Assembly (NCBI RefSeq): GCF_014647375.1
Contig: NZ_BMPB01000014.1
Span: 62,001-126,000, forward strand
Direction of reading: 5' to 3'
Length of the DNA: 64,000 bases
Source: Parabacteroides faecis
GTDB lineage: Bacteria; Bacteroidota; Bacteroidia; Bacteroidales; Tannerellaceae
Shown here: piece after piece, positions 1 to 64,000 of the stretch
Layout of the letters: each line of letters begins with the position of its first letter
How positions within the stretch are numbered: position 1 is the first letter of the stretch
Made by a program: the position numbers and the translations under genes
Notes under the pieces: generated by a model
Told to the model about the DNA's origin: nothing
The model's input: the letters and a program-made list of their open reading frames with translations, nothing else
Database searches by the model: none

Positions 1-78
1 TTGGCTCCGGGTATCGATAATCGTAACTACTATCCGAAGACACGTTCTTTCCTGTTAGGTGTAAATATTAGTTTTTAA
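1..78 (+). CDS. SusC-like TonB-dependent transporter, C-terminal end only
   Basis: The reading frame is open from the first base to a TAA at 76-78 and encodes 25 residues ending in LLGVNISF. A final beta strand ending in an aromatic residue is how SusC-family outer-membrane transporters finish; the three complete SusC proteins in the window end in VSLSVTL-, GINVIF- or GVNITF-like strands. A SusD gene follows within 30 bases, the usual susC-susD order. The rest of the gene lies outside the window, so its substrate and regulation cannot be judged. Confidence 0.8.
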   Translation: MAPGIDNRNYYPKTRSFLLGVNISF

Positions 79-92
79 AATTGTCTAATCAC

Positions 93-1637
93 ATGAAATC
101 ATTCGTTATGAAACTAAATTGCATATACATTGCCGGAGCACTGGCATTTACATTGAATTTTACAGGATGTACCAATCTGGACGAAAAGGTCTATTCATCT
201 TATACAGATGAGAATTTCCCTTCTTCACCCGAACAGTATGCATCTATGACCGGCCCTATTTATGTGGCTGCACAGAAACTTTTCGATAACAATCTATACG
301 AATTGCAGGAGATGGGGACAGATGAGATCATCGTTCCCACCCGAGGTGGCGACTGGTATGACGGAGGACGTTATGTCGATATGCACTATCACATCTGGAC
401 TCCTTCACATATCCTGATAAAAAATGCCTGGGACTCTGGTTTTAGCGGGATAGGAACCTGCAACCAGGTATTGAGCCAGTTTGAAGCGTTACCTGACAAT
501 GACGGGAAAATACAGACGATCTCAGAGATCAAAGTCATGAGAGCCTGGTTCTACTTTTATATGATGGATACTTTCGGTGGAGTCCCCATTGTGACAAAGT
601 TCGATCAAAGCGTTGCCGCACCGTCTGCCAATACGCGTCAGGAAGTATTCGATTTTATCGCTAAAGACCTGGAAGAAAATGCCGAATACCTGAGTAGTGA
701 AGCGAACAACCAGACTTACGGCCGTCCCACACAAGGTATGGCCTACACCCTGGCAGCCAAACTATACCTGAATGCAGAGACATATACCGGTAAGCCGCAA
801 TGGGAGAAAGCTGAATATTATTGTGACAAAGTCATTGCTTTAAATCAATATCAGCTCGGAGACTATTTCGATATGTTTAAACCGGATAATGGTGCAAAAG
901 ATAAAGAGCCCATCTTCTCCGTTCCTTTTGATGCGAACAAAGCCAAAGGAAACCGTTGGTTCCTTCGCACATTGCATTTCAGTCATCAGAAAACATTTTC
1001 TTTGTCCCAGGCTCCTTACAACGGTTGGTGCGTAGCTCCGGATTTCTTTGACTTCTATAGGGATGACGATATCCGGAAAAAGATATTCCTGTATGGTCAG
1101 CAATATGACGCTTCGGGAAATCCGATGATCTATAACGGAGTAAACGTTGTATTGGATCCTTATGGGTTCAATGCATTCGATGTTGGAGGAGCTGACGACA
1201 AAGGTCGTCTGGTCGGAGCACGTTGTATCAAATACTATCCGGATAAAGATGCCATCGGCGGTTGGGCAAACAATGACTTTGTTGTTTTCAGATACGCCGA
1301 TGTATTGATGATGAAAGCGGAGGCTTTACTCCGTCAGGGAAAAGAGCTTTCTACCGCGGTTGAACTAATGAACCAGATCAGAAGCCGGGCCTTCCCGAAC
1401 AATCCGGAAATGTTGTTCACTACAGCAACATTAAACCTGGAATCCCTGTATGAAGAACGTGGGCGTGAATTGATCTGGGAAATGCACCGCCGTGTCGATA
1501 TGATCCGTTTTGGAAAATTTGAAGACCCTATGCTCTTTAAGCCATCCACAAAAGGAGAAGAATACAGACGGATATTCCCTATCCCAACTTCCGTATTGGC
1601 ATCCAATCCGAATCTGGACCAGAATACCGGATACTAA
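93..1637 (+). CDS. SusD/RagB-like glycan-binding outer-membrane lipoprotein
   Basis: Surface lipoprotein expected to cap the SusC transporter encoded just upstream and to bind its glycan. The N-terminus has a lipoprotein signal ending in FTGC, followed by TNLDEKVYSSYT, typical of SusD proteins. The middle is the helical TPR-like SusD fold (for example AWFYFYMMDTFGGVPIV) and the C-terminal part has the family hallmarks RYADVLMMKAEAL, NQIRSRA, EERGRELIWEMHRRVDMIRFG and a FPIP..VLASNPNLDQN ending. The frame also has a TTG at 81. ATG at 93 or 108 is preferred because either places a normal signal peptide at the N-terminus. The gene is followed by a GH31 gene in the same direction, so it belongs to a polysaccharide utilisation locus that begins before the window. 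Confidence 0.93.
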   Translation: MKSFVMKLNCIYIAGALAFTLNFTGCTNLDEKVYSSYTDENFPSSPEQYASMTGPIYVAAQKLFDNNLYELQEMGTDEIIVPTRGGDWYDGGRYVDMHYHIWTPSHILIKNAWDSGFSGIGTCNQVLSQFEALPDNDGKIQTISEIKVMRAWFYFYMMDTFGGVPIVTKFDQSVAAPSANTRQEVFDFIAKDLEENAEYLSSEANNQTYGRPTQGMAYTLAAKLYLNAETYTGKPQWEKAEYYCDKVIALNQYQLGDYFDMFKPDNGAKDKEPIFSVPFDANKAKGNRWFLRTLHFSHQKTFSLSQAPYNGWCVAPDFFDFYRDDDIRKKIFLYGQQYDASGNPMIYNGVNVVLDPYGFNAFDVGGADDKGRLVGARCIKYYPDKDAIGGWANNDFVVFRYADVLMMKAEALLRQGKELSTAVELMNQIRSRAFPNNPEMLFTTATLNLESLYEERGRELIWEMHRRVDMIRFGKFEDPMLFKPSTKGEEYRRIFPIPTSVLASNPNLDQNTGY

Positions 1638-1658
1638 ATACTGCTAGTAAATAAGATC

Positions 1659-1693
1659 GTATGGGAGGATAGTTTTTTCTTATTCTCCCATAC
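1659..1693 (+). other. Intercistronic hairpin between susD and the GH31 gene
   Basis: GTATGGGAG (1659-1667) and CTCCCATAC (1685-1693) are perfect 9-bp inverted arms separated by 17 bases. There is no T run after the right arm, so a simple terminator is unlikely. It may limit read-through or protect the upstream mRNA, giving different levels of the transporter and the enzyme. Confidence 0.5.
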
Positions 1694-1708
1694 ATAAACA
1701 AGATAATC

Positions 1709-4078
1709 ATGAATAAAGCTCTATTCTTAGCAATCTGTTTCTTGCATATTACTATTTCTCACAGCGAGAATATCGACAAGGGATTCAGTGTAACGGATGA
1801 TTCATTGCAGATATCCGTTTCATCTCTTCGGGACAAAATTATCCATGTACAAGTTGTACCTTTAGGTTCGCAACCAGGTAAATCGTTGATCATACCAGAA
1901 ACATCAGATCCCGTTCCTGACTGTCAGATACAAAAGGGAGATAATTATATTTCACTGAGAACGGCGTCCGTTACAGCCACTTATTCCTATACGGATAAAA
2001 ATATACGCTTTACTGATTCGAAAAGTGGGAAACAGCTGCTTCAGGAACAGGCACGCTCTTTCGAACAAAAAAAAGTGGCAGGCGAAACAGTATGGCAGAT
2101 AAAACAGATATTCAAATTACATCCGGACGAAGCATTATACGGACTGGGACAGTATCAGGAAGGTATTATGAATTACCGGGGACAAAAGGCTAAACTCGTA
2201 CAGGCCAATATGGAAATTGTCAATCCATTCCTGTTATCCACACAACCATATGGTATTTTATGGGATAATTACTCCAAGACGTTGTTCGAAGATAATGAAA
2301 AAGGAGCCTCCTTCTGGTCGGAAGTAGCCGATGCCATCGATTACTATTTCGTTTACGGCACCGATATGAAGGATGTTGTAGCCGGTTATCACCGACTGAC
2401 AGGAAAAGTGCCCATGTTCCCCAAATCCGCATTCGGATATTGGCAATCCAAAGAACGCTACAAATCATTTGATGAACTTATTGATGTCGTAAAAGAATAT
2501 CGCAAACGGCATATTCCACTCGATAACATCGTACAGGACTGGGAATACTGGGGAGACCGCGATCATTGGAACAGCCTTCGATTCGATACTGTCAATTTCA
2601 ATCATCCCACAGATGTTATCCGTCAATTGCACGATCGATACAATGTGAGCCTGATGCTTTCCGTATGGCCTGGATTCGGAAAGAAAACAGACGTATACAA
2701 AGATATGGAGAAGATCGGAGCACTGTTCGACGAACCGACCTGGGCAGATTATAAAGTCATGGATATATACAATCCGCAAGCTCAAAAGATTTTCTGGGAA
2801 CATCTTTATAAAGGACTATACCGCACAGGAGTGGACGCCTGGTGGATGGACGCCACAGAACCATCCTTCAGGGAAGGTTTTACCCAGGATAAACAAGAGG
2901 AAAAAACAAAGTCGGCCGGGCAAACTTATATAGGTTCATTCGACCGTTACCTCAATGTTTATTCCTTATTCTTATCCAAAGCCATGTACGAAAACATACG
3001 CAAGCAGGACAATAAACGAGTAACAATTTTAACCCGTTCCGCATTTGCCGGTCAACAGCAATATGGAACTGCCGTATGGTCGGGAGATATTACTGCCTCA
3101 TGGGATGTATTCAGAAAACAACTACCTGCCGGATTAAACCTCTGTATGAGTGGAATACCCTACTGGACAACAGATATCGGAGGTTTTTTTGTAACGACAA
3201 GGGGCAGCCAATATACCAAAGGTCTTGCCGATCCTTCTTATAAGGAACTTTATTTAAGATGGTTCCAGCAGGGAGTATTCTCCCCTATTTTCCGTGCTCA
3301 CGGCAGTAATGTCCCGCGGGAAGTATGGCAATTCGGCGAACCGGGCGATCCTTTTTATGACGGGTTATTAAAGATGATCGACCTGCGGTACAGTTTGCTC
3401 TCCTATATATACTCATCAGCCTGGCAGGTAACATCAAATTCCCGATTAATGATGCGCGGGTTGGTCATGGATTTTCCGGATGACCGGAATGTACATAACA
3501 GAGCTGATGCTTATATGTTCGGTCCCTCATTACTGGTCAAACCGATAACAAAGCCGATGTATTATACAACAGAGGGAGCTATCGGTACACCTGACACAAA
3601 AGAGTCTGTTTATCTACCAGAACACACAGGTAAATATTGGTTCGATTTTAATTCCCGGCAGATCTATACGGGAGGTAAAACTATTTCATATCCAACTCCA
3701 CTCGATGTTATACCGGTATTTGTAAAAGCCGGTTCTATTATTCCCATAAATAAAGTAGTCCAATATGTCGGAGAACAAAAAGAAGAAGAGTTGGAACTAA
3801 GGATTTATGCCGGGGCAGATGCCGATTTTGAACTTTATGAAGACGACAATAAAACTTATGCTTATGAAAATGGCGTTTATTCACTTGTCCGGTTTCATTG
3901 GGATGATCAAAACAAGCAACTGAGTATATACGATAAAGAGGGGACATTTGTCAATTATCCGCAAAGAAGTTTCCGGATAAAACTTTATATAGCGGAAGAA
4001 AGCAGCTCAAACTATTCTGTACGGGAAAAGCTTATCCGATATGAAAATAAGCATATTACGGTCGATATGATCAAATGA
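1709..4078 (+). CDS. GH31 family glycosidase (alpha-xylosidase/alpha-glucosidase type)
   Basis: Retaining alpha-glycosidase of family GH31, 789 residues, with a secretion signal (about residues 1-19). The N-terminal beta-sandwich is followed by the TIM barrel. The catalytic nucleophile is D381 in DAWWMDATEP and the acid/base is D460 in VWSGDITASWD; the barrel also shows LTRSAFAGQQ and YWTTDIGGFF. A DUF5110-like C-terminal beta domain follows (ELYEDDNKTYAYENG). The WWMDATEP form of the nucleophile motif is common in alpha-xylosidase-like members, but the specificity cannot be read with certainty. It lies 71 bases after susD on the same strand, so it probably trims alpha-linked side chains of the glycan imported by that locus. 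With the GH5 enzyme encoded opposite, a beta-glucan with alpha-xylosyl side chains (xyloglucan) is a reasonable guess only. Confidence 0.92.
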   Translation: MNKALFLAICFLHITISHSENIDKGFSVTDDSLQISVSSLRDKIIHVQVVPLGSQPGKSLIIPETSDPVPDCQIQKGDNYISLRTASVTATYSYTDKNIRFTDSKSGKQLLQEQARSFEQKKVAGETVWQIKQIFKLHPDEALYGLGQYQEGIMNYRGQKAKLVQANMEIVNPFLLSTQPYGILWDNYSKTLFEDNEKGASFWSEVADAIDYYFVYGTDMKDVVAGYHRLTGKVPMFPKSAFGYWQSKERYKSFDELIDVVKEYRKRHIPLDNIVQDWEYWGDRDHWNSLRFDTVNFNHPTDVIRQLHDRYNVSLMLSVWPGFGKKTDVYKDMEKIGALFDEPTWADYKVMDIYNPQAQKIFWEHLYKGLYRTGVDAWWMDATEPSFREGFTQDKQEEKTKSAGQTYIGSFDRYLNVYSLFLSKAMYENIRKQDNKRVTILTRSAFAGQQQYGTAVWSGDITASWDVFRKQLPAGLNLCMSGIPYWTTDIGGFFVTTRGSQYTKGLADPSYKELYLRWFQQGVFSPIFRAHGSNVPREVWQFGEPGDPFYDGLLKMIDLRYSLLSYIYSSAWQVTSNSRLMMRGLVMDFPDDRNVHNRADAYMFGPSLLVKPITKPMYYTTEGAIGTPDTKESVYLPEHTGKYWFDFNSRQIYTGGKTISYPTPLDVIPVFVKAGSIIPINKVVQYVGEQKEEELELRIYAGADADFELYEDDNKTYAYENGVYSLVRFHWDDQNKQLSIYDKEGTFVNYPQRSFRIKLYIAEESSSNYSVREKLIRYENKHITVDMIK

Positions 4079-4083
4079 ATTAA

Positions 4084-4142
4084 AATCTCGTTTAAAACGA
4101 GATAAAATTCGCTTTAAACAAAGTTACAGTCCGTCTTAAACG
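4084..4142 (+). repeat. Cluster of short GTTTAAA(A)CGA-type inverted motifs
   Basis: Between the GH31 stop and the terminator there is an odd palindrome, TCTCGTTTAAAACGAGA (about 4086-4102), then related motifs near 4109 (TCGCTTTAAAC) and 4132 (GTCTTAAACGA). The terminator that follows is built from the same core. This looks like repeated hairpin units that have degenerated. Function unknown. Confidence 0.5.
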
Positions 4143-4143
4143 A

Positions 4144-4190
4144 AAAAACTCCTTTTAAACGAACCTCAATATCGTTTAAAAGGAGTTTTT
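4144..4190. terminator. Bidirectional intrinsic terminator, 19-bp perfect stem
   Basis: The arms 4144-4162 and 4172-4190 are perfectly complementary over 19 bases with a 9-base loop. The outer ends are A5 on one side and T5 on the other, so both strands end in a U run. It separates the convergent GH31 (plus) and GH5 (minus) genes and can terminate both. Confidence 0.9.
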
Positions 4191-4194
4191 CACT

Positions 4195-7100
4195 TTATTT
4201 CTTCACAAATTTGAATGTCTTCCTGTTACCATTTGCACAGACTACCTGTGTAATATAGACACCCTTGCTTATTGAGCGAATATCAATGGTCACAATATTG
4301 GTCATCGGTGATTCTTTTCTAATAAAACGTCCCGAAACATCTAAGATATCTATATTACGAACAAGATCGGTTGCCTCAATGATCAGGTATCCGTTGGAAA
4401 TTTTATAACTGATAGCATCATCACTGATATTCTCATTTCCTGTCGGTTGATCTTTAGAGAAATAGAGATTATCCAGGTAGAAGGTTCCTTTTGCATCACT
4501 TTCAAACCGAATATATTTAACAATATTCAAATCAGGTAAGAAAAATTGGAAGATCTGCCATTTTTCTTTTGCAACCGGTAATGTGGCAAACTCTATTTCA
4601 TCTATTCCGTCCGACAGATAAATCTTCAAAGTTTCTTCATAAGGACTCCATACGTCCAGGTGTAGATATTCCATAGAAGAAACATCCAATAACCCTACGT
4701 TGACCGCCAACAGATTCGTGTTAGTCAGTTTCCATACGGGAACGCCTTTGATCGTAATAATTTCCACTTCCGTTTCTTGTCCATCCACCCTTTCAAAGAT
4801 AGAATTAATATTCTCATAAGGATTGCTATGTACAGAGACCACATTTTCCTGATGGAGAGTAGGTGCAGAAGCAGGCCAGACTGGTGCAGGTTCCTCTGGA
4901 TCGGGGTCAGGGTCGGGATCAGGATCAGGATCGGGGTCTGGATCAGGGTCTGGATCAGGTGTTACCGACTCTTGGTATAGGTAGACATGATCCATATATA
5001 TCCTGCGCTCTTCACCGGCCCCACCTGAAAAGTTGATACTTTTAAGTTTTCCTCCCGTCCGGGATAGAAAGTCGGCTAAGTCTATATCAATGCTATTCCA
5101 TGCATGTGGTTTCAATGTATAACTTTTTTTAGATGAAGTTATTCCATTTCCAGTAGCAGTAATAGTTATATCAAACCAGCTTCCCGGATATATTTCCAGA
5201 TGAAGTTTCGTTTTATTTTCCGGAAATATTTCATTGAAAGAAAGTGCTTCCGATGCAAAATTCGAGAATAAGATTATTTTTTGGTTCTTCGTATCCAATG
5301 CGGAATCATCATCCGGCAAATCATACAAATTCACTTTATATTGTGAGCTGAAAATACTTGACACATTTTCAACACTTTTGGATGGAACAGGAGCCTTGGG
5401 AATTATTTCAGAACCCTTTTTTATAGTTATATCTTTTAAAGTTACCTTCGCTTCCCCTCCATTACCCAACTCAAATGCTATACGAGCGGAATTATCCGTT
5501 TCGTGATGCATGGTAAAGGTATAGGAGAACGTTTGCTCATTCAATCTCGGGGTAAAATAAAAACTTCCATATTTAGTATAAGGCTCATCATTAAATCCGA
5601 TGTAACTCGAATAAATATCGCCGTTATTACTCGTTGTCTTAGCAATAAAGGAAATCTCATAAGTTGCATTTTTTTCTATGGTGAAGCCTGACAACAATGT
5701 CATAACCGAATAAGTTACATTGCCTCCATCGGTTATTTCTATTGTTAAAGATCCTTCGCCTTTATTCAATTTAGCATTTCCTCCCTGATTTTGAAGCAAT
5801 GCCCAGACTTTGCCTTTCGGATCATTGATATCATAAACAACTTCTTTAGAAAGGAACTGTATTTCTGCTGCTTTAGCTGGGATGCCATAAGTCAGCAATG
5901 CATCGGGTAAATAAGGATATTCCCCTACCGATTCGTTGTATATACTCGACGTCAGATGCCAGTAAGCAGAACTAAAGCCGTATTTCTCAATTGTCCGAGC
6001 TATATGATTTGTCCACAGGAGGCGTGAATCGATATCCGCTTTATAATGAACACCGAACTCTCCGATATGGATAGGAACATCGTTGCTGTCACTAAAAGCT
6101 TTTATCTTGTCAAAATCAGCGGTAACAGCATCTCGCTCGCTCTGAGTATCGCTCCACCTTAACCCGACGGGGTACATAGGATTTACCCATTCAGCTCCCT
6201 GATGGGTAAAAGGTAATGGATTGTAATAATGGATTGTTACGATCAGATGATCATCATTTTCCGGCAGTACTAAAGCATTCGCACCTTCCAGGCCATAAAT
6301 CGTACCCCAATTGGTCGTACCGACCATGATGGCGCGATTTTTATTATTATCGTTCCTGAAATCGTATGTTTGCCTTATCGTTTTGATAGCCTCCGGAAAA
6401 ACATGATTCCATTCACTATCCATCTTATCCCTGGGCTCATTCAATATTTCAAATACCAGTCTTTCATCATAGTTCTGAAAATAGTCAGCCAACTGCTCCC
6501 AAAGAGTCATGAAGCGCTTGATCTCACCAGTCTGGGCTTCACCCGACAAGTCCATCAACGGGTCATAATGGTGCATATTGAGAATAACTTTCAGATCGGC
6601 AGCCAAAAGTTTATCAACGACTTTCTGTATTTCAGTCAAGAATTCCGCTTTTATATTATAAGGAGCCTTATCCATACTCCTAGGATCTCCCTCCGGATAA
6701 TCATCCCAACGGACAGGGAGACGTACATGTTTAAAGCCTTTTTCTTTTATCTTTTCAATATATGTATCACTCCACGGATAGTCGGCCTGTTGTTCAAAAG
6801 TGGCACCGATGTTAACACCACGACCTAACTGATTGTTAAATACGGCAACAGGAGTTGGGGTAAAAGATGCTTGTTTGTTATAAAAATATATATTGTCGAT
6901 AAAGAAGGTTTTAGTGCCTTGATGACTATTAATTGACAGATATATGCCATACAAAGGACCTGATAATCCATTCGTTACATCTATCCGTGTCCATTCATTG
7001 GCAGTAAGTTTCTGAGCCGGAATTTCATAACTATCATCTCCTATCAAAGTAATAGTTAATTGTGTCTCTACCTCTGAATATACATCTATATGGAAAAATT

Positions 7101-8508
7101 CCATAGCACTAATGTCGGTTCCCGGAACATTTATTGGAATATGATTCATCTTGGCTAATGCCTTTACTTCACGATCTCCAATAGATGTAGGCAGTGGTAC
7201 TGTTGTCTGATGTTTATTATCTGTAACAAAAGTAAGCTCACCCTCAATTCTGGAATCAAGGTATGAATCACCAAATAAAGAAACCACATCTTCGGTATTA
7301 CGCACAGGAGGAAGATAAGCGGTGAAATCGGGCGTACCTTCAACAATTATTTGTTTGCTGTCATAAAAATAGATATGATCTAGGTATACAGTTGAACCTC
7401 CGGACGAAGGCTGAATAACACTTACATATTGATTATCCTCTGTTTCTACGTAATATTCAGAAAGATCTACCTCAATAGAATTCCATTTACCGCCAGTAAG
7501 ATTCTCAAATGTGAATTCCTTTGAAACCTCATCCGAAATACCCTCCACTCTGTCTTTATAAAGAATGAGCTTTACAGCAAATGAGATATTGGTTTCAGGA
7601 TATACTTCCAAATGCAATCTATCTTTTCCACTAATATTCAATCGATTATTATCCGGATTATATTGTATACCCATCCAACCCAAATTCGAGAATTTGAGAA
7701 TGTTTTTTTCATTTTCATCCTTTACTACGGATTTTACAGTCTGAGAACCCCATTGTTGATATTCCAAACTAATCCCTGTTCCATATTTTGTGCTGTAAAA
7801 GTTTTTGACATTAGAACTTTGACGTATTGGAACAGGTGCAGCTTTGATAGATGTCGGAGAAGGATTCTTTTCTTTATAGAAAAAAATATTATCTAAATAG
7901 ACTGTTACTTGCCCCTTAGCAGAACTATCCGACTTATCCACAACCGTTAATTCTATAGAATTTATTTGCTCCAATTGATTCGTACCTGTCACATATTCAA
8001 ATTCACTTAAAGGAATCCTCAGTGTATGCCAACTATCTGGAAGCAATTCACTGCCCACATTATCCATTGAAACAGTATATCCATAGACTGGTTTTGAACT
8101 GGGAGCATGCAATTTTATATTAAGCTCATCTATTTTCTCACTTAAATAAATATCGATATTGATACAGTTAATAGATGATGTTTCTATCTTAATATTAGGT
8201 CCACTCGTCTCCTCACTATAAAAGGCTATAAACTGGTTATCAAATGTAGAAAACTTAATTATATCTTGATCATTCCCGTTTTTCTCAATGGACTGTACTG
8301 TCGTATGATTTGGCTCCCAAGATACAAATTGTAAATCAGTACGCTTTCCATAGTAATTACTATAAATAAATTTTATACCATCATCTATTCTATCAAATCC
8401 GGGATCATTTGCAGCCGGAATAGTTTCCGCCCATACATTCTGTATCCCTGTAATCCCCGTTAATAAATACCAGATAATAAATAACTTTGAAAAAAAACTT
8501 GTTCTCAT
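4195..8508 (-). CDS. Large multimodular GH5-type endo-glycanase with repeated beta-sandwich modules and C-terminal sorting domain
   Basis: Secreted glycan-cleaving enzyme of unusual size (about 1,440 residues). Residue numbers count from ATG at 8532; ATG at 8508 gives the best signal peptide, ending at NVWA. The catalytic part (about 580-870) is a GH5 barrel: KHVRLPVRW, NMHHYDP, acid/base E699 in FEILNEPRD and nucleophile E825 in HIGEFGVHY. Five related modules of about 150 residues surround it; each begins with a V.S(L/I)FS..Y-like segment and ends with a (Y/F)(L/I)DN.YFY-like strand: three before the barrel, two after. A CBM4/9-like module lies around 885-1040. A DP-repeat linker of about 11 units joins the last two modules. 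The final 75 residues (ILDVSGRFIRK, GVYITQV, TFKFVKK) look like a type IX secretion C-terminal sorting domain, so surface export is inferred. No cognate susCD is on its strand, so its locus assignment is uncertain. Confidence 0.85.
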   Translation of the reverse strand: MRTSFFSKLFIIWYLLTGITGIQNVWAETIPAANDPGFDRIDDGIKFIYSNYYGKRTDLQFVSWEPNHTTVQSIEKNGNDQDIIKFSTFDNQFIAFYSEETSGPNIKIETSSINCINIDIYLSEKIDELNIKLHAPSSKPVYGYTVSMDNVGSELLPDSWHTLRIPLSEFEYVTGTNQLEQINSIELTVVDKSDSSAKGQVTVYLDNIFFYKEKNPSPTSIKAAPVPIRQSSNVKNFYSTKYGTGISLEYQQWGSQTVKSVVKDENEKNILKFSNLGWMGIQYNPDNNRLNISGKDRLHLEVYPETNISFAVKLILYKDRVEGISDEVSKEFTFENLTGGKWNSIEVDLSEYYVETEDNQYVSVIQPSSGGSTVYLDHIYFYDSKQIIVEGTPDFTAYLPPVRNTEDVVSLFGDSYLDSRIEGELTFVTDNKHQTTVPLPTSIGDREVKALAKMNHIPINVPGTDISAMEFFHIDVYSEVETQLTITLIGDDSYEIPAQKLTANEWTRIDVTNGLSGPLYGIYLSINSHQGTKTFFIDNIYFYNKQASFTPTPVAVFNNQLGRGVNIGATFEQQADYPWSDTYIEKIKEKGFKHVRLPVRWDDYPEGDPRSMDKAPYNIKAEFLTEIQKVVDKLLAADLKVILNMHHYDPLMDLSGEAQTGEIKRFMTLWEQLADYFQNYDERLVFEILNEPRDKMDSEWNHVFPEAIKTIRQTYDFRNDNNKNRAIMVGTTNWGTIYGLEGANALVLPENDDHLIVTIHYYNPLPFTHQGAEWVNPMYPVGLRWSDTQSERDAVTADFDKIKAFSDSNDVPIHIGEFGVHYKADIDSRLLWTNHIARTIEKYGFSSAYWHLTSSIYNESVGEYPYLPDALLTYGIPAKAAEIQFLSKEVVYDINDPKGKVWALLQNQGGNAKLNKGEGSLTIEITDGGNVTYSVMTLLSGFTIEKNATYEISFIAKTTSNNGDIYSSYIGFNDEPYTKYGSFYFTPRLNEQTFSYTFTMHHETDNSARIAFELGNGGEAKVTLKDITIKKGSEIIPKAPVPSKSVENVSSIFSSQYKVNLYDLPDDDSALDTKNQKIILFSNFASEALSFNEIFPENKTKLHLEIYPGSWFDITITATGNGITSSKKSYTLKPHAWNSIDIDLADFLSRTGGKLKSINFSGGAGEERRIYMDHVYLYQESVTPDPDPDPDPDPDPDPDPDPDPEEPAPVWPASAPTLHQENVVSVHSNPYENINSIFERVDGQETEVEIITIKGVPVWKLTNTNLLAVNVGLLDVSSMEYLHLDVWSPYEETLKIYLSDGIDEIEFATLPVAKEKWQIFQFFLPDLNIVKYIRFESDAKGTFYLDNLYFSKDQPTGNENISDDAISYKISNGYLIIEATDLVRNIDILDVSGRFIRKESPMTNIVTIDIRSISKGVYITQVVCANGNRKTFKFVKK
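4897..4968 (-). repeat. Hexanucleotide tandem repeat encoding a (Asp-Pro)n linker
   Basis: About twelve imperfect copies of GG(A/G)TC(A/G/T) on the plus strand encode alternating Asp-Pro in the GH5 protein. Each unit adds two residues and keeps the frame, so copy-number changes alter linker length without breaking the gene. Confidence 0.85.
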
Positions 8509-8727
8509 ACTTGTGCACATACGACTCCTCATACACTGAATATCTTCGCCTGTAGGAAAAGCGAAAGAAACCCAGTAAAAAATTGGTTTTTAACTCATTA
8601 TACTCAAATACAAATATCGCTATATTTATTAATATAACAGATATACATTAAGTTTATTTGTAATTTAATAAAGAATAGACTTCCTCATTTAGACAAAAGA
8701 GATTCCTGAAAAACCATTATCCATATT

Positions 8728-8933
8728 TTTATTTATCTTTACCCTATCAATCATTCGATATGGAGAATATTTCAGAGATAAAGGAATTTAACAAACTGTT
8801 TTCAAACTATCAGGGAATTTTCATCCGTTTTGCTCATACCTATATTCAGGATAAAGAGACGGCAGAAGATATAGTAGTTGACAGTTTAGTATATTATTGG
8901 GAAAACCGACATTCTCTGCCTGAAAAAATATAA
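8728..8933 (+). pseudogene. Truncated paralogue of the adjacent ECF sigma factor gene
   Basis: ATG at 8760 opens a 57-codon frame (MENISEIKEFNKLFSNYQG...) that matches the first ~53 codons of the intact sigma gene at 9896. The match includes the leader with TATCTTT and CCCTATCAATCATTCGATATGG. After GGGAAAACCGACATTCTCT the sequences diverge and a TAA follows at 8931-8933. About a dozen differences are visible across roughly 190 bp, mostly at third codon positions, which suggests two once-functional paralogues and not a recent copy. Only part of sigma region 2 remains, with no region 4, so it should not act as a sigma factor. Confidence 0.85.
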
Positions 8934-9508
8934 TACCCTCCCCTAATTAAATAAAAACTTTTGGAGGGCAATATTATTTTTCATAATACACGATAACATT
9001 TTAAGAACCTGGATAAAACTATTAGCAATGTTGAAATGAAAATAATATGTCCAATCTCTCTCTCCTTATTATCATTTTGTCACTACTCTACCAGGAAAAC
9101 AAGATTTATATACCAGGTAAATGGAAATACCCTAGCGGGTAATATTTTTTAACATATCAGATTAACATCTAAAGAAGAACTACTCAATCTTCCCTTAAAC
9201 TCTTTTATCTTGCTGACTTGAAATATTTTATAAATCAACAAAGGGCGTATATTTGCTTTTTTTGCATTGACAAAATGACAATTTATGTAAAGAAAGGATT
9301 TATCTCCAATGAAAAAGTATCTTTGAAGCGTGAAAAGTACAGTGTGGACATCGTGGATCCTGCGCCAGGCATATCGTAATGAGGATATCATATCACAAAA
9401 AGAACATCAATATATGAATATGCAAATCAATCATTCATTTAGAATGGCTTCTATGAGAACGTTCTCTATCCCTTCCCATGCCAACGCAGGCAAACCTATG
9501 CTAAATTA
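8934..9508. other. Gene-poor, AT-rich stretch between sigma remnant and XRE gene
   Basis: No convincing gene. A 34-codon frame at 9275-9379 (plus; MTIYVKKGFISNEKVSLKRE...) has no recognised relative and cannot be called from sequence alone. A weak hairpin with a TTTTTT run lies near 9129-9151 (TACCC/GGGTA) and could be a terminator for something upstream. Longer frames here on both strands lack protein-like composition. Confidence 0.4.
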
Positions 9509-9745
9509 TCATTTTGACAAATGTTTTTCAATTCGATTAAAGAAATCTGATAAAGATATCTGAAAATAATCACATAATACTTTTAAGGTACTGACAGTTA
9601 TATTATTCTTTCCCTGTTCCAAACGACCACAATGTATATCTGTATCAAGATAAACATCTTCCTGCGACAAATTCCGGGAAAGCCGAAGCTCTTTAATCTG
9701 CCGTGCTATTTCTTTTATTAACAAATCATTCTTAATGTTCTGCAT
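9509..9745 (-). CDS. Small XRE-family helix-turn-helix regulator
   Basis: A 78-residue DNA-binding protein consisting almost only of a HTH_3 domain: IARQIKELRLSRNLSQEDVYLDTDIHCGRLEQGKNNIT, then STLKVLCDYFQISLSDFF. The LSQEDV helix, the R.E.G.N. turn and the L..L..YF..SL..FF ending are characteristic of Xre/Cro-type regulators. It is divergent from the ECF sigma gene at 9896, and a perfect 16-bp palindrome lies in the shared region, so autoregulation and possibly control of the sigma promoter are likely. It sits between the sigma remnant and the intact copy, so it may have arrived with the rearrangement that produced them. Confidence 0.85.
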   Translation of the reverse strand: MQNIKNDLLIKEIARQIKELRLSRNLSQEDVYLDTDIHCGRLEQGKNNITVSTLKVLCDYFQISLSDFFNRIEKHLSK

Positions 9746-9779
9746 GATTCAAATTACAGCAGCTTTTTCCACTTTCTCA

Positions 9780-9795
9780 ATGACATATATGTCAT
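9780..9795. promoter_or_regulatory. Perfect 16-bp palindrome, candidate operator
   Basis: ATGACATATATGTCAT is a perfect palindrome 35 bases upstream of the XRE start (9745, minus) and about 100 bases upstream of the sigma start (9896, plus). Position and symmetry fit a homodimeric HTH repressor site. No binding data are available. Confidence 0.65.
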
Positions 9796-9895
9796 ATATC
9801 ACAAAAAGCATTACCTTTGCCAAGAGATATTGATTATGGGAAGAAATATTGTAATCTTCAATTTTTATATATCTTTACCCTATCAATCATTCGAT

Positions 9896-10456
9896 ATGGA
9901 GAACATTTCAGAGATAAAGGAATTTAACAAACTGTTTTCAAACTATCAGGGAATTTTCATCCGTTTTGCTAATACTTATATTCAGGATGAAGAAACTGCC
10001 GAAGATATAGTAGTCGACAGTCTGGTATATTATTGGGAAAATCGGCATTCTCTCACCTCCAATTCGAATATCCCGGCTTATGTCATGGAAGTCGTCAAAC
10101 ATAAAAGCCTTAACTACCTGCGTAATCAGCGAATCCGGGAAGACATCGAACAGAACCTCTGGGCCCACATGGACAGAGTCAGGAGACTAAAAATCACAAC
10201 ATTGGAAGCCTGCGATCCGGAAGAGTTGTTCAGTTCGGAAGCACAACGCCTGATAGACGAGACATTAGAAAGTCTACCCGAAAAGACACGTACCATCTTT
10301 ATTATGAGCCGGTACGAAAACAAAACCCACAAAGAGATTGCCGAGTACTTTGGCTTATCCACTAAAAGCATTGAATTTCACATCTCTAAAAGCCTAAGTT
10401 CATTAAGGGAAAGGCTGAAGGATTATCTCCCTTTATTTCTTATCTTCCTGAATTAA
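9896..10456 (+). CDS. ECF-type RNA polymerase sigma factor (SusCD locus regulator)
   Basis: Extracytoplasmic-function sigma factor of 186 residues. Region 2 is at about 8-75 (FIRFANTYIQDEETAEDIVVDSLVYYWENR) and region 4 at about 115-175 (LIDETLESLPEKTRTIFIMSRYENKTHKEIAEYFGLSTKSIEFHI). An upstream in-frame ATG exists at 9830. The start at 9896 is chosen because the truncated copy at 8760 and the second sigma at 39076 begin at the same MxxxSEI.EF position and because the upstream 22 codons match the leader of the duplicate. It heads a sigma-FecR-SusC-SusD block and should direct transcription of the susC operon when released by the FecR protein. Confidence 0.93.
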   Translation: MENISEIKEFNKLFSNYQGIFIRFANTYIQDEETAEDIVVDSLVYYWENRHSLTSNSNIPAYVMEVVKHKSLNYLRNQRIREDIEQNLWAHMDRVRRLKITTLEACDPEELFSSEAQRLIDETLESLPEKTRTIFIMSRYENKTHKEIAEYFGLSTKSIEFHISKSLSSLRERLKDYLPLFLIFLN

Positions 10457-10534
10457 TTTGCGGCTATCATATCTTTTTCCTAAAAAAGTAAATTTTTCCA
10501 TTAGGGATACATTTTACTTATGTGCTTATTATAT

Positions 10535-11473
10535 ATGGAAAGAAAAATACTATATCGTTTTTTCGAAGGAAAAGCTTCCTATGAAGAAGAGGAAGAGGTT
10601 TGCAATTGGGCTGAAGCTTCTGAAAAAAATATGCAGGAATATATAAAGGAACGCAAATATTTCGATCTTCTGCTTATTCAGAACAAGAAAAACAGCACAC
10701 CGTATTCTTCCTCGGGAAAAATGTTCCAACTGAACAATCTAATCAAATATGCAGCGGCTATCGCCCTGTTTGTCATGTGCGGCTTACAAGTCTACCGGAT
10801 AACAAAACCGGAAGCGGAGCAGGAAATAAACATGATCACAGTTCCGACGGGACAAAGAGTTAATCTTTTATTATCGGACGGGACAAGTGTATGGCTCAAT
10901 TCCGGTTCTAAAATGAAATATCCGGCCTCCTTTACAAAAGGGAAAAGCAAACGGAAAGTAACACTAGACGGAGAAGGTTATTTTGAAGTAGCCAAAGACA
11001 TAAAAAGACCATTCATTGTACAAACCGATAAATATGACATACAAGTTTTAGGCACAAAGTTTAATGTCGAAGCCTACAATGACACTCCGTCATTTTCTGC
11101 AGCATTAATGGAAGGTTCCATACAGATTTCGGATAAGAGCGAACCTTCTAATATAATCCTGTTACAGCCTCAACAAAAAGCAAATCGTATAAACGGACAA
11201 CTAGTTGTCGAAAAGATACAGAATTATGATATTTATCGCTGGAAGGATGGGTTACTCTGTTTTGAACACATCACGTTTAACAACCTGATGAAAGCATTCG
11301 AAAAGACATATGATATACAAATCATTAACAAAAACAAGAATCTGGACAACTATATTTGCAGTGGAAAATTCAGAATTTCAGATGGTATAGACTTTATATT
11401 ACAGGTCTTACAACGAGACGTTAAGTTCCGTTTCTACCGAAATGAAAATAATACGATTATCTATATAAATTAA
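10535..11473 (+). CDS. FecR-family anti-sigma factor
   Basis: Single-pass inner-membrane anti-sigma factor of 312 residues. The cytoplasmic N-terminus (MERKILYRFFEGKASYEEEE) binds the sigma factor. A membrane segment at about 70-90 (AAAIALFVMCGLQVY) is followed by the periplasmic FecR domain (TVPTGQRVNLLLSDGTSVWLNSGSKMKYP and GEGYFEVAKD..RPFIV). A C-terminal domain (about 230-312, ending FRFYRNENNTIIYIN) should contact the STN domain of the SusC protein. ATG 10535 is preferred over 10520 because the paralogue at 38443 starts MDKEILYKFF. It lies 78 bases after the sigma gene, and a 134-bp gap with a predicted antisense RNA follows before susC. Confidence 0.93.
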   Translation: MERKILYRFFEGKASYEEEEEVCNWAEASEKNMQEYIKERKYFDLLLIQNKKNSTPYSSSGKMFQLNNLIKYAAAIALFVMCGLQVYRITKPEAEQEINMITVPTGQRVNLLLSDGTSVWLNSGSKMKYPASFTKGKSKRKVTLDGEGYFEVAKDIKRPFIVQTDKYDIQVLGTKFNVEAYNDTPSFSAALMEGSIQISDKSEPSNIILLQPQQKANRINGQLVVEKIQNYDIYRWKDGLLCFEHITFNNLMKAFEKTYDIQIINKNKNLDNYICSGKFRISDGIDFILQVLQRDVKFRFYRNENNTIIYIN

Positions 11474-11517
11474 TATGTTAAACCTTTAAATCATATTGCC
11501 TATGAAATAGCTCATAA

Positions 11518-11595
11518 AGAAAAAAAGCGATAAATGCGGGAACATCTATCGCTTTATGACTAAAACAATTATCAACAACTGTATTAATCTTTAAT
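11518..11595 (-). ncRNA. Predicted cis-antisense small RNA in the fecR-susC gap
   Basis: On the minus strand, TAACTTTG (complement of 11601-11608) matches the Bacteroidetes TAnnTTTG -7 box and overlaps the susC start codon. A transcript starting near 11595 would run antisense to the susC leader. It would end at a hairpin with arms 11547-11555 and 11524-11532 (AAAGCGATA/TATCGCTTT), followed on that strand by seven T. Expected length is about 75 nt. B. fragilis DonS and related RNAs of about this kind occupy this position and repress their locus. The -33 element is not evident. The same arrangement occurs in the second ECF locus. Confidence 0.65.
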
Positions 11596-11607
11596 AATTA
11601 CAAAGTT

Positions 11608-14600
11608 ATGAATAAAGTATCTTTGTCGGGACCCTATTATCTAAAAAAATCACGACATAAACATTTTTTCAGAATCATGAGAATAACCTCATTCTTTGCA
11701 TTTGTATTGATCTTTTCATTACATGCTGTCAATTCAAACTCGCAAAATGCGCGAGTTACTGTCCAGGCCACCAATACTTCCCTAAAAGAAGTGCTGAATA
11801 CGATAGAAAAACAAACTGATTATTTATTTGTATATAATATAAATGTTAATACAAATCAAAACGTTGGACTCAATGCAGTAAACCTGCCGGTAAATCAGGT
11901 CTTAGATAATTTATTTAAAGGAATAGGATTGAGTTATGTAAAAGAGGGTTCTTATATTGTAGTCTCTACTGTTACCGAAAAAGCTTCTGTGAATCAACAA
12001 AAGAAACGGGTGGAAGGAACAGTAACAGATGCGAATGGCGAACCTATTATCGGAGCAAACGTAGTTGAAAAAGGAACAACAAACGGAACTATCACTGACC
12101 TGGATGGCAAATTCTCTTTGGAAATAACTCCCGGAGCCTTATTACAAGTATCTTATATCGGATATAATACCAAGGATATCACAGTTAACAGCAATCAGTC
12201 CATTCTGGCTATTAACTTATCAGAAGACACCCAGGCAATCGATGAAGTCATTGTCGTAGCTTTTGGTACACAGAAAAAATCCAACCTTACAGCAGCCGTA
12301 GCAACTGTCGATTCAAAAGCATTGGCAAACCGACCGGTAGCTAATGTCTCACAAGCATTACAAGGTATTTCTCCCGGGTTAAATATTATTGCTTCCGATA
12401 AAGGGGGAGCACTGAATGAAACTCCTTCTATCAATATCCGTGGAACCGGTAGTATCGGAGAAGGTTCCAAATCGTCTCCCCTTATATTGATCGATGGTAT
12501 TGAAGGTGATATGAATTTAATCAACACACAGGATATCGAAAGTATCTCCGTATTGAAAGATGCCGGTGCCTCAGCTATCTATGGTTCAAGAGCGGCATTC
12601 GGCGTTATCCTGATCACCACAAAGAAAGGGGAAGAAGGAAAGACTACAGTTAATTACAATAATAATCTGCGTTGGTCTACCCCTACCAAACTTCCCTCTT
12701 TCTTGAACGGTTATGAATTCAATACTTATTTCAACGAAGCGGCCGCCAACGCTGGCCTCGGAGCACAATACACTTCGGACGTGATGGAAAAAACAAGGCA
12801 ATTCATTTCCGGAGAAATTGATTATGCGACAGAGTACGACTCCAACGGCATCTGGAAAAAGAATCTGGACTCCTGGGGAAATACAGAATGGTTTGGAGTT
12901 TATTATAAAGATTGGAGTTTCTCCCAGGAACATAACATAAGTATCAGCGGGGGTGGTAATAAAGTGAACTATTATATTTCCGGTAATTTTCAGAATCTGG
13001 GCAGTGACCAGAATTATGGGAATGAAGACTATAAAAGATATGCATTCAATGCAAAGATAAATGCTAAACCTTTTGAGTGGTTGGATATCAATGCTAATGT
13101 TAAATTCTCGCGCAAAGATTATCAGGCTCCTTCTTACCAGATGAACCAGGTATATTATCACAGTATGCCACGGCGGCGCCCCTCCAATCCGGTATATACT
13201 CCAGATGGTATCTTCAATAAAGAATCGCAATTAAATGAGATAGATCACGGAGGTATGTATTTCGAAGATCTGGACGTGTTGTATCAACAGCTACAGTTAG
13301 TTGTCAAACCGTTAAAGGATTGGCAGATAATAGCAGAAGCCAATTATCGTATTGACAGAACGGAAAAGCATACAGATGTTCAACTCATCATGGAAAAGAA
13401 AGAGGACGGTTCCTATTTTGCTATGGCCCGCGACGACGGTTACGGAGGACGGTCTTTTGTGAAAGAAGAAGCATTACGGACAAACTATTTTAATCCGAAC
13501 ATATATACTCAATACAGTAAAGATCTGGAAAGCGGGCATTCTTTTACCGTGATGGCCGGATTCCAGGCAGAATTAAACCAGTACAAACGAATTTATGCCC
13601 AAAGAGACGGCATTATTTCTCCTGAAATTCCGTCATTAGGAAACACAACTTCCAGTACTGCATACGAAATGGGAAGCGACCTGAATGAATGGGCTACCGT
13701 AGGTTTCTTCGGACGTCTGAACTACAGTTACAAAGGCAGATATTTAGCAGAAGTCAATTACCGATATGATGGAAGTTCACGTTTCAACCGGGAACAACGC
13801 TGGAATAGCTTCCCTTCTGTTTCCGTTGCCTGGAATCTGGCACATGAATCATTTATGACAGAAAATCAGGATTGGGTCAATACACTTAAAATAAGAGGTT
13901 CGTACGGTAACCTGGGAAACCAAGCTACAGAAGAAATTTATCCATTCTATTCGTCAATGATACTGGGAATGGGAACTGGTGGCTGGTTATTGAATAATCA
14001 AAAACCCAATAAAGCAGAACCTGCCAAGCCCATATCACCGTTACTTACGTGGGAAACAGTTACATCTTATGACCTTGGTCTGGATTTAGGAATGCTCAAT
14101 AACCGATTGACCGGGACATTCGATTATTTCTGGCGAACAACCAATGATATGGTTGCCCCAGGTGAAGAGTTGCCAAACACTGCCGGAGTTACCCCGCCTT
14201 ATACTAATAATGCTAAAATGAGAACAACAGGTTGGGAACTCAGTTTAAATTGGCGGGATGTTTTGAATTCTGGTTTTAGTTATGGTGCCACATTGGTTCT
14301 GTCCGATAATCGCTCAAAGATTCTCAAATATCCCAATACGACTAAAACAATTTTTGACAGCGATAACAAAGTCCGTTACTATGAAGGAGCTATGCTCGGA
14401 GATATCTGGGGATACGAAACAATTGATCTGGCACGTACTGAGGAACAAATGAAAAACCATTTAGCCAGTCTACCTAACGGAGGGCAGGATGCACTCGGCT
14501 CTAACTGGGCAGCCGGTGATGTTATGTATACCGATCTCAATGGAGATGGAAAAATCGATGGAGGAAAAGGTATCGTAGGCGATTCCGGAGATAAAAAAAT

Positions 14601-15138
14601 TATCGGAAATACTACTCCACGCTACAATTTCGGTCTAACCTTGAATGCCGCCTATAAAGGATTTGACATAAGTTTGTTCTTTCAGGGAACGATGAAAAGA
14701 GATGTATGGTTGACCGGACTTTATTTTTGGGGAGCAGACAATGGGTACTGGCAATCAACAGCATTAAAAGAAACGCAAAATTATTTCCGTGCTGCAGATA
14801 CGGATAGCTATTTTGGTTCCAATGTCAACGGCTATCTTCCACGCCCACTTTTAAGCGGAGATAAAAAAAATAAAGAAATCAGCACCCAGTATTTACAAAA
14901 CGCAGCCTATATCCGTTTGAAAAATATGCAAATCGGATACACACTTCCACTTCAGGTTATTAATAAAATTAAAGTAAGTAATCTGAGAATTTTCCTATCC
15001 GCAGATAATATATTTACAATCAGCGGATTAAAAGCTGACGCCTACGATCCGGAAGTATTGGACGGATATGCTGCCGGTTCGGGAAAAGCATCCCCACTAA
15101 AAACTACGATCTCATGTGGATTAAGTGTTACACTATAA
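11608..15138 (+). CDS. SusC-like TonB-dependent transporter with STN signalling domain
   Basis: Outer-membrane glycan importer of 1,176 residues. Order: signal region (about 20-46), STN/secretin N-terminal domain (about 47-125: TVQATNTSLKEVLNTIEKQ, YIVVS), carboxypeptidase-regulatory-like domain (about 133-210: VEGTVTDANGEPIIGANV), plug (from about 215: VVAFGTQKKSNLTAAVATVD, LILIDGIEGDMNLINTQDIE, ISVLKDAGASAIYGSRAAFG) and the 22-strand barrel ending CGLSVTL. An STN domain marks a transporter that signals substrate binding to a FecR anti-sigma factor, and one is encoded immediately upstream. The long N-terminus before the signal (MNKVSLSGPYYLKKSRHKHF) is also seen in the SusC at 37346. Confidence 0.95.
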   Translation: MNKVSLSGPYYLKKSRHKHFFRIMRITSFFAFVLIFSLHAVNSNSQNARVTVQATNTSLKEVLNTIEKQTDYLFVYNINVNTNQNVGLNAVNLPVNQVLDNLFKGIGLSYVKEGSYIVVSTVTEKASVNQQKKRVEGTVTDANGEPIIGANVVEKGTTNGTITDLDGKFSLEITPGALLQVSYIGYNTKDITVNSNQSILAINLSEDTQAIDEVIVVAFGTQKKSNLTAAVATVDSKALANRPVANVSQALQGISPGLNIIASDKGGALNETPSINIRGTGSIGEGSKSSPLILIDGIEGDMNLINTQDIESISVLKDAGASAIYGSRAAFGVILITTKKGEEGKTTVNYNNNLRWSTPTKLPSFLNGYEFNTYFNEAAANAGLGAQYTSDVMEKTRQFISGEIDYATEYDSNGIWKKNLDSWGNTEWFGVYYKDWSFSQEHNISISGGGNKVNYYISGNFQNLGSDQNYGNEDYKRYAFNAKINAKPFEWLDINANVKFSRKDYQAPSYQMNQVYYHSMPRRRPSNPVYTPDGIFNKESQLNEIDHGGMYFEDLDVLYQQLQLVVKPLKDWQIIAEANYRIDRTEKHTDVQLIMEKKEDGSYFAMARDDGYGGRSFVKEEALRTNYFNPNIYTQYSKDLESGHSFTVMAGFQAELNQYKRIYAQRDGIISPEIPSLGNTTSSTAYEMGSDLNEWATVGFFGRLNYSYKGRYLAEVNYRYDGSSRFNREQRWNSFPSVSVAWNLAHESFMTENQDWVNTLKIRGSYGNLGNQATEEIYPFYSSMILGMGTGGWLLNNQKPNKAEPAKPISPLLTWETVTSYDLGLDLGMLNNRLTGTFDYFWRTTNDMVAPGEELPNTAGVTPPYTNNAKMRTTGWELSLNWRDVLNSGFSYGATLVLSDNRSKILKYPNTTKTIFDSDNKVRYYEGAMLGDIWGYETIDLARTEEQMKNHLASLPNGGQDALGSNWAAGDVMYTDLNGDGKIDGGKGIVGDSGDKKIIGNTTPRYNFGLTLNAAYKGFDISLFFQGTMKRDVWLTGLYFWGADNGYWQSTALKETQNYFRAADTDSYFGSNVNGYLPRPLLSGDKKNKEISTQYLQNAAYIRLKNMQIGYTLPLQVINKIKVSNLRIFLSADNIFTISGLKADAYDPEVLDGYAAGSGKASPLKTTISCGLSVTL

Positions 15139-15164
15139 TTACAGATATAAAAAATAGAATCAAT

Positions 15165-17186
15165 ATGAAAAAAGTCTATTATATATTAGCAACGGTTCTT
15201 TCTCTCATTTCCTGTAACGATTTTCTCGATCGTGAGCCTCTTGATAAGATCACCCCTGAAGTGTATTTCTCAACTTCAGAACAATTAGGGACTTATGCAA
15301 TTACCTGTTATGCTTATAAGTTAAATGACAACTATACTTTTAACTCAAATAATAAGGATGGTTATGGACTGGGGGTCTTCAAGTTAGATAACAATACCGA
15401 TGTGCAAGTTGCCACGGAAGGCGATCAGGATAGATGGGTTCCAGGCATTCTTAAAGTAAGCGATGGTGACGGCGAATGGGAATTCGCAGAAATATATAAC
15501 ATAAACTATTTCTTTGACCATGCAATGCCCAAATACCAGGCAGGTCAAATTTCCGGAAGCAGAACGGATATAGAGCACTATATCGGAGAAATGTATATGT
15601 TAAGGGCTAGGGCATATTTTGAAAAACTTAAAAAATTTGGCGATTTTCCTATCATTAAAACCAACATTAACATAGCAGACAAAGAAGCATTGGTGAAAGC
15701 TAACGAACGCCGTCCGATGAATGAGGTCGGACGCTTTATCCTGAATGATCTGGATTCCGCTATCATACTAATGTCATCTCCCGCTTCCGACGATATAAAA
15801 CGTAACCGATTGACCAAAGATGCAGCGTTACTCTTCAAATCGCGTACCGCTTTGTACATAGGGTCATGGCTGAAAAACTTCAAAGGGACAGCTTTTGTTC
15901 CAGGAGGAAACGGCTGGCCGGGAGTATCAAAAGACTATAATTCAAATTTTAGTATCGATATAGATAACGAAATTAATTTCTTCCTCACTGAATGTATGGA
16001 AGCATCCAAAGAGATAGCCGACCGTATTCCATTAACCGAAAATACACAAACAGATTATTCGTTTAGTAATAATCCATATGTACAGATGTACACAGATAAA
16101 GATCTATCTGTGTATCCGGAAGTTCTGTTTTGGAGTGAGACTAACTTAATCGGTGGAGGACTGGGATACGGATTCGCTCATAGCAAAGGCGGATCAGGAA
16201 GTGGATATACCAAAGGTTATATCAATAGCTTCCTGATGAAGGATGGAATGCCTGCCTATGCTTCTTCGTTATATGCCGGAGATGAAAATCTGAAGAATGT
16301 CAAACAAAATAGAGATAACCGGTTAGTTCAATTCCTTAAAATCAAGGATGAAGCACTTTCCATAAAATCAGATGGAAGCAAAGCTTTATTACCAGCTCCA
16401 ATGATCCTGACAACCGCAGAATATAAATCAGTAACAGGATATGACATAAAGAAAGGTCTGACAATGTCTGTCGATGATAAGACAGGCCCGGTACAGGAGT
16501 CTGGCGTTATTGAATACAGGGCGGCAGAAGCATATCTGAATTATATCGAGGCTTCTTACATAAAAAACGGTAACGTAGACGGAACAGCAGAAAAATACTG
16601 GAAAGCACTCCGGGAGCGTGCAGGCATTGATACTGACTTCCACAAAACAATTCAGGCAACAGATATGGGAAAAGAATCTCATCTGCTCTCTGCATATACA
16701 GCCGGTCAGCTAATAGATGCTACCATGTATAATATCCGCAGAGAAAGGGCATGTGAACTGATGTCAGAAGGTTTCAGATGGGATGATCTGAGAAGATGGA
16801 GGTCTATGGATCAGCTAATCAACCAGAAATATATTGTCGAAGGATTTAAATTATGGGGAGAAATGCAAAACTGGTATATGGACGAATCCGGACAGTCTCT
16901 ATTAAAATATACCGGCGGCGACGGTAGTTCAAAAGATGCCAATGTATCGAACCCGGCTAACAGTAATTATTTAAGACCCTATCAGATTGTAAAAGACAAT
17001 AACAATTTGTATAATGGTTACGGCTGGATGGCTGCCTATTATCTGTCTCCTATCGGAATGAGCCAGTTCAACATAACATCTTCGGGGAATAGTGGAAATA
17101 TAGATTATACCATCTCACCATTATACCAGAACCCCGGATGGCCAACAGAAGCCGGTGCATCTGCTGAAGTGGTAAATGGTTTCTAA
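15165..17186 (+). CDS. SusD/RagB-like outer-membrane lipoprotein
   Basis: Glycan-binding partner of the upstream SusC; 674 residues, longer than most SusD proteins (about 500-600). ATG 15165 is chosen because it gives the lipoprotein signal MKKVYYILATVLSLISC with Cys17 as lipidation site; an earlier in-frame ATG overlaps susC and adds no sensible sequence. Family signatures: LDREPLDKITPEVYF after the Cys, MLRARAYFEKLKKFGDFPII, YLNYIEASYI, and RRERACELMSEGFRWDDLRRWRSM near the C-terminus. It lies 26 bases after the SusC stop and is the last gene before a terminator and the integrative element. No catabolic enzyme follows, so the island may have cut the locus from its former downstream neighbours, or its enzyme is encoded elsewhere. 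Confidence 0.93.
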   Translation: MKKVYYILATVLSLISCNDFLDREPLDKITPEVYFSTSEQLGTYAITCYAYKLNDNYTFNSNNKDGYGLGVFKLDNNTDVQVATEGDQDRWVPGILKVSDGDGEWEFAEIYNINYFFDHAMPKYQAGQISGSRTDIEHYIGEMYMLRARAYFEKLKKFGDFPIIKTNINIADKEALVKANERRPMNEVGRFILNDLDSAIILMSSPASDDIKRNRLTKDAALLFKSRTALYIGSWLKNFKGTAFVPGGNGWPGVSKDYNSNFSIDIDNEINFFLTECMEASKEIADRIPLTENTQTDYSFSNNPYVQMYTDKDLSVYPEVLFWSETNLIGGGLGYGFAHSKGGSGSGYTKGYINSFLMKDGMPAYASSLYAGDENLKNVKQNRDNRLVQFLKIKDEALSIKSDGSKALLPAPMILTTAEYKSVTGYDIKKGLTMSVDDKTGPVQESGVIEYRAAEAYLNYIEASYIKNGNVDGTAEKYWKALRERAGIDTDFHKTIQATDMGKESHLLSAYTAGQLIDATMYNIRRERACELMSEGFRWDDLRRWRSMDQLINQKYIVEGFKLWGEMQNWYMDESGQSLLKYTGGDGSSKDANVSNPANSNYLRPYQIVKDNNNLYNGYGWMAAYYLSPIGMSQFNITSSGNSGNIDYTISPLYQNPGWPTEAGASAEVVNGF

Positions 17187-17202
17187 AATATTTTTACCAA
17201 AC

Positions 17203-17257
17203 GCAGAATTCTAGATTAAATCTTTTTTATGGGAAACAATTTAGAATTCTGCATTTT
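17203..17257 (+). terminator. Intrinsic terminator after the susCD operon
   Basis: GCAGAATTCTA (17203-17213) and TAGAATTCTGC (17242-17252) form an 11-bp perfect stem with a 28-base loop, followed by ATTTT. It lies 16 bases after the susD stop. Confidence 0.65.
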
Positions 17258-17360
17258 CAACAAAATTCAAAATATGTAAATTAATCTACGCTAGCCCCAA
17301 AATCAGGCTTTTCAAAGTATATTATTAAACAATTACTAAGCCACAAATATCACAAGGCAT

Positions 17361-17392
17361 AAAAAAAGCAATTGCAAATTATGCAATTGCTT
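17361..17392 (-). terminator. Original terminator of the tRNA gene, now separated from it
   Basis: Arms AAGCAATTGC and GCAATTGCTT (17366-17375, 17383-17392) with a 7-base loop precede a run of seven T on the minus strand. It sits directly beyond the duplicated tRNA 3' half, as expected for the tRNA terminator before the element integrated. Confidence 0.7.
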
Positions 17393-17399
17393 CATTTTT

Positions 17400-17443
17400 G
17401 TGGTCCCACTTGGGCTTGAACCAAGGACTCCCTGATTATGAGT
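17400..17443. repeat. Left attachment-site repeat (tRNA 3' half duplicate)
   Basis: Identical over 44 bases to 24499-24542. It covers the T arm, variable region and anticodon-side sequence of the tRNA and ends just after the anticodon; the remaining 5' half is absent, so it is not a functional tRNA. It is the chromosomal side left by site-specific integration. Confidence 0.92.
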
Positions 17444-17570
17444 AACACAAACAGCGTTTCTCCTTGTTTTAATTGGTTTTTGTACGTATCAAAATAATAC
17501 ATATAATATTAATTATCAATCACTTGCTATTTCGAATTGTTTTATGTAGTTTTACTGTGTATTAGAAAAA

Positions 17571-17590
17571 TGTTTTCACAATGTTTACAT
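17571..17590. repeat. 20-bp end repeat, left copy (candidate integrase arm site)
   Basis: TGTTTTCACAATGTTTACAT occurs here and again at 24430-24449, near the other end and in the same orientation. It lies 128 bp inside the left att repeat; the right copy is 50 bp inside the right one. Position suggests a binding site for integrase or an accessory excision factor. Confidence 0.6.
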
Positions 17591-17625
17591 TTTTGAATAC
17601 ACAAACATCTTAATAATTAAATCTT

Positions 17626-18936
17626 ATGCACATGAGTTCAATAATAGGAAAATACGTAAAAGAAGCATTATTCACCAAGCAAGTTGAAGGAGCAAAAATT
17701 GTACTCATACTTGATCCTAGAAGTACGCTTGAACAAACTCATGTTACAGTAAGAGTGACTTATAACAGAAAAAGCTTTTATTACCGTACAGGCTTACAAT
17801 GCGACCTGGAAATGTGGGATAAACTCCATGTAGCTAAAGGCACTAGCAAAGCCAATATAATCAGAAAAAGCCAAGAAGACATTTTTGATAAAGTAGTGAG
17901 CAAGGTCACCGAACTGTTTTCACTTGAACAATTCTCATTTGATCGACTCAAACAAGTGCTGAAAGAGCGTAATCAAGGAACGTTTTCTTCTCTTTGGGAG
18001 TCAATTATCGACTCTCTACGCAAGGAGGGAAGAGCTGGAACAGCAGACAGCTATCAGAATGCTTACAATAGTTTTTCTAAAAACATAGGTACCAATATTC
18101 CTTATACAAAAATAGGAGTTGAGACGATAGAAAAATGGACTGAAAGAATGATAGACGCTGGACGATCACAAACAACAATCGGAATATACCATCGCGGCAT
18201 AAGAGTTGCGATCAACAAAGCCATCGCGGAAGGCCACATAAAACCAAGCCAATATCCATTTGGTAAAGCAACGAATAAAATTTCTATTAGAAAAGGCAGA
18301 AGTAAAACAGAGGCCTATCTTCCCGTTTCAGATATCCTCAAATAAAAGGGTTACGACACGCCTGAAAAACGAGAGAAATATCAAACAAAATGGATTTGTG
18401 AGGCCGTAAACATGTTCCTCTTCTCATATTTAGCCAATGGTATGAATCTAATGGATATTTGTTTGCTCACATATAACGACCACTATTTTAACAGTGAGGG
18501 CAAAGAGTTGATGTTTGTTCGTAAAAAGACAGAAGCTACATCTGAATCAGAAATTCAGATTATCATACCTATTATCCCCGAACTGGAAGAAATACTCAAT
18601 CACTACGCCTCAGCTCCATCAAAAGACAGCTATGTTTTTCCGGATTTACTAAAAGGAGAAACTAATCCGACCAACATAAAAGCAATTGTAAAGGACTTAA
18701 ATGCGGATTTTGGCTTCCGTCTCAAAAAAGCAGCAAAAGAAGTAGGAATATCAAAACCCATTTCAATGACCTACGCTAGGCATAGCTTTGCCACCAATTT
18801 GACACATGCAGGCGTTTCAGAACGGTATATCTCCCAAGCAATGGGGCATAGTAACAAAAATGTAACAGGTGGCTATATAGCTCCTTTTTCGCCTCAAAAA
18901 AGAGTTTTGTTTAATTCAATGTTATTAACCGTATAA
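17626..18936 (+). pseudogene. Tyrosine-family site-specific integrase interrupted by an in-frame TAA
   Basis: Two frames, 17626-18345 and 18412-18936, are in the same phase and join across a single TAA at 18343-18345; the 22 codons between (KGYDTPEKREKYQTKW...) continue the protein. The N-terminal half holds the arm-binding (VTVRVTYNRKSFYYRTGLQC) and SAM-like core-binding domains (WESIIDSLRKEGRAGTADSYQNAYNSF). The C-terminal half is the catalytic domain: YARHSFATNL with the HxxR-type box, AMGHSNKNV and the likely nucleophile Tyr in TGGYIAPF. The usual first catalytic Arg position reads FSYLANGMNLMDI and may lack Arg, as in some Bacteroides integrases. Full length would be about 436 residues, normal for the family. 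Either the element is locked in place, the stop is read through, or the base is a sequencing error. Gene order places it next to the left att site, as expected. Confidence 0.9.
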
Positions 18937-18949
18937 TAAAAGATTATTA

Positions 18950-19936
18950 ATGAAAAGACGATTAAAAAAAAGAACAATCAAAAGGATAATAGACAAGAGG
19001 TTCATTACCCGAAAAATAACTCGTTTACTTAGATACGAAAAAACCATTCTATTTAAATATATTGATATTAAAGACACAGCTCTATATAACTCTTTTTGGA
19101 TAAGTGGATTTATAAGCAGAGAGAAACAACTTCTTTCTAAATTTAATCCTTATGTGTGGGGAGACGCTTACGAAGAAATTAACCGGTTCTATGACTTTTT
19201 AGAAAATGTAGGAAGCAGAAGAATTGAGAAATCAGATGATAATAAAGAAATTATAAAAATTAGATTTTATCTATATCTGCTATACGATTTGTACAAAGAT
19301 GAAGTTTATCTTTATAGATTAATACTAAAAGGAGATGCTAATCCCGGAAAGCTTCAAACTGAGCGAAAAGCGTGCCTTTCAGCAACCCCAAAAGCAGAGA
19401 AAATAAAAGTTACAATCCAAAGAGGAGCGATCCAAAAAGTTGAATCATATAAGTCTACTAAATATTTCCCTATGCCTCTAATTATCATGAAAAGAGCTTT
19501 CATCCCTGCAATTAAGAAAAGCCTAATTGCAAAAAGATTTGATACGATAGACAACGAAATGTCTGAGCTCATATTCTATAATGGAATAGTCTTCGAGACA
19601 CTAAAAGAGATTATAATCGAATCTCTTGATAAGTATACGAGATTTGCTGATAAGAAGCAAGGGGGAAGCGATAGAAGTAGTTTCATCAACGACATAATGA
19701 AAAGATTTACAGCTCTCCACTATTTTATAAAGGATTGTGATCTATATATCCAAGGAGAGAAATGTCCAACAACAGAAAGAGACTTTATCTGTAAGTTTCT
19801 GAACATAGATATCCCTGAAAGCAAATTTCAGAATTTTCGAGGCTGGAATAAAAATCATAAAACGGAATTTCCTAATCCAAAACTACCAAAAGATACAAAA
19901 TTAGACCCCATTTTTATTTATTATCCAGGTATGTAA
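18950..19936 (+). CDS. Unknown protein of the integrative element, 328 residues
   Basis: Not recognised. It is strongly basic at the N-terminus (MKRRLKKRTIKRIIDKRF), otherwise rich in Lys, Ile, Phe and Tyr, with no signal peptide or clear membrane segment. It starts 13 bases after the integrase stop, so it is probably cotranscribed with it. The C-terminal part (ERDFICKFLNIDIPESKFQNFRGW) looks like a compact helical domain. Basic character and position suggest nucleic-acid binding or a role in integration, but nothing in the sequence proves this. Confidence 0.7.
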   Translation: MKRRLKKRTIKRIIDKRFITRKITRLLRYEKTILFKYIDIKDTALYNSFWISGFISREKQLLSKFNPYVWGDAYEEINRFYDFLENVGSRRIEKSDDNKEIIKIRFYLYLLYDLYKDEVYLYRLILKGDANPGKLQTERKACLSATPKAEKIKVTIQRGAIQKVESYKSTKYFPMPLIIMKRAFIPAIKKSLIAKRFDTIDNEMSELIFYNGIVFETLKEIIIESLDKYTRFADKKQGGSDRSSFINDIMKRFTALHYFIKDCDLYIQGEKCPTTERDFICKFLNIDIPESKFQNFRGWNKNHKTEFPNPKLPKDTKLDPIFIYYPGM

Positions 19937-20080
19937 TTATGCTTACGTAAATCCGCAAGCATAACTACGTATTTTTCAGAAAATCAACACATTACATATC
20001 ATAACCAATTTATACCTTTGTACCAATCAAACCGATAGCTGATCAGTATCGGGGCGAATCATTTTTTTTAATAATAAGGT
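19937..20080 (+). promoter_or_regulatory. Promoter and inverted repeat upstream of the HTH-ATPase operon
   Basis: TACCTTTG at 20013-20020 fits the TAnnTTTG -7 box. Just downstream, 20032-20052 is an inverted repeat with CCGATA/TATCGG outer arms and the palindrome CTGATCAG in the centre. It lies between the promoter and the ATG at 20081, where a repressor site for the HTH protein would be expected. Confidence 0.55.
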
Positions 20081-20359
20081 ATGGATATGAAATTATATCT
20101 AGAACAACAGATTGAAAGTGCAGTAAAAAAGGCACTAGAATCGTCCCTAATTTCTCAACCAATTGTTGAGGAGACAAAGGGCAAAATTAAATTGTTTGGA
20201 ATCCGGAATGGTGCCGCTTATGTTGGATGCGCACCTTCCACTTTCCAAAAGTTAAAAAACTCAGGGAAAGTCCCATTCTATGAAGTAGGTAAACGAGTAT
20301 TTTTCTTTTCAGATGAAATAGATGAGGCTTTAAAGTGCAAGAAAGGAGGTAAATTATGA
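20081..20359 (+). CDS. Excisionase-like HTH (MerR/HTH_17 type) DNA-binding protein
   Basis: A 92-residue protein with an HTH_17/excisionase-type winged helix at about 40-90: KLFGIRNGAAYVGCAPSTFQKLKNSGKVPFYEVGKRVFF followed by DEIDEALK. The N-terminal 30 residues (LYLEQQIESAVKKALESSL) form a likely coiled coil for dimerisation, a layout common in Bacteroidetes mobile elements. It overlaps the ATPase gene by four bases (ATGA), so the two are translationally coupled. It could act as recombination directionality factor, as replication regulator, or both. Confidence 0.85.
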   Translation: MDMKLYLEQQIESAVKKALESSLISQPIVEETKGKIKLFGIRNGAAYVGCAPSTFQKLKNSGKVPFYEVGKRVFFFSDEIDEALKCKKGGKL

Positions 20360-21348
20360 TTAAGCAGGAATTTGGCGAAGCGTTCAAACAGCCAGTTGAG
20401 GCATTAGGCGATAATCTATTGATCAATTATGCAGATAGAATAGAAAATTCTGTTGCCCTACTAGCAGTAAAGGATATTCTTATAGCCTCTGTCGGAAACA
20501 TCTCTGTTATTGGAGGTAAGCAAAAAAGCCGAAAATCCTTTTTCACAAATATGCTTCTGACAGCATACTTAGAAGGAGAATATGGAGTAATAACGGGGAA
20601 TAGCAATGAGAAAAGACCCGCTTTACTGTTCGACACCGAGATGGGGAAAAATCATGTTCAAAAATCACTTCGACGCATCTGCCGAATGTGCGGTCTAAAT
20701 GAACAACATGATCGACTAAAAGTGTTTTTTCTACGTGAATGCAGCATTCAGGAGAGGATTGAAATAGTCAAGACCCAAGTAGAGAAGTATAAACCTGGAT
20801 TTGTTGTTATAGATGGCGCTGTCGATTTATGTGCCAATTTCAACGACATAGACGCTTCTACTAATGTTGTACAGTGCTTGATGGAATTAAGTAGCAAATA
20901 CAATTGTCATATCACCACTATCCTACATGAGAACAAAGGATTAGCTGACAGCAATTTAAGAGGTCATTTAGGAACAATATTATCTCAGAAATGTGAATCA
21001 GTTATCCAGCTTCAGAAAGACGGAGAGAACACCCGTGCATCGGCTGTTGCCACTCGTAACATACCCTTTGACGATTTCCTATTTAAGATCAACGATGAAG
21101 GTCTACCTACCATATTAGAATTGGTTAGCGTACCTCCAAAGCCCACTGCAGAGGATAAGATGATAAAGGTAATGCGCTTAGTATTGGACGAAAAAGCTCT
21201 TAATTACGGGATATTACAGAAAGAATATGAAGAAGCGGCAGGGGTGAAAGAAAGAACTGCTCAGAGCCACATCGCAAAATGTCTTCAATTAAAAATTATC
21301 TATAAGTCAGATACTGATGATAAGTACCGATGCACAAAATACCGTTAG
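20356..21348 (+). CDS. RepA/AAA_25-like RecA-fold ATPase, probable replication helicase or initiator
   Basis: A 330-residue RecA-fold ATPase. Walker A is an atypical GGKQKSRKSFF at about residue 55-65; Walker B is FVVIDGAVDL at about 155-165; TTILHENKG with the conserved His/Glu and LRGHLGTILSQKCESVIQL match the sensor region of RepA-like AAA_25 proteins. The C-terminal 70 residues (EEAAGVKERTAQSHIAKCLQLKII) contain a winged-helix segment. Such proteins replicate or mobilise plasmids, satellites and integrative elements in Bacteroidetes. Coupled to the HTH gene upstream; its end overlaps the next frame. Confidence 0.85.
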   Translation: MIKQEFGEAFKQPVEALGDNLLINYADRIENSVALLAVKDILIASVGNISVIGGKQKSRKSFFTNMLLTAYLEGEYGVITGNSNEKRPALLFDTEMGKNHVQKSLRRICRMCGLNEQHDRLKVFFLRECSIQERIEIVKTQVEKYKPGFVVIDGAVDLCANFNDIDASTNVVQCLMELSSKYNCHITTILHENKGLADSNLRGHLGTILSQKCESVIQLQKDGENTRASAVATRNIPFDDFLFKINDEGLPTILELVSVPPKPTAEDKMIKVMRLVLDEKALNYGILQKEYEEAAGVKERTAQSHIAKCLQLKIIYKSDTDDKYRCTKYR

Positions 21349-22021
21349 AAAAAAACTTTTGGTTCCCGTTAACCGTACCCGCATATCTATATATGCGGAT
21401 GCGGTACGTACGGTACAGCAAAAATTGCGATTAGAATGGTTATACGATGACTACAGAAGAGAATGCCCTAGCAACAACAACAATATGATGTTTTGCAAAC
21501 TCTACCCCTTTCGCTTAGGAAAAAGCGTTTGTACTACTATGTTTATAAATTTAAAAGCCCGTGTGAAGGAGCACGATACAGAAAAAATGAAAAAGTTTTT
21601 GTACACAATTAAGCTTTATATCATTAGCTATAAAGATTATTTACAACGGATTTATCCTGACATCATTGACCGTATATATTTTAGGTTGAGGGATTATGAC
21701 AATTCAAATTATGATAAGAGAGCTTTATCGTTTCTCATCGACGAAGAAATCGACAGGTATTATCGGCAATACAAAAACCTAATTGGTTTTAATCTAGACT
21801 GCCTTTACCGCGATGTCCTAAACCACGTTTGTGGAAAATATGAATATGCAAACTCAGACGAAATTCTAGCAAGGCTTTGTTTCAAAATTTTGAAGAGCAA
21901 AAAGGATATCGATCAAAATGGCAAGGAACGCGTTTCCCTATTTTTAAAAGAACTGAATAAACGCCGAGCATTTCTGTTCTCCGACGAGTTTCCCAGTAGT
22001 GAGGGGAGAGTTCGACTATGA
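21317..22021 (+). CDS. Unknown protein of the integrative element, about 200-234 residues
   Basis: Not recognised. The frame begins inside the ATPase gene (31-bp overlap), but the true start may be further in, for example at an ATG near 21486 (MMFCKLYPF). Downstream sequence is helical and charged (DIIDRIYFRLRDYDNSNYDKRAL, ILARLCFKILKSKKDID), with no signal peptide. It overlaps the 64-residue gene by ATGA-type coupling at 22018, so it belongs to the replication operon. Confidence 0.6.
   Translation: MISTDAQNTVRKKLLVPVNRTRISIYADAVRTVQQKLRLEWLYDDYRRECPSNNNNMMFCKLYPFRLGKSVCTTMFINLKARVKEHDTEKMKKFLYTIKLYIISYKDYLQRIYPDIIDRIYFRLRDYDNSNYDKRALSFLIDEEIDRYYRQYKNLIGFNLDCLYRDVLNHVCGKYEYANSDEILARLCFKILKSKKDIDQNGKERVSLFLKELNKRRAFLFSDEFPSSEGRVRL
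21372..21414. repeat. Composite inverted repeat at the end of the ATPase gene
   Basis: CCGCATAT/ATATGCGG (21379-21386, 21391-21398) form a perfect 8-bp stem with a 4-base loop. It is flanked by a second pair of arms, ACCGTAC (21372-21378) and GTACGGT (21408-21414). It lies directly after the ATPase stop at 21348, within the start of the next frame. It may be a replication or nicking site, a protein target or a translational control hairpin. Confidence 0.55.
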
Positions 22022-22212
22022 TTAAACAGCGTCCTCAACCTGATCATAAATATAATAGTATCCGGCATTCATGCCGGAACTGTTATAAATGGAAGCATTG
22101 TAAATTTGGAGAAAATAGACCGACATCATTAACTGCTGACTATGGCCTTTATGGTTGTATTGAGCACCAATTAAACTCAAGTAAGAAACATGAGAAGAAA
22201 AAAATTAAATAA
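22018..22212 (+). CDS. Small cysteine-containing protein, 64 residues
   Basis: Not recognised. Four Cys are arranged as CRNCYKWKHC plus a later GLYGC, which could bind a zinc ion; the ends are basic (KKHEKKKIK). It starts at an ATGA overlap with the previous gene and overlaps the next by 23 bases, so it is very likely translated as part of the same operon. Confidence 0.6.
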   Translation: MIKQRPQPDHKYNSIRHSCRNCYKWKHCKFGENRPTSLTADYGLYGCIEHQLNSSKKHEKKKIK

Positions 22213-22447
22213 GTATAGCACATGGCGCCATACCCACAGTGGATGGACACTCCTTAAAAATGAACTTGATATCCAAACAAGAACAGCAATGGTTCTTCGG
22301 GTATTAGGCGGTTATCCCATGGCAGAAGCATATAGAATGGCGTTCAATTTTAAAGGAAAACCTTCTTCACTTGCACCAATAGCCTCCCGATGGTGGAATG
22401 ATCCTGAAATAAAAGATTATTTTTTCATCTTTTGTTTCAATTGTTAA
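22190..22447 (+). CDS. Terminase-small-subunit-like protein, 85 residues, possibly truncated
   Basis: The segment TRTAMVLRVLGGYPMAEAYRMAFNFKGKPSSLAPIASRWWNDPEIKDYF resembles the N-terminal DNA-binding region of phage terminase small subunits, which have an A.EAYR.A....K..ASR....PEV..Y pattern. The reading frame ends soon after (FIFCFNC), so the protein is shorter than typical TerS proteins (about 140-180). The resemblance comes from pattern recognition only. If real, it suggests packaging redirection as in phage satellites; it could equally be a general HTH protein of the element. Confidence 0.5.
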   Translation: MRRKKLNKYSTWRHTHSGWTLLKNELDIQTRTAMVLRVLGGYPMAEAYRMAFNFKGKPSSLAPIASRWWNDPEIKDYFFIFCFNC

Positions 22448-22570
22448 GTTTTAAGGTATAAAACAGTCAAAGTTATGAAGGATATAAGTTAAGTCTGTGT
22501 AACAGCTTTTACAAACAATTACTAGCTTATCTTTCCAGATGACTAAATAGTAAATATTTACCATTTATCC

Positions 22571-22601
22571 TTTGCCTTTGTTCATCCCTTTTGTATATTT
22601 G
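22571..22601 (+). promoter_or_regulatory. Canonical Bacteroidetes promoter for the structured RNA
   Basis: TTTG at 22571-22574 and TATATTTG at 22594-22601 are separated by exactly 19 bases, matching the -33/-7 consensus. The predicted start is about 22607-22609. Confidence 0.75.
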
Positions 22602-22607
22602 CACAAT

Positions 22608-22797
22608 ATTCTGATAGAAAACGGAATATTTTTACATAAGAGCCTAATCGTCATCGAACTCCTACATCGACCAACAACAGGCTTTCAGACTTACTCATTG
22701 GGTTAGTGTATCTATGCCACAGGCGTAGAGCTGCACCATTGAGTAAGTAGGCTGTAGGAGGCCTAGATGACGTATGGCGGTGGCTCTACGTTTTTTT
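22608..22797 (+). ncRNA. Highly structured RNA or leader with mutually exclusive folds
   Basis: Downstream of the promoter the RNA can form nested helices: P1 22649-22655/22766-22772 (7 bp), P2 22659-22666/22753-22760 (8 bp), P3 22689-22697/22740-22748 (9 bp), P4 22712-22718/22722-22728 (7 bp with one G-U). Segment 22724-22737 can instead pair with 22779-22790 (CGTAGAGC.CACC with GGTGGCTCTACG), followed by seven T at 22791-22797. The second pairing would break P4 and make a terminator or a pseudoknot with P1-P3. It is either a free RNA of about 190 nt or a regulated leader of the lipoprotein gene at 22870. The family is not recognised. Confidence 0.7.
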
Positions 22798-22869
22798 ATG
22801 CATGTAAGTAGAGTAGTAGCTAGCTTGGTAGAAACCACTTTTGATTTTATTAATAATAAATTACATGTC

Positions 22870-23583
22870 ATGAAAAAAAACTTATCACAATGTATGATGC
22901 TAATCACAGCATTTGTTTTCATGTTGCCATCTTGCTCAGAAGATGAAAAAGAGAGTATCGGACTAACTCCTAAAAATGTAGTTCTAAAAGCTGGAGACAC
23001 CATAAAATTAGAGTATGGTGCAACATGTACTTGGACATCTGATAATGATTTTATAGCCAGCGTATCCAACAACGGAATGGTTACCGCAAACCATGTAGGT
23101 AATACCTTTATTAAAGCGAATGATGATCTTTGCGAAGTAAAGGTTTCTCCGGTCTACGACTTATATAAGGAACCTTGTATTGATTGGAATAAGACAAAGA
23201 GTGAAATAATAAATATGTATGGCACTCCAGATCTTGAAGATTATAATTCTATAAGCTATAATACTACTAACACCAAAGCCCCAGCAGTAGTATATTTCTT
23301 CAATAATAATAAACTATCTTCTTCCACTGTAATGGTAGACAGTTCATATTTAAGTGATCTAACTGCTTTTTTAAGCGAAAGATACGAATATGCAGGATAT
23401 TCAGGAGGGACTTATACTTTTTATAGAAATAACAACAACGGCATTTTAGATATGGGGATTGGCTTTAAAAAGCTATCCGGATATAGACTGTATACTGTCA
23501 TGTATATACCTTCAACCGATGTTAAAAGCATTAGTACTACAGATTATACAGAAATCGTTAAAATGATAGTAACAGGTAGATAA
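22870..23583 (+). CDS. Cargo lipoprotein with Ig-like (BIG2-type) domain
   Basis: Surface or periplasmic lipoprotein of 237 residues. ATG 22870 is chosen over the upstream 22774 because it gives a clear signal (MKKNLSQCMMLITAFVFMLPSC) and because 22774 lies inside the structured RNA. Residues about 30-90 resemble a BIG2 Ig-like fold (VVLKAGDTIKLEY, CTWTSDNDFIASVSNNGMV, VGNTFIKA). The C-terminal 140 residues are not recognised. The next gene (23650) encodes an outer-membrane barrel and begins with the same ATCATGAAAAA start region, so the two probably form a cargo pair. A surface function, such as phage exclusion or adhesion, is speculation. Confidence 0.8.
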   Translation: MKKNLSQCMMLITAFVFMLPSCSEDEKESIGLTPKNVVLKAGDTIKLEYGATCTWTSDNDFIASVSNNGMVTANHVGNTFIKANDDLCEVKVSPVYDLYKEPCIDWNKTKSEIINMYGTPDLEDYNSISYNTTNTKAPAVVYFFNNNKLSSSTVMVDSSYLSDLTAFLSERYEYAGYSGGTYTFYRNNNNGILDMGIGFKKLSGYRLYTVMYIPSTDVKSISTTDYTEIVKMIVTGR

Positions 23584-23649
23584 GACAAGGACTACACTCT
23601 AATCTATAGATTGTTTTTGATTTAGTATTAACTAATTAATTTACACATC

Positions 23650-24183
23650 ATGAAAAAGAACTTTATTTTATTATTTATCTGCAGTTTCTTGTCCCTTGGA
23701 GCACAAGGGCAAAGCTACAAATATCAGGGAGAAGTCTTAGGCGGATACTCTGCCGGTATTGGGACATTTTCTTTGGACAGAGTCAATCTCCACACAGTTC
23801 ACGGCGTTAGATTTAACCAATATCTATTTGCCGGTGTAGGTTTGGGCGTCGACTATTTTTACAATTTCGATGCATACCTCAGCGACATAGACACTAAAGG
23901 TGAGCTAACAATGCCTATATTCTTTGATATAAAAGGATATCTACCAGTCTCTCCCAAAGTGAGTATTTTTGCATCATTTGATATAGGCGCGGGCATTGGA
24001 TTAACTGAGGGCGTATCAGGTTCAAAAGGCCTAATGTTCACACCTGCTATCGGAACAAGTCTGAAAGTATCTTCTAAAAACGCAGTGACGCTCAGTGCCG
24101 GATATAACTATCAGGCTTGGTCTGAGAGTGGACTCAAAGTTAATACAGACGCTATATCTCTAAAACTCGGATTTCAGTTTTAA
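23650..24183 (+). CDS. Cargo outer-membrane beta-barrel protein
   Basis: A 177-residue protein with a signal peptide (MKKNFILLFICSFLSLGAQGQS) and alternating amphipathic strands (YLFAGVGLGVDYFYNF, VSIFASFDIGAGIGLTEG, NAVTLSAGYNYQAW) ending in ISLKLGFQF, a terminal Phe as in OmpA-type eight-strand barrels (OMP_b-brl family). It follows the lipoprotein gene by 66 bases and precedes a strong terminator near the right end of the element. Likely accessory cargo that changes the host surface; specific role unknown. Confidence 0.82.
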   Translation: MKKNFILLFICSFLSLGAQGQSYKYQGEVLGGYSAGIGTFSLDRVNLHTVHGVRFNQYLFAGVGLGVDYFYNFDAYLSDIDTKGELTMPIFFDIKGYLPVSPKVSIFASFDIGAGIGLTEGVSGSKGLMFTPAIGTSLKVSSKNAVTLSAGYNYQAWSESGLKVNTDAISLKLGFQF

Positions 24184-24205
24184 ACAATAGCATAGTCTAA
24201 ATAGA

Positions 24206-24234
24206 AAGGAATGGTTTACAGCCATTCCTTTTTT
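24206..24234 (+). terminator. Intrinsic terminator after the cargo genes
   Basis: AAGGAATGG (24206-24214) and CCATTCCTT (24222-24230) form a 9-bp stem with a 7-base loop and a T run immediately after. Confidence 0.85.
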
Positions 24235-24429
24235 ATCTCATTCAATCTATTCTCCTCTTCGCATGAGCGAGCTTGTACGATGTAAAATAAAAAAATCTCA
24301 GGATCAGAAGCGCGTATATTATCAGCAGGCCAGGTACCCCTCCCACCCTTCACTGAAAAGTTCCTTAATCAAACAGCCATTGTAAAATCCCGACATATTC
24401 GCTCTTGGAAACGGAGCTAAAAACAATTT

Positions 24430-24449
24430 GTTTTCACAATGTTTACATA
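24430..24449. repeat. 20-bp end repeat, right copy
   Basis: Exact copy of 17571-17590 in the same orientation, 50 bp inside the right att repeat. Confidence 0.6.
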
Positions 24450-24454
24450 TAGAA

Positions 24455-24490
24455 ACAAAAAAAGCAGTCACTTATTTAGCAACTGCTTGA
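24455..24490 (-). terminator. Element-borne terminator for the tRNA gene
   Basis: An AGCAGT/ACTGCT-type hairpin next to a run of A (T on the minus strand) lies directly beyond the tRNA 3' end. The element thus supplies a replacement for the tRNA terminator displaced to 17361-17392. Confidence 0.55.
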
Positions 24491-24498
24491 TTTTCAAC

Positions 24499-24542
24499 GT
24501 GGTCCCACTTGGGCTTGAACCAAGGACTCCCTGATTATGAGT
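24499..24542. repeat. Right attachment-site repeat (within the tRNA gene)
   Basis: 44 bases identical to 17400-17443, covering the tRNA 3' half up to the anticodon. Integration here reconstitutes a complete tRNA. Confidence 0.92.
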
Positions 24543-24573
24543 CAGGTGCTCTAACCAACTGAGCTATAGGACC
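24500..24573 (-). tRNA. tRNA with CAT anticodon (Met, or Ile if the C is lysidine-modified)
   Basis: Reading the minus strand from 24573: GGTCCTA acceptor arm, D arm GCTC..GAGC, anticodon stem CCTGA/TCAGG around CTCATAA (anticodon CAT), T arm with GGTTCAAG and the closing TGGGACC, then A. The acceptor stem pairs over seven positions with one G-U. CCA is not encoded. It is elongator-like and not initiator-like; CAT can also be tRNA-Ile2, which sequence alone does not settle. It is the integration target of the island. Confidence 0.93.
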
Positions 24574-24653
24574 GGTATTTCAGAGGGTTGCTCTGAAATC
24601 GGGTGCAATATTACGACTTTTAATCGGATTTTGCAAGTATTCTATTAAAAACT

Positions 24654-25779
24654 TTACTTTTCAGAAGCTTCCTCACCACCAAACTCCATCAGATAAGCTT
24701 TAATGAACTCATCGATCTTACCATCCATGACGCCATTCACATCGGATGTCTGGTAATTTGTACGATGGTCTTTTACGCGGCGGTCATCGAAAACATAACT
24801 ACGGATCTGTGATCCCCATTCGATCTTCTTCTTACCGGCCTCGATCTTTGCCTGCTCTGCTAAACGATGCTTCAATTCCTTATCGTACAAGATTGAACGC
24901 AACTGGCGCATCGCATTTTCACGGTTCTTCGGCTGGTCACGCGTTTCGGTATTTTCAATCAGAATCTCTTCCTCCTCACCTGTATAAGGATCTTTAAACT
25001 GATAACGTAAGCGTACCCCTGATTCTACCTTATTTACGTTCTGTCCACCTGCACCGCCTGACCGGAAAGTATCCCATGAAATAGCAGCCGTTTCAACCTT
25101 TACTTCGATCGTATCATCCACTAGCGGAGTAACGAACACAGAAGCAAAAGAAGTCATTCGTTTACCCTGTGCATTATATGGGGAAACACGGACCAAACGA
25201 TGTACACCATTCTCACTTTTCAGATAACCGAAAGCATAGTCACCTTCAATATTAATAGTAACAGTCTTGATACCTGCTTCATCACCTTCCTGCAGGTTGG
25301 CAATAGATACTTTATAATTATGTGATTCTGCATAACGCAGATACATACGCATCAGCATAGAAGCCCAATCCTGACTTTCAGTTCCCCCTGCTCCGGAATT
25401 TATCTTGAGCACGCAACTCATCTGGTCGGCCTCATCACGAAGCATATTCCGGAATTCCAGGTTCTCTACCAACTCCAAAGCCTTGGCATAAGCAGAATCG
25501 ACTTCTTCTTCAGTAATAACTTCTTCCTTTACATATTCATAAGACAACTGCAATTCCTCTGCTGCAGCATTCACCTCATTATAAAGTTCAATCCACTTTT
25601 TCAGCTCTCTTACTTTTTTCATCTGAGTTTCCGCCCGTTTGGCATCTTCCCAGAAACCGGGATCCTGCGTACGCAATTCTTCTTCTTCTAACTGGATGGT
25701 CTTACCATCTATGTCAAAGATACCCCCTCAGCGCTTGCTCGCGCTCCAACACGTTCTGTAGTTGGTCTGATGTTATCAT
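24654..25779 (-). CDS. prfB: Peptide chain release factor 2, with programmed +1 frameshift
   Basis: Recognises UAA and UGA stops and triggers peptide release. The gene begins at ATG 25779 with 21 codons (MITSDQLQNVLEREQALRGYL), meets TGA at 25714-25716, and continues in the +1 frame (DIDGKTIQLEEEELRTQD...) to 24654. The shift site AGGGGGTATCTTTGAC is the classical RF2 site: an SD-like AGGGGG three bases before CTT TGA. The product is about 374 residues, close to the usual 365. The GGQ catalytic loop appears as SGGAGGQNVNKVES. RF2 senses its own level through this frameshift. The frame-2 part alone would start at an internal Met and is not the true start. A minus-strand TATCTTTG at 25807-25814 is a likely -7 box. 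Confidence 0.97.
25713..25728 (-). promoter_or_regulatory. RF2 programmed frameshift site
   Basis: On the minus strand: internal SD-like AGGGGG (25723-25728), TAT, then CTT TGA C. Slow decoding of TGA when RF2 is scarce allows a +1 slip on CTT. Confidence 0.95.
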
Positions 25780-25831
25780 ACTCTTGTTCTTGTTTTAAAT
25801 TTTGTGCAAAGATAAGAAATTAATCGCCAGT

Positions 25832-27640
25832 TCACTCAGCATACATCGCTTCAATCTCATCTGCATATTTTTGCAGAACGACCGGACGACGTAATTTCAA
25901 TGTATCTGTTAGTTCACGTCCCTCCATCGTAAACGGCTGGGGCAATAAAGTGAACCGCTTGATCTTTTCATACGAAGCCAGATTTTTCTGATGTTCTTCG
26001 ATATGCGACTCTATGAGGCGAATTATTTCATGATTGGTCATAAGCTCCTCACGGCTATTATAAGCAATCCCTTTTTTCGCAGCATACTCTTCCAGAAGAG
26101 GATAAGACGGCACGATCAGAGCACTGACAAACTTACGCTGGTCACCGATAACGGCGATCTGCTCGATATATTTATCGCTACTCATTTCCATCTCGATAGC
26201 CTGCGGAGCTATATATTTCCCATTTGAAGTCTTATAAAGATCTTTAATACGTTCTGTAAAAAATAATACATTTCCTTCCAGGCGTCCAGCATCTCCCGTA
26301 CGGAAAAAACCGTCTTCGGTAAAGGAACGGGCATTTTCTTCCGGTTTGTTGTAGTAACCGGTAGTAACAGTCTTCCCTTTTACAAGGATTTCTCCGTTAC
26401 TTTCATCGATCTTCACTTCCACCCCAGGCATTGTTTCGCCGATAGAACCGAACTGGAAACCTATTTCCGGATAGAAACAAACAGTAGCCGTCGTTTCACT
26501 CAAACCATAACCATATACTATAGGAATATTGACAGACTGCAAAAATTCATTGACAGTATCAGACAATGGAGCGCCTGCAACCGGGAATAAACGACCTCTC
26601 TCGATACCCAGAACCTTTTTCAGGAGTGTAAATACCGTTTTATCATAAAACTCAAATTTAGCTTTCAGACATAATGGCGCCTTGATACCTTTATTCTTGT
26701 ATTCCAGATTATATAAACGTCCGGTTTCGATTGCGTTCAGGAATATTTTCTTCAGGAAAGGTGACGAAGAGTTTATTTTCTCATGAACGCCGACATATAC
26801 TTTTTCCCAGAAACGCGGCACATTACACATTAAAGTAGGATGAACCTCCGGTAATGTCTTTTGTATCATCTTCGGATCCTGGTTGATAGCGATCTTCACC
26901 CCTTTATGAAGACAATAGTAAGTCCATGCCTTCTCAAAAATATGAGTCAACGGAAGAAAACACATCGATAAATCTTTATCGTTTACCATCGGCAGACGAA
27001 TATCATGGATACGCATCGCCTCCAGGTAATTAAAGTGGTGAAGAACCACTCCTTTCGATTCACCGGTCGTGCCTGACGTATACATTATAGTAGCAACATC
27101 ATCAGGATTTGCTTCGTTGGTACGGATCTTTACCGTCGTTTCTGCATGCGCATTATCACCCAAACGCAGGAAATCATCAAAATAAATGGAAGTCTTATCA
27201 TCCGGGTTCAGTTTAACGGCCGGATCAAAAACAATCAGACGCTTTAGCACAGTCGATTCTTTCTGTACTTTAAAAGCATTGTTATACTGAAGTTGTTCGC
27301 CGACAAACAAAGTATGTATCTCCGCATCATTAATGATATACTCAATCTGCGCCGGAGAATTTGTAGCATACATCGGAATCGAGATCACCCGGTTCCCATA
27401 AGCCCCGAAATCAGTAAACAAACACTGAGGCATGTTCTGGGAATAGATACCGATCTTCTCCTGCACCTCTATTCCAAACTCAGCCATTGCTTTGGCTGTA
27501 AGCATTACTTTCTCAGAAAATTCTCTCCACGAGATCTTCAACCATTTTCCGCTCGCATTATCGCGGTATTTTAAAGCTGAACGCGAACCATACTTTTCAG
27601 CCTGTCGGTGAATTAGCTCTGCATAGTGGTAATATACCAT
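25832..27640 (-). CDS. AMP-binding long-chain acyl-CoA synthetase
   Basis: Activates fatty acids to acyl-CoA through an acyl-AMP intermediate; 602 residues, soluble or peripheral. Hallmarks: P-loop-like AMP motif TIMYTSGTTGESKGVV (about 180-195), PRFWEKVYVGVHEKI, GYGLSETTATVCFYP (about 385-400), GYYNKPEENARSF, FFRTGDAGR and ERIKDLYKTSNGKYIAPQ near the C-terminus. ATG 27640 is chosen because MVYYHYAELIHRQAEKYGS is the usual start; the earlier in-frame start at 27700 runs through the promoter region, where CAAAAGTA (27666-27673) reads TACTTTTG on the minus strand, a -7 box. Monocistronic; prfB follows after about 50 bases on the same strand. Confidence 0.93.
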   Translation of the reverse strand: MVYYHYAELIHRQAEKYGSRSALKYRDNASGKWLKISWREFSEKVMLTAKAMAEFGIEVQEKIGIYSQNMPQCLFTDFGAYGNRVISIPMYATNSPAQIEYIINDAEIHTLFVGEQLQYNNAFKVQKESTVLKRLIVFDPAVKLNPDDKTSIYFDDFLRLGDNAHAETTVKIRTNEANPDDVATIMYTSGTTGESKGVVLHHFNYLEAMRIHDIRLPMVNDKDLSMCFLPLTHIFEKAWTYYCLHKGVKIAINQDPKMIQKTLPEVHPTLMCNVPRFWEKVYVGVHEKINSSSPFLKKIFLNAIETGRLYNLEYKNKGIKAPLCLKAKFEFYDKTVFTLLKKVLGIERGRLFPVAGAPLSDTVNEFLQSVNIPIVYGYGLSETTATVCFYPEIGFQFGSIGETMPGVEVKIDESNGEILVKGKTVTTGYYNKPEENARSFTEDGFFRTGDAGRLEGNVLFFTERIKDLYKTSNGKYIAPQAIEMEMSSDKYIEQIAVIGDQRKFVSALIVPSYPLLEEYAAKKGIAYNSREELMTNHEIIRLIESHIEEHQKNLASYEKIKRFTLLPQPFTMEGRELTDTLKLRRPVVLQKYADEIEAMYAE

Positions 27641-27837
27641 AATTCTTCGTTTTGAATTGATACAACAAAAGTACGGCTTTCCTACTGAATAGCAACACAT
27701 TCCTTTCTTTTTTTACACACTATTGCACTTTTTGTGCAAAAAAACAGATTCGATAATGTAGTCTTTTACACAGAACAACAGATTTACAAGGCCAGATATC
27801 GGAACAGACTTTAATGGCTAACTAAATATATCTGTAA

Positions 27838-27876
27838 AGGGAAGGAAACGGCCTCATTCCGGTCGGTTCCTTCCCT
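27838..27876 (-). terminator. Hairpin downstream of the GH2 operon
   Basis: AGGGAAGGAAAC (27838-27849) pairs with GGTTCCTTCCCT (27865-27876) apart from one mismatch. It lies about 70 bases after the GH2 stop (minus strand) and marks the end of the second ECF-controlled locus. The flanking U tract is weak. Confidence 0.55.
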
Positions 27877-27947
27877 CATCCATTTATTAATCAGGTTATT
27901 TATTTTCCTAATTATAATTTTTACTTATTAAAATGACCATCACAAAC

Positions 27948-30758
27948 TTATTTGATCAATCCTTTTATAACATCCGATTCTATTTCATAAGCAGGATCAA
28001 ATTCTTCCGAGGACATATATTTTTCTATACTGTACCGAAATTGACGGGCAGAGATCCGCTTATCCAAATTATGCATAATGTCGGCTCCACATACCATCAT
28101 CTTCCCTTTTCCCATCTTAGTTTCGAAAAGTAAACCCAATTTCCGGTTGGTAAACCAATCATCTATATGATGTACTAATGGTCTATAGTCCGCAGGAAAG
28201 TCATCCATCACAATCGCTGCACTTCCTGTTACTATATCCCACCATTGGTAGTCGCTATATCCGTCATTTGGAAAAGCATTAAAAACAGGATGTGTTGGAT
28301 CACAATAGATACCAAGTGTATGCGGTGCTTGCTTTCCGGACCATGCCGTGTTCCAGAAAATAGGAGAAAAACCGACCTTAATAGCCCCTCCTTTATCCTC
28401 CTTCAAAGCCATCTTCGATAAACAATACAATACGTTTCCCCCTGCTTTCGCATGTGTAATCGCATCATTGAAATCAGAAGTTACATAAGGTTTTTCCGAC
28501 GGTAGATCCAATAGGGAAGGATATACCCAAAAGTTCCATCGATTACATACCTTTGTTCCTGCAACCCTTACAGTAAGGGTTAGTTTTGAAGGTTCTTTGA
28601 TTTCAGACAACTGGAATTCCACCGATGAAACAGGAATACAATTATCCTGTTGAAGATCCTTAATGGCTTTTCCGGAAACCAGTACTTTTTTAGAAGCATC
28701 TGTGATATCCCATTCAATAGAGGCATTTTTTAACGGCTGCTTATCAAAATAGGACATTTCAAGAGAAGCCCTGAACACTTCATTATTACTCCAGGTCATT
28801 TGACTCATCCGCGCCAATGGAACGATACGGTTACAGAACATGCTGTATTCTTTGCCATCGACATATCCCTTTGGATCCCAAAATGCATCGAGAACTCCTA
28901 CCAGAGCCGATCCCTGTCCCGGAAAATCATGGAGATCGAGTAATTGGAATCCACCGAAACCGGGTGTCCGCAGAGCAGCCTCTATCTCTTCCTTGTAACA
29001 AAGAGTCTGTAACCGCCCGGAAGCAAACAGGAACTTCTCTGCTAAATCACCCAGATGATGATCTCCCAAAGTTTCCTGGAAAATTTCAAAATTCCGGGCT
29101 TTCAACAGACCTGTATATTTAGGTATTTCTTTAAAATTCGGATAGACACACCATTGTCCGATCTCGTGACTTACGCTTGGCATAGGTGCGACACGAGCAG
29201 TAGCCTCCCTGTAATCAAAATCCGACCTTGGCGCTTCCCTATTGATAATACTGTTCAATTCGCCACCGAAAATCCCAAAATTGAGACGTGGATCATAGGC
29301 ACTCCAAAAATCCGAATTTGGCGTGTATGGCCATCCGGCTCCTGCTATATAAATCCGGCGTTTATCTTTGGATTTCCAATGATCTACAAAACTTGACAGA
29401 TATTCGACCTGCTTCCCTCCAGCCGGTTCATTTCCATATGTCAGTACACAGAAAGATGGATGATTTCCAAACTCTTTAACGATTCGTTCACTTTCCTCCA
29501 TAAACCACTTGTCTGCAGAACCTCCGTCACCGACTAATCCCCAACCACCAGCTTCTACTTGCAGATAAATACCTTCACGGTCTGCCACTTCAAAAGCGAC
29601 TCGTGGTGGACACCAGGAATGGAAACGCACATGGTTCAACCCAAATTCCTTACAGCGTCTATATATCTTTTCCCAATAGGCAGTATCCATTGATGCGTAT
29701 CCTGTTAACGGAAAGATTGCGCACTCAAGGGTTCCCCTAAGAAACACTGGAGTTCCATTGATACTAAAACGCGTTCCGTCTACTTTGAACTCCCGCATAC
29801 CGAAAGTAGTATTTTTCACCTCTTTCCCTTCCTCTGTATTTATCTCTACCGAAAGTTGATACAGGTTAGGCTCAAATTCAGACCAGGTAAGCATATCATC
29901 TCCCATATCCAGCGTACAACTGAATTGCGAATTTTTACAATCAACCGAAGCATTAACAGGAGTCAACTCTTTTACGACTTCACTGTTGAAACTTTTTCCT
30001 TTGACTTGGATTTGTGCAGATTTTCCTGCAGACGTTCCTGCAAATGAAACAACGACTTTAGCTTTTTGACCTTTTACATCGGGATAAACCTGTATGTTAT
30101 CAATATGAAATGTCGGACGTGCCGTAAGGGTAATATTTCCCACGACACCGTTCCAGTTACTTTGGGTATGGTCCGAAACACTGTGGGCATTGATCCCTAT
30201 TGGGATATTCAACCTATTGTCGACACGGATGCTTAACAGCAGTTTTCCTGTTTTATTTATCATATAGCGATGCGGTGTCTGCAATGCGTTATTATCGCCC
30301 ACCTTCTCACCGTTCACAAATAAGGTAGTTTCCCAATGCGTACGTTCCAATTCTAATTCGACGTACTTTTTCTCCCATGAAGAAGGGACTTGAACTTCAC
30401 ACTGGTACCAAGCTACTCCTACATAATGTTTGTCCGGTTGTAACCAGAAAGGTATTTTGATATTACCCGGTTGGCGATACTTTTCGTATGTGTCGCTCGT
30501 ATACCACGATCGGTCAGCGATTTGTCCTGTCCACGGCGTGTTAATGTCAACGTCATTTCCGAACCCCTGTTCCTGTAACGAGCCGGGTAGTTTAATCTTT
30601 TCTGCCAATGGATGCTCATACCACTTTTCAGTAATGCCAACATCATTGGAATCTAAAGCGAAAAACCATTCGCCCGACAGATCGATCTGCTGCGTTGATT
30701 TATTGCTGCATGAGCAAAATATCACACAGATGATGAATAATAAAAATTTGTTGTTCAT
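27948..30758 (-). CDS. GH2-family beta-glycosidase lipoprotein
   Basis: Retaining beta-glycosidase, 936 residues, with a lipoprotein-type N-terminus (MNNKFLLFIICVIFCSC). Jelly-roll sugar-binding domain (about 25-210: LSGEWFFALD, VAWYQCEVQVP, ELERTHWETTLFVNGEKVG), an Ig-like domain, then the barrel (RGTLECAIFPLTGYASMD..., LNHVRFHSWCPPRVAFEVADREGI). The acid/base is E444 in LTYGNEPAG and the nucleophile E532 in VSHEIGQWCVYP. The C-terminal 300 residues contain further beta-sandwich domains. Its subfamily is atypical and substrate (galactoside, glucuronide or other) cannot be decided. It is the last gene of the sigma-FecR-SusC-SusD-DUF3863-GH2 operon. Confidence 0.85.
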   Translation of the reverse strand: MNNKFLLFIICVIFCSCSNKSTQQIDLSGEWFFALDSNDVGITEKWYEHPLAEKIKLPGSLQEQGFGNDVDINTPWTGQIADRSWYTSDTYEKYRQPGNIKIPFWLQPDKHYVGVAWYQCEVQVPSSWEKKYVELELERTHWETTLFVNGEKVGDNNALQTPHRYMINKTGKLLLSIRVDNRLNIPIGINAHSVSDHTQSNWNGVVGNITLTARPTFHIDNIQVYPDVKGQKAKVVVSFAGTSAGKSAQIQVKGKSFNSEVVKELTPVNASVDCKNSQFSCTLDMGDDMLTWSEFEPNLYQLSVEINTEEGKEVKNTTFGMREFKVDGTRFSINGTPVFLRGTLECAIFPLTGYASMDTAYWEKIYRRCKEFGLNHVRFHSWCPPRVAFEVADREGIYLQVEAGGWGLVGDGGSADKWFMEESERIVKEFGNHPSFCVLTYGNEPAGGKQVEYLSSFVDHWKSKDKRRIYIAGAGWPYTPNSDFWSAYDPRLNFGIFGGELNSIINREAPRSDFDYREATARVAPMPSVSHEIGQWCVYPNFKEIPKYTGLLKARNFEIFQETLGDHHLGDLAEKFLFASGRLQTLCYKEEIEAALRTPGFGGFQLLDLHDFPGQGSALVGVLDAFWDPKGYVDGKEYSMFCNRIVPLARMSQMTWSNNEVFRASLEMSYFDKQPLKNASIEWDITDASKKVLVSGKAIKDLQQDNCIPVSSVEFQLSEIKEPSKLTLTVRVAGTKVCNRWNFWVYPSLLDLPSEKPYVTSDFNDAITHAKAGGNVLYCLSKMALKEDKGGAIKVGFSPIFWNTAWSGKQAPHTLGIYCDPTHPVFNAFPNDGYSDYQWWDIVTGSAAIVMDDFPADYRPLVHHIDDWFTNRKLGLLFETKMGKGKMMVCGADIMHNLDKRISARQFRYSIEKYMSSEEFDPAYEIESDVIKGLIK

Positions 30759-30797
30759 GCGATTCTTTTTATCATGTGTACGAATCAGTAGTCGAGA

Positions 30798-32144
30798 TCA
30801 TTTCTTGTCAAGTAAATAGGGATAATATTTTTTTATCAAAGAAGTTGCTTCAGGAGAAAGTTCTTTGATTGGCCTGGGGTTATCCTGCGGTCGGCTCTGT
30901 TTCTGGTTAATTTCACCAAGCAAGCTCCATTTACGGGTCATATCCTTCGGTTCTGAAGCTTTCAGGGTGTAGTTAGTGAAATCGATCACATTTTCCCTTC
31001 CATTTCTTTGCCAATCTCTTGTTATAGCCAGTCGGAAATCTTTATTCATAAACCAGCTTATCTTTAAATTATAGTCGGAACCACCGATACCCGAACCTTT
31101 CTGTTCGAAGCGATAATTGAAAGAATTATCTTTGTAATGTTCCCGCCATAACAGACCGAATTCTCCCTGGGTGATGAACTTTACATCAGGCCAATTTCTT
31201 TTTATTTCATTAAGCCAGTCCTTTAGTCCGGATACATCTATAGGCAATGACAATTCCCAACAGTTAGTAACCCACGCAAAACCATTCAACTCGAACCCTC
31301 TATCATAATGCATGGCTGTCGTATGCATCATCTGGGTAAGTCCAACGAGTTTCCCGTAAGTGTACAACGTCTCTATCGGACCGACTCCCATACGGCTGTT
31401 AAATCCATCGGCAAAACCATCTCTGCGAGCTGCAAGAAAATCCATTGTCCAACCATCCAGATTTACACAATCAATAAAGTCATCTTTACCCTGTGCCGGT
31501 TTACAGAAATGCTCTTTTGATGGATAAAAAGGGTAAGAGACAGCTCCGTCACCGTCCTGATTATCAATAGAGAACTGACTCCATATATTACCCTGACAAA
31601 CATGTATACCTTCCTTCTCTGCCAAATATTGCTGATTTTCGGCAGCCATAAATCCTGCAAGAACACTTTTAGGGCGAAATCCATTACCAACTATTTCGCT
31701 CACCTTAGCCAAACCTTCATGCAAATCTTTATTCACCTGTTCTCTGGTGTTATACGCATTCGCAAAATAGGCTCCTGGAATGAATGTTACATCATCCCCG
31801 TATTTATAATGATATTCGGCTACCAATTTCCTGATCTTTTTATAATTATCCGACATATCGTGCAATGCGAGCCAACTGAAAGCCCAAGTAATTCTGGCTT
31901 CCGGAAATTCTGACGAAATGGCTTCGCGAAAAGCAATAACTCTTTCCGGAGTATGCATGGAACGCTCATCTAAACCTTCATTTCTATCACGGGATACTTC
32001 TATCTGGTTGACACGAATGATAGTATTGAACGTTAGAAAACGATTACCCATTAATTTATCTGGGGATGACAACGGTGATTGTCCTTGTACCGGGACGGAG
32101 ATACTTGTACAAATCAAAAGAATAATTACGAAAATCTGTTTCAT
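30798..32144 (-). CDS. Secreted DUF3863/DUF3864-like protein, possible carbohydrate-active enzyme
   Basis: A 448-residue protein with a signal peptide (MKQIFVIILLICTSISVPVQGQ). The sequence (ARITWAFSWLALHDMSDNYKKIRKLV, DDVTFIPGAYFANAYN, MAAENQQYLAEKEGIHVCQGNIWSQ, VTNCWELSL, FITQGEFGLLWREHY) resembles the Bacteroidales DUF3863-DUF3864 family and looks like a deacetylase or hydrolase type beta/alpha barrel with conserved Glu, His and Asp. No enzyme activity is proven here. It lies 39 bases upstream of the GH2 gene and downstream of susD in one operon, which favours a role in breaking down the imported glycan. Confidence 0.7.
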   Translation of the reverse strand: MKQIFVIILLICTSISVPVQGQSPLSSPDKLMGNRFLTFNTIIRVNQIEVSRDRNEGLDERSMHTPERVIAFREAISSEFPEARITWAFSWLALHDMSDNYKKIRKLVAEYHYKYGDDVTFIPGAYFANAYNTREQVNKDLHEGLAKVSEIVGNGFRPKSVLAGFMAAENQQYLAEKEGIHVCQGNIWSQFSIDNQDGDGAVSYPFYPSKEHFCKPAQGKDDFIDCVNLDGWTMDFLAARRDGFADGFNSRMGVGPIETLYTYGKLVGLTQMMHTTAMHYDRGFELNGFAWVTNCWELSLPIDVSGLKDWLNEIKRNWPDVKFITQGEFGLLWREHYKDNSFNYRFEQKGSGIGGSDYNLKISWFMNKDFRLAITRDWQRNGRENVIDFTNYTLKASEPKDMTRKWSLLGEINQKQSRPQDNPRPIKELSPEATSLIKKYYPYLLDKK

Positions 32145-32226
32145 TTTTTTTATTTAAGTGATTCATATTGTTTATATATAACCGTGGGCCTATAACCCAC
32201 GGTTATTAATCCTTAGTGGATATCAT

Positions 32227-33891
32227 TTAATACCAACCGGGATTATTGGGTTTCAGATTAGGATTGATAATAAGCTGGGATAATGGTAATGGATAATAGT
32301 AATGTTTAGGGTCTTCAAATCTTCTGTTAGCCTGTTGTTCCACAATCAAAAAACCGTCTTCATCCACCAAACCCGGATTACCTTGATTCAATGCCTCCAA
32401 CTCTTCATACTCAGTTCCCCGGTAATTAATACCTTTAATCGGCTGTTCCAATTCCTCTTTAGCTGTTTTCCAACGGCGGATATCATCGCGACGAAAACCT
32501 TCGAACGCCAATTCTATGGTTCTTTCACGACGAATTTCCGTTTGCATGTCCAGGCCGTTAGCCATTACAAACGCATTTGTGAGCCGAGGCATTTCCACGC
32601 CTTTACGACCACGTACCACGTTGATGGTTTGATTTAACAGATCATCGCTGATTCTACCGTCTTTTTCAAAAGTTGCTTCAGCCAGTACAAGCAGCACTTC
32701 TGCATAACGGAAAATATGATAATCATATTCTGCTTTATCCGATCCAGCGATTATTTCACCCATAAATTTCCATAATTTATAGCCTGTACGTGTTTCCGGG
32801 CGTATAGTAAAGCCAGGTGAACAGGTAAGGCCATGCTGCTCATTATTGTCATAAGTACGTCCGGGTATAATAAATGTTTGTGCCATACGCGGGTCACGAT
32901 CTGCAAATTCGTCTTCGATCTTTTTATAACCTTTAAAACCTGAGTTCGGATTGTTTATAGGCAACCCGGTACTTTTACACAAATACATTTCTGCTAATTT
33001 CTTGGTTGGTGTCCCCCACCATCCCCAGGCAATTTGACTGGCAGTCCCATGTGTACGGATGTCTTTATAATAACGGTTTGACAATATATCCTCCTGCGAA
33101 TTATCTCCGGCATCGATGAACAAGTATCGGTAGCTATTATCGCCCGAGCCTTCATACAAGGCATATTGTCCGCTTGTTCTTATTTGTTCCGCAGCAGTGA
33201 TTGCCTGATCGAGCAACTGCTGGTAATCCTGACGGTGCTGATGGTATTTTGCCCAGGTACCGGCGAACAATGCTACGCGTGCTTTCAACGCTAATGCAGC
33301 TCCCTGCGTTATCCTTCCGTTTTCCTCAGCTTTCAGTTCCTTCTGAAGCGGTAGTTGCTTATAAATGTCTTCCAGTTCCGACAAGATAAAATCTTCGACT
33401 TCCGTCTGTGAATTCCTTTTAGCCGTTAGTTCTTCCGAGTCTACGGTAAGTACCCTTTTAATAATAGGAACCGAATTAAACTTTCTCATAAGAAGCCAGT
33501 GGTGATAAGCTCTGAAAAAACGAGCTTCGGCAACATAACGTTCTATTTCCTTTGGATCTCCGGAATAGGATTCCGCTTTCTCAATAATCATATTGCTTTG
33601 ACGAAGATATGCATACAAATTATTCCAATCGTTATCATTTTCAGATGCGATCCACGAACCGTTACTTACATCGTTATATCCCAATCCGAAAGCAATATCA
33701 CTATCACAATCCGTTTTTCCCGACGAGAAAGTTTCCATTGAAGAGTCATAGAGATTATTCAACTCTAACACAAAATCATTAGGTGTTTTCCAGAACAAAG
33801 GGTCTGACAGATCGTCCTTTGGTGTCAGATCCATATCCTGACAACTCGAAAAACTCAGAAGAATACAAGATATTATAATTAAATATTTCAT
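32227..33891 (-). CDS. SusD/RagB-like outer-membrane lipoprotein
   Basis: Glycan-binding lipoprotein, 554 residues, partner of the SusC encoded 11 bases upstream. Lipobox in MKYLIIISCILLSFSSC (Cys17), then QDMDLTPKDDLSDPLFWKTP. SusD hallmarks: EARFFRAYHHWLLMRKFNSVPII, ALALKARVALFAGTWAKYH, FRYAEVLLVLAEATF, NVVRGRKG, RRERTIELAFEGFRRDDIRRWKTA and a C-terminal YYYPLPLSQLIINPNLKPNNPG. Expected at the cell surface on top of SusC. Confidence 0.94.
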   Translation of the reverse strand: MKYLIIISCILLSFSSCQDMDLTPKDDLSDPLFWKTPNDFVLELNNLYDSSMETFSSGKTDCDSDIAFGLGYNDVSNGSWIASENDNDWNNLYAYLRQSNMIIEKAESYSGDPKEIERYVAEARFFRAYHHWLLMRKFNSVPIIKRVLTVDSEELTAKRNSQTEVEDFILSELEDIYKQLPLQKELKAEENGRITQGAALALKARVALFAGTWAKYHQHRQDYQQLLDQAITAAEQIRTSGQYALYEGSGDNSYRYLFIDAGDNSQEDILSNRYYKDIRTHGTASQIAWGWWGTPTKKLAEMYLCKSTGLPINNPNSGFKGYKKIEDEFADRDPRMAQTFIIPGRTYDNNEQHGLTCSPGFTIRPETRTGYKLWKFMGEIIAGSDKAEYDYHIFRYAEVLLVLAEATFEKDGRISDDLLNQTINVVRGRKGVEMPRLTNAFVMANGLDMQTEIRRERTIELAFEGFRRDDIRRWKTAKEELEQPIKGINYRGTEYEELEALNQGNPGLVDEDGFLIVEQQANRRFEDPKHYYYPLPLSQLIINPNLKPNNPGWY

Positions 33892-33902
33892 GACTTTTTG
33901 TT

Positions 33903-36900
33903 TTAAAAGATAACATTGATACCAAATGATAAATTACGAGTGAAAGGATAGGAATTCGCTCCTCCATCACTCTCCGGATCCCATCCGCCCGGAACATTAT
34001 GAATTTCAAACAAGTCTTCGCCGCTGAAATAGAATCTTACTTTTTCGATTTTTATCTTTTCAGTAATTTTTCCAGGGATAGTATAACCCACCTGTAGATT
34101 TTTCAGCCTCATATATGCTGCATTATGCTTAGTATTCGAAGAATATTGATAATTATAATACCGTTTATCCTGAAGAGTAATAGCAGGATACCTGGCATCA
34201 GTACGTTCTGGTGTCCACGTTTTACCATACCAATATTCGAGAGGATCCCAGAACCACTCCTGAAATGGCAATCGAGCTGAACCTTCCAGGAAAGTAGTAC
34301 GCTTGGCAACTCCTTGCAGGAAGAAACCCAAATCAAAACCTTTGTATGAAGCATTAAAATTGAATCCGAAACTGTAACGGGGATTTCTATCTCCTAAATA
34401 GACAGCATCGCCCGATCCCGGAGTACCATCTCCCGAAATCGACAATATACCGTCCCCATCCAGATCCTTATACATGGCATCACCTACTTGGATATTACCA
34501 GGAATACCTCCTTTGGAAAAACGGGCTTTATATTCAGCCAACTGCGCTTCGTTCTGAATAATACCATCAAACATATAACCCAGATACGAGTCCAGCGGAT
34601 AACCATTGAGATACCCATTATCTTTATAGTTCAATCCTAAAGCGGGATTATCCTTTCCTCCCTTTTCCACGATTTTATTTCTCGCATCACTTAAACTGGC
34701 TCTTATTGAATAATCAAACTCTCCGATCTTATCTCTCCAACCCAATACGACTTCCCAACCTTTTATTTCGAGGCGTCCGTTATTAGTGGCCGGCGCATCC
34801 GTTCCCAATACGGTTGGATAGGTGATGGGGATCAACATATTCTTATTCGTTTTCCAGAAATAGTCGAACGATCCATACAAGCGGTTCTGCAATATACCGA
34901 AGTCCATACCGATGTCGGTAGATACGATAGTTTCCCATGTACGTGTGGTCGATACCATATTACCGGGTTTGGCCAATTGTCCTTTCGTTCCGTCTCCGAA
35001 CGGATAGTTTTTAGCACCTTCGATTTTGACAAGTTGGATGTAATCATAATAACCGATACCCGACTGGTTCCCCATCTCACCATACGAAGCACGCAATTTC
35101 AAATCATCGAATATGTTCGCTTCCTTTATGAATTTTTCTTCACTCAAACGCCACGCAGCTGATACTCCGGGGAAATACCCCCAACGATAACCTTTCGCAA
35201 AACGAGAACTGGCATCAGCACGTAGTACACCATCGATGATATATTTGTCGGCAAAAGTGTAACTCAATCTAGAAAATACGGAATTAATCGTCCATGCATA
35301 CCCTTCGCTTAATGCTTGTTGGTTTTCAGTACTTCCCAAAGGCAGTGACATTATTTCCTGTTGTGTGTAATTGATACGCTGGGCTGAAAATTTATCAAAA
35401 TCAGTCGATTCGTTAGCAGCCCCCACCATTATCCCGATATCATGTAATTCACGAAACCTTTTTTTATACTCAGCATATAAAGTAAAATTCTTATACAATG
35501 TCTTTTGATACCGACGCTGATTCCAGTTAGGAAAATATGTGCCACGCATTATTTCGTTGTCCCAGTCCCGTACATATACTATCTTATTTTCCTCATTTTC
35601 ATCACCATCGTTTTTACTTACTATGGCCCGGCCAATAAGATTCAAGCCGTCGATCACTTCCCATTTCAGACTGTTATTAAAAGTAAAGTTACCAGTTGTT
35701 TTAGTTGTATTCCCATGTTCTTCTGCAGCCTGTGCAGGATTAGTGTAACCCTGGAAAGTATAATAACCACCTGCCGGATTGTACATAGGTTGCCAGCAAC
35801 GAGCTTTATACATCAGTTCCCATAAATTATCAGTGCCCTGGTTAATACCACTTGAAACCAGCCTGTCGCTTGCTCCGTAAGAAAGGTTTAATTCGTAATC
35901 AAGCCCTTTTACAATCTGAATATTCGATTTGGCCCGTATAAAATAGCGGTCTTCTTTGTCTACACCGAATTTGGGCAACCCCTGTTCATTCTGGTAAGCC
36001 AACGAAATCATATAAGAATATTTATCACCACCTCCTGTGAGATTTAAGTTATAATTCTGGAGATGGCCGTTACCGACAGTCAGGTCGCGCCAGTTCTGGG
36101 ACTTATACCATTTTGGATAAGCTCCCCATATACCATTGAGAACAACCTGGTCACTAGCTGCAGCAATCAAAGGAAGGTCTTCAGCGGAATACTCCGGCGT
36201 CCAGGAACCGTCGGTAATCTCCAGCCCCATAGAGGCATATTGATACAGATTGACTGTCTTTTTCATCAAAGCCGGTGTTTTCACAGAATAAAATGCGTCT
36301 AACGTCACTTTCAACGGTTGATTTTTCTTTCCGCTTTTAGTAGTAATAAGTATTACGCCATCCGCGGCACGTGCTCCATAGATGGCAGCTGTACCATCCT
36401 TCAGTACCGATACGGATTCAATATCGGCAGGATTGATCAAATCCAAATCACCTTCTGCACCGTCAATCAGCATTAACGGTTTCCCGTCATTAAGCGAAGA
36501 TATATCACGAATACGTATTTTAGCCGTGCTACCCGGAGCCCCACTACTTCGGGTAATAGTTAAACCGGGAACCTGACCTTGCAAAGCTGTCGTCGCATTT
36601 TGTACGGGACGGGATTGGAAGGTAGTTGCGTCGGCTGTAGAAACTCCTCCTGTCAGATTCGTCCTTTTGGTCGTACCATAACCAACTACTACAACTTCAT
36701 TCAATTGCAGCATGTCTTCCTGTAGAGTTACATTTATTGTACTTTTATTACCTACATTGATCTCTTGGGGAACAAATCCCAGAAAAGCAAATTGTAGGAT
36801 TGCTTTATTATCAGGAACGCTTAATGAATAATTACCATCCAAATCTGTAACCGAACCTTGCTTAGTTCCCTTAACCGAGATGGTGACTCCTAATAAAGGT

Positions 36901-37346
36901 TCTCCTCTGTTATCAACAACTTTACCCTTTATTATCTTTTCATTTTGCTCTACACCACTTGTATTCACCTGAGATGTTTTATTGGCAGATAAAACGATAT
37001 AGGAACCTTCCACTTCATATCTTAAGTCTGTCCCATCTAAAAGCTTATGTAAAGTCTCTGATATGGATTTTTCTTTCACATCAATTGAAACCTTTTTATT
37101 CACGTTGATATTCTTGTTGTAGACAAACAGAAAATCAGATTGTTTTTCTATTTCACTAAAGATCTGTTCCAACTGAACATTGTTCTTTTTAATTGTGAAG
37201 AGCACATTTTGAGAATGAATTTTTTCTGCAAACAGACAGAAAACGGGTACGAATAATAACAAAGTAGTAATTCGCATAATATTAAAAAAGTGTTTACTGC
37301 GTGGCCATTTTTGCAAATGAGCCTCCGACAAAGAATTTTTATTCAT
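33903..37346 (-). CDS. SusC-like TonB-dependent transporter with STN signalling domain
   Basis: Outer-membrane importer of 1,147 residues. ATG 37346 (MNKNSLSEAHLQKWPRSKHF) is chosen by comparison with the SusC at 11608; the longer frame to 37442 would run through the leader hairpin. Domains: signal (about 20-45), STN (about 46-122: FTIKKNNVQLEQIFSEIEKQ, YIVLS), carboxypeptidase-like domain (IKGKVVDNRGEPLLGVTIS), plug (VVVGYGTTKRTNLTGGVSTA, LMLIDGAEGDLDLINPADIE, SVSVLKDGTAAIYGARAADG) and barrel ending NLSFGINVIF. STN plus upstream FecR and sigma genes give the regulatory chain from substrate binding to transcription. Confidence 0.95.
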   Translation of the reverse strand: MNKNSLSEAHLQKWPRSKHFFNIMRITTLLLFVPVFCLFAEKIHSQNVLFTIKKNNVQLEQIFSEIEKQSDFLFVYNKNINVNKKVSIDVKEKSISETLHKLLDGTDLRYEVEGSYIVLSANKTSQVNTSGVEQNEKIIKGKVVDNRGEPLLGVTISVKGTKQGSVTDLDGNYSLSVPDNKAILQFAFLGFVPQEINVGNKSTINVTLQEDMLQLNEVVVVGYGTTKRTNLTGGVSTADATTFQSRPVQNATTALQGQVPGLTITRSSGAPGSTAKIRIRDISSLNDGKPLMLIDGAEGDLDLINPADIESVSVLKDGTAAIYGARAADGVILITTKSGKKNQPLKVTLDAFYSVKTPALMKKTVNLYQYASMGLEITDGSWTPEYSAEDLPLIAAASDQVVLNGIWGAYPKWYKSQNWRDLTVGNGHLQNYNLNLTGGGDKYSYMISLAYQNEQGLPKFGVDKEDRYFIRAKSNIQIVKGLDYELNLSYGASDRLVSSGINQGTDNLWELMYKARCWQPMYNPAGGYYTFQGYTNPAQAAEEHGNTTKTTGNFTFNNSLKWEVIDGLNLIGRAIVSKNDGDENEENKIVYVRDWDNEIMRGTYFPNWNQRRYQKTLYKNFTLYAEYKKRFRELHDIGIMVGAANESTDFDKFSAQRINYTQQEIMSLPLGSTENQQALSEGYAWTINSVFSRLSYTFADKYIIDGVLRADASSRFAKGYRWGYFPGVSAAWRLSEEKFIKEANIFDDLKLRASYGEMGNQSGIGYYDYIQLVKIEGAKNYPFGDGTKGQLAKPGNMVSTTRTWETIVSTDIGMDFGILQNRLYGSFDYFWKTNKNMLIPITYPTVLGTDAPATNNGRLEIKGWEVVLGWRDKIGEFDYSIRASLSDARNKIVEKGGKDNPALGLNYKDNGYLNGYPLDSYLGYMFDGIIQNEAQLAEYKARFSKGGIPGNIQVGDAMYKDLDGDGILSISGDGTPGSGDAVYLGDRNPRYSFGFNFNASYKGFDLGFFLQGVAKRTTFLEGSARLPFQEWFWDPLEYWYGKTWTPERTDARYPAITLQDKRYYNYQYSSNTKHNAAYMRLKNLQVGYTIPGKITEKIKIEKVRFYFSGEDLFEIHNVPGGWDPESDGGANSYPFTRNLSFGINVIF

Positions 37347-37359
37347 ATCTTTGTAATTC

Positions 37360-37434
37360 TTGAGATTAATACAGTTAATAATAATTGTGTTAGTCGATGC
37401 CGATAAGTGTTGGCCCACTTGTCGGCATTTTCTT
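37360..37434 (+). ncRNA. Predicted cis-antisense small RNA in the second fecR-susC gap
   Basis: TATCTTTG at 37346-37353 on the plus strand is a -7 box that overlaps the susC start codon (susC is on the minus strand). A transcript starting near 37360 would run antisense to the susC leader and end at the hairpin 37397-37409/37416-37428 (13 bp with one G-U), followed by TTTTC. Expected length about 75 nt. Geometry is the same as at 11518-11595. No good -33 element is seen. Confidence 0.6.
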
Positions 37435-37486
37435 AAGGTCAATAAAGCAGTTCTTATATCATAGGCATCTTGTTTTTAAGTTTCTA

Positions 37487-38443
37487 CTATTTTATATAAA
37501 TCACTGAATCGTCTGTATTCTTTCTGAAAGTATACGGAGCTTCTTTCTGTAATATCTTAAGTGCATTATCTATTCCGTCCGAGACCCTGAACTTACCGGT
37601 AAAGCCATATTCCAGCCATCTGTCATTTTCAATAACGATCTTCACCCCGTAGCATTTTTCAAAACGATGCATCAATTGTTCAAACCCAACATCTTTAAAG
37701 CAAACCAACCCGTCCCGCCATCGGTAATAGTCATAATCTGTTATATCTTTAGCTATGAGTTTTCCGTTCTTGAAAACAACCAGTTGATCGGGAGATAATA
37801 TGAGCGAATTTTTATCTTGCTTGTTGTCCGATACTTTCACAGATCCCTCCATCAAAGCTGTAGAGAAGTCTTTAGAATCGGCATAGTCTTCAACATTGAA
37901 CTTGGTACCTAATACTTCTATGGAACATTTATTTGTATGGACAATAAAAGGTTGCTGGGCGTTATGGCTCACTTCAAAATAAGCTTCACCATTTAATCTG
38001 ATTTCTCTTTTTGATTTTGAAAACACACCGGGATATTGTATTTCAGTTCTTGCGTTCATCCACACTTTCGTTCCGTCCGGTAAAGTCAGGTTAGCTCGTT
38101 GTCCCGAAGGGACAGTAATGGTATGCAGTGCATCTCCTCCTTCACTTCTCTGTAAGAAAAACAATCCAGTGGTAACGGTTATGGCAATGACAGCGGCAAT
38201 CTTACCTAGTTCGCGAAGTATGGTTTTATATCGGAATGTCGTTTTACCTTGCTTTCTGCTATCTTTAACAAGATCTTCTTTTTCCCGAAGTTTTCCCGAC
38301 AAGATCATAGCAGCAAAAAATTCGCGTTCGGCAACAAGCTTCTCTCTATTTTCCTGAGATTCTTCCAACCATTGTTCGATTTCTTTTTTTTCAGCCGTTG
38401 TAGCACGCCTGTCAAAAAATTTATATAGAATTTCTTTATCCAT
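37487..38443 (-). CDS. FecR-family anti-sigma factor
   Basis: Inner-membrane anti-sigma factor, 318 residues. Cytoplasmic sigma-binding region at the N-terminus (MDKEILYKFFDRRATTAEKK), membrane segment near 85-105 (AAVIAITVTTGLFFLQ), periplasmic FecR domain (TVPSGQRANLTLPDGTKVWMNA, GEAYFEVSHNAQQPFIV, LGTKFNVEDY) and C-terminal domain ending YTFRKNTDDSVIYIK. It is the same length and order as the FecR at 10535 and is encoded 66 bases after its sigma gene. Confidence 0.94.
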   Translation of the reverse strand: MDKEILYKFFDRRATTAEKKEIEQWLEESQENREKLVAEREFFAAMILSGKLREKEDLVKDSRKQGKTTFRYKTILRELGKIAAVIAITVTTGLFFLQRSEGGDALHTITVPSGQRANLTLPDGTKVWMNARTEIQYPGVFSKSKREIRLNGEAYFEVSHNAQQPFIVHTNKCSIEVLGTKFNVEDYADSKDFSTALMEGSVKVSDNKQDKNSLILSPDQLVVFKNGKLIAKDITDYDYYRWRDGLVCFKDVGFEQLMHRFEKCYGVKIVIENDRWLEYGFTGKFRVSDGIDNALKILQKEAPYTFRKNTDDSVIYIK

Positions 38444-38509
38444 TGCTTTTCATGTGTATATAATAAAAACAGATAAAGTCGGGGTATCCCTAACGAAAAA
38501 ATAAACTTT

Positions 38510-39076
38510 TTAAAAAAGTTTCAACAGAAGAAGAAATCCCGGAAAATAATCTTTCAAGGCTATCCGGAGAACCTTCAATGCTTTTGTTATATGAAACTCA
38601 ATACTTTTAGTGGATAATCCCATTTGTTCAGCTATTTCCTTATGACTCAGATTGTCATAACGGCTTTTCATAAAGATAATGCGTGTCTGCTCGGGGAGAG
38701 TGATTAAAGTTTCATCAACGATCTTTTGGATTTCATCGGAAAATATCTTTCCCGGATTTATGGCCTCCAATGTTGATATATGCAAATTCAACTCCCAGGT
38801 ATCACTCGCCTGAATATAAGATTCAGCTTCTTCCCGTGTTCGTTGGTGTTGCAGGTAATTTAAACATTTATTCTTTATTACAGTGAGAATGTATGCACGA
38901 ATATTAGAATCCGGAGCCAGCTTACTTCTGTTTTCCCAGTAATTCATCAGACTTTCCAACACAATATCTTCAGCAGCCATTTGATCCCCAATAAAGGAAT
39001 AGGCAAAATAGATAAACCCTTTCTTGTAATTGGAAAGCAGGTCGGCAAACTCTTGTATTTCTGATTTATCGCTCAT
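38510..39076 (-). CDS. ECF-type RNA polymerase sigma factor
   Basis: 188-residue ECF sigma factor heading the second SusCD locus. Region 2: FIYFAYSFIGDQMAAEDIVLESLMNYWENR; region 4: IVDETLITLPEQTRIIFMKSRYDNLSHKEIAEQMGLSTKSIEFHITKAL. It is clearly paralogous to the protein at 9896 (same length, same motif order). The operon continues with FecR, SusC, SusD and two catabolic genes on the minus strand. Confidence 0.94.
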   Translation of the reverse strand: MSDKSEIQEFADLLSNYKKGFIYFAYSFIGDQMAAEDIVLESLMNYWENRSKLAPDSNIRAYILTVIKNKCLNYLQHQRTREEAESYIQASDTWELNLHISTLEAINPGKIFSDEIQKIVDETLITLPEQTRIIFMKSRYDNLSHKEIAEQMGLSTKSIEFHITKALKVLRIALKDYFPGFLLLLKLF

Positions 39077-39272
39077 GGTTTTCTCCTAAGAAACTGTTCA
39101 ATTTCATGTTATCCGATTATAACACATTAAATAACTATCCAACGCACCTAATAGATTAACAACAGATTGCAATATTAAATATAATTGGCGACAATCGCAA
39201 ACGAAATCCATGCTATTCCCTATCTCATCTTATAGTGGCACGAGAGATGTTAAAATAGAATAAATATAGTAG

Positions 39273-39303
39273 TATGTATTGCATGGTACATAGGCAATAC
39301 ATA
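39273..39303. promoter_or_regulatory. Promoter with overlapping inverted repeat, candidate PadR operator
   Basis: TATGTATTGC (39273-39282) and GCAATACATA (39294-39303) are perfect 10-bp arms with an 11-base spacer. They enclose the promoter: ATTG near 39278 (-33-like) and TATATTTG (39302-39309, -7). PadR proteins bind ATGT...ACAT palindromes, so repression of this operon by its own first gene is likely. Confidence 0.7.
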
Positions 39304-39328
39304 TATTTGCAACATAAAATAATAAAAG

Positions 39329-39655
39329 ATGAATGCAGAGAACGTAAAATCACAGATGAGGAAAGGGACACTGGAATATTGTATCCTCTTACTTCTCAAA
39401 AAAGAACCGGCTTACACCTCTGACATTATTCAGAAGTTACAGGAAGCAAAACTGATTGTAGTAGAAGGTACACTATATCCTCTCTTAACCCGGTTAAAGA
39501 ACAGTGAGTTGTTAAGTTATCAGTGGATAGAATCGACTCAGGGGCCGCCCCGCAAGTATTATCAACTCACTCCAAAGGGAGAAGAATTTCTTGGAGAACT
39601 GGAAAACTCGTGGCAGGAACTAAATGATACAATAAACCACATTAGGAACAATTAA
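39329..39655 (+). CDS. PadR-family transcriptional regulator
   Basis: 108-residue winged-helix repressor: QMRKGTLEYCILLLLKKEPAYTSDIIQKLQEAKLIVVEGTLYPLLTRLKNSELLSYQWIESTQGPPRKYYQLTPKG is the complete PadR domain, with the EGTLYPLL recognition helix and the wing GPPRKYY. A short helical C-terminus allows dimerisation. It is encoded 12 bases before the PspC-domain gene, a common Bacteroidetes pair, and a palindromic operator candidate covers its promoter. Confidence 0.93.
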   Translation: MNAENVKSQMRKGTLEYCILLLLKKEPAYTSDIIQKLQEAKLIVVEGTLYPLLTRLKNSELLSYQWIESTQGPPRKYYQLTPKGEEFLGELENSWQELNDTINHIRNN

Positions 39656-39667
39656 AATTTGAAGACA

Positions 39668-40765
39668 ATGAAGAAGACGCTTACAGTTAATTTGGGAGGA
39701 ACAGTTTTCCACATTGACGAAGATGCATACCAGCTGTTGGATAAATATCTTTCTAATTTACGTATACATTTCCGTAAAGAGGAAGGATCCGAAGAGATCA
39801 TGAATGATTTCGAAATGCGCATTTCCGAATTGTTCGGCGAACGTGTACGTTTAGGACATGAAGTGATCACGATCGAACATGTGGAAGAAGTGATCAATCG
39901 CATGGGGAAACCGGAAGAGATTTTTGAAGAGGAAGAAACTGAAGAAGAAAAAGAGAACGCTAAAAAACGCGTTTTCCAGGAACAGGTTATCACCGGCAAG
40001 AAGAAACTGATGCGTGATCCGGACAACCGTGTAATCGGTGGTGTTGCCGCAGGTATCGCCGCCTATATGGGCTGGGACACTACTGCTGTCAGATTAGCCA
40101 TGATCTTGTTGTTGTTCATCCCGTTCGTGCACTGGATGGCTCTGCTGTACATTATACTCTGGATGGTTATGCCAGTAGCAAGAACAGCAGCCGACCGTCT
40201 GATCATGCGAGGAAAGAGTGTCACACTCGAAACGATTGGACAAACAGTCACAGACGGTTTCGAAAAAGTATCCAGTAATGTAAATGATTATATCAGTTCT
40301 GACAAACCTCGAAATTTTTTTCAGAAACTAGCTGATCTGTTTGTTACAGTATTCGGCTTCCTACTAAAATTCGGAGCTGTCTTAGCCGGAATTATCCTGC
40401 TACCTCCTCTTTTGCTCATCGTTTTTATATTGTTCATTGTGACTGTAGCCTTAGTCGGAGGCGGAGCAAGCGTTTTATATCAGCTTTCACCTTTCGGATG
40501 GGATCTGTATAGCGGAGTACCTGTTTACATGGCTGTAATCGGCTGTATCGGCGTAATTTTATTAATAGGTATTCCTGCAATCGCATTACTTTATGCAGTA
40601 TGCGGACAACTATTCAATTTAAAACCATTACCCACCTCAGCCAAATGGACATTGTTAGTTTTATGGTTAATCGCAGTTGCAGGATGTATCATTTATTTTG
40701 TAAACGTAGGATTACCTGCACTCAGCCCATACCTCTGGCATAACACCTACTCAATACATATATAA
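39668..40765 (+). CDS. PspC-domain membrane protein
   Basis: Inner-membrane protein of 365 residues. N-terminal cytoplasmic domain of about 110 residues (KKTLTVNLGGTVFHIDEDAY, NDFEMRISELFGERVRLG) is followed by the PspC domain (DPDNRVIGGVAAGIAAYMGWDTTAVRLAMILL, LLYIILWMVMP). Two or three further hydrophobic segments lie near 225-260 and 285-350. PspC proteins respond to envelope stress. ATG 39668 is preferred over the TTG at 39659. The PadR regulator immediately upstream probably controls it. Confidence 0.88.
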   Translation: MKKTLTVNLGGTVFHIDEDAYQLLDKYLSNLRIHFRKEEGSEEIMNDFEMRISELFGERVRLGHEVITIEHVEEVINRMGKPEEIFEEEETEEEKENAKKRVFQEQVITGKKKLMRDPDNRVIGGVAAGIAAYMGWDTTAVRLAMILLLFIPFVHWMALLYIILWMVMPVARTAADRLIMRGKSVTLETIGQTVTDGFEKVSSNVNDYISSDKPRNFFQKLADLFVTVFGFLLKFGAVLAGIILLPPLLLIVFILFIVTVALVGGGASVLYQLSPFGWDLYSGVPVYMAVIGCIGVILLIGIPAIALLYAVCGQLFNLKPLPTSAKWTLLVLWLIAVAGCIIYFVNVGLPALSPYLWHNTYSIHI

Positions 40766-40807
40766 AAGATTAGATAAAAAACTTGTTTATAATTTGTGTG
40801 TTTAAAA

Positions 40808-40843
40808 AAAGAAGGCCGCTCTGTCTCAGAGGGGCCTTTCTTC
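40808..40843 (+). terminator. Intrinsic terminator after the PadR-PspC operon
   Basis: GAAGGCC and GGCCTTTC arms with an extra CTCTG/CAGAG inner pairing, followed by TTCTT. About 45 bases after the PspC stop. Confidence 0.7.
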
Positions 40844-40891
40844 TAAGGTTAACAAATTTATGAGTAAAAACCACTAATGAATCATTTAAAA

Positions 40892-40934
40892 AACCACTAT
40901 CACTGCCGTTTTGAGACTTGCAGTAATAGTGGTT
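40892..40934 (-). terminator. Intrinsic terminator after the greA-HIT operon
   Basis: AACCACTATCACTGC (40892-40906) pairs with GCAGTAATAGTGGTT (40920-40934) with one mismatch. On the minus strand the stem is followed by TTTTTT. It lies about 45 bases beyond the HIT stop. Confidence 0.85.
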
Positions 40935-40977
40935 ACAAATATAGGTATAATTTTCAATAAAAAAAGACTTTATCGAA

Positions 40978-41373
40978 TTATTTGTAAGCTTTTCTTATCA
41001 AGGCAGCAACCTCCGCCAACTCATCCTGAGTTATTGTCATTTTTTCTCCACCAAAATACATATCCGATTCCTTGGTTATAGGGATTAGATGAATATGTGC
41101 ATGAGGCACTTCCAACCCCATCACAGCTACCCCTACACGCTTACAGGGGATAACTGCTTCCTGAGCACGCGCCACACGTTTGGCAAAGGCCATCATTCGC
41201 CCTAGCAATGGGTCTTCCAAGTCAAAAATATAGTCTGTTTCCTGCTTTGGAATAACCAATGTATGACCTTTTGCGACTGGATTTATATCCAGGAAGGCAA
41301 AGAATTCTTCGTCTTCCGCAACCTTATGGCAAGGTATTTCACCTGCCACTATTCTACTGAATATTGTTGCCAT
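40978..41373 (-). CDS. HIT-family nucleotide hydrolase/transferase
   Basis: 131-residue Hint-type protein: IFSRIVAGEIPCHKVAEDEEFFAFLDINPVAKGHTLVIPK at the N-terminus and the triad motif VPHAHIHLIPI (His-x-His-x-His) near 95-105. Such enzymes hydrolyse purine phosphoramidates (adenosine 5'-monophosphoramidate). Encoded 11 bases after greA and cotranscribed. Confidence 0.93.
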   Translation of the reverse strand: MATIFSRIVAGEIPCHKVAEDEEFFAFLDINPVAKGHTLVIPKQETDYIFDLEDPLLGRMMAFAKRVARAQEAVIPCKRVGVAVMGLEVPHAHIHLIPITKESDMYFGGEKMTITQDELAEVAALIRKAYK

Positions 41374-41384
41374 ATCTTATTGTA

Positions 41385-41855
41385 TTAAATTGAAATTTCC
41401 ATAACTTCAAAGGTCATCAATCCGGATGGGACTTTGATTTCCACCACGTCACCGACCTTCTTTCCCATCAGCCCTTTGGCGATCGGAGTACTGACAGCGA
41501 TCTTACCTTCTTTCAGGTTCGCTTCAGAGTCAGAAACCAATGTATATGTCATTACAGCATTATTTTTCGTATTTTTGATCTTTACCTTGTTCAGAATCTG
41601 AATTTCATTTGTCTGAACACGTGATTCATCAATCAGACGTGCATTAGAAATCAGACCTTTCAACTGGGCCAGCTTCGCTTCCATGATACCCTGAGCCTCC
41701 TTTGCTGCATCATATTCTGCATTTTCAGACAAGTCACCCTTATCTCTGGCTTCAGCAATCTGGGCAGAAATTTCGGGACGCTTCACGGTTTCCAAATAGT
41801 TGATTTCAGCTAAAATCTTGTTGTAGCCGTCTTCTGTCATATAACTAACAGCCAT
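41385..41855 (-). CDS. greA: Transcription elongation factor GreA
   Basis: 156 residues, full length. N-terminal coiled coil (YMTEDGYNKILAEINYLETVKRPEISAQIAEARDKGDLSENAEYDAAKEAQGIMEAKLAQL) carries the tip acidic residues in GDLSENAEYDAA, which enter the RNA polymerase secondary channel and stimulate cleavage of backtracked RNA. C-terminal FKBP-like domain: YTLVSDSEANLKEGKIAVSTPIAKGLMGKKVGD. Its leader contains a terminator (41908-41939), and TATCTTTG on the minus strand (complement of 41969-41976) is a likely -7 box. Confidence 0.97.
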   Translation of the reverse strand: MAVSYMTEDGYNKILAEINYLETVKRPEISAQIAEARDKGDLSENAEYDAAKEAQGIMEAKLAQLKGLISNARLIDESRVQTNEIQILNKVKIKNTKNNAVMTYTLVSDSEANLKEGKIAVSTPIAKGLMGKKVGDVVEIKVPSGLMTFEVMEISI

Positions 41856-41907
41856 ATTAATTCCTCCTAATTATTGATTTTTAAATTAATGTTTATTACT
41901 ACATAAT

Positions 41908-41939
41908 AAAAAAAGAATCCCGACCAGAACATGGCCGGA
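41908..41939 (-). terminator. Leader terminator between the greA promoter and greA
   Basis: CCGGCCA and TGGTCGG (minus strand, 41938-41932 and 41926-41920, one G-U) with a 5-base loop are followed by TTCTTTTTTT. The predicted start near 41962 and greA start at 41855 lie on either side. Most transcripts could end here as RNAs of 50-60 nt, as known for the E. coli greA leader. Confidence 0.7.
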
Positions 41940-42049
41940 ACTCCTCTTTCTCTTTATTTAAGACAATGCAAAGATAAGACATCTTTTCAAGATGCACAAA
42001 CCAGCGCAAGTGCTTTACAACATATAAATCTGATTGTTAGCGTACTACA

Positions 42050-43207
42050 CTAAAGTACTGCTTTTACATCCGCTTCCAGGTTTTTCACATCATCCACCCG
42101 TTTCACCAGATTACCTTTACGGTCAAGGATAAAGATAGCAGGTAATTGCTTTACATTATACAGCCCTGCGATCTGGGAATAAACCGACTGCGGATCCCGC
42201 ACAGCCACCCAGGGAAGATTGGATGCGGCATTCTTCCAGAAATGGACATCAGAGTCAAGCGATACCTGATAGACATCCAATCCCTGACCATGATATTTCG
42301 TATATAATTCACCTAAGGCCATATTCAGTGCCGGAGACCACTCAGCCTGGTAAGCCGTAAAATTAATGATCACAGGTTTCCCTTCCGCTACAGAAGATAG
42401 TTTTACTACTTCCCCTTTCAGATTCGGCAATTCGATATCCAAGAAACTCACCTCGGTCGTTTTCACGTCATCCAAATTTACCGGACGTTGTGCACGAAGA
42501 ACCTTCATAGACTGTAATGTCAGGTTATAAAGATGTTTCGAACGCGGACTTCCGGGATAAAAATGATCGTAGCTGGTAGCTACCGCTCCATAAGCCTTCA
42601 CATCGTCTCTGTCGTACAGATCAAAGAACAGCAATCCGTCAATCTGCTGGAACAACGCATAATAAGCTGCTGTCGACATCGGAGCCGAATAGATGTACTT
42701 ACGGGCCACATCCTTGTAAGCTTCAGCCGTTTCTATTAATCTTGCACGGTAAGTCGTATCTGCGATATGTTTATCTTCATATTCTTTGCGCAAACGTCCG
42801 ATCGCCTGGTTAGCATCAAGCTGAGCCAGTGTAATCGCTTTGATCGCCTTGCAGTTCTCCGATCCTTCCACCGAATAAGAAGTGGCGAATGTTCCCGCAT
42901 CGGCAGCAAAAGTGATCGTCTCGACCGAATCGATCGCAAAATTGATCTTCTGATTATTCAGTCGCAAACGATAGAAATCCGGAAAGTCCGGACGTTTATG
43001 AGTGAATTTGAACTTACCTGCAGCTGTGAGCTTGACAGAATCCAACAATTCAACATTCGATATACCGACATTTTCCAAATACATGGTCTGGCCGTCAGCG
43101 CCGGATACAACCCCTTTCACAGTAAAATCAGAAGTGTTGTTGCATGCCGTAAACAACAGCATACTTATTCCGAAAAGAACCAGTAGTCGTGCAGATATTT
43201 GTTTCAT
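42050..43207 (-). CDS. Thioredoxin-fold lipoprotein lacking the CxxC motif (DUF4369/TlpA type)
   Basis: 385-residue lipoprotein. ATG 43207 gives the signal MKQISARLLVLFGISMLLFTAC. N-terminal DUF4369-type beta domain (about 25-130: VKGVVSGADGQTMYLENV, ADAGTFATSY), a helical middle part, then an AhpC/TSA or TlpA-like domain at about 265-385 (VVKLSSVAEGKPVIINFTAYQ, LYTKYHGQGLDVYQVSLDSD, YNVKQLPAIFILDRKGNLV). The position that is usually WCxxC reads TAYQAEWSP, so there is no redox cysteine pair; it should not act as a classic disulfide oxidoreductase. TATATTTG on the minus strand (complement of 43242-43249) is a likely promoter -7 box; pnp is divergent. Confidence 0.87.
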   Translation of the reverse strand: MKQISARLLVLFGISMLLFTACNNTSDFTVKGVVSGADGQTMYLENVGISNVELLDSVKLTAAGKFKFTHKRPDFPDFYRLRLNNQKINFAIDSVETITFAADAGTFATSYSVEGSENCKAIKAITLAQLDANQAIGRLRKEYEDKHIADTTYRARLIETAEAYKDVARKYIYSAPMSTAAYYALFQQIDGLLFFDLYDRDDVKAYGAVATSYDHFYPGSPRSKHLYNLTLQSMKVLRAQRPVNLDDVKTTEVSFLDIELPNLKGEVVKLSSVAEGKPVIINFTAYQAEWSPALNMALGELYTKYHGQGLDVYQVSLDSDVHFWKNAASNLPWVAVRDPQSVYSQIAGLYNVKQLPAIFILDRKGNLVKRVDDVKNLEADVKAVL

Positions 43208-43365
43208 CCTAATTTCCTTTACAATGTTCGTAATTCCGATGCAAATATACATTATTTTACAATTGTGGCACTATTATTCGTAAAATCTTCCCTTTATTTT
43301 TATAAAAAAGGGCTTTTCTGATGTTTTTTATTTTCATTTTCATGTGTTTACAGGTAAACTTTCAT

Positions 43366-43373
43366 TACATTTG
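43366..43373 (+). promoter_or_regulatory. Promoter -7 box for pnp
   Basis: TACATTTG lies 38 bases upstream of the pnp ATG at 43412. A clear TTTG -33 element is not seen. Confidence 0.5.
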
Positions 43374-43411
43374 CACCAATTTTTACAGATAGAAAAATAA
43401 GAAAGAAGATT

Positions 43412-45658
43412 ATGCTTAATCCAATTAACAAGACGATCGAGTTGGCTGATGGAAGAACCATCACCATCGAGACCGGGAAATTGGCTAAACAGGCGGACGG
43501 TGCGGTTACCGTTCGTATGGGCAACACTGTGTTGCTGGCTACTGTTTGTGCCGCTAAAGATGCAAATCCCGGTGTTGACTTCATGCCGCTGCAAGTTGAA
43601 TACAAAGAAAAGTACTCCGCATTTGGCCGTTTTCCCGGAGGTTTTACAAAAAGAGAAGGAAAGGCTTCAGATTATGAAATCCTGACATCGCGCCTCGTTG
43701 ACCGCGCGTTGCGTCCGTTATTTCCGGACAATTACCACGCAGAAGTATATGTAAACGTTATATTATTCTCTGCTGACGGCGAAGATATGCCGGATGCTTT
43801 GGCTGGTTTAGCAGCATCAGCTGCTTTAGCTGTTTCCGATATACCTTTCAACGGACCGATCTCTGAAGTTCGCGTAGCACGTGTCGACGGTAAATTTATT
43901 ATTAACCCGACATTCTCTGAATTGGAAAAAGCAGATATCGACATGATGGTTGCTGCGACGATCGACAATATCATGATGGTTGAAGGCGAAATGTCTGAAG
44001 TACAGGAAGCAGACATGCTGGAAGCAATCAAAGTCGCTCACGAAGCGATTAAAGCACAGTGCCAGGCTCAGCTCGAGCTGTCGGAAGCTTGCGGCAAACT
44101 CGTTAAACGTGAATATTGCCACGAAGAAAACGACGAAGAACTGCGCAAAGACGTACACGATAAATGTTTCGCAAAAGCATACGCTGTTGCCACATCAGGC
44201 ACAGACAAACACCAGCGCTTCGATGCTTTCCAGGCAATCGTCGACGAATATAAAGCTAACTTCTCTGAAGAAGAGTTGGAAGCCAAAGCTGAAATGATCG
44301 GCCGTTACTACCACGATGTAGAAAAAGAAGCCATGCGCCGTGCTATCCTTGACGAAGGAAAGCGTCTGGACGGTCGTAAGACTACTGAAATCCGTCCGAT
44401 CTGGATCGAAACGGATTATCTTCCGGGACCTCACGGATCTGCAGTCTTCACACGCGGCGAAACTCAGTCACTGACAACTGTTACACTCGGAACCAAAGCC
44501 GACGAAAAGATGGTTGACGACGTACTGAACCACAGCAAAGAACGTTTCCTATTACATTATAATTTTCCTCCGTTCTCTACAGGTGAAGCTAAAGCATCAC
44601 GTGGCGTAGGACGTCGCGAAGTAGGTCATGGTAACCTGGCTCACCGCGCTTTGAAGCGCATGATCCCGGATAATTATCCTTATGTTATACGCGTGATCTC
44701 TGATATTCTGGAATCAAACGGTTCTTCTTCTATGGCTACTGTTTGTGCCGGTACACTGGCATTGAGAGATGCCGGCGTTCCGATGAAAAAACCGGTATCA
44801 GGTATCGCAATGGGTCTTATCTCTGAGAACAAAGGTCAGAACTATGCTATCCTGTCGGATATCTTAGGAGACGAAGACCACCTGGGAGATATGGACTTCA
44901 AGGTAACAGGTACAGCAGACGGTATCACTGCCACTCAGATGGATATCAAGGTAGACGGTTTATCATACGAAATCCTTGAAAACGCACTGGCTCAGGCAAG
45001 AGAAGGCCGTATGCATATCTTAGGAAAGATCATGGAAGCTCAGCCGGAAACACGTGCTGAACTGAAACCGCATGCTCCGCGTATCGAATCGATGACGATC
45101 GGTAAAGAGTTCATCGGTGCAGTGATCGGCCCGGGTGGAAAGATCATCCAGGGTATTCAGGAAAAGACTGGTGCTGTTATCACGATCGAAGAAGTTGACG
45201 GTGTAGGTAAGATCGAAATCTCCGGAACAAACAAAGATACGATTGATGCTGCTATCAGAGCGATCAAGGGTATCGTTGCCGTTCCTGAAATCGGCGAAGT
45301 ATACGAAGGAAAGATATCTTCTATCATGCCTTACGGTGCATTCGTTGAATTTATGCCGGGCAAAGACGGTCTGTTGCACATCTCTGAAATCGACTGGGCT
45401 CGTCTGGAAACAGTAGAACAGGCAGGTTTGAAAGAAGGCGACACTATTCAGGTGAAACTGGTAGACATCGATGCAAAGACCGGTAAGTTCAAACTTTCTC
45501 GCAAAGTGTTACTACCGAAGCCGGAAGGTTACGAAGAACGTCCGCCGAGACCCGAAAGAGGTCCGAGACCGGAACGTGGTGATCGCGGAGACCGTGGTCC
45601 TCGTCAGGATCGTGGTGACCGTGGAGATCGCGGAGACCGTCGTAACGATCGTTATTAA
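43412..45658 (+). CDS. pnp: Polyribonucleotide nucleotidyltransferase (PNPase)
   Basis: Phosphate-dependent 3'-5' exoribonuclease of the RNA decay machinery; 748 residues. Two RNase PH domains ([60 protein letters not shown]), KH domain ([23 protein letters not shown], about 570-620) and S1 domain ([33 protein letters not shown], about 630-700). The last about 45 residues are an RGD/RG-rich tail ([16 protein letters not shown] and similar) that could add RNA or protein contacts. Monocistronic and followed by a terminator. Confidence 0.97.
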
Positions 45659-45686
45659 TAAACGACTTTCTTATACATTATATATA

Positions 45687-45718
45687 AAAAGGGTGTGCCA
45701 AATATGGCACACCCTTTT
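45687..45718. terminator. Bidirectional terminator between pnp and the sulfatase gene
   Basis: AAAAGGGTGTGCCA and TGGCACACCCTTTT form a 14-bp perfect stem with an AATA loop. Both outer ends give U runs, so it serves pnp (plus) and the sulfatase operon (minus). Confidence 0.9.
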
Positions 45719-45755
45719 CAATTTTTATCAGACGACAGGTTGTTCCTAAAACACT

Positions 45756-47309
45756 TTATATTTCATCCGGCCATGGGCAGGGTTTGCCAGTATTTTTAAA
45801 AATCGGACGTTGTGCATCTGTGCTACGCAGGTAAGCACCTAGCTCTTTAGACAACCTTTTAACGATGTCAGGATATTGAACAGCAACATCGTTCTTCTCA
45901 CCAATATCAGCCGGAACATTAAACAGTTCTTTTTCACCCGTTTCATAGTAATACACTAATTTCCAATCATCTTTGCGGATAGAACAGTCTAAGTTGATAC
46001 CAGGACCGTCGTTGCCCCAGATATTAGGAAAATTCCAAACTAAAGCACGGTTTCGTGAGGGATCGCCTGTACCGGTGAGCAACGGCACAAAACTTATACC
46101 ATCCAGCGGCTGTGTCGTCTTGTATTCCTTTACCTCCGCTATTTCAAGTAACGTGGGGTAAAAGTCTTCAATCATCAAGTATTTGTCACATTTACTTCCT
46201 TGCTTGACCACACCTGGCCAACTGATAATCATGGGTTCACGAATCCCTCCCTCATAAAGAGAACCCTTACCACTATTCAGTGGAAAGTTTTGTGTATGTA
46301 GTTCTCCATCGCGCCAGGCAGGTTCAGAGGCTAAACCTCCATTATCGCTCATAAAAATAACCACAGTGTTGTCTGCCTCGCCATTCTGCTCCAGCCAATC
46401 CATCAAGTCACCTAAACTTTTATCCATACCTTCGATCAATGAAGCATAAGCCGCTTCCTTGTCAGTCAGCCCTTTACGAACATATTTACCAAAAAAGCGG
46501 TCATCTTTGTCGACAGGAATATGGATGGCATAGTGAGACATATAGAGATAGAAAGGCTGATTATACTTTTTAGCTTTATCGAGAGCCTTGATGGCTTCGA
46601 GAGTAAGCGCTTCAGTGGCGAATATACCCGTTCCCCAATAATTCTCCAATCCGGGAATAGCCATTAGCGAGAAAGGCTTTCCGTCACGTGTGTGTCCATA
46701 ATTCCGTTCGCTCAGATAGGTGGCAAGGCCACCGGCTGCATGTCCGGCAATGTTTACTTCAAATCCCCAATGCATCGGGTTTTCGCCCGGTGTATCGATG
46801 GCACCGAAGTGTGCTTTACCACAGTGGATGGTGTGGTAACCGTTTTGCCTCAACAATTCTACAAAAGAAGTGCCGACGAAAGTATTGTTAATGCCTTCCA
46901 CCTGGCTTACTCCATTATAGTTCCAGTCCGGTAGTTCGAGGGTAGAGCTGGTGCGGTCGGTGGTTTTGTCGCGTTCGAGTGTCCAGTTGGTAACGCGGTG
47001 ACGAGCGTTGTTCACACCAGTAATAAGGCTACAACGAGTTGCAGAACTGATATTGCAGGCATAAGCCTGGGTAAACATCATCCCCTTACGCGCCAGACGT
47101 TCCATGTTAGGAGTTTCATAAGCCTCATTGTAGCGGGTCTTCCGTGTCCAGAAAGGCAACGAAGTGTCTTGCCACCCCATATCGTCCACCATGAACAAAA
47201 TGATATTCGGACGCTTTTCGGGTTGCCCGGCAGGAGTTTTCTTCTGCGCATATGTAGAAGTCCCGGTAATAGAAACCAGAACAAACGATAAGAATATGTT
47301 TTTGTACAT
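45756..47309 (-). CDS. S1-family sulfatase, serine-type formylglycine site
   Basis: Removes sulfate esters from a glycan; 517 residues, signal peptide MYKNIFLSFVLVSITGTSTYAQ. Calcium-binding Asp pair in FMVDDMGWQD. The maturation motif is S88-S89-A90-T91-R92 (SxAxR), so Ser88 would be converted to formylglycine by an anaerobic sulfatase-maturating enzyme encoded elsewhere. Further marks: NTFVGTSFVELLRQNGYHTIHCGKAHFG and VVIFMSDNGG. It is the last gene of the SusC-SusD-sulfatase locus, so this locus likely handles a sulfated host or algal glycan. Confidence 0.94.
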   Translation of the reverse strand: MYKNIFLSFVLVSITGTSTYAQKKTPAGQPEKRPNIILFMVDDMGWQDTSLPFWTRKTRYNEAYETPNMERLARKGMMFTQAYACNISSATRCSLITGVNNARHRVTNWTLERDKTTDRTSSTLELPDWNYNGVSQVEGINNTFVGTSFVELLRQNGYHTIHCGKAHFGAIDTPGENPMHWGFEVNIAGHAAGGLATYLSERNYGHTRDGKPFSLMAIPGLENYWGTGIFATEALTLEAIKALDKAKKYNQPFYLYMSHYAIHIPVDKDDRFFGKYVRKGLTDKEAAYASLIEGMDKSLGDLMDWLEQNGEADNTVVIFMSDNGGLASEPAWRDGELHTQNFPLNSGKGSLYEGGIREPMIISWPGVVKQGSKCDKYLMIEDFYPTLLEIAEVKEYKTTQPLDGISFVPLLTGTGDPSRNRALVWNFPNIWGNDGPGINLDCSIRKDDWKLVYYYETGEKELFNVPADIGEKNDVAVQYPDIVKRLSKELGAYLRSTDAQRPIFKNTGKPCPWPDEI

Positions 47310-47372
47310 AAATATCTATTTTAGAATTTCATAAACAGAACAAAATGTCATTGTTATACCAGTTTGGCCAGA

Positions 47373-48866
47373 CTATTCAGCACCTTCATATCCTGGATTC
47401 TGCCCTAACTGATTATTAGATTCACGTTGTCGTAAGGGAATAGGGTAAAGAACATGATAAGGCTGTGCATTCTTTCCACGTGCCTGAGCATTGGTTATAA
47501 ACTTACCGTGGCGAATGAGATCTTCCCTTCTCAATCCTTCAGAAAAGAATTCGCGACCACGTTCAGCCAGGATAAAATCGCGCAGAAGCTCCCTGGTTGG
47601 GTAATCCTTCAGCACTATCTCTTCCGTCTTTGCACGTTTTCTAATCTGGTTGACAAGGTCTACACTTTCCTGACTGGGACCTTGTTGTTCATTGAGCGCT
47701 TCAGCTTTACACAATAGTATATCTGCATAGCGGATGTAGACGATGTCATTACCGTTGTTTTCACCTATAGCGTTGGGGTCGGGCCAATATTTGAAACTTC
47801 GCACATTGTCAAGAGCCTGGCCATTCTCGTCTCGGCACAACTCTACTTCATTACCGCTCTCGTTGATATAATGTGCGACAAAAGATTCGAGACGAACGTC
47901 ATTTCCCGCAAAGGTTTCATAAAAAGCGGTATAGGTACGAAACTGTGCACCGAAGTTTATCCAGTTGGACTGGATAGGATAATTAGGCGGGAAAGCATGT
48001 GCCATATAATTGTTCTGGAAACCGGACTGGGCGATACAAGGTGCGCGATAAATATATTCTTTATTGCCTTCCCCCTCTATGGAAAACATCTTTTTGTAGT
48101 CGCTGTATAACGAATAATAGTTCAGATCGATAATTTTCTGAGCAGTACTTGCGGCATTCACCCAGTCTTTTTCGTGCATGTAGAGCTTAGTCAAAACAGC
48201 CAAGGCACTCCCTTTGGAAGCTTTGCCGATAGGATTTTCTTCGATGGGCAGGTTCTCAATCGCAAAGGTAAGGTCTGCCACAAGATAGTTTACAAACTGT
48301 TCCCGGGAAGCACGCGGTGTAGATTTACCTATCTCTTCTATCTCGTCGGGCGACGCATTTTTAGGAAGTTCGATAATCGGCGTTGTTCCAAAAAGGTTGT
48401 ATAAAAAGTAGTAGGAGACAGCTCGGATGAAACGCGCTTCGCCTTGAGTGCGTTTCAGATTTTCTTCGGGAACCCCCGTAAGCCCGTCAACAACATTGAG
48501 AACAGAGTTAGCACTGGCAATAGCTTCGTACATCTTTCCCCAAAAACTGTTGAGTATAGAATTATCCACCGCCCAGGTGAAATTAATAAAGGGAATGGCA
48601 TCGCGTTCCAAACCACCGCCTGTTTCAAAAGCAATATCTGTAGGGAACTCATTCATCAGGAAAGTATAATTCCTGCTTGCGTATTCAATTATACGAGACC
48701 TTGCATAAGCACCTGCCAACAAGGCATCTACTCCGTCCTGGTCTTTCAGAAGTTCGGAGGGATCATATTCTGTATAGACTTTTTCTTCAAGAAAACCATT
48801 ACAACTTGTTACGCCGGTTAGTATCAGTGCAAAGATTGCGGCATAGATATATCTGTTCATTTTCAT
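47373..48866 (-). CDS. SusD/RagB-like outer-membrane lipoprotein
   Basis: 497-residue SusD partner of the SusC encoded just upstream. Lipobox in MKMNRYIYAAIFALILTGVTSC. Hallmarks: EARFIRAVSYYFLYNLFGTTPII, SALAVLTKLYMHEKDWVNAA, IRYADILLCKAEALNEQ, NQIRKRAK, LAERGREFFSEGLRREDLIRHG and the LYPIPLRQRESNNQLGQNPGYE ending. Expected to bind the glycan at the cell surface. Confidence 0.94.
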   Translation of the reverse strand: MKMNRYIYAAIFALILTGVTSCNGFLEEKVYTEYDPSELLKDQDGVDALLAGAYARSRIIEYASRNYTFLMNEFPTDIAFETGGGLERDAIPFINFTWAVDNSILNSFWGKMYEAIASANSVLNVVDGLTGVPEENLKRTQGEARFIRAVSYYFLYNLFGTTPIIELPKNASPDEIEEIGKSTPRASREQFVNYLVADLTFAIENLPIEENPIGKASKGSALAVLTKLYMHEKDWVNAASTAQKIIDLNYYSLYSDYKKMFSIEGEGNKEYIYRAPCIAQSGFQNNYMAHAFPPNYPIQSNWINFGAQFRTYTAFYETFAGNDVRLESFVAHYINESGNEVELCRDENGQALDNVRSFKYWPDPNAIGENNGNDIVYIRYADILLCKAEALNEQQGPSQESVDLVNQIRKRAKTEEIVLKDYPTRELLRDFILAERGREFFSEGLRREDLIRHGKFITNAQARGKNAQPYHVLYPIPLRQRESNNQLGQNPGYEGAE

Positions 48867-48880
48867 AATGCAATATTTTT

Positions 48881-51800
48881 TTAAAATGTAATATTAACTC
48901 CAAATCTAACGGTACGAGCCAGCGGGTAGCTGTTGTAGTTCACCTTGGAAACCTTATCGGCTCCTGAGGCACTTGCATCGGGGTCAAAACCTTCGTAGCC
49001 GGTAAAAGTATAGAGGTTATCTACCGCTGCATAAACCGAGGCAGCCCGAATATACTTATTCCCTCTCAGCGGAACATCGTAACTCAGATTGATATTCTTA
49101 ATACGGAGGAACGAAGCGTCTTTTACTGTAAGTGAATTGGTCATATACTGACCACCGTAATTAGACGAGTTCACGCCACTAGGATATTTATTGGTAGGAT
49201 TATTTTCCGTCCATCTGTTCTGATAATATTTGGCTATGCGGTTACGGTATTCGTTGGTAGGATAAAATGTTTCGAGCACGTTTGCATCCAATGTCTGTAT
49301 GCCGAATACTCCCTGCAGGAAGATACTAAGGTTGAAGTTCTTATACCGGATATTATTAGTAAAACCCAAAGTTACGTCAGGAAAGGGTTTACCTAAGACA
49401 ACACGGTCGTCAGAAGTGATAGCATTGTCATCGTTCTGGTTTTTGAACTTTAAGTCACCGGGTTTGGCATTCGGCTGGGCCGAATTAGCAATGTCGTCAC
49501 CTTTCTGGAAAATACCCTCCACTTCATAACCGTAATAAGAATAAATAGGGTCACCCACACGAGTTATTTCATAGTTTGAGATAAAGCTGGCCATCGATCC
49601 TGTAATCAGTTCCGGAATAAAATCAGGCAGCTCTTTGACACGGTTTTTCAGTAGGGAAAGATTGAGTGAAGTTTCCCATCCGAAGTCTCTTTTGTCGAAG
49701 TTGATACTATTTATCATAAAGTCTATACCGGAATTCCGTACCTTACCGGCATTCACCTTCACGTTAGCAAAACCGATAGACGAGGGCAGCGGTTTGTCAA
49801 ACAATTGGTCTTTCGTATCGCGAATGTAGAAGTCCACACTACCTGTCAGGCGGTTGTTAAAGAAACCGAAGTCGATACCGAGGTTAGTCTCCGCCGTAGT
49901 TTCCCAACGTAAATTAGGATTTGGAAGCCGTGCCTGTACCAGTCCTTGCATCAACGAATTGCCAAAGACTGCAGATCCTGCCGCTTTCAGGGTCTGAAGT
50001 GTCTGGTAGTTACTAATACCCTGGTTGCCTAGTTGACCGTATCCAATACGGAGCTTTAGATCGCTCAGATTATCAAACGTCTTGAGGAACGGTTCTTCCG
50101 ACATTCTCCAGGCAAATGCCACGGAAGGGAAGAAAGCATACTTATGATCAGAAGAAAAACGGGAAGTACCATCGTAACGGAATGATGCCGTAAGCAGGTA
50201 ACGGTTCAGCAAGTCGTAATTGATTCTGCCCAAAAAACCGTTCAAACGATTGCGTTCTTTGCCGGAAAACACATCATCCCCATTCAGTTTGTCGCCACTC
50301 TGCAAGGAGTTAAAGCCCGTCACGTCAGAAAGAAAACCTTTCGCCTTGCCTTCCACATATTGTGAGGAGAATTGTTCAAAAGTCGTACCGCCAAGAATAG
50401 TAAATTTGTGAACATCGTTGAAATTCTTCTTGTAAGACAGCAGAAATTCTGCTAGCCACTGAGTCTTTTCTTCACTCTTCTTGGATGCTTCGCCCTTACT
50501 AGCCAAGCCGTTTAATGTTTCCCGGCTTCTATAGCTCGACTGAGTGTAAGTATCTATCGTAGCACCTAAACGGACAGTGGCAACGAGATCCTTAAGCGGT
50601 TCGATTTCCGTAGTAAAGGTTCCATAAACATTATTATCTTGCTTTTCAGGCGATACGCCATGTAAAAGTGCTTCGGGATTATCGAGGGCGATAAAACTGT
50701 TCTTACGGTAACGTCCTGTCTCGGGGTCAATACCGGGAGCCAGTGTCGGGTCGAACTGAAGCGCAGAATTGATGGGACCAGCCCCTTCATTGGCTCCGTC
50801 CATATTTTCGTACATCGACCGTCCGTCTCCACGGGTATAATTCAGATTAAACTTGAAGCGCAGAAACTCTTTGGGAGCCGCGTTCATGTTCACCCGGACA
50901 TTATATTTCTTCAAGTTTGACAATTTCACTATACCTTGCTGGTCGAAGTAACTCATGCCTAGATAAAAATCATGCTTTTCGCCCCCCCCGGCAAGCGACA
51001 GTTCATAACGTTGTACCGGAGCACCATTACGAAATATCTCATCCTGCCAATTCGTTCCTTCACCCACAGCCGCAATCTGTTCTGCCGTGTAGATGACTCC
51101 ATCCGGATTGTTTGACTCCAGACGCAAAGCATTCAGGGTCTCCATATATTCCCTGCCGTTAAGAACATCCACTTGTTTGGCAACCGACTGGAAGCCCACT
51201 TCCGCACCGAACTTCACGATTATATCTCCCTTTTTACCGCTTTTGGTCGTAATAAGCACTACACCGTTTGCTGCACGGGTTCCATATATCGCTGCTGACG
51301 AAGCATCTTTCAAGACTTCGATAGACTGGATGTCAGCCGGATTGATAGACGAAGGGTCCACACCCGGTAGTCCGTCCACAACAACCAGCGCCGAGTTACT
51401 GCTGTTAATAGAGCCGGCACCGCGTATCTGAATCTTGGACGCCGCTCCCGGGGCAGAACTGGTTTGGCTTATAGTTACACCGGCAGCCTTACCGTTAATC
51501 ATCTGAAAAGCATTGGTATTTATACCTTCCGTAAACTTACCTTCACCCACGGAGACTACAGATCCGGTGATGTCCTGTTTCTTTTGAGTACCATACCCGA
51601 TTACTACCACTTCTTCCAGTAATTCTGTATTTTCTTCCATTTCTATGGATAAGGTACCCTGATTCCCATTCAGCAAAATGTCTAGAGTAAGGTATCCGAC
51701 ATAAGAAACAACCAAAGTGTTTCCTTTTTTTGCATCCTTCAGGATAAATTTTCCATCAATATCAGTGATTGTTCCGTTAGCTGTTCCTTTAATAAGGACA

Positions 51801-51922
51801 CTGGCACCGATAATAGGTTCATTAGACTTTTTGTCTACAATAGTACCTTTGACATCAAATTGTTGTGCATGAGTAACCATAACCGACAACAACAGCATAA
51901 ATAGAATAATGATTTTTTTCAT
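48881..51922 (-). CDS. SusC-like TonB-dependent transporter without STN domain
   Basis: 1,013-residue outer-membrane importer. Signal peptide (MKKIIILFMLLLSVMVTHAQ) is followed at once by the carboxypeptidase-like domain (FDVKGTIVDKKSNEPIIGASVLIKG), then plug (EEVVVIGYGTQKKQDITGSVVSV, ALVVVDGLPGVDPSSINPADIQ, SIEVLKDASSAAIYGTRAANG) and barrel ending VRFGVNITF. Lack of STN fits control by the divergent hybrid sensor (52100) instead of sigma/anti-sigma. Confidence 0.95.
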   Translation of the reverse strand: MKKIIILFMLLLSVMVTHAQQFDVKGTIVDKKSNEPIIGASVLIKGTANGTITDIDGKFILKDAKKGNTLVVSYVGYLTLDILLNGNQGTLSIEMEENTELLEEVVVIGYGTQKKQDITGSVVSVGEGKFTEGINTNAFQMINGKAAGVTISQTSSAPGAASKIQIRGAGSINSSNSALVVVDGLPGVDPSSINPADIQSIEVLKDASSAAIYGTRAANGVVLITTKSGKKGDIIVKFGAEVGFQSVAKQVDVLNGREYMETLNALRLESNNPDGVIYTAEQIAAVGEGTNWQDEIFRNGAPVQRYELSLAGGGEKHDFYLGMSYFDQQGIVKLSNLKKYNVRVNMNAAPKEFLRFKFNLNYTRGDGRSMYENMDGANEGAGPINSALQFDPTLAPGIDPETGRYRKNSFIALDNPEALLHGVSPEKQDNNVYGTFTTEIEPLKDLVATVRLGATIDTYTQSSYRSRETLNGLASKGEASKKSEEKTQWLAEFLLSYKKNFNDVHKFTILGGTTFEQFSSQYVEGKAKGFLSDVTGFNSLQSGDKLNGDDVFSGKERNRLNGFLGRINYDLLNRYLLTASFRYDGTSRFSSDHKYAFFPSVAFAWRMSEEPFLKTFDNLSDLKLRIGYGQLGNQGISNYQTLQTLKAAGSAVFGNSLMQGLVQARLPNPNLRWETTAETNLGIDFGFFNNRLTGSVDFYIRDTKDQLFDKPLPSSIGFANVKVNAGKVRNSGIDFMINSINFDKRDFGWETSLNLSLLKNRVKELPDFIPELITGSMASFISNYEITRVGDPIYSYYGYEVEGIFQKGDDIANSAQPNAKPGDLKFKNQNDDNAITSDDRVVLGKPFPDVTLGFTNNIRYKNFNLSIFLQGVFGIQTLDANVLETFYPTNEYRNRIAKYYQNRWTENNPTNKYPSGVNSSNYGGQYMTNSLTVKDASFLRIKNINLSYDVPLRGNKYIRAASVYAAVDNLYTFTGYEGFDPDASASGADKVSKVNYNSYPLARTVRFGVNITF

Positions 51923-52099
51923 TGCATATAATTTAAGTTCTACAAAAGATCAACGTCACAAATGTATTATAGGAATAATTCTTTTAAGGTGCACGTTTCT
52001 CTCAGTTTATATGCATGTTTAATTCATAAAGCTTTTTATTTCTTTATTTTTTGGTTTATAAAGAAAATATGCTTCTTTTGTCGGAACAATCTAAATATT

Positions 52100-55000
52100 A
52101 TGAAGCATTTTCTAATTAGCTCTCTTTTATTTTTATCCATCAGTTTTATATATTGTATAGATAGCCATGCTTTCCTAAACCGCGATGTTCATTTGTTAAC
52201 CATGCAGGATGGATTAGGAGACAATAAGGTAAATTGCATTTATAAAGACAAGAATGGTTTTATGTGGTTCGGTACCGATAACGGATTGAGCTGCTACGAC
52301 GGTTCGTCCGTCAAAAATTTTACCATGCAACTAACTTCCTATATGAATGTCTCTGCTATCGGCGAGCTTTCGGAGCATTGTCTCGGAGTGGTAGTCGACC
52401 AGACCCTCTATGCCTTCGACCGCTCTACCGAACGATTCATCTCTATAGAAGGAGGTCTGGAAAAAGGAAAATTGCTGCAGTTTATACCCGCCTATCCGAA
52501 CCAATGCCGGATTATCAGTTCAACGCATCTCTATTTGTATAACGTAAAAGAGAGAACGGATAAGGCACGACATGTGACTGCGCTTGAGCTGACTATGGAA
52601 GAGAAAGTGGGAGGGCTGGTGAAGGACAGAGACGGCATTACCCGTTGCACCCTGTCGGAAGACAGTACGAAAGTTTACCTGACCAACAGCCGTTTAGAGC
52701 TTATTGTCTATGACTTGAAAAGTAAGACCGTAACTCAGCAGATTTCATTAGGCAGTCCCAAGGTTCTTTCTATCAGTTCTATCTTAGAAGCAGGCAACAG
52801 AATATGGATTACTACCATTGACCACGGTATTATCTGTTATCATAAACACTCGGGGCACGTAGAACATATTTCCTATGAAGCAAAAGACGAGAAAAACCTA
52901 TTGTCGCATCCAGATGTCTATGAAATCGTTCAGTTAAACAATAACAGGCTTCTAGCGGTTACCTGGAACGGATATACATTGCTGGATCCAGGCAAAGGTA
53001 TCTCGGAAGAACTCACTACACATATATATAATAATGTATCCTTAGTGAATCAGAACCTCGAAACCCGTATGATTTGTGCTTTTTACGATTCGCAAGGAGT
53101 TTTATGGATAGGAACAAACGGAGGCGGAGTTATATATTCCGACTTAAGGTTGCAATACTTCAACCAGTATCACCAAGACAGGCATAATGAAATTTGTAGT
53201 ATACAGGTCGACGATGATGGATATGTGTGGCTGGCAACTTTTCACAAAGGTATTATGAAGAGTACCCACCCTTTCCATTCGAGCTCCTCTTTCAAATTCG
53301 TAACTGCCGGTAGTGAGGAAGTCAGAAAGAAAGAGACTGTCTTATGTACGATGAAAGACGCAGAGGGGAATATCTGGTTCGGCAATAAAGACGGGACACT
53401 GACTGTCTATGATAAACATGGAACCTTTAAAGTGCACCCTTTAGACATGGAGGTTACCATCAATCGTTCATCCATCTGGGCACTTCATATAGACCGGCAA
53501 AACAATTTTTGGATAGGCACAGACAAAGGATTGTTGTTGTTTAACTCGTCGTCCGGAAAATGCCAACACATAGAAGTACGCAAACAATCCCAACCCGGTA
53601 CTTTGACAGAATTGGAAATTCCTGTCCATGCCATTACAGAAACGAAAGATGGAACCGTGTGGGTTGGTACCGAGCAGCATGGCGTAGGTAAAATAGTTGA
53701 CCATGTCGCAGGAAAGAAAACTATGGAAATGGAATATGGAACCTCATTCAAGTTGCATAATGCTTCCGTCAAGTCACTCCTGGCTTCTTCCGATGGACAG
53801 CTATATGTCGGCTATGAAACCGGATTCGCCATCATAAACCCCGAAAACGGCACGATCCATAACTTCTACACAACGAAAAACGGATTATGCAATAATCATA
53901 CCGGGTGTATCACAGAAGATGCCAAAGGAGATATATGGATAGGCTCTAATTCGGGAATTTCCCGGTATAGCCGCCACCAACAGTTATTCTATCATTATTA
54001 TATATCAGGGAGTAACCGTTCAGCGTTTCTGTATGGGAAGTACTTGTTTTGGGGAAACAATAAGAGCCTGACTTATTTCGATCCAGACAATATAAACGTA
54101 TTTTCCTTTTCCGAAACAGCCGCTATTACGACTTTAGAAGTAAGCAACAAAACCGTGGCTATGGGAGAAAAGATAAACGGACAAGTCATCTTGAACAACA
54201 GCCTGTTTTATGCCAAAGAGATTGAACTGAACCACGACAACCGTGATTTCTCACTCACTTTCAGCAGCCTCTCTTTTTCAAAAGAACGGCAAAAATTACG
54301 TTACCGTCTCTATCCGTATCAAAAAGAATGGATGATAGCTAACGGAGGAGGGAAAGTTTCATACGCCAACTTACGGAAAGGAGACTATACTTTCGAGATA
54401 CAAAGTCTCTATCCCAATGAGCATATCGGAAAGATGACCTCTCTCAAGGTGACTATCCTTCCTCACTGGAGCGAGACATTCTTATTCAAGTTGATTCTCC
54501 TGGTTCTTATAAGTTTGGCCATACTAAGGATCATTTACCGTATCAGGGTACGCCAGAAAAGACTGGAATATGAACTACAGTTACAACACGAAGTATTTAC
54601 GGCTACTGTAGCACGCGACAAAGAGAAACAGATACGCATGGAGCGAGAGAATTTCTTCACCAACGCTGCCCACGAACTGCGTACTCCTTTAACCCTCATT
54701 CTATCCCCTTTACAAGAGTTGTTACAGAACCTCAAATCTTCGGATGCCATGTTTGAAAAACTGCAGATCATGTATCGTAACGGCTCCTCACTACACACAC
54801 TGGTTGATCATTTGCTTTACGTGCAAAAAATCGAGGCAGGCATGGTAAAACTGAGTTTATCAAAAGCTAATATAGTTGAATTAGCCTCCCGGGAGGCTAA
54901 TAGCTTCTGCCAGCTGGCAGAAGCCGAAGAGTCTAATTACACAATAGATTTACCATCCGAACCAGTGTGCCTGTGGATAGATATAGAGAAAATAACTTCG

Positions 55001-56200
55001 GCAATACGCAATTTACTATCCAATGCATTCAAGTATACTCCTCCAAAGGGCAACATTACATTACGTATAGACCAGACAAAAGTAGACGGTAAACTGTATT
55101 GCAGGGTAATAGTTTCAGATAGTGGCAAAGGTATTCCTTATGAGTTGCAAGAACGTATATTCGACTCTTTTATTACCGGTGAAAATACCCCCCTACTTTC
55201 CTCCAAAGTAGGCATCGGACTACGTATCGTCAAAAACACAATGGATTTGCATCATGGAACAGTGACATTGACAAGTACCCCAGGCAAAGGGAGTAAGTTT
55301 ACGTTGCTTATTCCCGAAGGGAACACCCACTTCGCAGAAGACAAATATCAACTTGTTAATCCTCCCACTGTAGAAGAACCGCTAATTTCTTTACCGGTAG
55401 CACCTCTTGTCGTTCAGGAAGAAAAGAATATAAAAAAGAGAAACTTACTTGTAGTGGAAGATAATAAGGAAATCCGCACTTACATCTGCAGTCTTTTCCG
55501 CAAAGACTATGCTGTATATGAGGCCGCTGACGGCGAGGAAGGTATACAGGTTGCTACCCGCCTCCTCCCCGACCTTATCATAACCGACATCATGATGCCT
55601 GTGAAAGATGGCTTTACCTGCTGTCGGGAAATACGTGAGCAGCCTTGTACTGCCCATATTCCTCTACTAATGCTGACTGCCAAAGCTGAAGATGCGGATA
55701 TCCTGCAAGGTACAAAGATGGGTGCAGACGATTACATGATGAAACCGTTCAACCCGGAAATATTGAAATCAAAGGTCGAAAACCTTATCTTACAACGGGA
55801 GCGACTGAAACGTATCTACACTAAGACTCTTATGTTAAAGCAAAAGCAAGCTGAGGAAGCAGGAGAAGAAGAGAAACCCGATGATTTTATGCAACAGGTT
55901 ATCAATGTGATAGAAGTAAATCTTTCGAATGAAGATTTTAACGTGAAGATACTGGCAGACCGGCTAAATATGAGTCAGCCTACTTTATACAGAAAGATAA
56001 AACAGCATAGCGAACTGGCAGCTATCGAGATAATCCGCAGGGTGCGTATGAGTAAGGCGGCGGAGCTTATCATGGAGAAGAAATACTCTATTCAGGAGAT
56101 AGCAGAAATGGTCGGTTATAGTGATACACGTACACTCCGGAAACATTTTGCCGGACAGTTTGGAGTGTCACCCTCTAAATACTTAGAGTCCGAAGACTAA
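52100..56200 (+). CDS. Hybrid two-component system sensor/regulator (HTCS)
   Basis: One-protein sensor and regulator, 1,366 residues from ATG 52100 (MKHFLISSLLFLSISFIYC gives the signal; the frame is open to 51962). Periplasmic part: Reg_prop beta-propeller repeats (for example DKNGFMWFGTDNGLSCYDG, DSQGVLWIGTNGGGVIY, DAKGDIWIGSNSGISRY) and a YYY domain (YRLYPYQKEWMIANGGGKVSYANLRKGDYTFEI). A membrane segment (FKLILLVLISLAILRIIY) follows. Kinase: phospho-His H858 in AAHELRTPLTLIL, N-box RNLLSNAFKYTPP, GIGLRIVK. Receiver: D1163 in LIITDIMMPVKDG. C-terminal AraC HTH (IKILADRLNMSQPTLYRKIKQHSE, IQEIAEMVGYSDTRTLRKHF). Divergent from the SusC-SusD-sulfatase operon, which it should activate on sensing an oligosaccharide. 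Confidence 0.95.
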   Translation: MKHFLISSLLFLSISFIYCIDSHAFLNRDVHLLTMQDGLGDNKVNCIYKDKNGFMWFGTDNGLSCYDGSSVKNFTMQLTSYMNVSAIGELSEHCLGVVVDQTLYAFDRSTERFISIEGGLEKGKLLQFIPAYPNQCRIISSTHLYLYNVKERTDKARHVTALELTMEEKVGGLVKDRDGITRCTLSEDSTKVYLTNSRLELIVYDLKSKTVTQQISLGSPKVLSISSILEAGNRIWITTIDHGIICYHKHSGHVEHISYEAKDEKNLLSHPDVYEIVQLNNNRLLAVTWNGYTLLDPGKGISEELTTHIYNNVSLVNQNLETRMICAFYDSQGVLWIGTNGGGVIYSDLRLQYFNQYHQDRHNEICSIQVDDDGYVWLATFHKGIMKSTHPFHSSSSFKFVTAGSEEVRKKETVLCTMKDAEGNIWFGNKDGTLTVYDKHGTFKVHPLDMEVTINRSSIWALHIDRQNNFWIGTDKGLLLFNSSSGKCQHIEVRKQSQPGTLTELEIPVHAITETKDGTVWVGTEQHGVGKIVDHVAGKKTMEMEYGTSFKLHNASVKSLLASSDGQLYVGYETGFAIINPENGTIHNFYTTKNGLCNNHTGCITEDAKGDIWIGSNSGISRYSRHQQLFYHYYISGSNRSAFLYGKYLFWGNNKSLTYFDPDNINVFSFSETAAITTLEVSNKTVAMGEKINGQVILNNSLFYAKEIELNHDNRDFSLTFSSLSFSKERQKLRYRLYPYQKEWMIANGGGKVSYANLRKGDYTFEIQSLYPNEHIGKMTSLKVTILPHWSETFLFKLILLVLISLAILRIIYRIRVRQKRLEYELQLQHEVFTATVARDKEKQIRMERENFFTNAAHELRTPLTLILSPLQELLQNLKSSDAMFEKLQIMYRNGSSLHTLVDHLLYVQKIEAGMVKLSLSKANIVELASREANSFCQLAEAEESNYTIDLPSEPVCLWIDIEKITSAIRNLLSNAFKYTPPKGNITLRIDQTKVDGKLYCRVIVSDSGKGIPYELQERIFDSFITGENTPLLSSKVGIGLRIVKNTMDLHHGTVTLTSTPGKGSKFTLLIPEGNTHFAEDKYQLVNPPTVEEPLISLPVAPLVVQEEKNIKKRNLLVVEDNKEIRTYICSLFRKDYAVYEAADGEEGIQVATRLLPDLIITDIMMPVKDGFTCCREIREQPCTAHIPLLMLTAKAEDADILQGTKMGADDYMMKPFNPEILKSKVENLILQRERLKRIYTKTLMLKQKQAEEAGEEEKPDDFMQQVINVIEVNLSNEDFNVKILADRLNMSQPTLYRKIKQHSELAAIEIIRRVRMSKAAELIMEKKYSIQEIAEMVGYSDTRTLRKHFAGQFGVSPSKYLESED

Positions 56201-56302
56201 ATACAAAATAAAGTATCTGTGGAGAAGACAGACTCATACAAGAACAATACGTCTTCAGTTGATTTAAGAAATCGAATGGCAACAGCAATTCATCTGCATG
56301 GA

Positions 56303-56331
56303 AAAAGCTGCCCCACAGAATGGAGCAGCTT
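56303..56331 (-). terminator. Intrinsic terminator after the fumarase gene
   Basis: AAAGCTGC (56303-56310) and GCAGCTTT (56324-56331) arms with further pairing in the loop; on the minus strand a T run follows. About 25 bases beyond the fumarase stop. Confidence 0.65.
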
Positions 56332-56354
56332 TCACCTCTTATAATGAATTAGTC

Positions 56355-57995
56355 TTATTTACTGCAAGAACAACGCGGCTTCAGTTGTTTGAAGAAATCG
56401 TTGCCTTTATCGTCAACCAGGATAAATGCAGGGAAGTCTTCCACTTCGATCTTCCAGATTGCCTCCATTCCCAACTCCGGATATTCCAGACATTCTACTT
56501 TCTTGATGCTTTCCTGTGCAAGGATAGCTGCCGGACCACCGATACTTCCCAGATAGAAACCACCATGCTTCTTACAAGCGTCTGTTACTTGCTGGCTACG
56601 ATTACCCTTGGCAATCATGATCATGCTACCGCCATTATCCTGGAACAAGTCCACGTACGAGTCCATACGACCGGCAGTTGTCGGGCCGAAAGAACCGGAA
56701 GCCATTCCGGCAGGAGTCTTGGCAGGACCTGCATAATAAATAGGATGATCTTTGATGTATTGAGGCAGACCTTCACCCTTGTCGATACGCTCTTTCAATT
56801 TGGCATGAGCAATGTCACGACCTACAACGATCGTTCCGCTCAGAGAAAGACGAGTTGAAACCGGATATTTAGTCAGTTCTTTCAGGATATCGGCCATCGG
56901 CTGGTTCAGATTGATCTTTACAGCATTACCTTCACCTGCTTTACGTAATTCTTCAGGGATCAGGCGACCCGGATTTGAATCCATCTTTTCGATCCAGATA
57001 CCGTCTTTATTAATCTTACATTTGATGTTACGGTCGGCAGAGCAGGAAACACCCATACCTACCGGGCAAGAAGCACCATGACGGGGCAAACGAACAATAC
57101 GAACGTCGTGAGCATAATACTTACCACCGAACTGGGCTCCCAGACCGATGTTATGAGCAGCTTCTAATACTTCTTTTTCCAATTCGATATCACGGAAAGC
57201 CTGTCCGCCTTCGTTACCGCTTGTAGGCAGGTTATCGTAATAATGAGTAGAAGCCAGCTTCACTGTTAGCAGATTCTTTTCAGCAGAAGTACCGCCGATA
57301 ACGAACGCAATATGATAAGGAGGGCAAGCAGCCGTACCTAATGTCTTCATTTTTTCTACCAGGAACGGAACCAGGGTCGTCGGATTCAGGATCGCTTTCG
57401 TTTCCTGGAACAGATAAGTCTTGTTGGCAGAACCACCGCCCTTAGCGACACAAAGGAATTTATATTCCATACCTTCGGTAGCTTCGATGTCGATCTGTGC
57501 AGGTAAGTTACATTTCGTATTTACCTCGTCGTACATATTTAAAGGAGCATTCTGTGAATAACGCAGGTTTTCCTCCGTATACGTTTTGTAAACACCTAGA
57601 GAAAGCGCTTCTTCATCGCAATATCCTGTCCATACATGTTGGCCTTTTTCACCGTGGATAATAGCCGTACCGGTATCCTGACAGAAAGGGAGCTGACCTT
57701 TTGCAGATACTTCCGCATTACGCAGAAAAGTCAGTGCCACGAACTTGTCGTTGTCGCTGGCTTCCGGATCGCTCAGGATCTTAGCCACCTGTTCGTTGTG
57801 CTCAGGACGAAGCATGAAAGCCACGTCACGGAAAGCAGCGTTAGCCATCGCTGTAAGTCCCTCTTTTGCAATTTTCAGCATCGGTTGTCCTTCAAACTCG
57901 GATACCGATACATACTCTTTTGTAAGCAGATAATACTCTGTCGTATCCGGTCCGAGTGGGAACGGTGCCTGATACTTAAAAGGAGGTGTTGCCAT
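56355..57995 (-). CDS. Class I fumarate hydratase (iron-sulfur fumarase)
   Basis: Interconverts fumarate and malate with a [4Fe-4S] cluster; 546 residues, cytoplasmic. N-terminal half: [71 protein letters not shown]-terminal half: [70 protein letters not shown]. Cys in FCQDTG, ACPPYH and the C-terminal region are candidates for cluster binding. In Bacteroidales this enzyme serves the reductive branch to succinate. A frame on the opposite strand (56298-56858) is an artefact. TAAGTTTG on the minus strand (complement of 58059-58066) is a likely -7 box. Confidence 0.95.
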
Positions 57996-58142
57996 ATCTT
58001 TATTATTTAATTATGTAATATTGGTTTTACAATTTCAGAATCATTCTTTTTCGCTTGGCAAACTTAGATAAAAATCACGAAATACGGGAGTGCTTTCACA
58101 AATTTGTTCACCGGAAACAATTAATTAGTTAAAAGAAAAACA

Positions 58143-58150
58143 TATATTTG
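58143..58150 (+). promoter_or_regulatory. Promoter -7 box for the secreted protease gene
   Basis: TATATTTG lies 7 bases before the ATG at 58158, so the transcript would be nearly leaderless. The -33 region has no clear TTTG. Confidence 0.4.
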
Positions 58151-58157
58151 CACGTAT

Positions 58158-60389
58158 ATGAAAAAGCTAGTCACACTTTTCATCCTGTGTATATTGTCAT
58201 CTAACCAATTGGCAGGGCAGGTCAGCCACGGAGGCAAACCTCTTCCGTTTGCGACACTCAGTACCCGTTCGGGAAGCCAGTTCAAAGAGATGCCTCCTTT
58301 CGACGTTGCTGAACAATTACGAATCGACTCACTGAATGAAAGCGACCTGCGTAGCGGATTCCATTTCGCTTACAAATTCATGACAGATTTTACCCCGGAG
58401 AATTCAGGAAACTGGTTCACGCAAGCTGACGGCACGCGGGTATGGCGGTTAGGCATACGGTCGGCAGGAGCCTACTCGATCAATGTCCTATTCTCCGAAT
58501 ACGAAATTCCGGAAGGCGCCCAGCTTTTCTTGTATAACCCGGACCAGACACATATATTAGGCGCTTTCAACCATCTGAACAACTCCGAGTTAGGCAGACT
58601 CCCCGTCTCACCGGTCCAGGGCGACGAACTGATCATCGAATATCAGGAACCTGCCAATGTTCCGTTTCACGGCAGATTGAAAGTAGGTGAGATAAATCAT
58701 GATTACCGCAACCTCAGAGGACATGAACCTATCGGGCACAGCCCTATTTATCATTGGTGCATAAAACCATTGGCATGCTTCCAAAACAATACGGACAAAT
58801 ACAACGAAATAGGCCGTAGCTCCGTACTGATCATCGTCAATGGACAAAATGCCTGTTCGGGTACTTTAATTAATAACACATCGAATGACGGAAAACCCTA
58901 TCTGTTAACGGCATCACATTGCCTGAACGATCAGTTCTCGATCAAAAATCCTGATTATGAAATGATAGCGGGTAATATCGTTACATTCTTTAATTACGAA
59001 AGTCCACTTTGCGATCCTGTTATGAGAGGCACAGAAGAAATGTCGATGGCTTCGACTCATTTCAGGGCGACCAACGAAAACACCGACATGGCCTTACTGG
59101 AACTGACGGAAATTCCGCCGGTTTATTATCAACCTTATTATGCCGGTTGGAATGCAAAAGATCAAGGTTCTGCCCCCTATGTCGGAATCCATCACCCGGA
59201 TGGTTCTGTAAAACGGCTCAACACGACCGATCAAGTCGAGTTAACGACCTATCCATATACAGATAATTTTATAAAGAACGGGCACTGGCACATAAAAGAA
59301 TGGACCGACGGCTGCACACGCCCGGGTTCCTCCGGCTCCGGCTTGTTTGATAACAACAACCAAATTATCGGGGGACTTTCAGGAGGTATATCCAGTTGTC
59401 CGTCACCTTATGACGATTTCTATTTCGCTTTAAGCCAAAGCTGGGACGTCTCGCCGGACGCAGATAAACAACTGAAAGCATGGCTCGACCAGGCAGGAAC
59501 AAACACTGCACGAACCTGTAAAGGACTCGACCCTTACAGTGTCACCCCTTGCATCCGTCTGAGCAATGTCAAAGAAAGCGGAAAAGCGGAAAATGTAGAA
59601 GCGACGCCCCTCCCCTCTCCCGGAACGGGTCCGGCCTTCGGAAACAATTCGCTGAACATGAACGAGTTCGCTGAAGCTTACAAAATAACCGGAGAGGCGA
59701 AAATATACGGTACATATATCGTGAATCCGGCTATAAGCAAAGACAAAGAGATAGATGTAGAAATTACTGTTTACGGTGGCTCCGGCAAACCGGAAACATT
59801 GCTACATACCGAATCATTCAAACCGTCGTTCGTAACCACCAATAACAACATCGATTTTATCGATTCCATTAAGCCATTGAACCGTGATCAGGAGACGTTC
59901 ATCACGTTTTCCGAACCGGTAGATGTATCCGGCGATTTCTTTATCGGATATAAGATCAAGACAGCAACTGCCGCCACCTCTTTCTCGGCATATAATCTCC
60001 CGAAAGGAGAAACAAGCAAAAACACTACGTGGATCAACTACAAAGGGCAATGGATAGAGGCATCCGCCCATCCGGCCTCTCCCATGAGCACTTCCCTGTT
60101 CATCGATCCCGTCATCCAATACAATACGGCTTCAGCCAACACACCTATCGACAACAACAACCCAATTCGCATATTCACGGAAACGGCATCCGAAACAGTC
60201 CATATCCTGCTACCTGCCACAATCCGTGAAGCCCGATATTCCATCATATCCATGAACGGAAATACATTACAAAGCGGGATTGTCCGCAGCGGACAAAATA
60301 CGATCCCGGTAGCAGGTGCCACATCAGGTATTTATCTGATACAAATCACCTACGGCGAGACGGGTTTTACGCAAAAGATATTATTTTAA
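58158..60389 (+). CDS. Secreted trypsin-like serine protease (lysyl-endopeptidase type) with C-terminal sorting domain
   Basis: 743-residue exported protease. Signal peptide MKKLVTLFILCILSSNQLAG; N-terminal prodomain about 25-190; S1-type catalytic domain with triad H254 in TASHC, D310 in ENTDMALLEL and S392 in GSSGSGLFD, plus several Cys for disulfides (ACSGTLI, CTRPGSSG). It resembles Achromobacter lysyl endopeptidase-like proteins. A beta-sandwich at about 490-640 is followed by a C-terminal segment (ARYSIISMNGNTLQSG, TSGIYLIQITYGETGFTQKILF) that looks like a type IX secretion sorting domain. Export to the surface or medium by that system is inferred. No neighbouring operon partner. Confidence 0.85.
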   Translation: MKKLVTLFILCILSSNQLAGQVSHGGKPLPFATLSTRSGSQFKEMPPFDVAEQLRIDSLNESDLRSGFHFAYKFMTDFTPENSGNWFTQADGTRVWRLGIRSAGAYSINVLFSEYEIPEGAQLFLYNPDQTHILGAFNHLNNSELGRLPVSPVQGDELIIEYQEPANVPFHGRLKVGEINHDYRNLRGHEPIGHSPIYHWCIKPLACFQNNTDKYNEIGRSSVLIIVNGQNACSGTLINNTSNDGKPYLLTASHCLNDQFSIKNPDYEMIAGNIVTFFNYESPLCDPVMRGTEEMSMASTHFRATNENTDMALLELTEIPPVYYQPYYAGWNAKDQGSAPYVGIHHPDGSVKRLNTTDQVELTTYPYTDNFIKNGHWHIKEWTDGCTRPGSSGSGLFDNNNQIIGGLSGGISSCPSPYDDFYFALSQSWDVSPDADKQLKAWLDQAGTNTARTCKGLDPYSVTPCIRLSNVKESGKAENVEATPLPSPGTGPAFGNNSLNMNEFAEAYKITGEAKIYGTYIVNPAISKDKEIDVEITVYGGSGKPETLLHTESFKPSFVTTNNNIDFIDSIKPLNRDQETFITFSEPVDVSGDFFIGYKIKTATAATSFSAYNLPKGETSKNTTWINYKGQWIEASAHPASPMSTSLFIDPVIQYNTASANTPIDNNNPIRIFTETASETVHILLPATIREARYSIISMNGNTLQSGIVRSGQNTIPVAGATSGIYLIQITYGETGFTQKILF

Positions 60390-60693
60390 TCAAAAATACA
60401 CAATAAGTGAACGACAGACGAAGCATGTCAAGATAGACAAAGAGAAATGAAACTTGAAATTTTAACTAAAATACAGTCGGACAAGCATCATTAGAACGTC
60501 CGTAAATCCTGCATTTTATATCCTTTTTAAGGAAAAAAGAGGCACGGATTCATTAATAAGTATTAATTAGAAAGATTTTATCGTATCTTTGCTATTCATA
60601 ACAAAAAAATGCTTTAGTTTTGCACTTTGATGGCTAAGGGACAATTGAAAGTGAATATATAAACATAGTAACATTTTAAACTTACATCAAATT
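60390..60693. other. Non-coding region upstream of the TPR lipoprotein gene
   Basis: No gene seen. Two -7 box matches lie on the plus strand: TATCTTTG (60584-60591) and TAGTTTTG (60615-60622); neither has a TTTG at ideal -33 distance. The second is closer and probably drives the strongly biased gene at 60694, leaving a 5' leader of about 65 bases. Confidence 0.5.
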
Positions 60694-62385
60694 ATGAACA
60701 AAAAGTTTTTATTGTCATTCTTTGTAATGGCAGCAATTTTAACCCTTTCTTCTTGTTCAAACAAGTTGAAACCGCTAGCTGAAGAGTACATCAAAGCTGA
60801 GCCGCAGCCGCTAGAGGCTATCGGAGGCAAAGTACCCGTGACTATCAACGCTACTTTCCCTGCAAAATGGTTCAACAAGAAAGCAACTGTAACAGTAACT
60901 CCGGTTCTTCGCTATGCCGGTGGTGAAGCATGGGGAACTTCTTACACTTATCAAGGTGAGAAAGTAAAAGGTAACAATCAGGTTATCCCGCAGAAAGAAG
61001 GTGCTAACGTAACCATGAAATCTGCTTTCACTTACAAACCTGAAATGAAGAAATCAGAATTGTATCTGACTTTCGATGCAAAGATCAAAAACAAAACAGT
61101 TAAATTGCCGGACGTAAAGATCGGTGAAGGTGTAATCGCAACTTCTGAACTGGCTGACGCTGCTACTGCAACTGCTGCTATCGCTGCTGACAAATTCCAG
61201 CGTATTATCAAAGAAGCTCACGATGCTAACATCATGTTCTTGATCCAGCAGGCTGAACTTCGTTCAAAAGAACTGAACTCTACTGCTATCGCAGACTGGA
61301 AAGACTTGGTTAAAAATGCAGACGAAGCTCCTAACCAGAACGTAGCAATCGAAATTTCTGCTTATGCATCTCCTGATGGTGGTGTTAAACTGAATACAGG
61401 TTTGGCTGAAAGACGTGAAGGTAATACTTCTAAATATCTGGCTAAAGAATTGAAGAAAATGAAAGTGGATGCTCCGGTTGACGCACGTTACACTGCTCAG
61501 GACTGGGAAGGCTTCAAAGAATTGGTATCTGCTTCCAACCTGCAGGATAAAGACCTCGTATTAAGAGTTATCTCTATGTACCAGGATCCTGAAACAAGAG
61601 AAAAAGAAATCAAAAACATCTCTGCTGTATATTCTGATCTGGCAGAAACTATCTTACCTCAGTTACGTCGTTCTCGTTTGACTGCTAACATCGAAATCAT
61701 CGGTAAGTCTGACGACGAAATCAGCGCATTGGCTAAGAGCAATCCTTCTGAACTGAACATCGAAGAAATTCTGTATGCTGCTACTCTGACTAACAACGAT
61801 GCTGAAAAGATGACAATCTATACTAAAGCTTCTGAACTGTATCCTAACTGCTACCGCACTTGGAACAACATCGGTATGATGGCATTCAAGGCTGGTGACC
61901 TGGCTAAGGCTGAACAGATGTTCAACAAATCTAACTCTGTTAAGGCTAACAACGAAGCTAACATGAACTTAGGTCTTATCGCTCTGACTAAGGGTGACCA
62001 GGCTAAAGCTCAGCAATTGTTCGGTAACGCAGCAGGCGTAGCTGAATTAGGCGAAGCTCTGGGTGTTCTTTACCTGGAACAAGGCGAATGGGCTAAGGCT
62101 GTTAACTCTTTCGGTTCTGTTAAGACTAACAACGCTGCATTGGCTCAGATCTTGGTAAAAGATTACAGCAAAGCATCTCAGACTCTGAACGCTGTTGCTA
62201 ATCCTGACGCAATCACTTCTTATCTGAAAGCTGTTGTAGCTGCTCGTACAAACGACGCTAACGGCGTTGTAAGCAACCTGAAGGCTGCTATCGCTGCTGA
62301 CAGAGCTTTGGCTAAAGAAGCTGCTATCGACCTGGAATTTGCAAAATATGCAACTAACAGCGAATTCGCTAGCTTGGTTAAGTAA
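60694..62385 (+). CDS. TPR-containing OmpA-like lipoprotein, probably highly expressed
   Basis: 563 residues. Lipoprotein signal MNKKFLLSFFVMAAILTLSSC. The N-terminal part (about 30-140) is beta-rich; the middle (ADWKDLVKNADEAPNQNVAIEISAYASPDGGVKLNTGLAERREGNTSKYLAKEL) resembles an OmpA-like peptidoglycan-binding fold (SAYASPDG, LAERRE). The C-terminal 200 residues hold TPR repeats (NNIGMMAFKAGDLAKAEQMFNKSNSVKANNEANMNLGLIALTKGDQAKAQQLFG). Codons are strongly restricted (GCT, TCT, CTG, AAC, GGT), unlike neighbours, a sign of high expression. Probably a cell-envelope structural or assembly protein tying the outer membrane to peptidoglycan; exact function unknown. Confidence 0.85.
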   Translation: MNKKFLLSFFVMAAILTLSSCSNKLKPLAEEYIKAEPQPLEAIGGKVPVTINATFPAKWFNKKATVTVTPVLRYAGGEAWGTSYTYQGEKVKGNNQVIPQKEGANVTMKSAFTYKPEMKKSELYLTFDAKIKNKTVKLPDVKIGEGVIATSELADAATATAAIAADKFQRIIKEAHDANIMFLIQQAELRSKELNSTAIADWKDLVKNADEAPNQNVAIEISAYASPDGGVKLNTGLAERREGNTSKYLAKELKKMKVDAPVDARYTAQDWEGFKELVSASNLQDKDLVLRVISMYQDPETREKEIKNISAVYSDLAETILPQLRRSRLTANIEIIGKSDDEISALAKSNPSELNIEEILYAATLTNNDAEKMTIYTKASELYPNCYRTWNNIGMMAFKAGDLAKAEQMFNKSNSVKANNEANMNLGLIALTKGDQAKAQQLFGNAAGVAELGEALGVLYLEQGEWAKAVNSFGSVKTNNAALAQILVKDYSKASQTLNAVANPDAITSYLKAVVAARTNDANGVVSNLKAAIAADRALAKEAAIDLEFAKYATNSEFASLVK

Positions 62386-62408
62386 TTAAGTTTACAACCT
62401 ACATATAA

Positions 62409-62446
62409 AAAGGCTGCTTCCGTATTGGGAGCAGCCTTTATTTTTT
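62409..62446 (+). terminator. Intrinsic terminator after the TPR lipoprotein gene
   Basis: AAAGGCTGC and GCAGCCTTT arms with extra TCC/GGG pairing and an ATTTTTT run. Confidence 0.85.
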
Positions 62447-62585
62447 AAGACATAACAACCGTTTTGCAGAAACAAATGATACACAAATATGGTTCTTATT
62501 ATATAATTTAAGACAAAATGTTTTGTCATCTTGTCAACCTTTTACACCTTTGCGTGCCAATTTAAATAAACAGACGTTTTATCAG

Positions 62586-62987
62586 ATGAAAGGATTATTA
62601 TCTATACTTGTTTTTTTCAGCTTGATACTGATGGGTACTCAAGATGCGACAAGCATAGAAACATGTATCCGCCACGGAAACGTACAATTAAGTTCTGCCG
62701 AGAAAACGATTAAAGACAGAGCCTTACAACAGCAACATGAGCTAATATTCGACCTGGCAGAGAACTGTAACTATATACACATTCTATCCAAGCTGTCACG
62801 CGAAAGAAGCAACTCCAATAATTCACTCCGGCTGGAAAACAAATCGTATTCGGATCGGTTTCTGAAAGAGTTCAATCTACGCCAGCGTACCAGTGAGTTA
62901 ATATCGACATTACAGATTATCGACGCATCGTCCCTTCATTACCGCTTCGCACATTTTATCTACGAACTGCGAAGGATTATCATTTAA
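62586..62987 (+). CDS. Small secreted protein of unknown function
   Basis: 133 residues from ATG 62586 (the open frame starts at 62523, before a usual start). Signal peptide MKGLLSILVFFSLILMG followed by about 110 mostly helical residues with many Ser, Leu, Asn and Arg (LSRERSNSNNSLRLENKSYSDRFLKEFN, FAHFIYELRRIII). No family recognised. It lies about 120 bases upstream of nuoA, but there is no sign of a shared operon. Confidence 0.55.
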   Translation: MKGLLSILVFFSLILMGTQDATSIETCIRHGNVQLSSAEKTIKDRALQQQHELIFDLAENCNYIHILSKLSRERSNSNNSLRLENKSYSDRFLKEFNLRQRTSELISTLQIIDASSLHYRFAHFIYELRRIII

Positions 62988-63110
62988 ATCTATTCTTACT
63001 GATATCTTATAAGCTATTCCTGTAGACAGGAAAGGCACAAATTGCTATTGCCGGAAGTGACATCTTCATCCGGCAAAGGTTATCTACCTTTTAATTAATT
63101 CATAACAGAT

Positions 63111-63461
63111 ATGGGAGCTATATCAATTTTACTAATGCTGTTCGCCGGCATTGGCTTTGCCGGTCTGGCGATAGGTATGGGCAAACTGGTGTCAACGAAA
63201 CGCAGAAACCCGGTCAAAGGAGAGGCATACGAGTGCGGACTTCCCACGGAAGGAACATCCTGGGGGCAGTTTAACGTAGGTTATTACCTCTTTTCATTAT
63301 CCTTCCTCATCTTCGATGTGGAAATGGTATTCCTTTATCCCTGGGCCGTCACACTGAAAGAAGTAGGTGTCCCGGCACTGGTCGAGATTATCTTTTTTAT
63401 GCTGTTCCTCTTCATGGGATTGCTTTACGCATTTAAAAAGAAGGCATTGCAATGGAAATGA
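63111..63461 (+). CDS. nuoA: NADH-quinone oxidoreductase subunit A
   Basis: Small membrane subunit of respiratory complex I, 116 residues with three membrane segments. The conserved loop [20 protein letters not shown] and the second helix [15 protein letters not shown] identify it. The stop overlaps the nuoB start by 10 bases, so the nuo operon begins here and continues beyond the window. Confidence 0.96.
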
Positions 63462-63997
63462 AAAAAGAGTTTTTACCCGAGATACCGGAAGAGTTCCGCG
63501 AAAACCTGGGACGGAATGTCCTGGTTACGACCATAGACAAAATTGCCGGATGGGCCCGTAGTAATTCACTCTGGCCGTTGACTTTTGGAACCAGCTGTTG
63601 CGCTATTGAAATGATGAGTGCAGCATCCGCCAAATACGACTGGTCGCGTTTCGGTTTTGAAGTGGCGCGTGCCACCCCACGACAGGCCGACCTGATCATT
63701 GTAGCCGGTACAATCACGAGCAAGATGGCTCCGGTACTACGCCGTTTGTACGACCAGATACCGGAACCCAAATACGTGATCGCTATGGGAGCCTGTACGA
63801 TTACCGGCGGCCCATTTGCCAAAGATAGCTACACAGTCGTACGGGGCGTAGACAAGATTGTCCCGGTAGATGTCTATATTCCGGGCTGCCCGCCCCGGCC
63901 GGAAGCCTTGTTACAGGGAATGATGGCGTTGCAGCAAAAAATCAAATTGCAGAAAGCGTATGTAATAGAGAAACCTAAAGACGAACCAGAGTTATGA
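63452..63997 (+). CDS. nuoB: NADH-quinone oxidoreductase subunit B
   Basis: Peripheral-arm subunit, 181 residues, carrying the N2 [4Fe-4S] cluster. Ligand Cys are in [11 protein letters not shown] (two adjacent), MGACTITGG and [16 protein letters not shown] 63452 or 63458 may be the start (MEMKKEF). Translationally coupled to nuoA by the 10-base overlap; further nuo genes should follow outside the window. Confidence 0.96.
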
Positions 63998-64000
63998 ATA

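Follow-up and report, generated by a model that had tools for sequence, protein, structure and literature searches.

The locus analysed here raises two questions: (i) whether the short gap in front of a susC gene, behind the genes for an ECF sigma factor and its anti-sigma factor, encodes an antisense RNA as a unit of its own, complete with promoter and terminator; and (ii) what such an RNA would do to the transporter gene that it faces. The window, by which we mean the whole stretch of DNA analysed, is 64,000 nt of Parabacteroides faecis (GCF_014647375.1, NZ_BMPB01000014.1, positions 62,001-126,000 of the forward strand), and the genome searched consists of 6.66 Mb in 33 contigs. The gap, from the stop of the anti-sigma gene (11473) to the start of susC (11608), measures 134 bp. 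The features of the locus, and a second copy of the antisense region elsewhere in the window, are as follows.

9830..10456, plus strand: ECF sigma factor (domains Sigma70_r2 and Sigma70_r4_2); an internal Met is probably the true start
10520..11473, plus strand: anti-sigma factor (domain matches to FecR and FecR_C)
11478..11490, plus strand: conserved element TTAAACCTTTAAA, which precedes the tiny ORF; translation leader, -35 of an ECF promoter, or both
11502..11510, plus strand: putative tiny leader ORF, ATG AAA TAG (Met-Lys-stop), in GCCTATG (11498-11504); from the count of motif loci
11516..11595, minus strand: predicted antisense RNA to the susC leader, about 80 nt (fold and covariance-model match); the 5′ end, 11595, is placed from the position of the box
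11516..11523, minus strand: T tract of the intrinsic terminator (sequence)
11524..11555, minus strand: terminator hairpin, 14 pairs, loop of 4 (fold; helix 2 of the covariation test)
11558..11589, minus strand: 5′ stem-loop of the antisense RNA (fold; helix 1 of the covariation test)
11601..11608, minus strand: -7 box TAACTTTG of sigma-ABfr type; it overlaps the susC start codon at the A (sequence)
11608..15138, plus strand: SusC-type TonB-dependent transporter with STN signalling domain (domain matches); presumed target
15114..17186, plus strand: SusD partner (domain match)
37344..37436, plus strand: second copy of the antisense RNA region, locus L003 (85.9 bits with the family model, as a training sequence; box at -7, hairpin by scan)

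The copy at 37344..37436 is closely similar and spans the start of the second ECF-controlled susC gene of the window, which lies on the minus strand and probably begins with the ATG at 37346, not with the TTG given by the ORF tool.

An earlier note on this DNA had placed a minus-strand promoter box over the susC start codon, and the box is there: minus-strand TAACTTTG (11608-11601) has its first base across from the A of the susC start codon (11608), and the TA of the box faces that of the susC TATG. The note had further described a 9-bp hairpin with a run of seven T, and had predicted a discrete RNA of about 75 nt. The hairpin exists at that place but is larger, with 14 pairs, two of which are G.U (counted by eye), and a 4-nt loop (11555-11524); the T7 run was confirmed, its first three T sitting in the stem; and a discrete RNA is indeed predicted, with a length closer to 80 nt (11595 to 11516). 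That the RNA would have its own promoter and terminator also holds up, in that the -7 box and the terminator are both present in the sequence, the promoter being predicted from it. A -33 TTTG element is absent at the window locus and is not enriched in the antisense family. For the predicted 80-nt RNA the computed fold has two stem-loops, the 5′ one and the terminator, at -25.9 kcal/mol (z -7.3 from 200 shuffles averaging -8.7 kcal/mol), whereas the fold of the plus-strand leader, 11478-11640, is unremarkable (z -1.6). The terminator-like site scores -16.1 kcal/mol, and the gap matches the covariance model of the family described below over 11516-11610 with 90.5 bits, as one of its 22 training sequences. 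The sequence itself is thus enough to establish a predicted two-stem RNA that ends in an intrinsic terminator. When the whole window was compared with Rfam, the tRNA was alone among RNA families in reaching its gathering score; five sub-threshold matches in 11400-11750 look like chance.

The same arrangement recurs across the genome. There are 83 FecR matches, 82 of them with a readable downstream ORF (L096 has none and was left out), and 77 of the 82 gaps measure 60-260 bp and were used for the counts at the stricter cut. At a loose cut of -6 kcal/mol, a terminator-like hairpin with a T tract is found on the minus strand in 63/82 gaps and on the plus strand in 2/82. Signals of this kind could be chance motifs in AT-rich DNA, or the RNA the product of spurious antisense transcription: many antisense starts in B. 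thetaiotaomicron are described as giving short, weak transcripts, some perhaps noise (PMC7366714), and 12.5% of shuffled gaps also score a minus-strand site at -6 kcal/mol. At -12 kcal/mol, however, minus-strand terminators are found in 60/77 gaps as compared with 0.3% of 1540 dinucleotide shuffles, and among 47 control gaps between co-directional genes a strong hairpin with T tract occurs in 7 when the minus strand is read and in 14 when the plus strand is read. The genome-wide controls, together with the recurrence and the covariation described below, leave chance or noise scarcely credible as an explanation. A search for the SusC family listed 56 genes (56 of 207 candidates were scored), 19 of which are not downstream of an anti-sigma gene (by eye against the FecR list); among these 19, neither a minus-strand terminator (0/19) nor the -7 box (0/19) was found.

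The box recurs in a fixed register. In 55/82 ECF susC genes, one of the first 20 codons is an in-frame ATG on whose A the sequence CAAAnnTA ends; counted at the first ATG only, the same register is found in 49/82, and CAAAnnTATG at the start codon is found in 0/257 control genes. To judge from its sequence, then, the minus-strand -7 box is a predicted housekeeping (sigma-ABfr-like) promoter element held in fixed register with the start codon of susC. On inspection by eye, an extra stretch of some 20-25 residues precedes an internal Met and a signal-peptide core in many SusC proteins of the ECF type; in their genes it is the outer start codon that the antisense promoter overlaps. The exact box at -7 is missing from 27/82 ECF loci, which counts against reading the unit as a brake on susC, and 17/77 gaps lack a strong minus-strand terminator; the antisense unit is therefore not obligatory. 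As a predicted element it is nevertheless established at the majority of ECF/anti-sigma/susC loci in this genome, and relatives carry it at many loci. Across the 51 loci with box and terminator the predicted RNAs are 72-128 nt long, with a median of 88, both ends being predictions.

The conserved structure could instead belong to the mRNA, as a plus-strand leader hairpin, with the minus-strand box a by-product of the sequence at the translation start. A weaker hairpin does form on the plus strand (mean -12.3 as compared with -17.1 kcal/mol on the minus strand; hairpins weaker than -12 kcal/mol were left out of this comparison, of the upstream-motif analysis and of the 51-locus structure analysis). 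But in a strand-neutral inverted-repeat test of 65 loci, pairs that are G.T on the minus strand number 96 and A.C pairs (G.T on the plus strand) 8, and by locus the wobble leans to the minus strand in 53, to the plus strand in 2 and to neither in 10. The 63:2 strand bias of the hairpins with T tract, and the lack of CAAAnnTATG at any control start codon, also speak against a plus-strand hairpin, and we regard it as very improbable. The same lean is seen in the part of the RNA that precedes the terminator, for which the mean z on the minus strand is -2.57, with 36/51 loci below -1.5, as against -0.62 and 9/51 on the plus strand.

Both stems appear to be maintained by paired changes. Among 14 aligned sequences, 93.5% of stem cells pair as compared with 82.7% in shuffles, and two-sided changes occupy 37 cells as compared with 12.2 in shuffles and 2-9 when the partner strand is slid. 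The number of pairs with two-sided changes (9 vs 6.4; 27/500 shuffles as high) and the number of further pair types (26 vs 23.0; 14/500 as high) lie weakly above shuffles. The 5′ stem, helix 1, is paired in 92.9% of cells with two-sided changes in 2/12 pairs; the terminator, helix 2, in 94.2% of cells with two-sided changes in 7/11 pairs. A 22-sequence alignment has a two-sided change in 17/20 pairs. The window row lacks the box region in alignment A1 and includes it in alignment A2. Because the aligned sequences are related, the shuffles alone give no probability. Taken together, the recurrence, the absence at the 19 other susC genes, the minus-specific G.U pairs and the covariation point to a real, selected RNA, and they support the earlier note's proposal of a discrete antisense RNA like DonS.

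A covariance model (R1) of this fold was built from 22 sequences, 14 of them from the window's own genome, and its E-values are rough. Over that genome it gives 36 matches at E up to 1, of which 35 are antisense just downstream of FecR. Since the window is itself a training sequence, the independent support comes from the matches outside the training set: 21/22 are at anti-sigma loci, although such zones make up 0.7% of the genome. Among relatives, matches at E up to 0.01 were obtained in 28/60 genomes, namely the window's own, 22/35 others of the same genus and 5/24 of the same order; a sample of the phylum gave matches in 3/80 genomes, one of which is the window's own. One match outside the order (G121:C2:87272-87380, E 0.005) follows a FecR gene at a distance of 444 bp, on the opposite strand and thus in the arrangement typical of the family; another (G171:C1:1538040-1538126, E 4.8e-4) is in a genome without a FecR match. 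The combination of box and terminator, counted at one locus per genome, has a similar distribution: 14/23 in the genus, 5/29 in the order and 0/29 at phylum level, with L036, L058, L165 and L175 (no downstream ORF) as well as L059 and L060 left out; swapping the group labels of L047 and L057 leaves these tallies unchanged. Two of the misses within the genus, L046 and L048, have a model match just downstream of the anti-sigma gene, which indicates that the script mis-called the susC start there. The closest loci, L032, L033, L034 and L035, all keep box and hairpin, with paired stem changes in the latter three; two named-relative matches at 30% identity were left out.

What the RNA would do is suggested by its position and by known systems. 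The DonS family is described as cis-antisense RNAs of 78-128 nt, divergent to susC, that lower expression of polysaccharide utilization loci (PULs) (PMC7366714), and the DonS of B. fragilis represses its PUL (PMC7366714, PMC11697453). The RNA considered here resembles this type in being antisense to the susC leader, in facing the 5′ end of a susC homologue from the opposite strand and in divergent orientation, in a predicted length of about 80 nt that falls within the 78-128 nt range (its ends are predicted), and in having a promoter of its own. It differs in its start-codon-locked promoter and in belonging to a defined two-stem covariance family; the likeness is one of position, length and promoter type. 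The present RNA also differs from the DonS type in the 60/77 ECF-susC gaps with a strong terminator and in its GH5 and GH31 neighbours. These neighbours, a GH31 enzyme and a 1445-aa GH5/CBM4_9 protein, lie beside the ECF locus at 1709-8532 of the window, and they hint that the substrate may be a plant rather than a host glycan; the DonS family has been described for mucosa-derived glycans (PMC7366714). In B. thetaiotaomicron 10, and later 32, PUL-associated antisense RNAs have been reported (PMC7366714, PMC10994844), and the expression of some antisense RNAs there is anti-correlated with that of their PULs while that of others is positively correlated (PMC10994844). By analogy with DonS, the antisense RNA probably keeps the susC importer off until its sugar appears; because of the mixed correlations in B. 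thetaiotaomicron, we rate repression of susC at the window locus as likely and no higher.

The explanation that we consider probable is therefore that the gap contains a gene for a DonS-type antisense RNA acting in cis, and that this RNA blocks the susC leader until transcription by the ECF sigma factor overwhelms it. The mechanism of DonS has been called unknown (PMC11697453); the following scheme is our proposal for the RNA described here. While the PUL is idle, the housekeeping polymerase would make the RNA from a start near 11595. Its pairing with the untranslated leader of susC would extend between a point some 12-13 nt ahead of the AUG and one just beyond the tiny ORF, and the duplex would cover the weakly structured region where ribosomes land, blocking their loading, and would be open to cleavage, which is likely. 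With the landing region covered and the duplex cleavable, stray or low-level susC mRNA would remain untranslated. A transported sugar would trigger the route from SusC through the anti-sigma factor to release of the ECF sigma factor. Sense transcription would then cross the antisense promoter, a part of the presumed sense unit, so that the sense mRNA would not only outnumber the antisense RNA but its production would also shut down synthesis of the latter. The outcome would be a threshold switch, that is, one without leak.

The convergent geometry, with the antisense promoter inside the sense unit, would equally suit a mechanism of transcriptional interference, in which converging polymerases collide and the RNA is a by-product. 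Against this, the fold of the RNA is under selection in both stems, and antisense transcription would end before it reaches the conserved upstream element. A terminator short of that element and a conserved fold together favour the RNA itself, rather than occlusion of a sense promoter there, as the likely repressor, and interference seems to us an unlikely alternative.

Less easily separated from an antisense brake is the region upstream of the hairpin. On the sense strand there is a motif around TTAACCTTTAAA, followed by GCCTATG, whose ATG opens a short reading frame. Where GCCTATG is found (at most one mismatch allowed, ATG kept), an in-frame stop follows within 7 codons in 57/62 loci (37/39 in the window's own genome and 20/23 in others), as compared with 22.6 +- 3.8 of 62, and a maximum of 36, in 500 shuffles. 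When loci with a stop at codon 2 or 3 are excluded, 19/21 still close by codon 7 vs 5.8 +- 2.0, a figure reached in 0/2000 shuffles. Independently of the motif, a complete ORF of at most 7 codons precedes the hairpin in 52/58 gaps, against 27.3 +- 3.3. The exceptions among the 62 motif loci are L063, L091, L042, L045 and L053; L198, the single motif locus at phylum level, is doubtful. Homologous loci keep the short ORF while its peptide changes, from MK in the window to MIEC, ME, ME and ME in L032 to L035. GGAGG precedes the ATG in L029, L075 and L105. L093 and, by eye, L028 and L079 have Pro-Pro-stop, a context known for stalling, at the end of the ORF.

These features raise the possibility that control is coupled to the leader ORF: translation of the ORF of 1-7 codons, and not only direct loading of ribosomes at the AUG, would decide whether susC is translated, and the antisense RNA and the leader ORF would compete over the same hairpin region. 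There is precedent for such an organization in CopA/CopT-tap-repA of plasmid R1 and in sok/mok/hok, in which a structured antisense RNA lies over a leader with a short ORF before the regulated gene. The present locus has the same elements, the short ORF upstream of susC being present as sequence, but here the antisense RNA spans the stretch between the short ORF and the gene, the ORF is in most cases 1-7 codons long, and the regulated gene encodes a nutrient transporter. Several observations weigh on the other side. Two of the three loci with GGAGG have longer ORFs, of 19 and 23 codons. The distance from the stop of the ORF to the hairpin is not fixed (4-39 nt), and the length of the ORF does not track it. 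Finally, the motif may be read as a promoter. Among 37 of the 39 loci of this genome aligned on the ATG (L063 and L091 were left out), AAC[CT] is commonest 17 nt before GCC (8/37), with most others within 3 nt, and a run of A is fixed at -14 to -12 in 30-33/37. AACC and GCCTATG look like the -35 and -10 of an ECF promoter, and on that reading the ECF-driven mRNA would lack part of the ORF; no promoter consensus for this ECF sigma group was found in the portions of the literature available to us. The in-frame stops at varying codon positions indicate that GCCTATG is more than a -10 element and argue for translation. We regard the mini-ORF as a likely leader ORF, still unproven because related loci share ancestry, and coupling of susC translation to it as a tentative proposal. 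Small ORFs in long 5′ UTRs are mentioned in general terms in PMC7366714; no description of a susC leader ORF was found in the literature, as judged mainly by titles and the openings of abstracts.

A broader and equally tentative suggestion is that the ECF-susC genes of Bacteroidales share one cassette, consisting of a start-stop ORF of 1-7 codons at the head of the mRNA, a leader that a two-stem antisense RNA mirrors and an antisense promoter fused in a fixed register to the susC start codon, in which translation of the ORF and the antisense RNA jointly set a threshold for synthesis of the transporter. If true, dozens of loci in one genome would each carry a chromosomal analogue of the circuits that control plasmid copy number, and the conserved mini-ORF, if translated, would form a second layer of control. 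Antisense RNAs of PULs are already known; what is added here is the predicted start-codon-locked promoter, the two-stem family fold and the conserved mini-ORF. The covariance model, the fixed anatomy and the count over ECF loci turn scattered PUL antisense RNAs into a definable family, and they point to a built-in RNA brake on most of the glycan importers that are under anti-sigma control in such a genome. Cao et al. 2016, reportedly the founding paper on the DonS of B. fragilis, lay outside our comparison; in the literature compared, as far as its text was available, no report was found of a start-codon-locked antisense promoter or of a two-stem family fold.

A second class of small RNAs, the FopS RNAs, represses susC translation in trans through a single-stranded 5′ seed (PMC11697453). 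Like FopS, the RNA of the window is small, has a terminator hairpin and is predicted to act at the susC translation start region; unlike trans-acting FopS, it is a perfect complement in cis with a structured 5′ end. The FopS family is said to have been deposited in Rfam (PMC11697453); its name is absent among the five weak Rfam matches in 11400-11750, an absence that carries weight only if the Rfam copy used includes FopS. Trans cross-talk between the antisense RNAs of similar loci is possible, in that 62/2550 non-cognate pairs share at least 12 complementary bases as compared with 4-14 in five shuffles. The computed pairing of the window RNA with its own leader reaches -124.3 kcal/mol, and the next best partner, L003, -57.8 kcal/mol.

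Finally, beyond susD the window carries two adjacent ORFs (17626-18345 and 18412-18936) that match a tyrosine integrase in its SAM-like and its catalytic part, an AAA_25 protein (20356-21348) and a tRNA (24500-24573). From this gene content, the stretch 17626-24573 looks like an integrated element, with an integrase that is possibly split.
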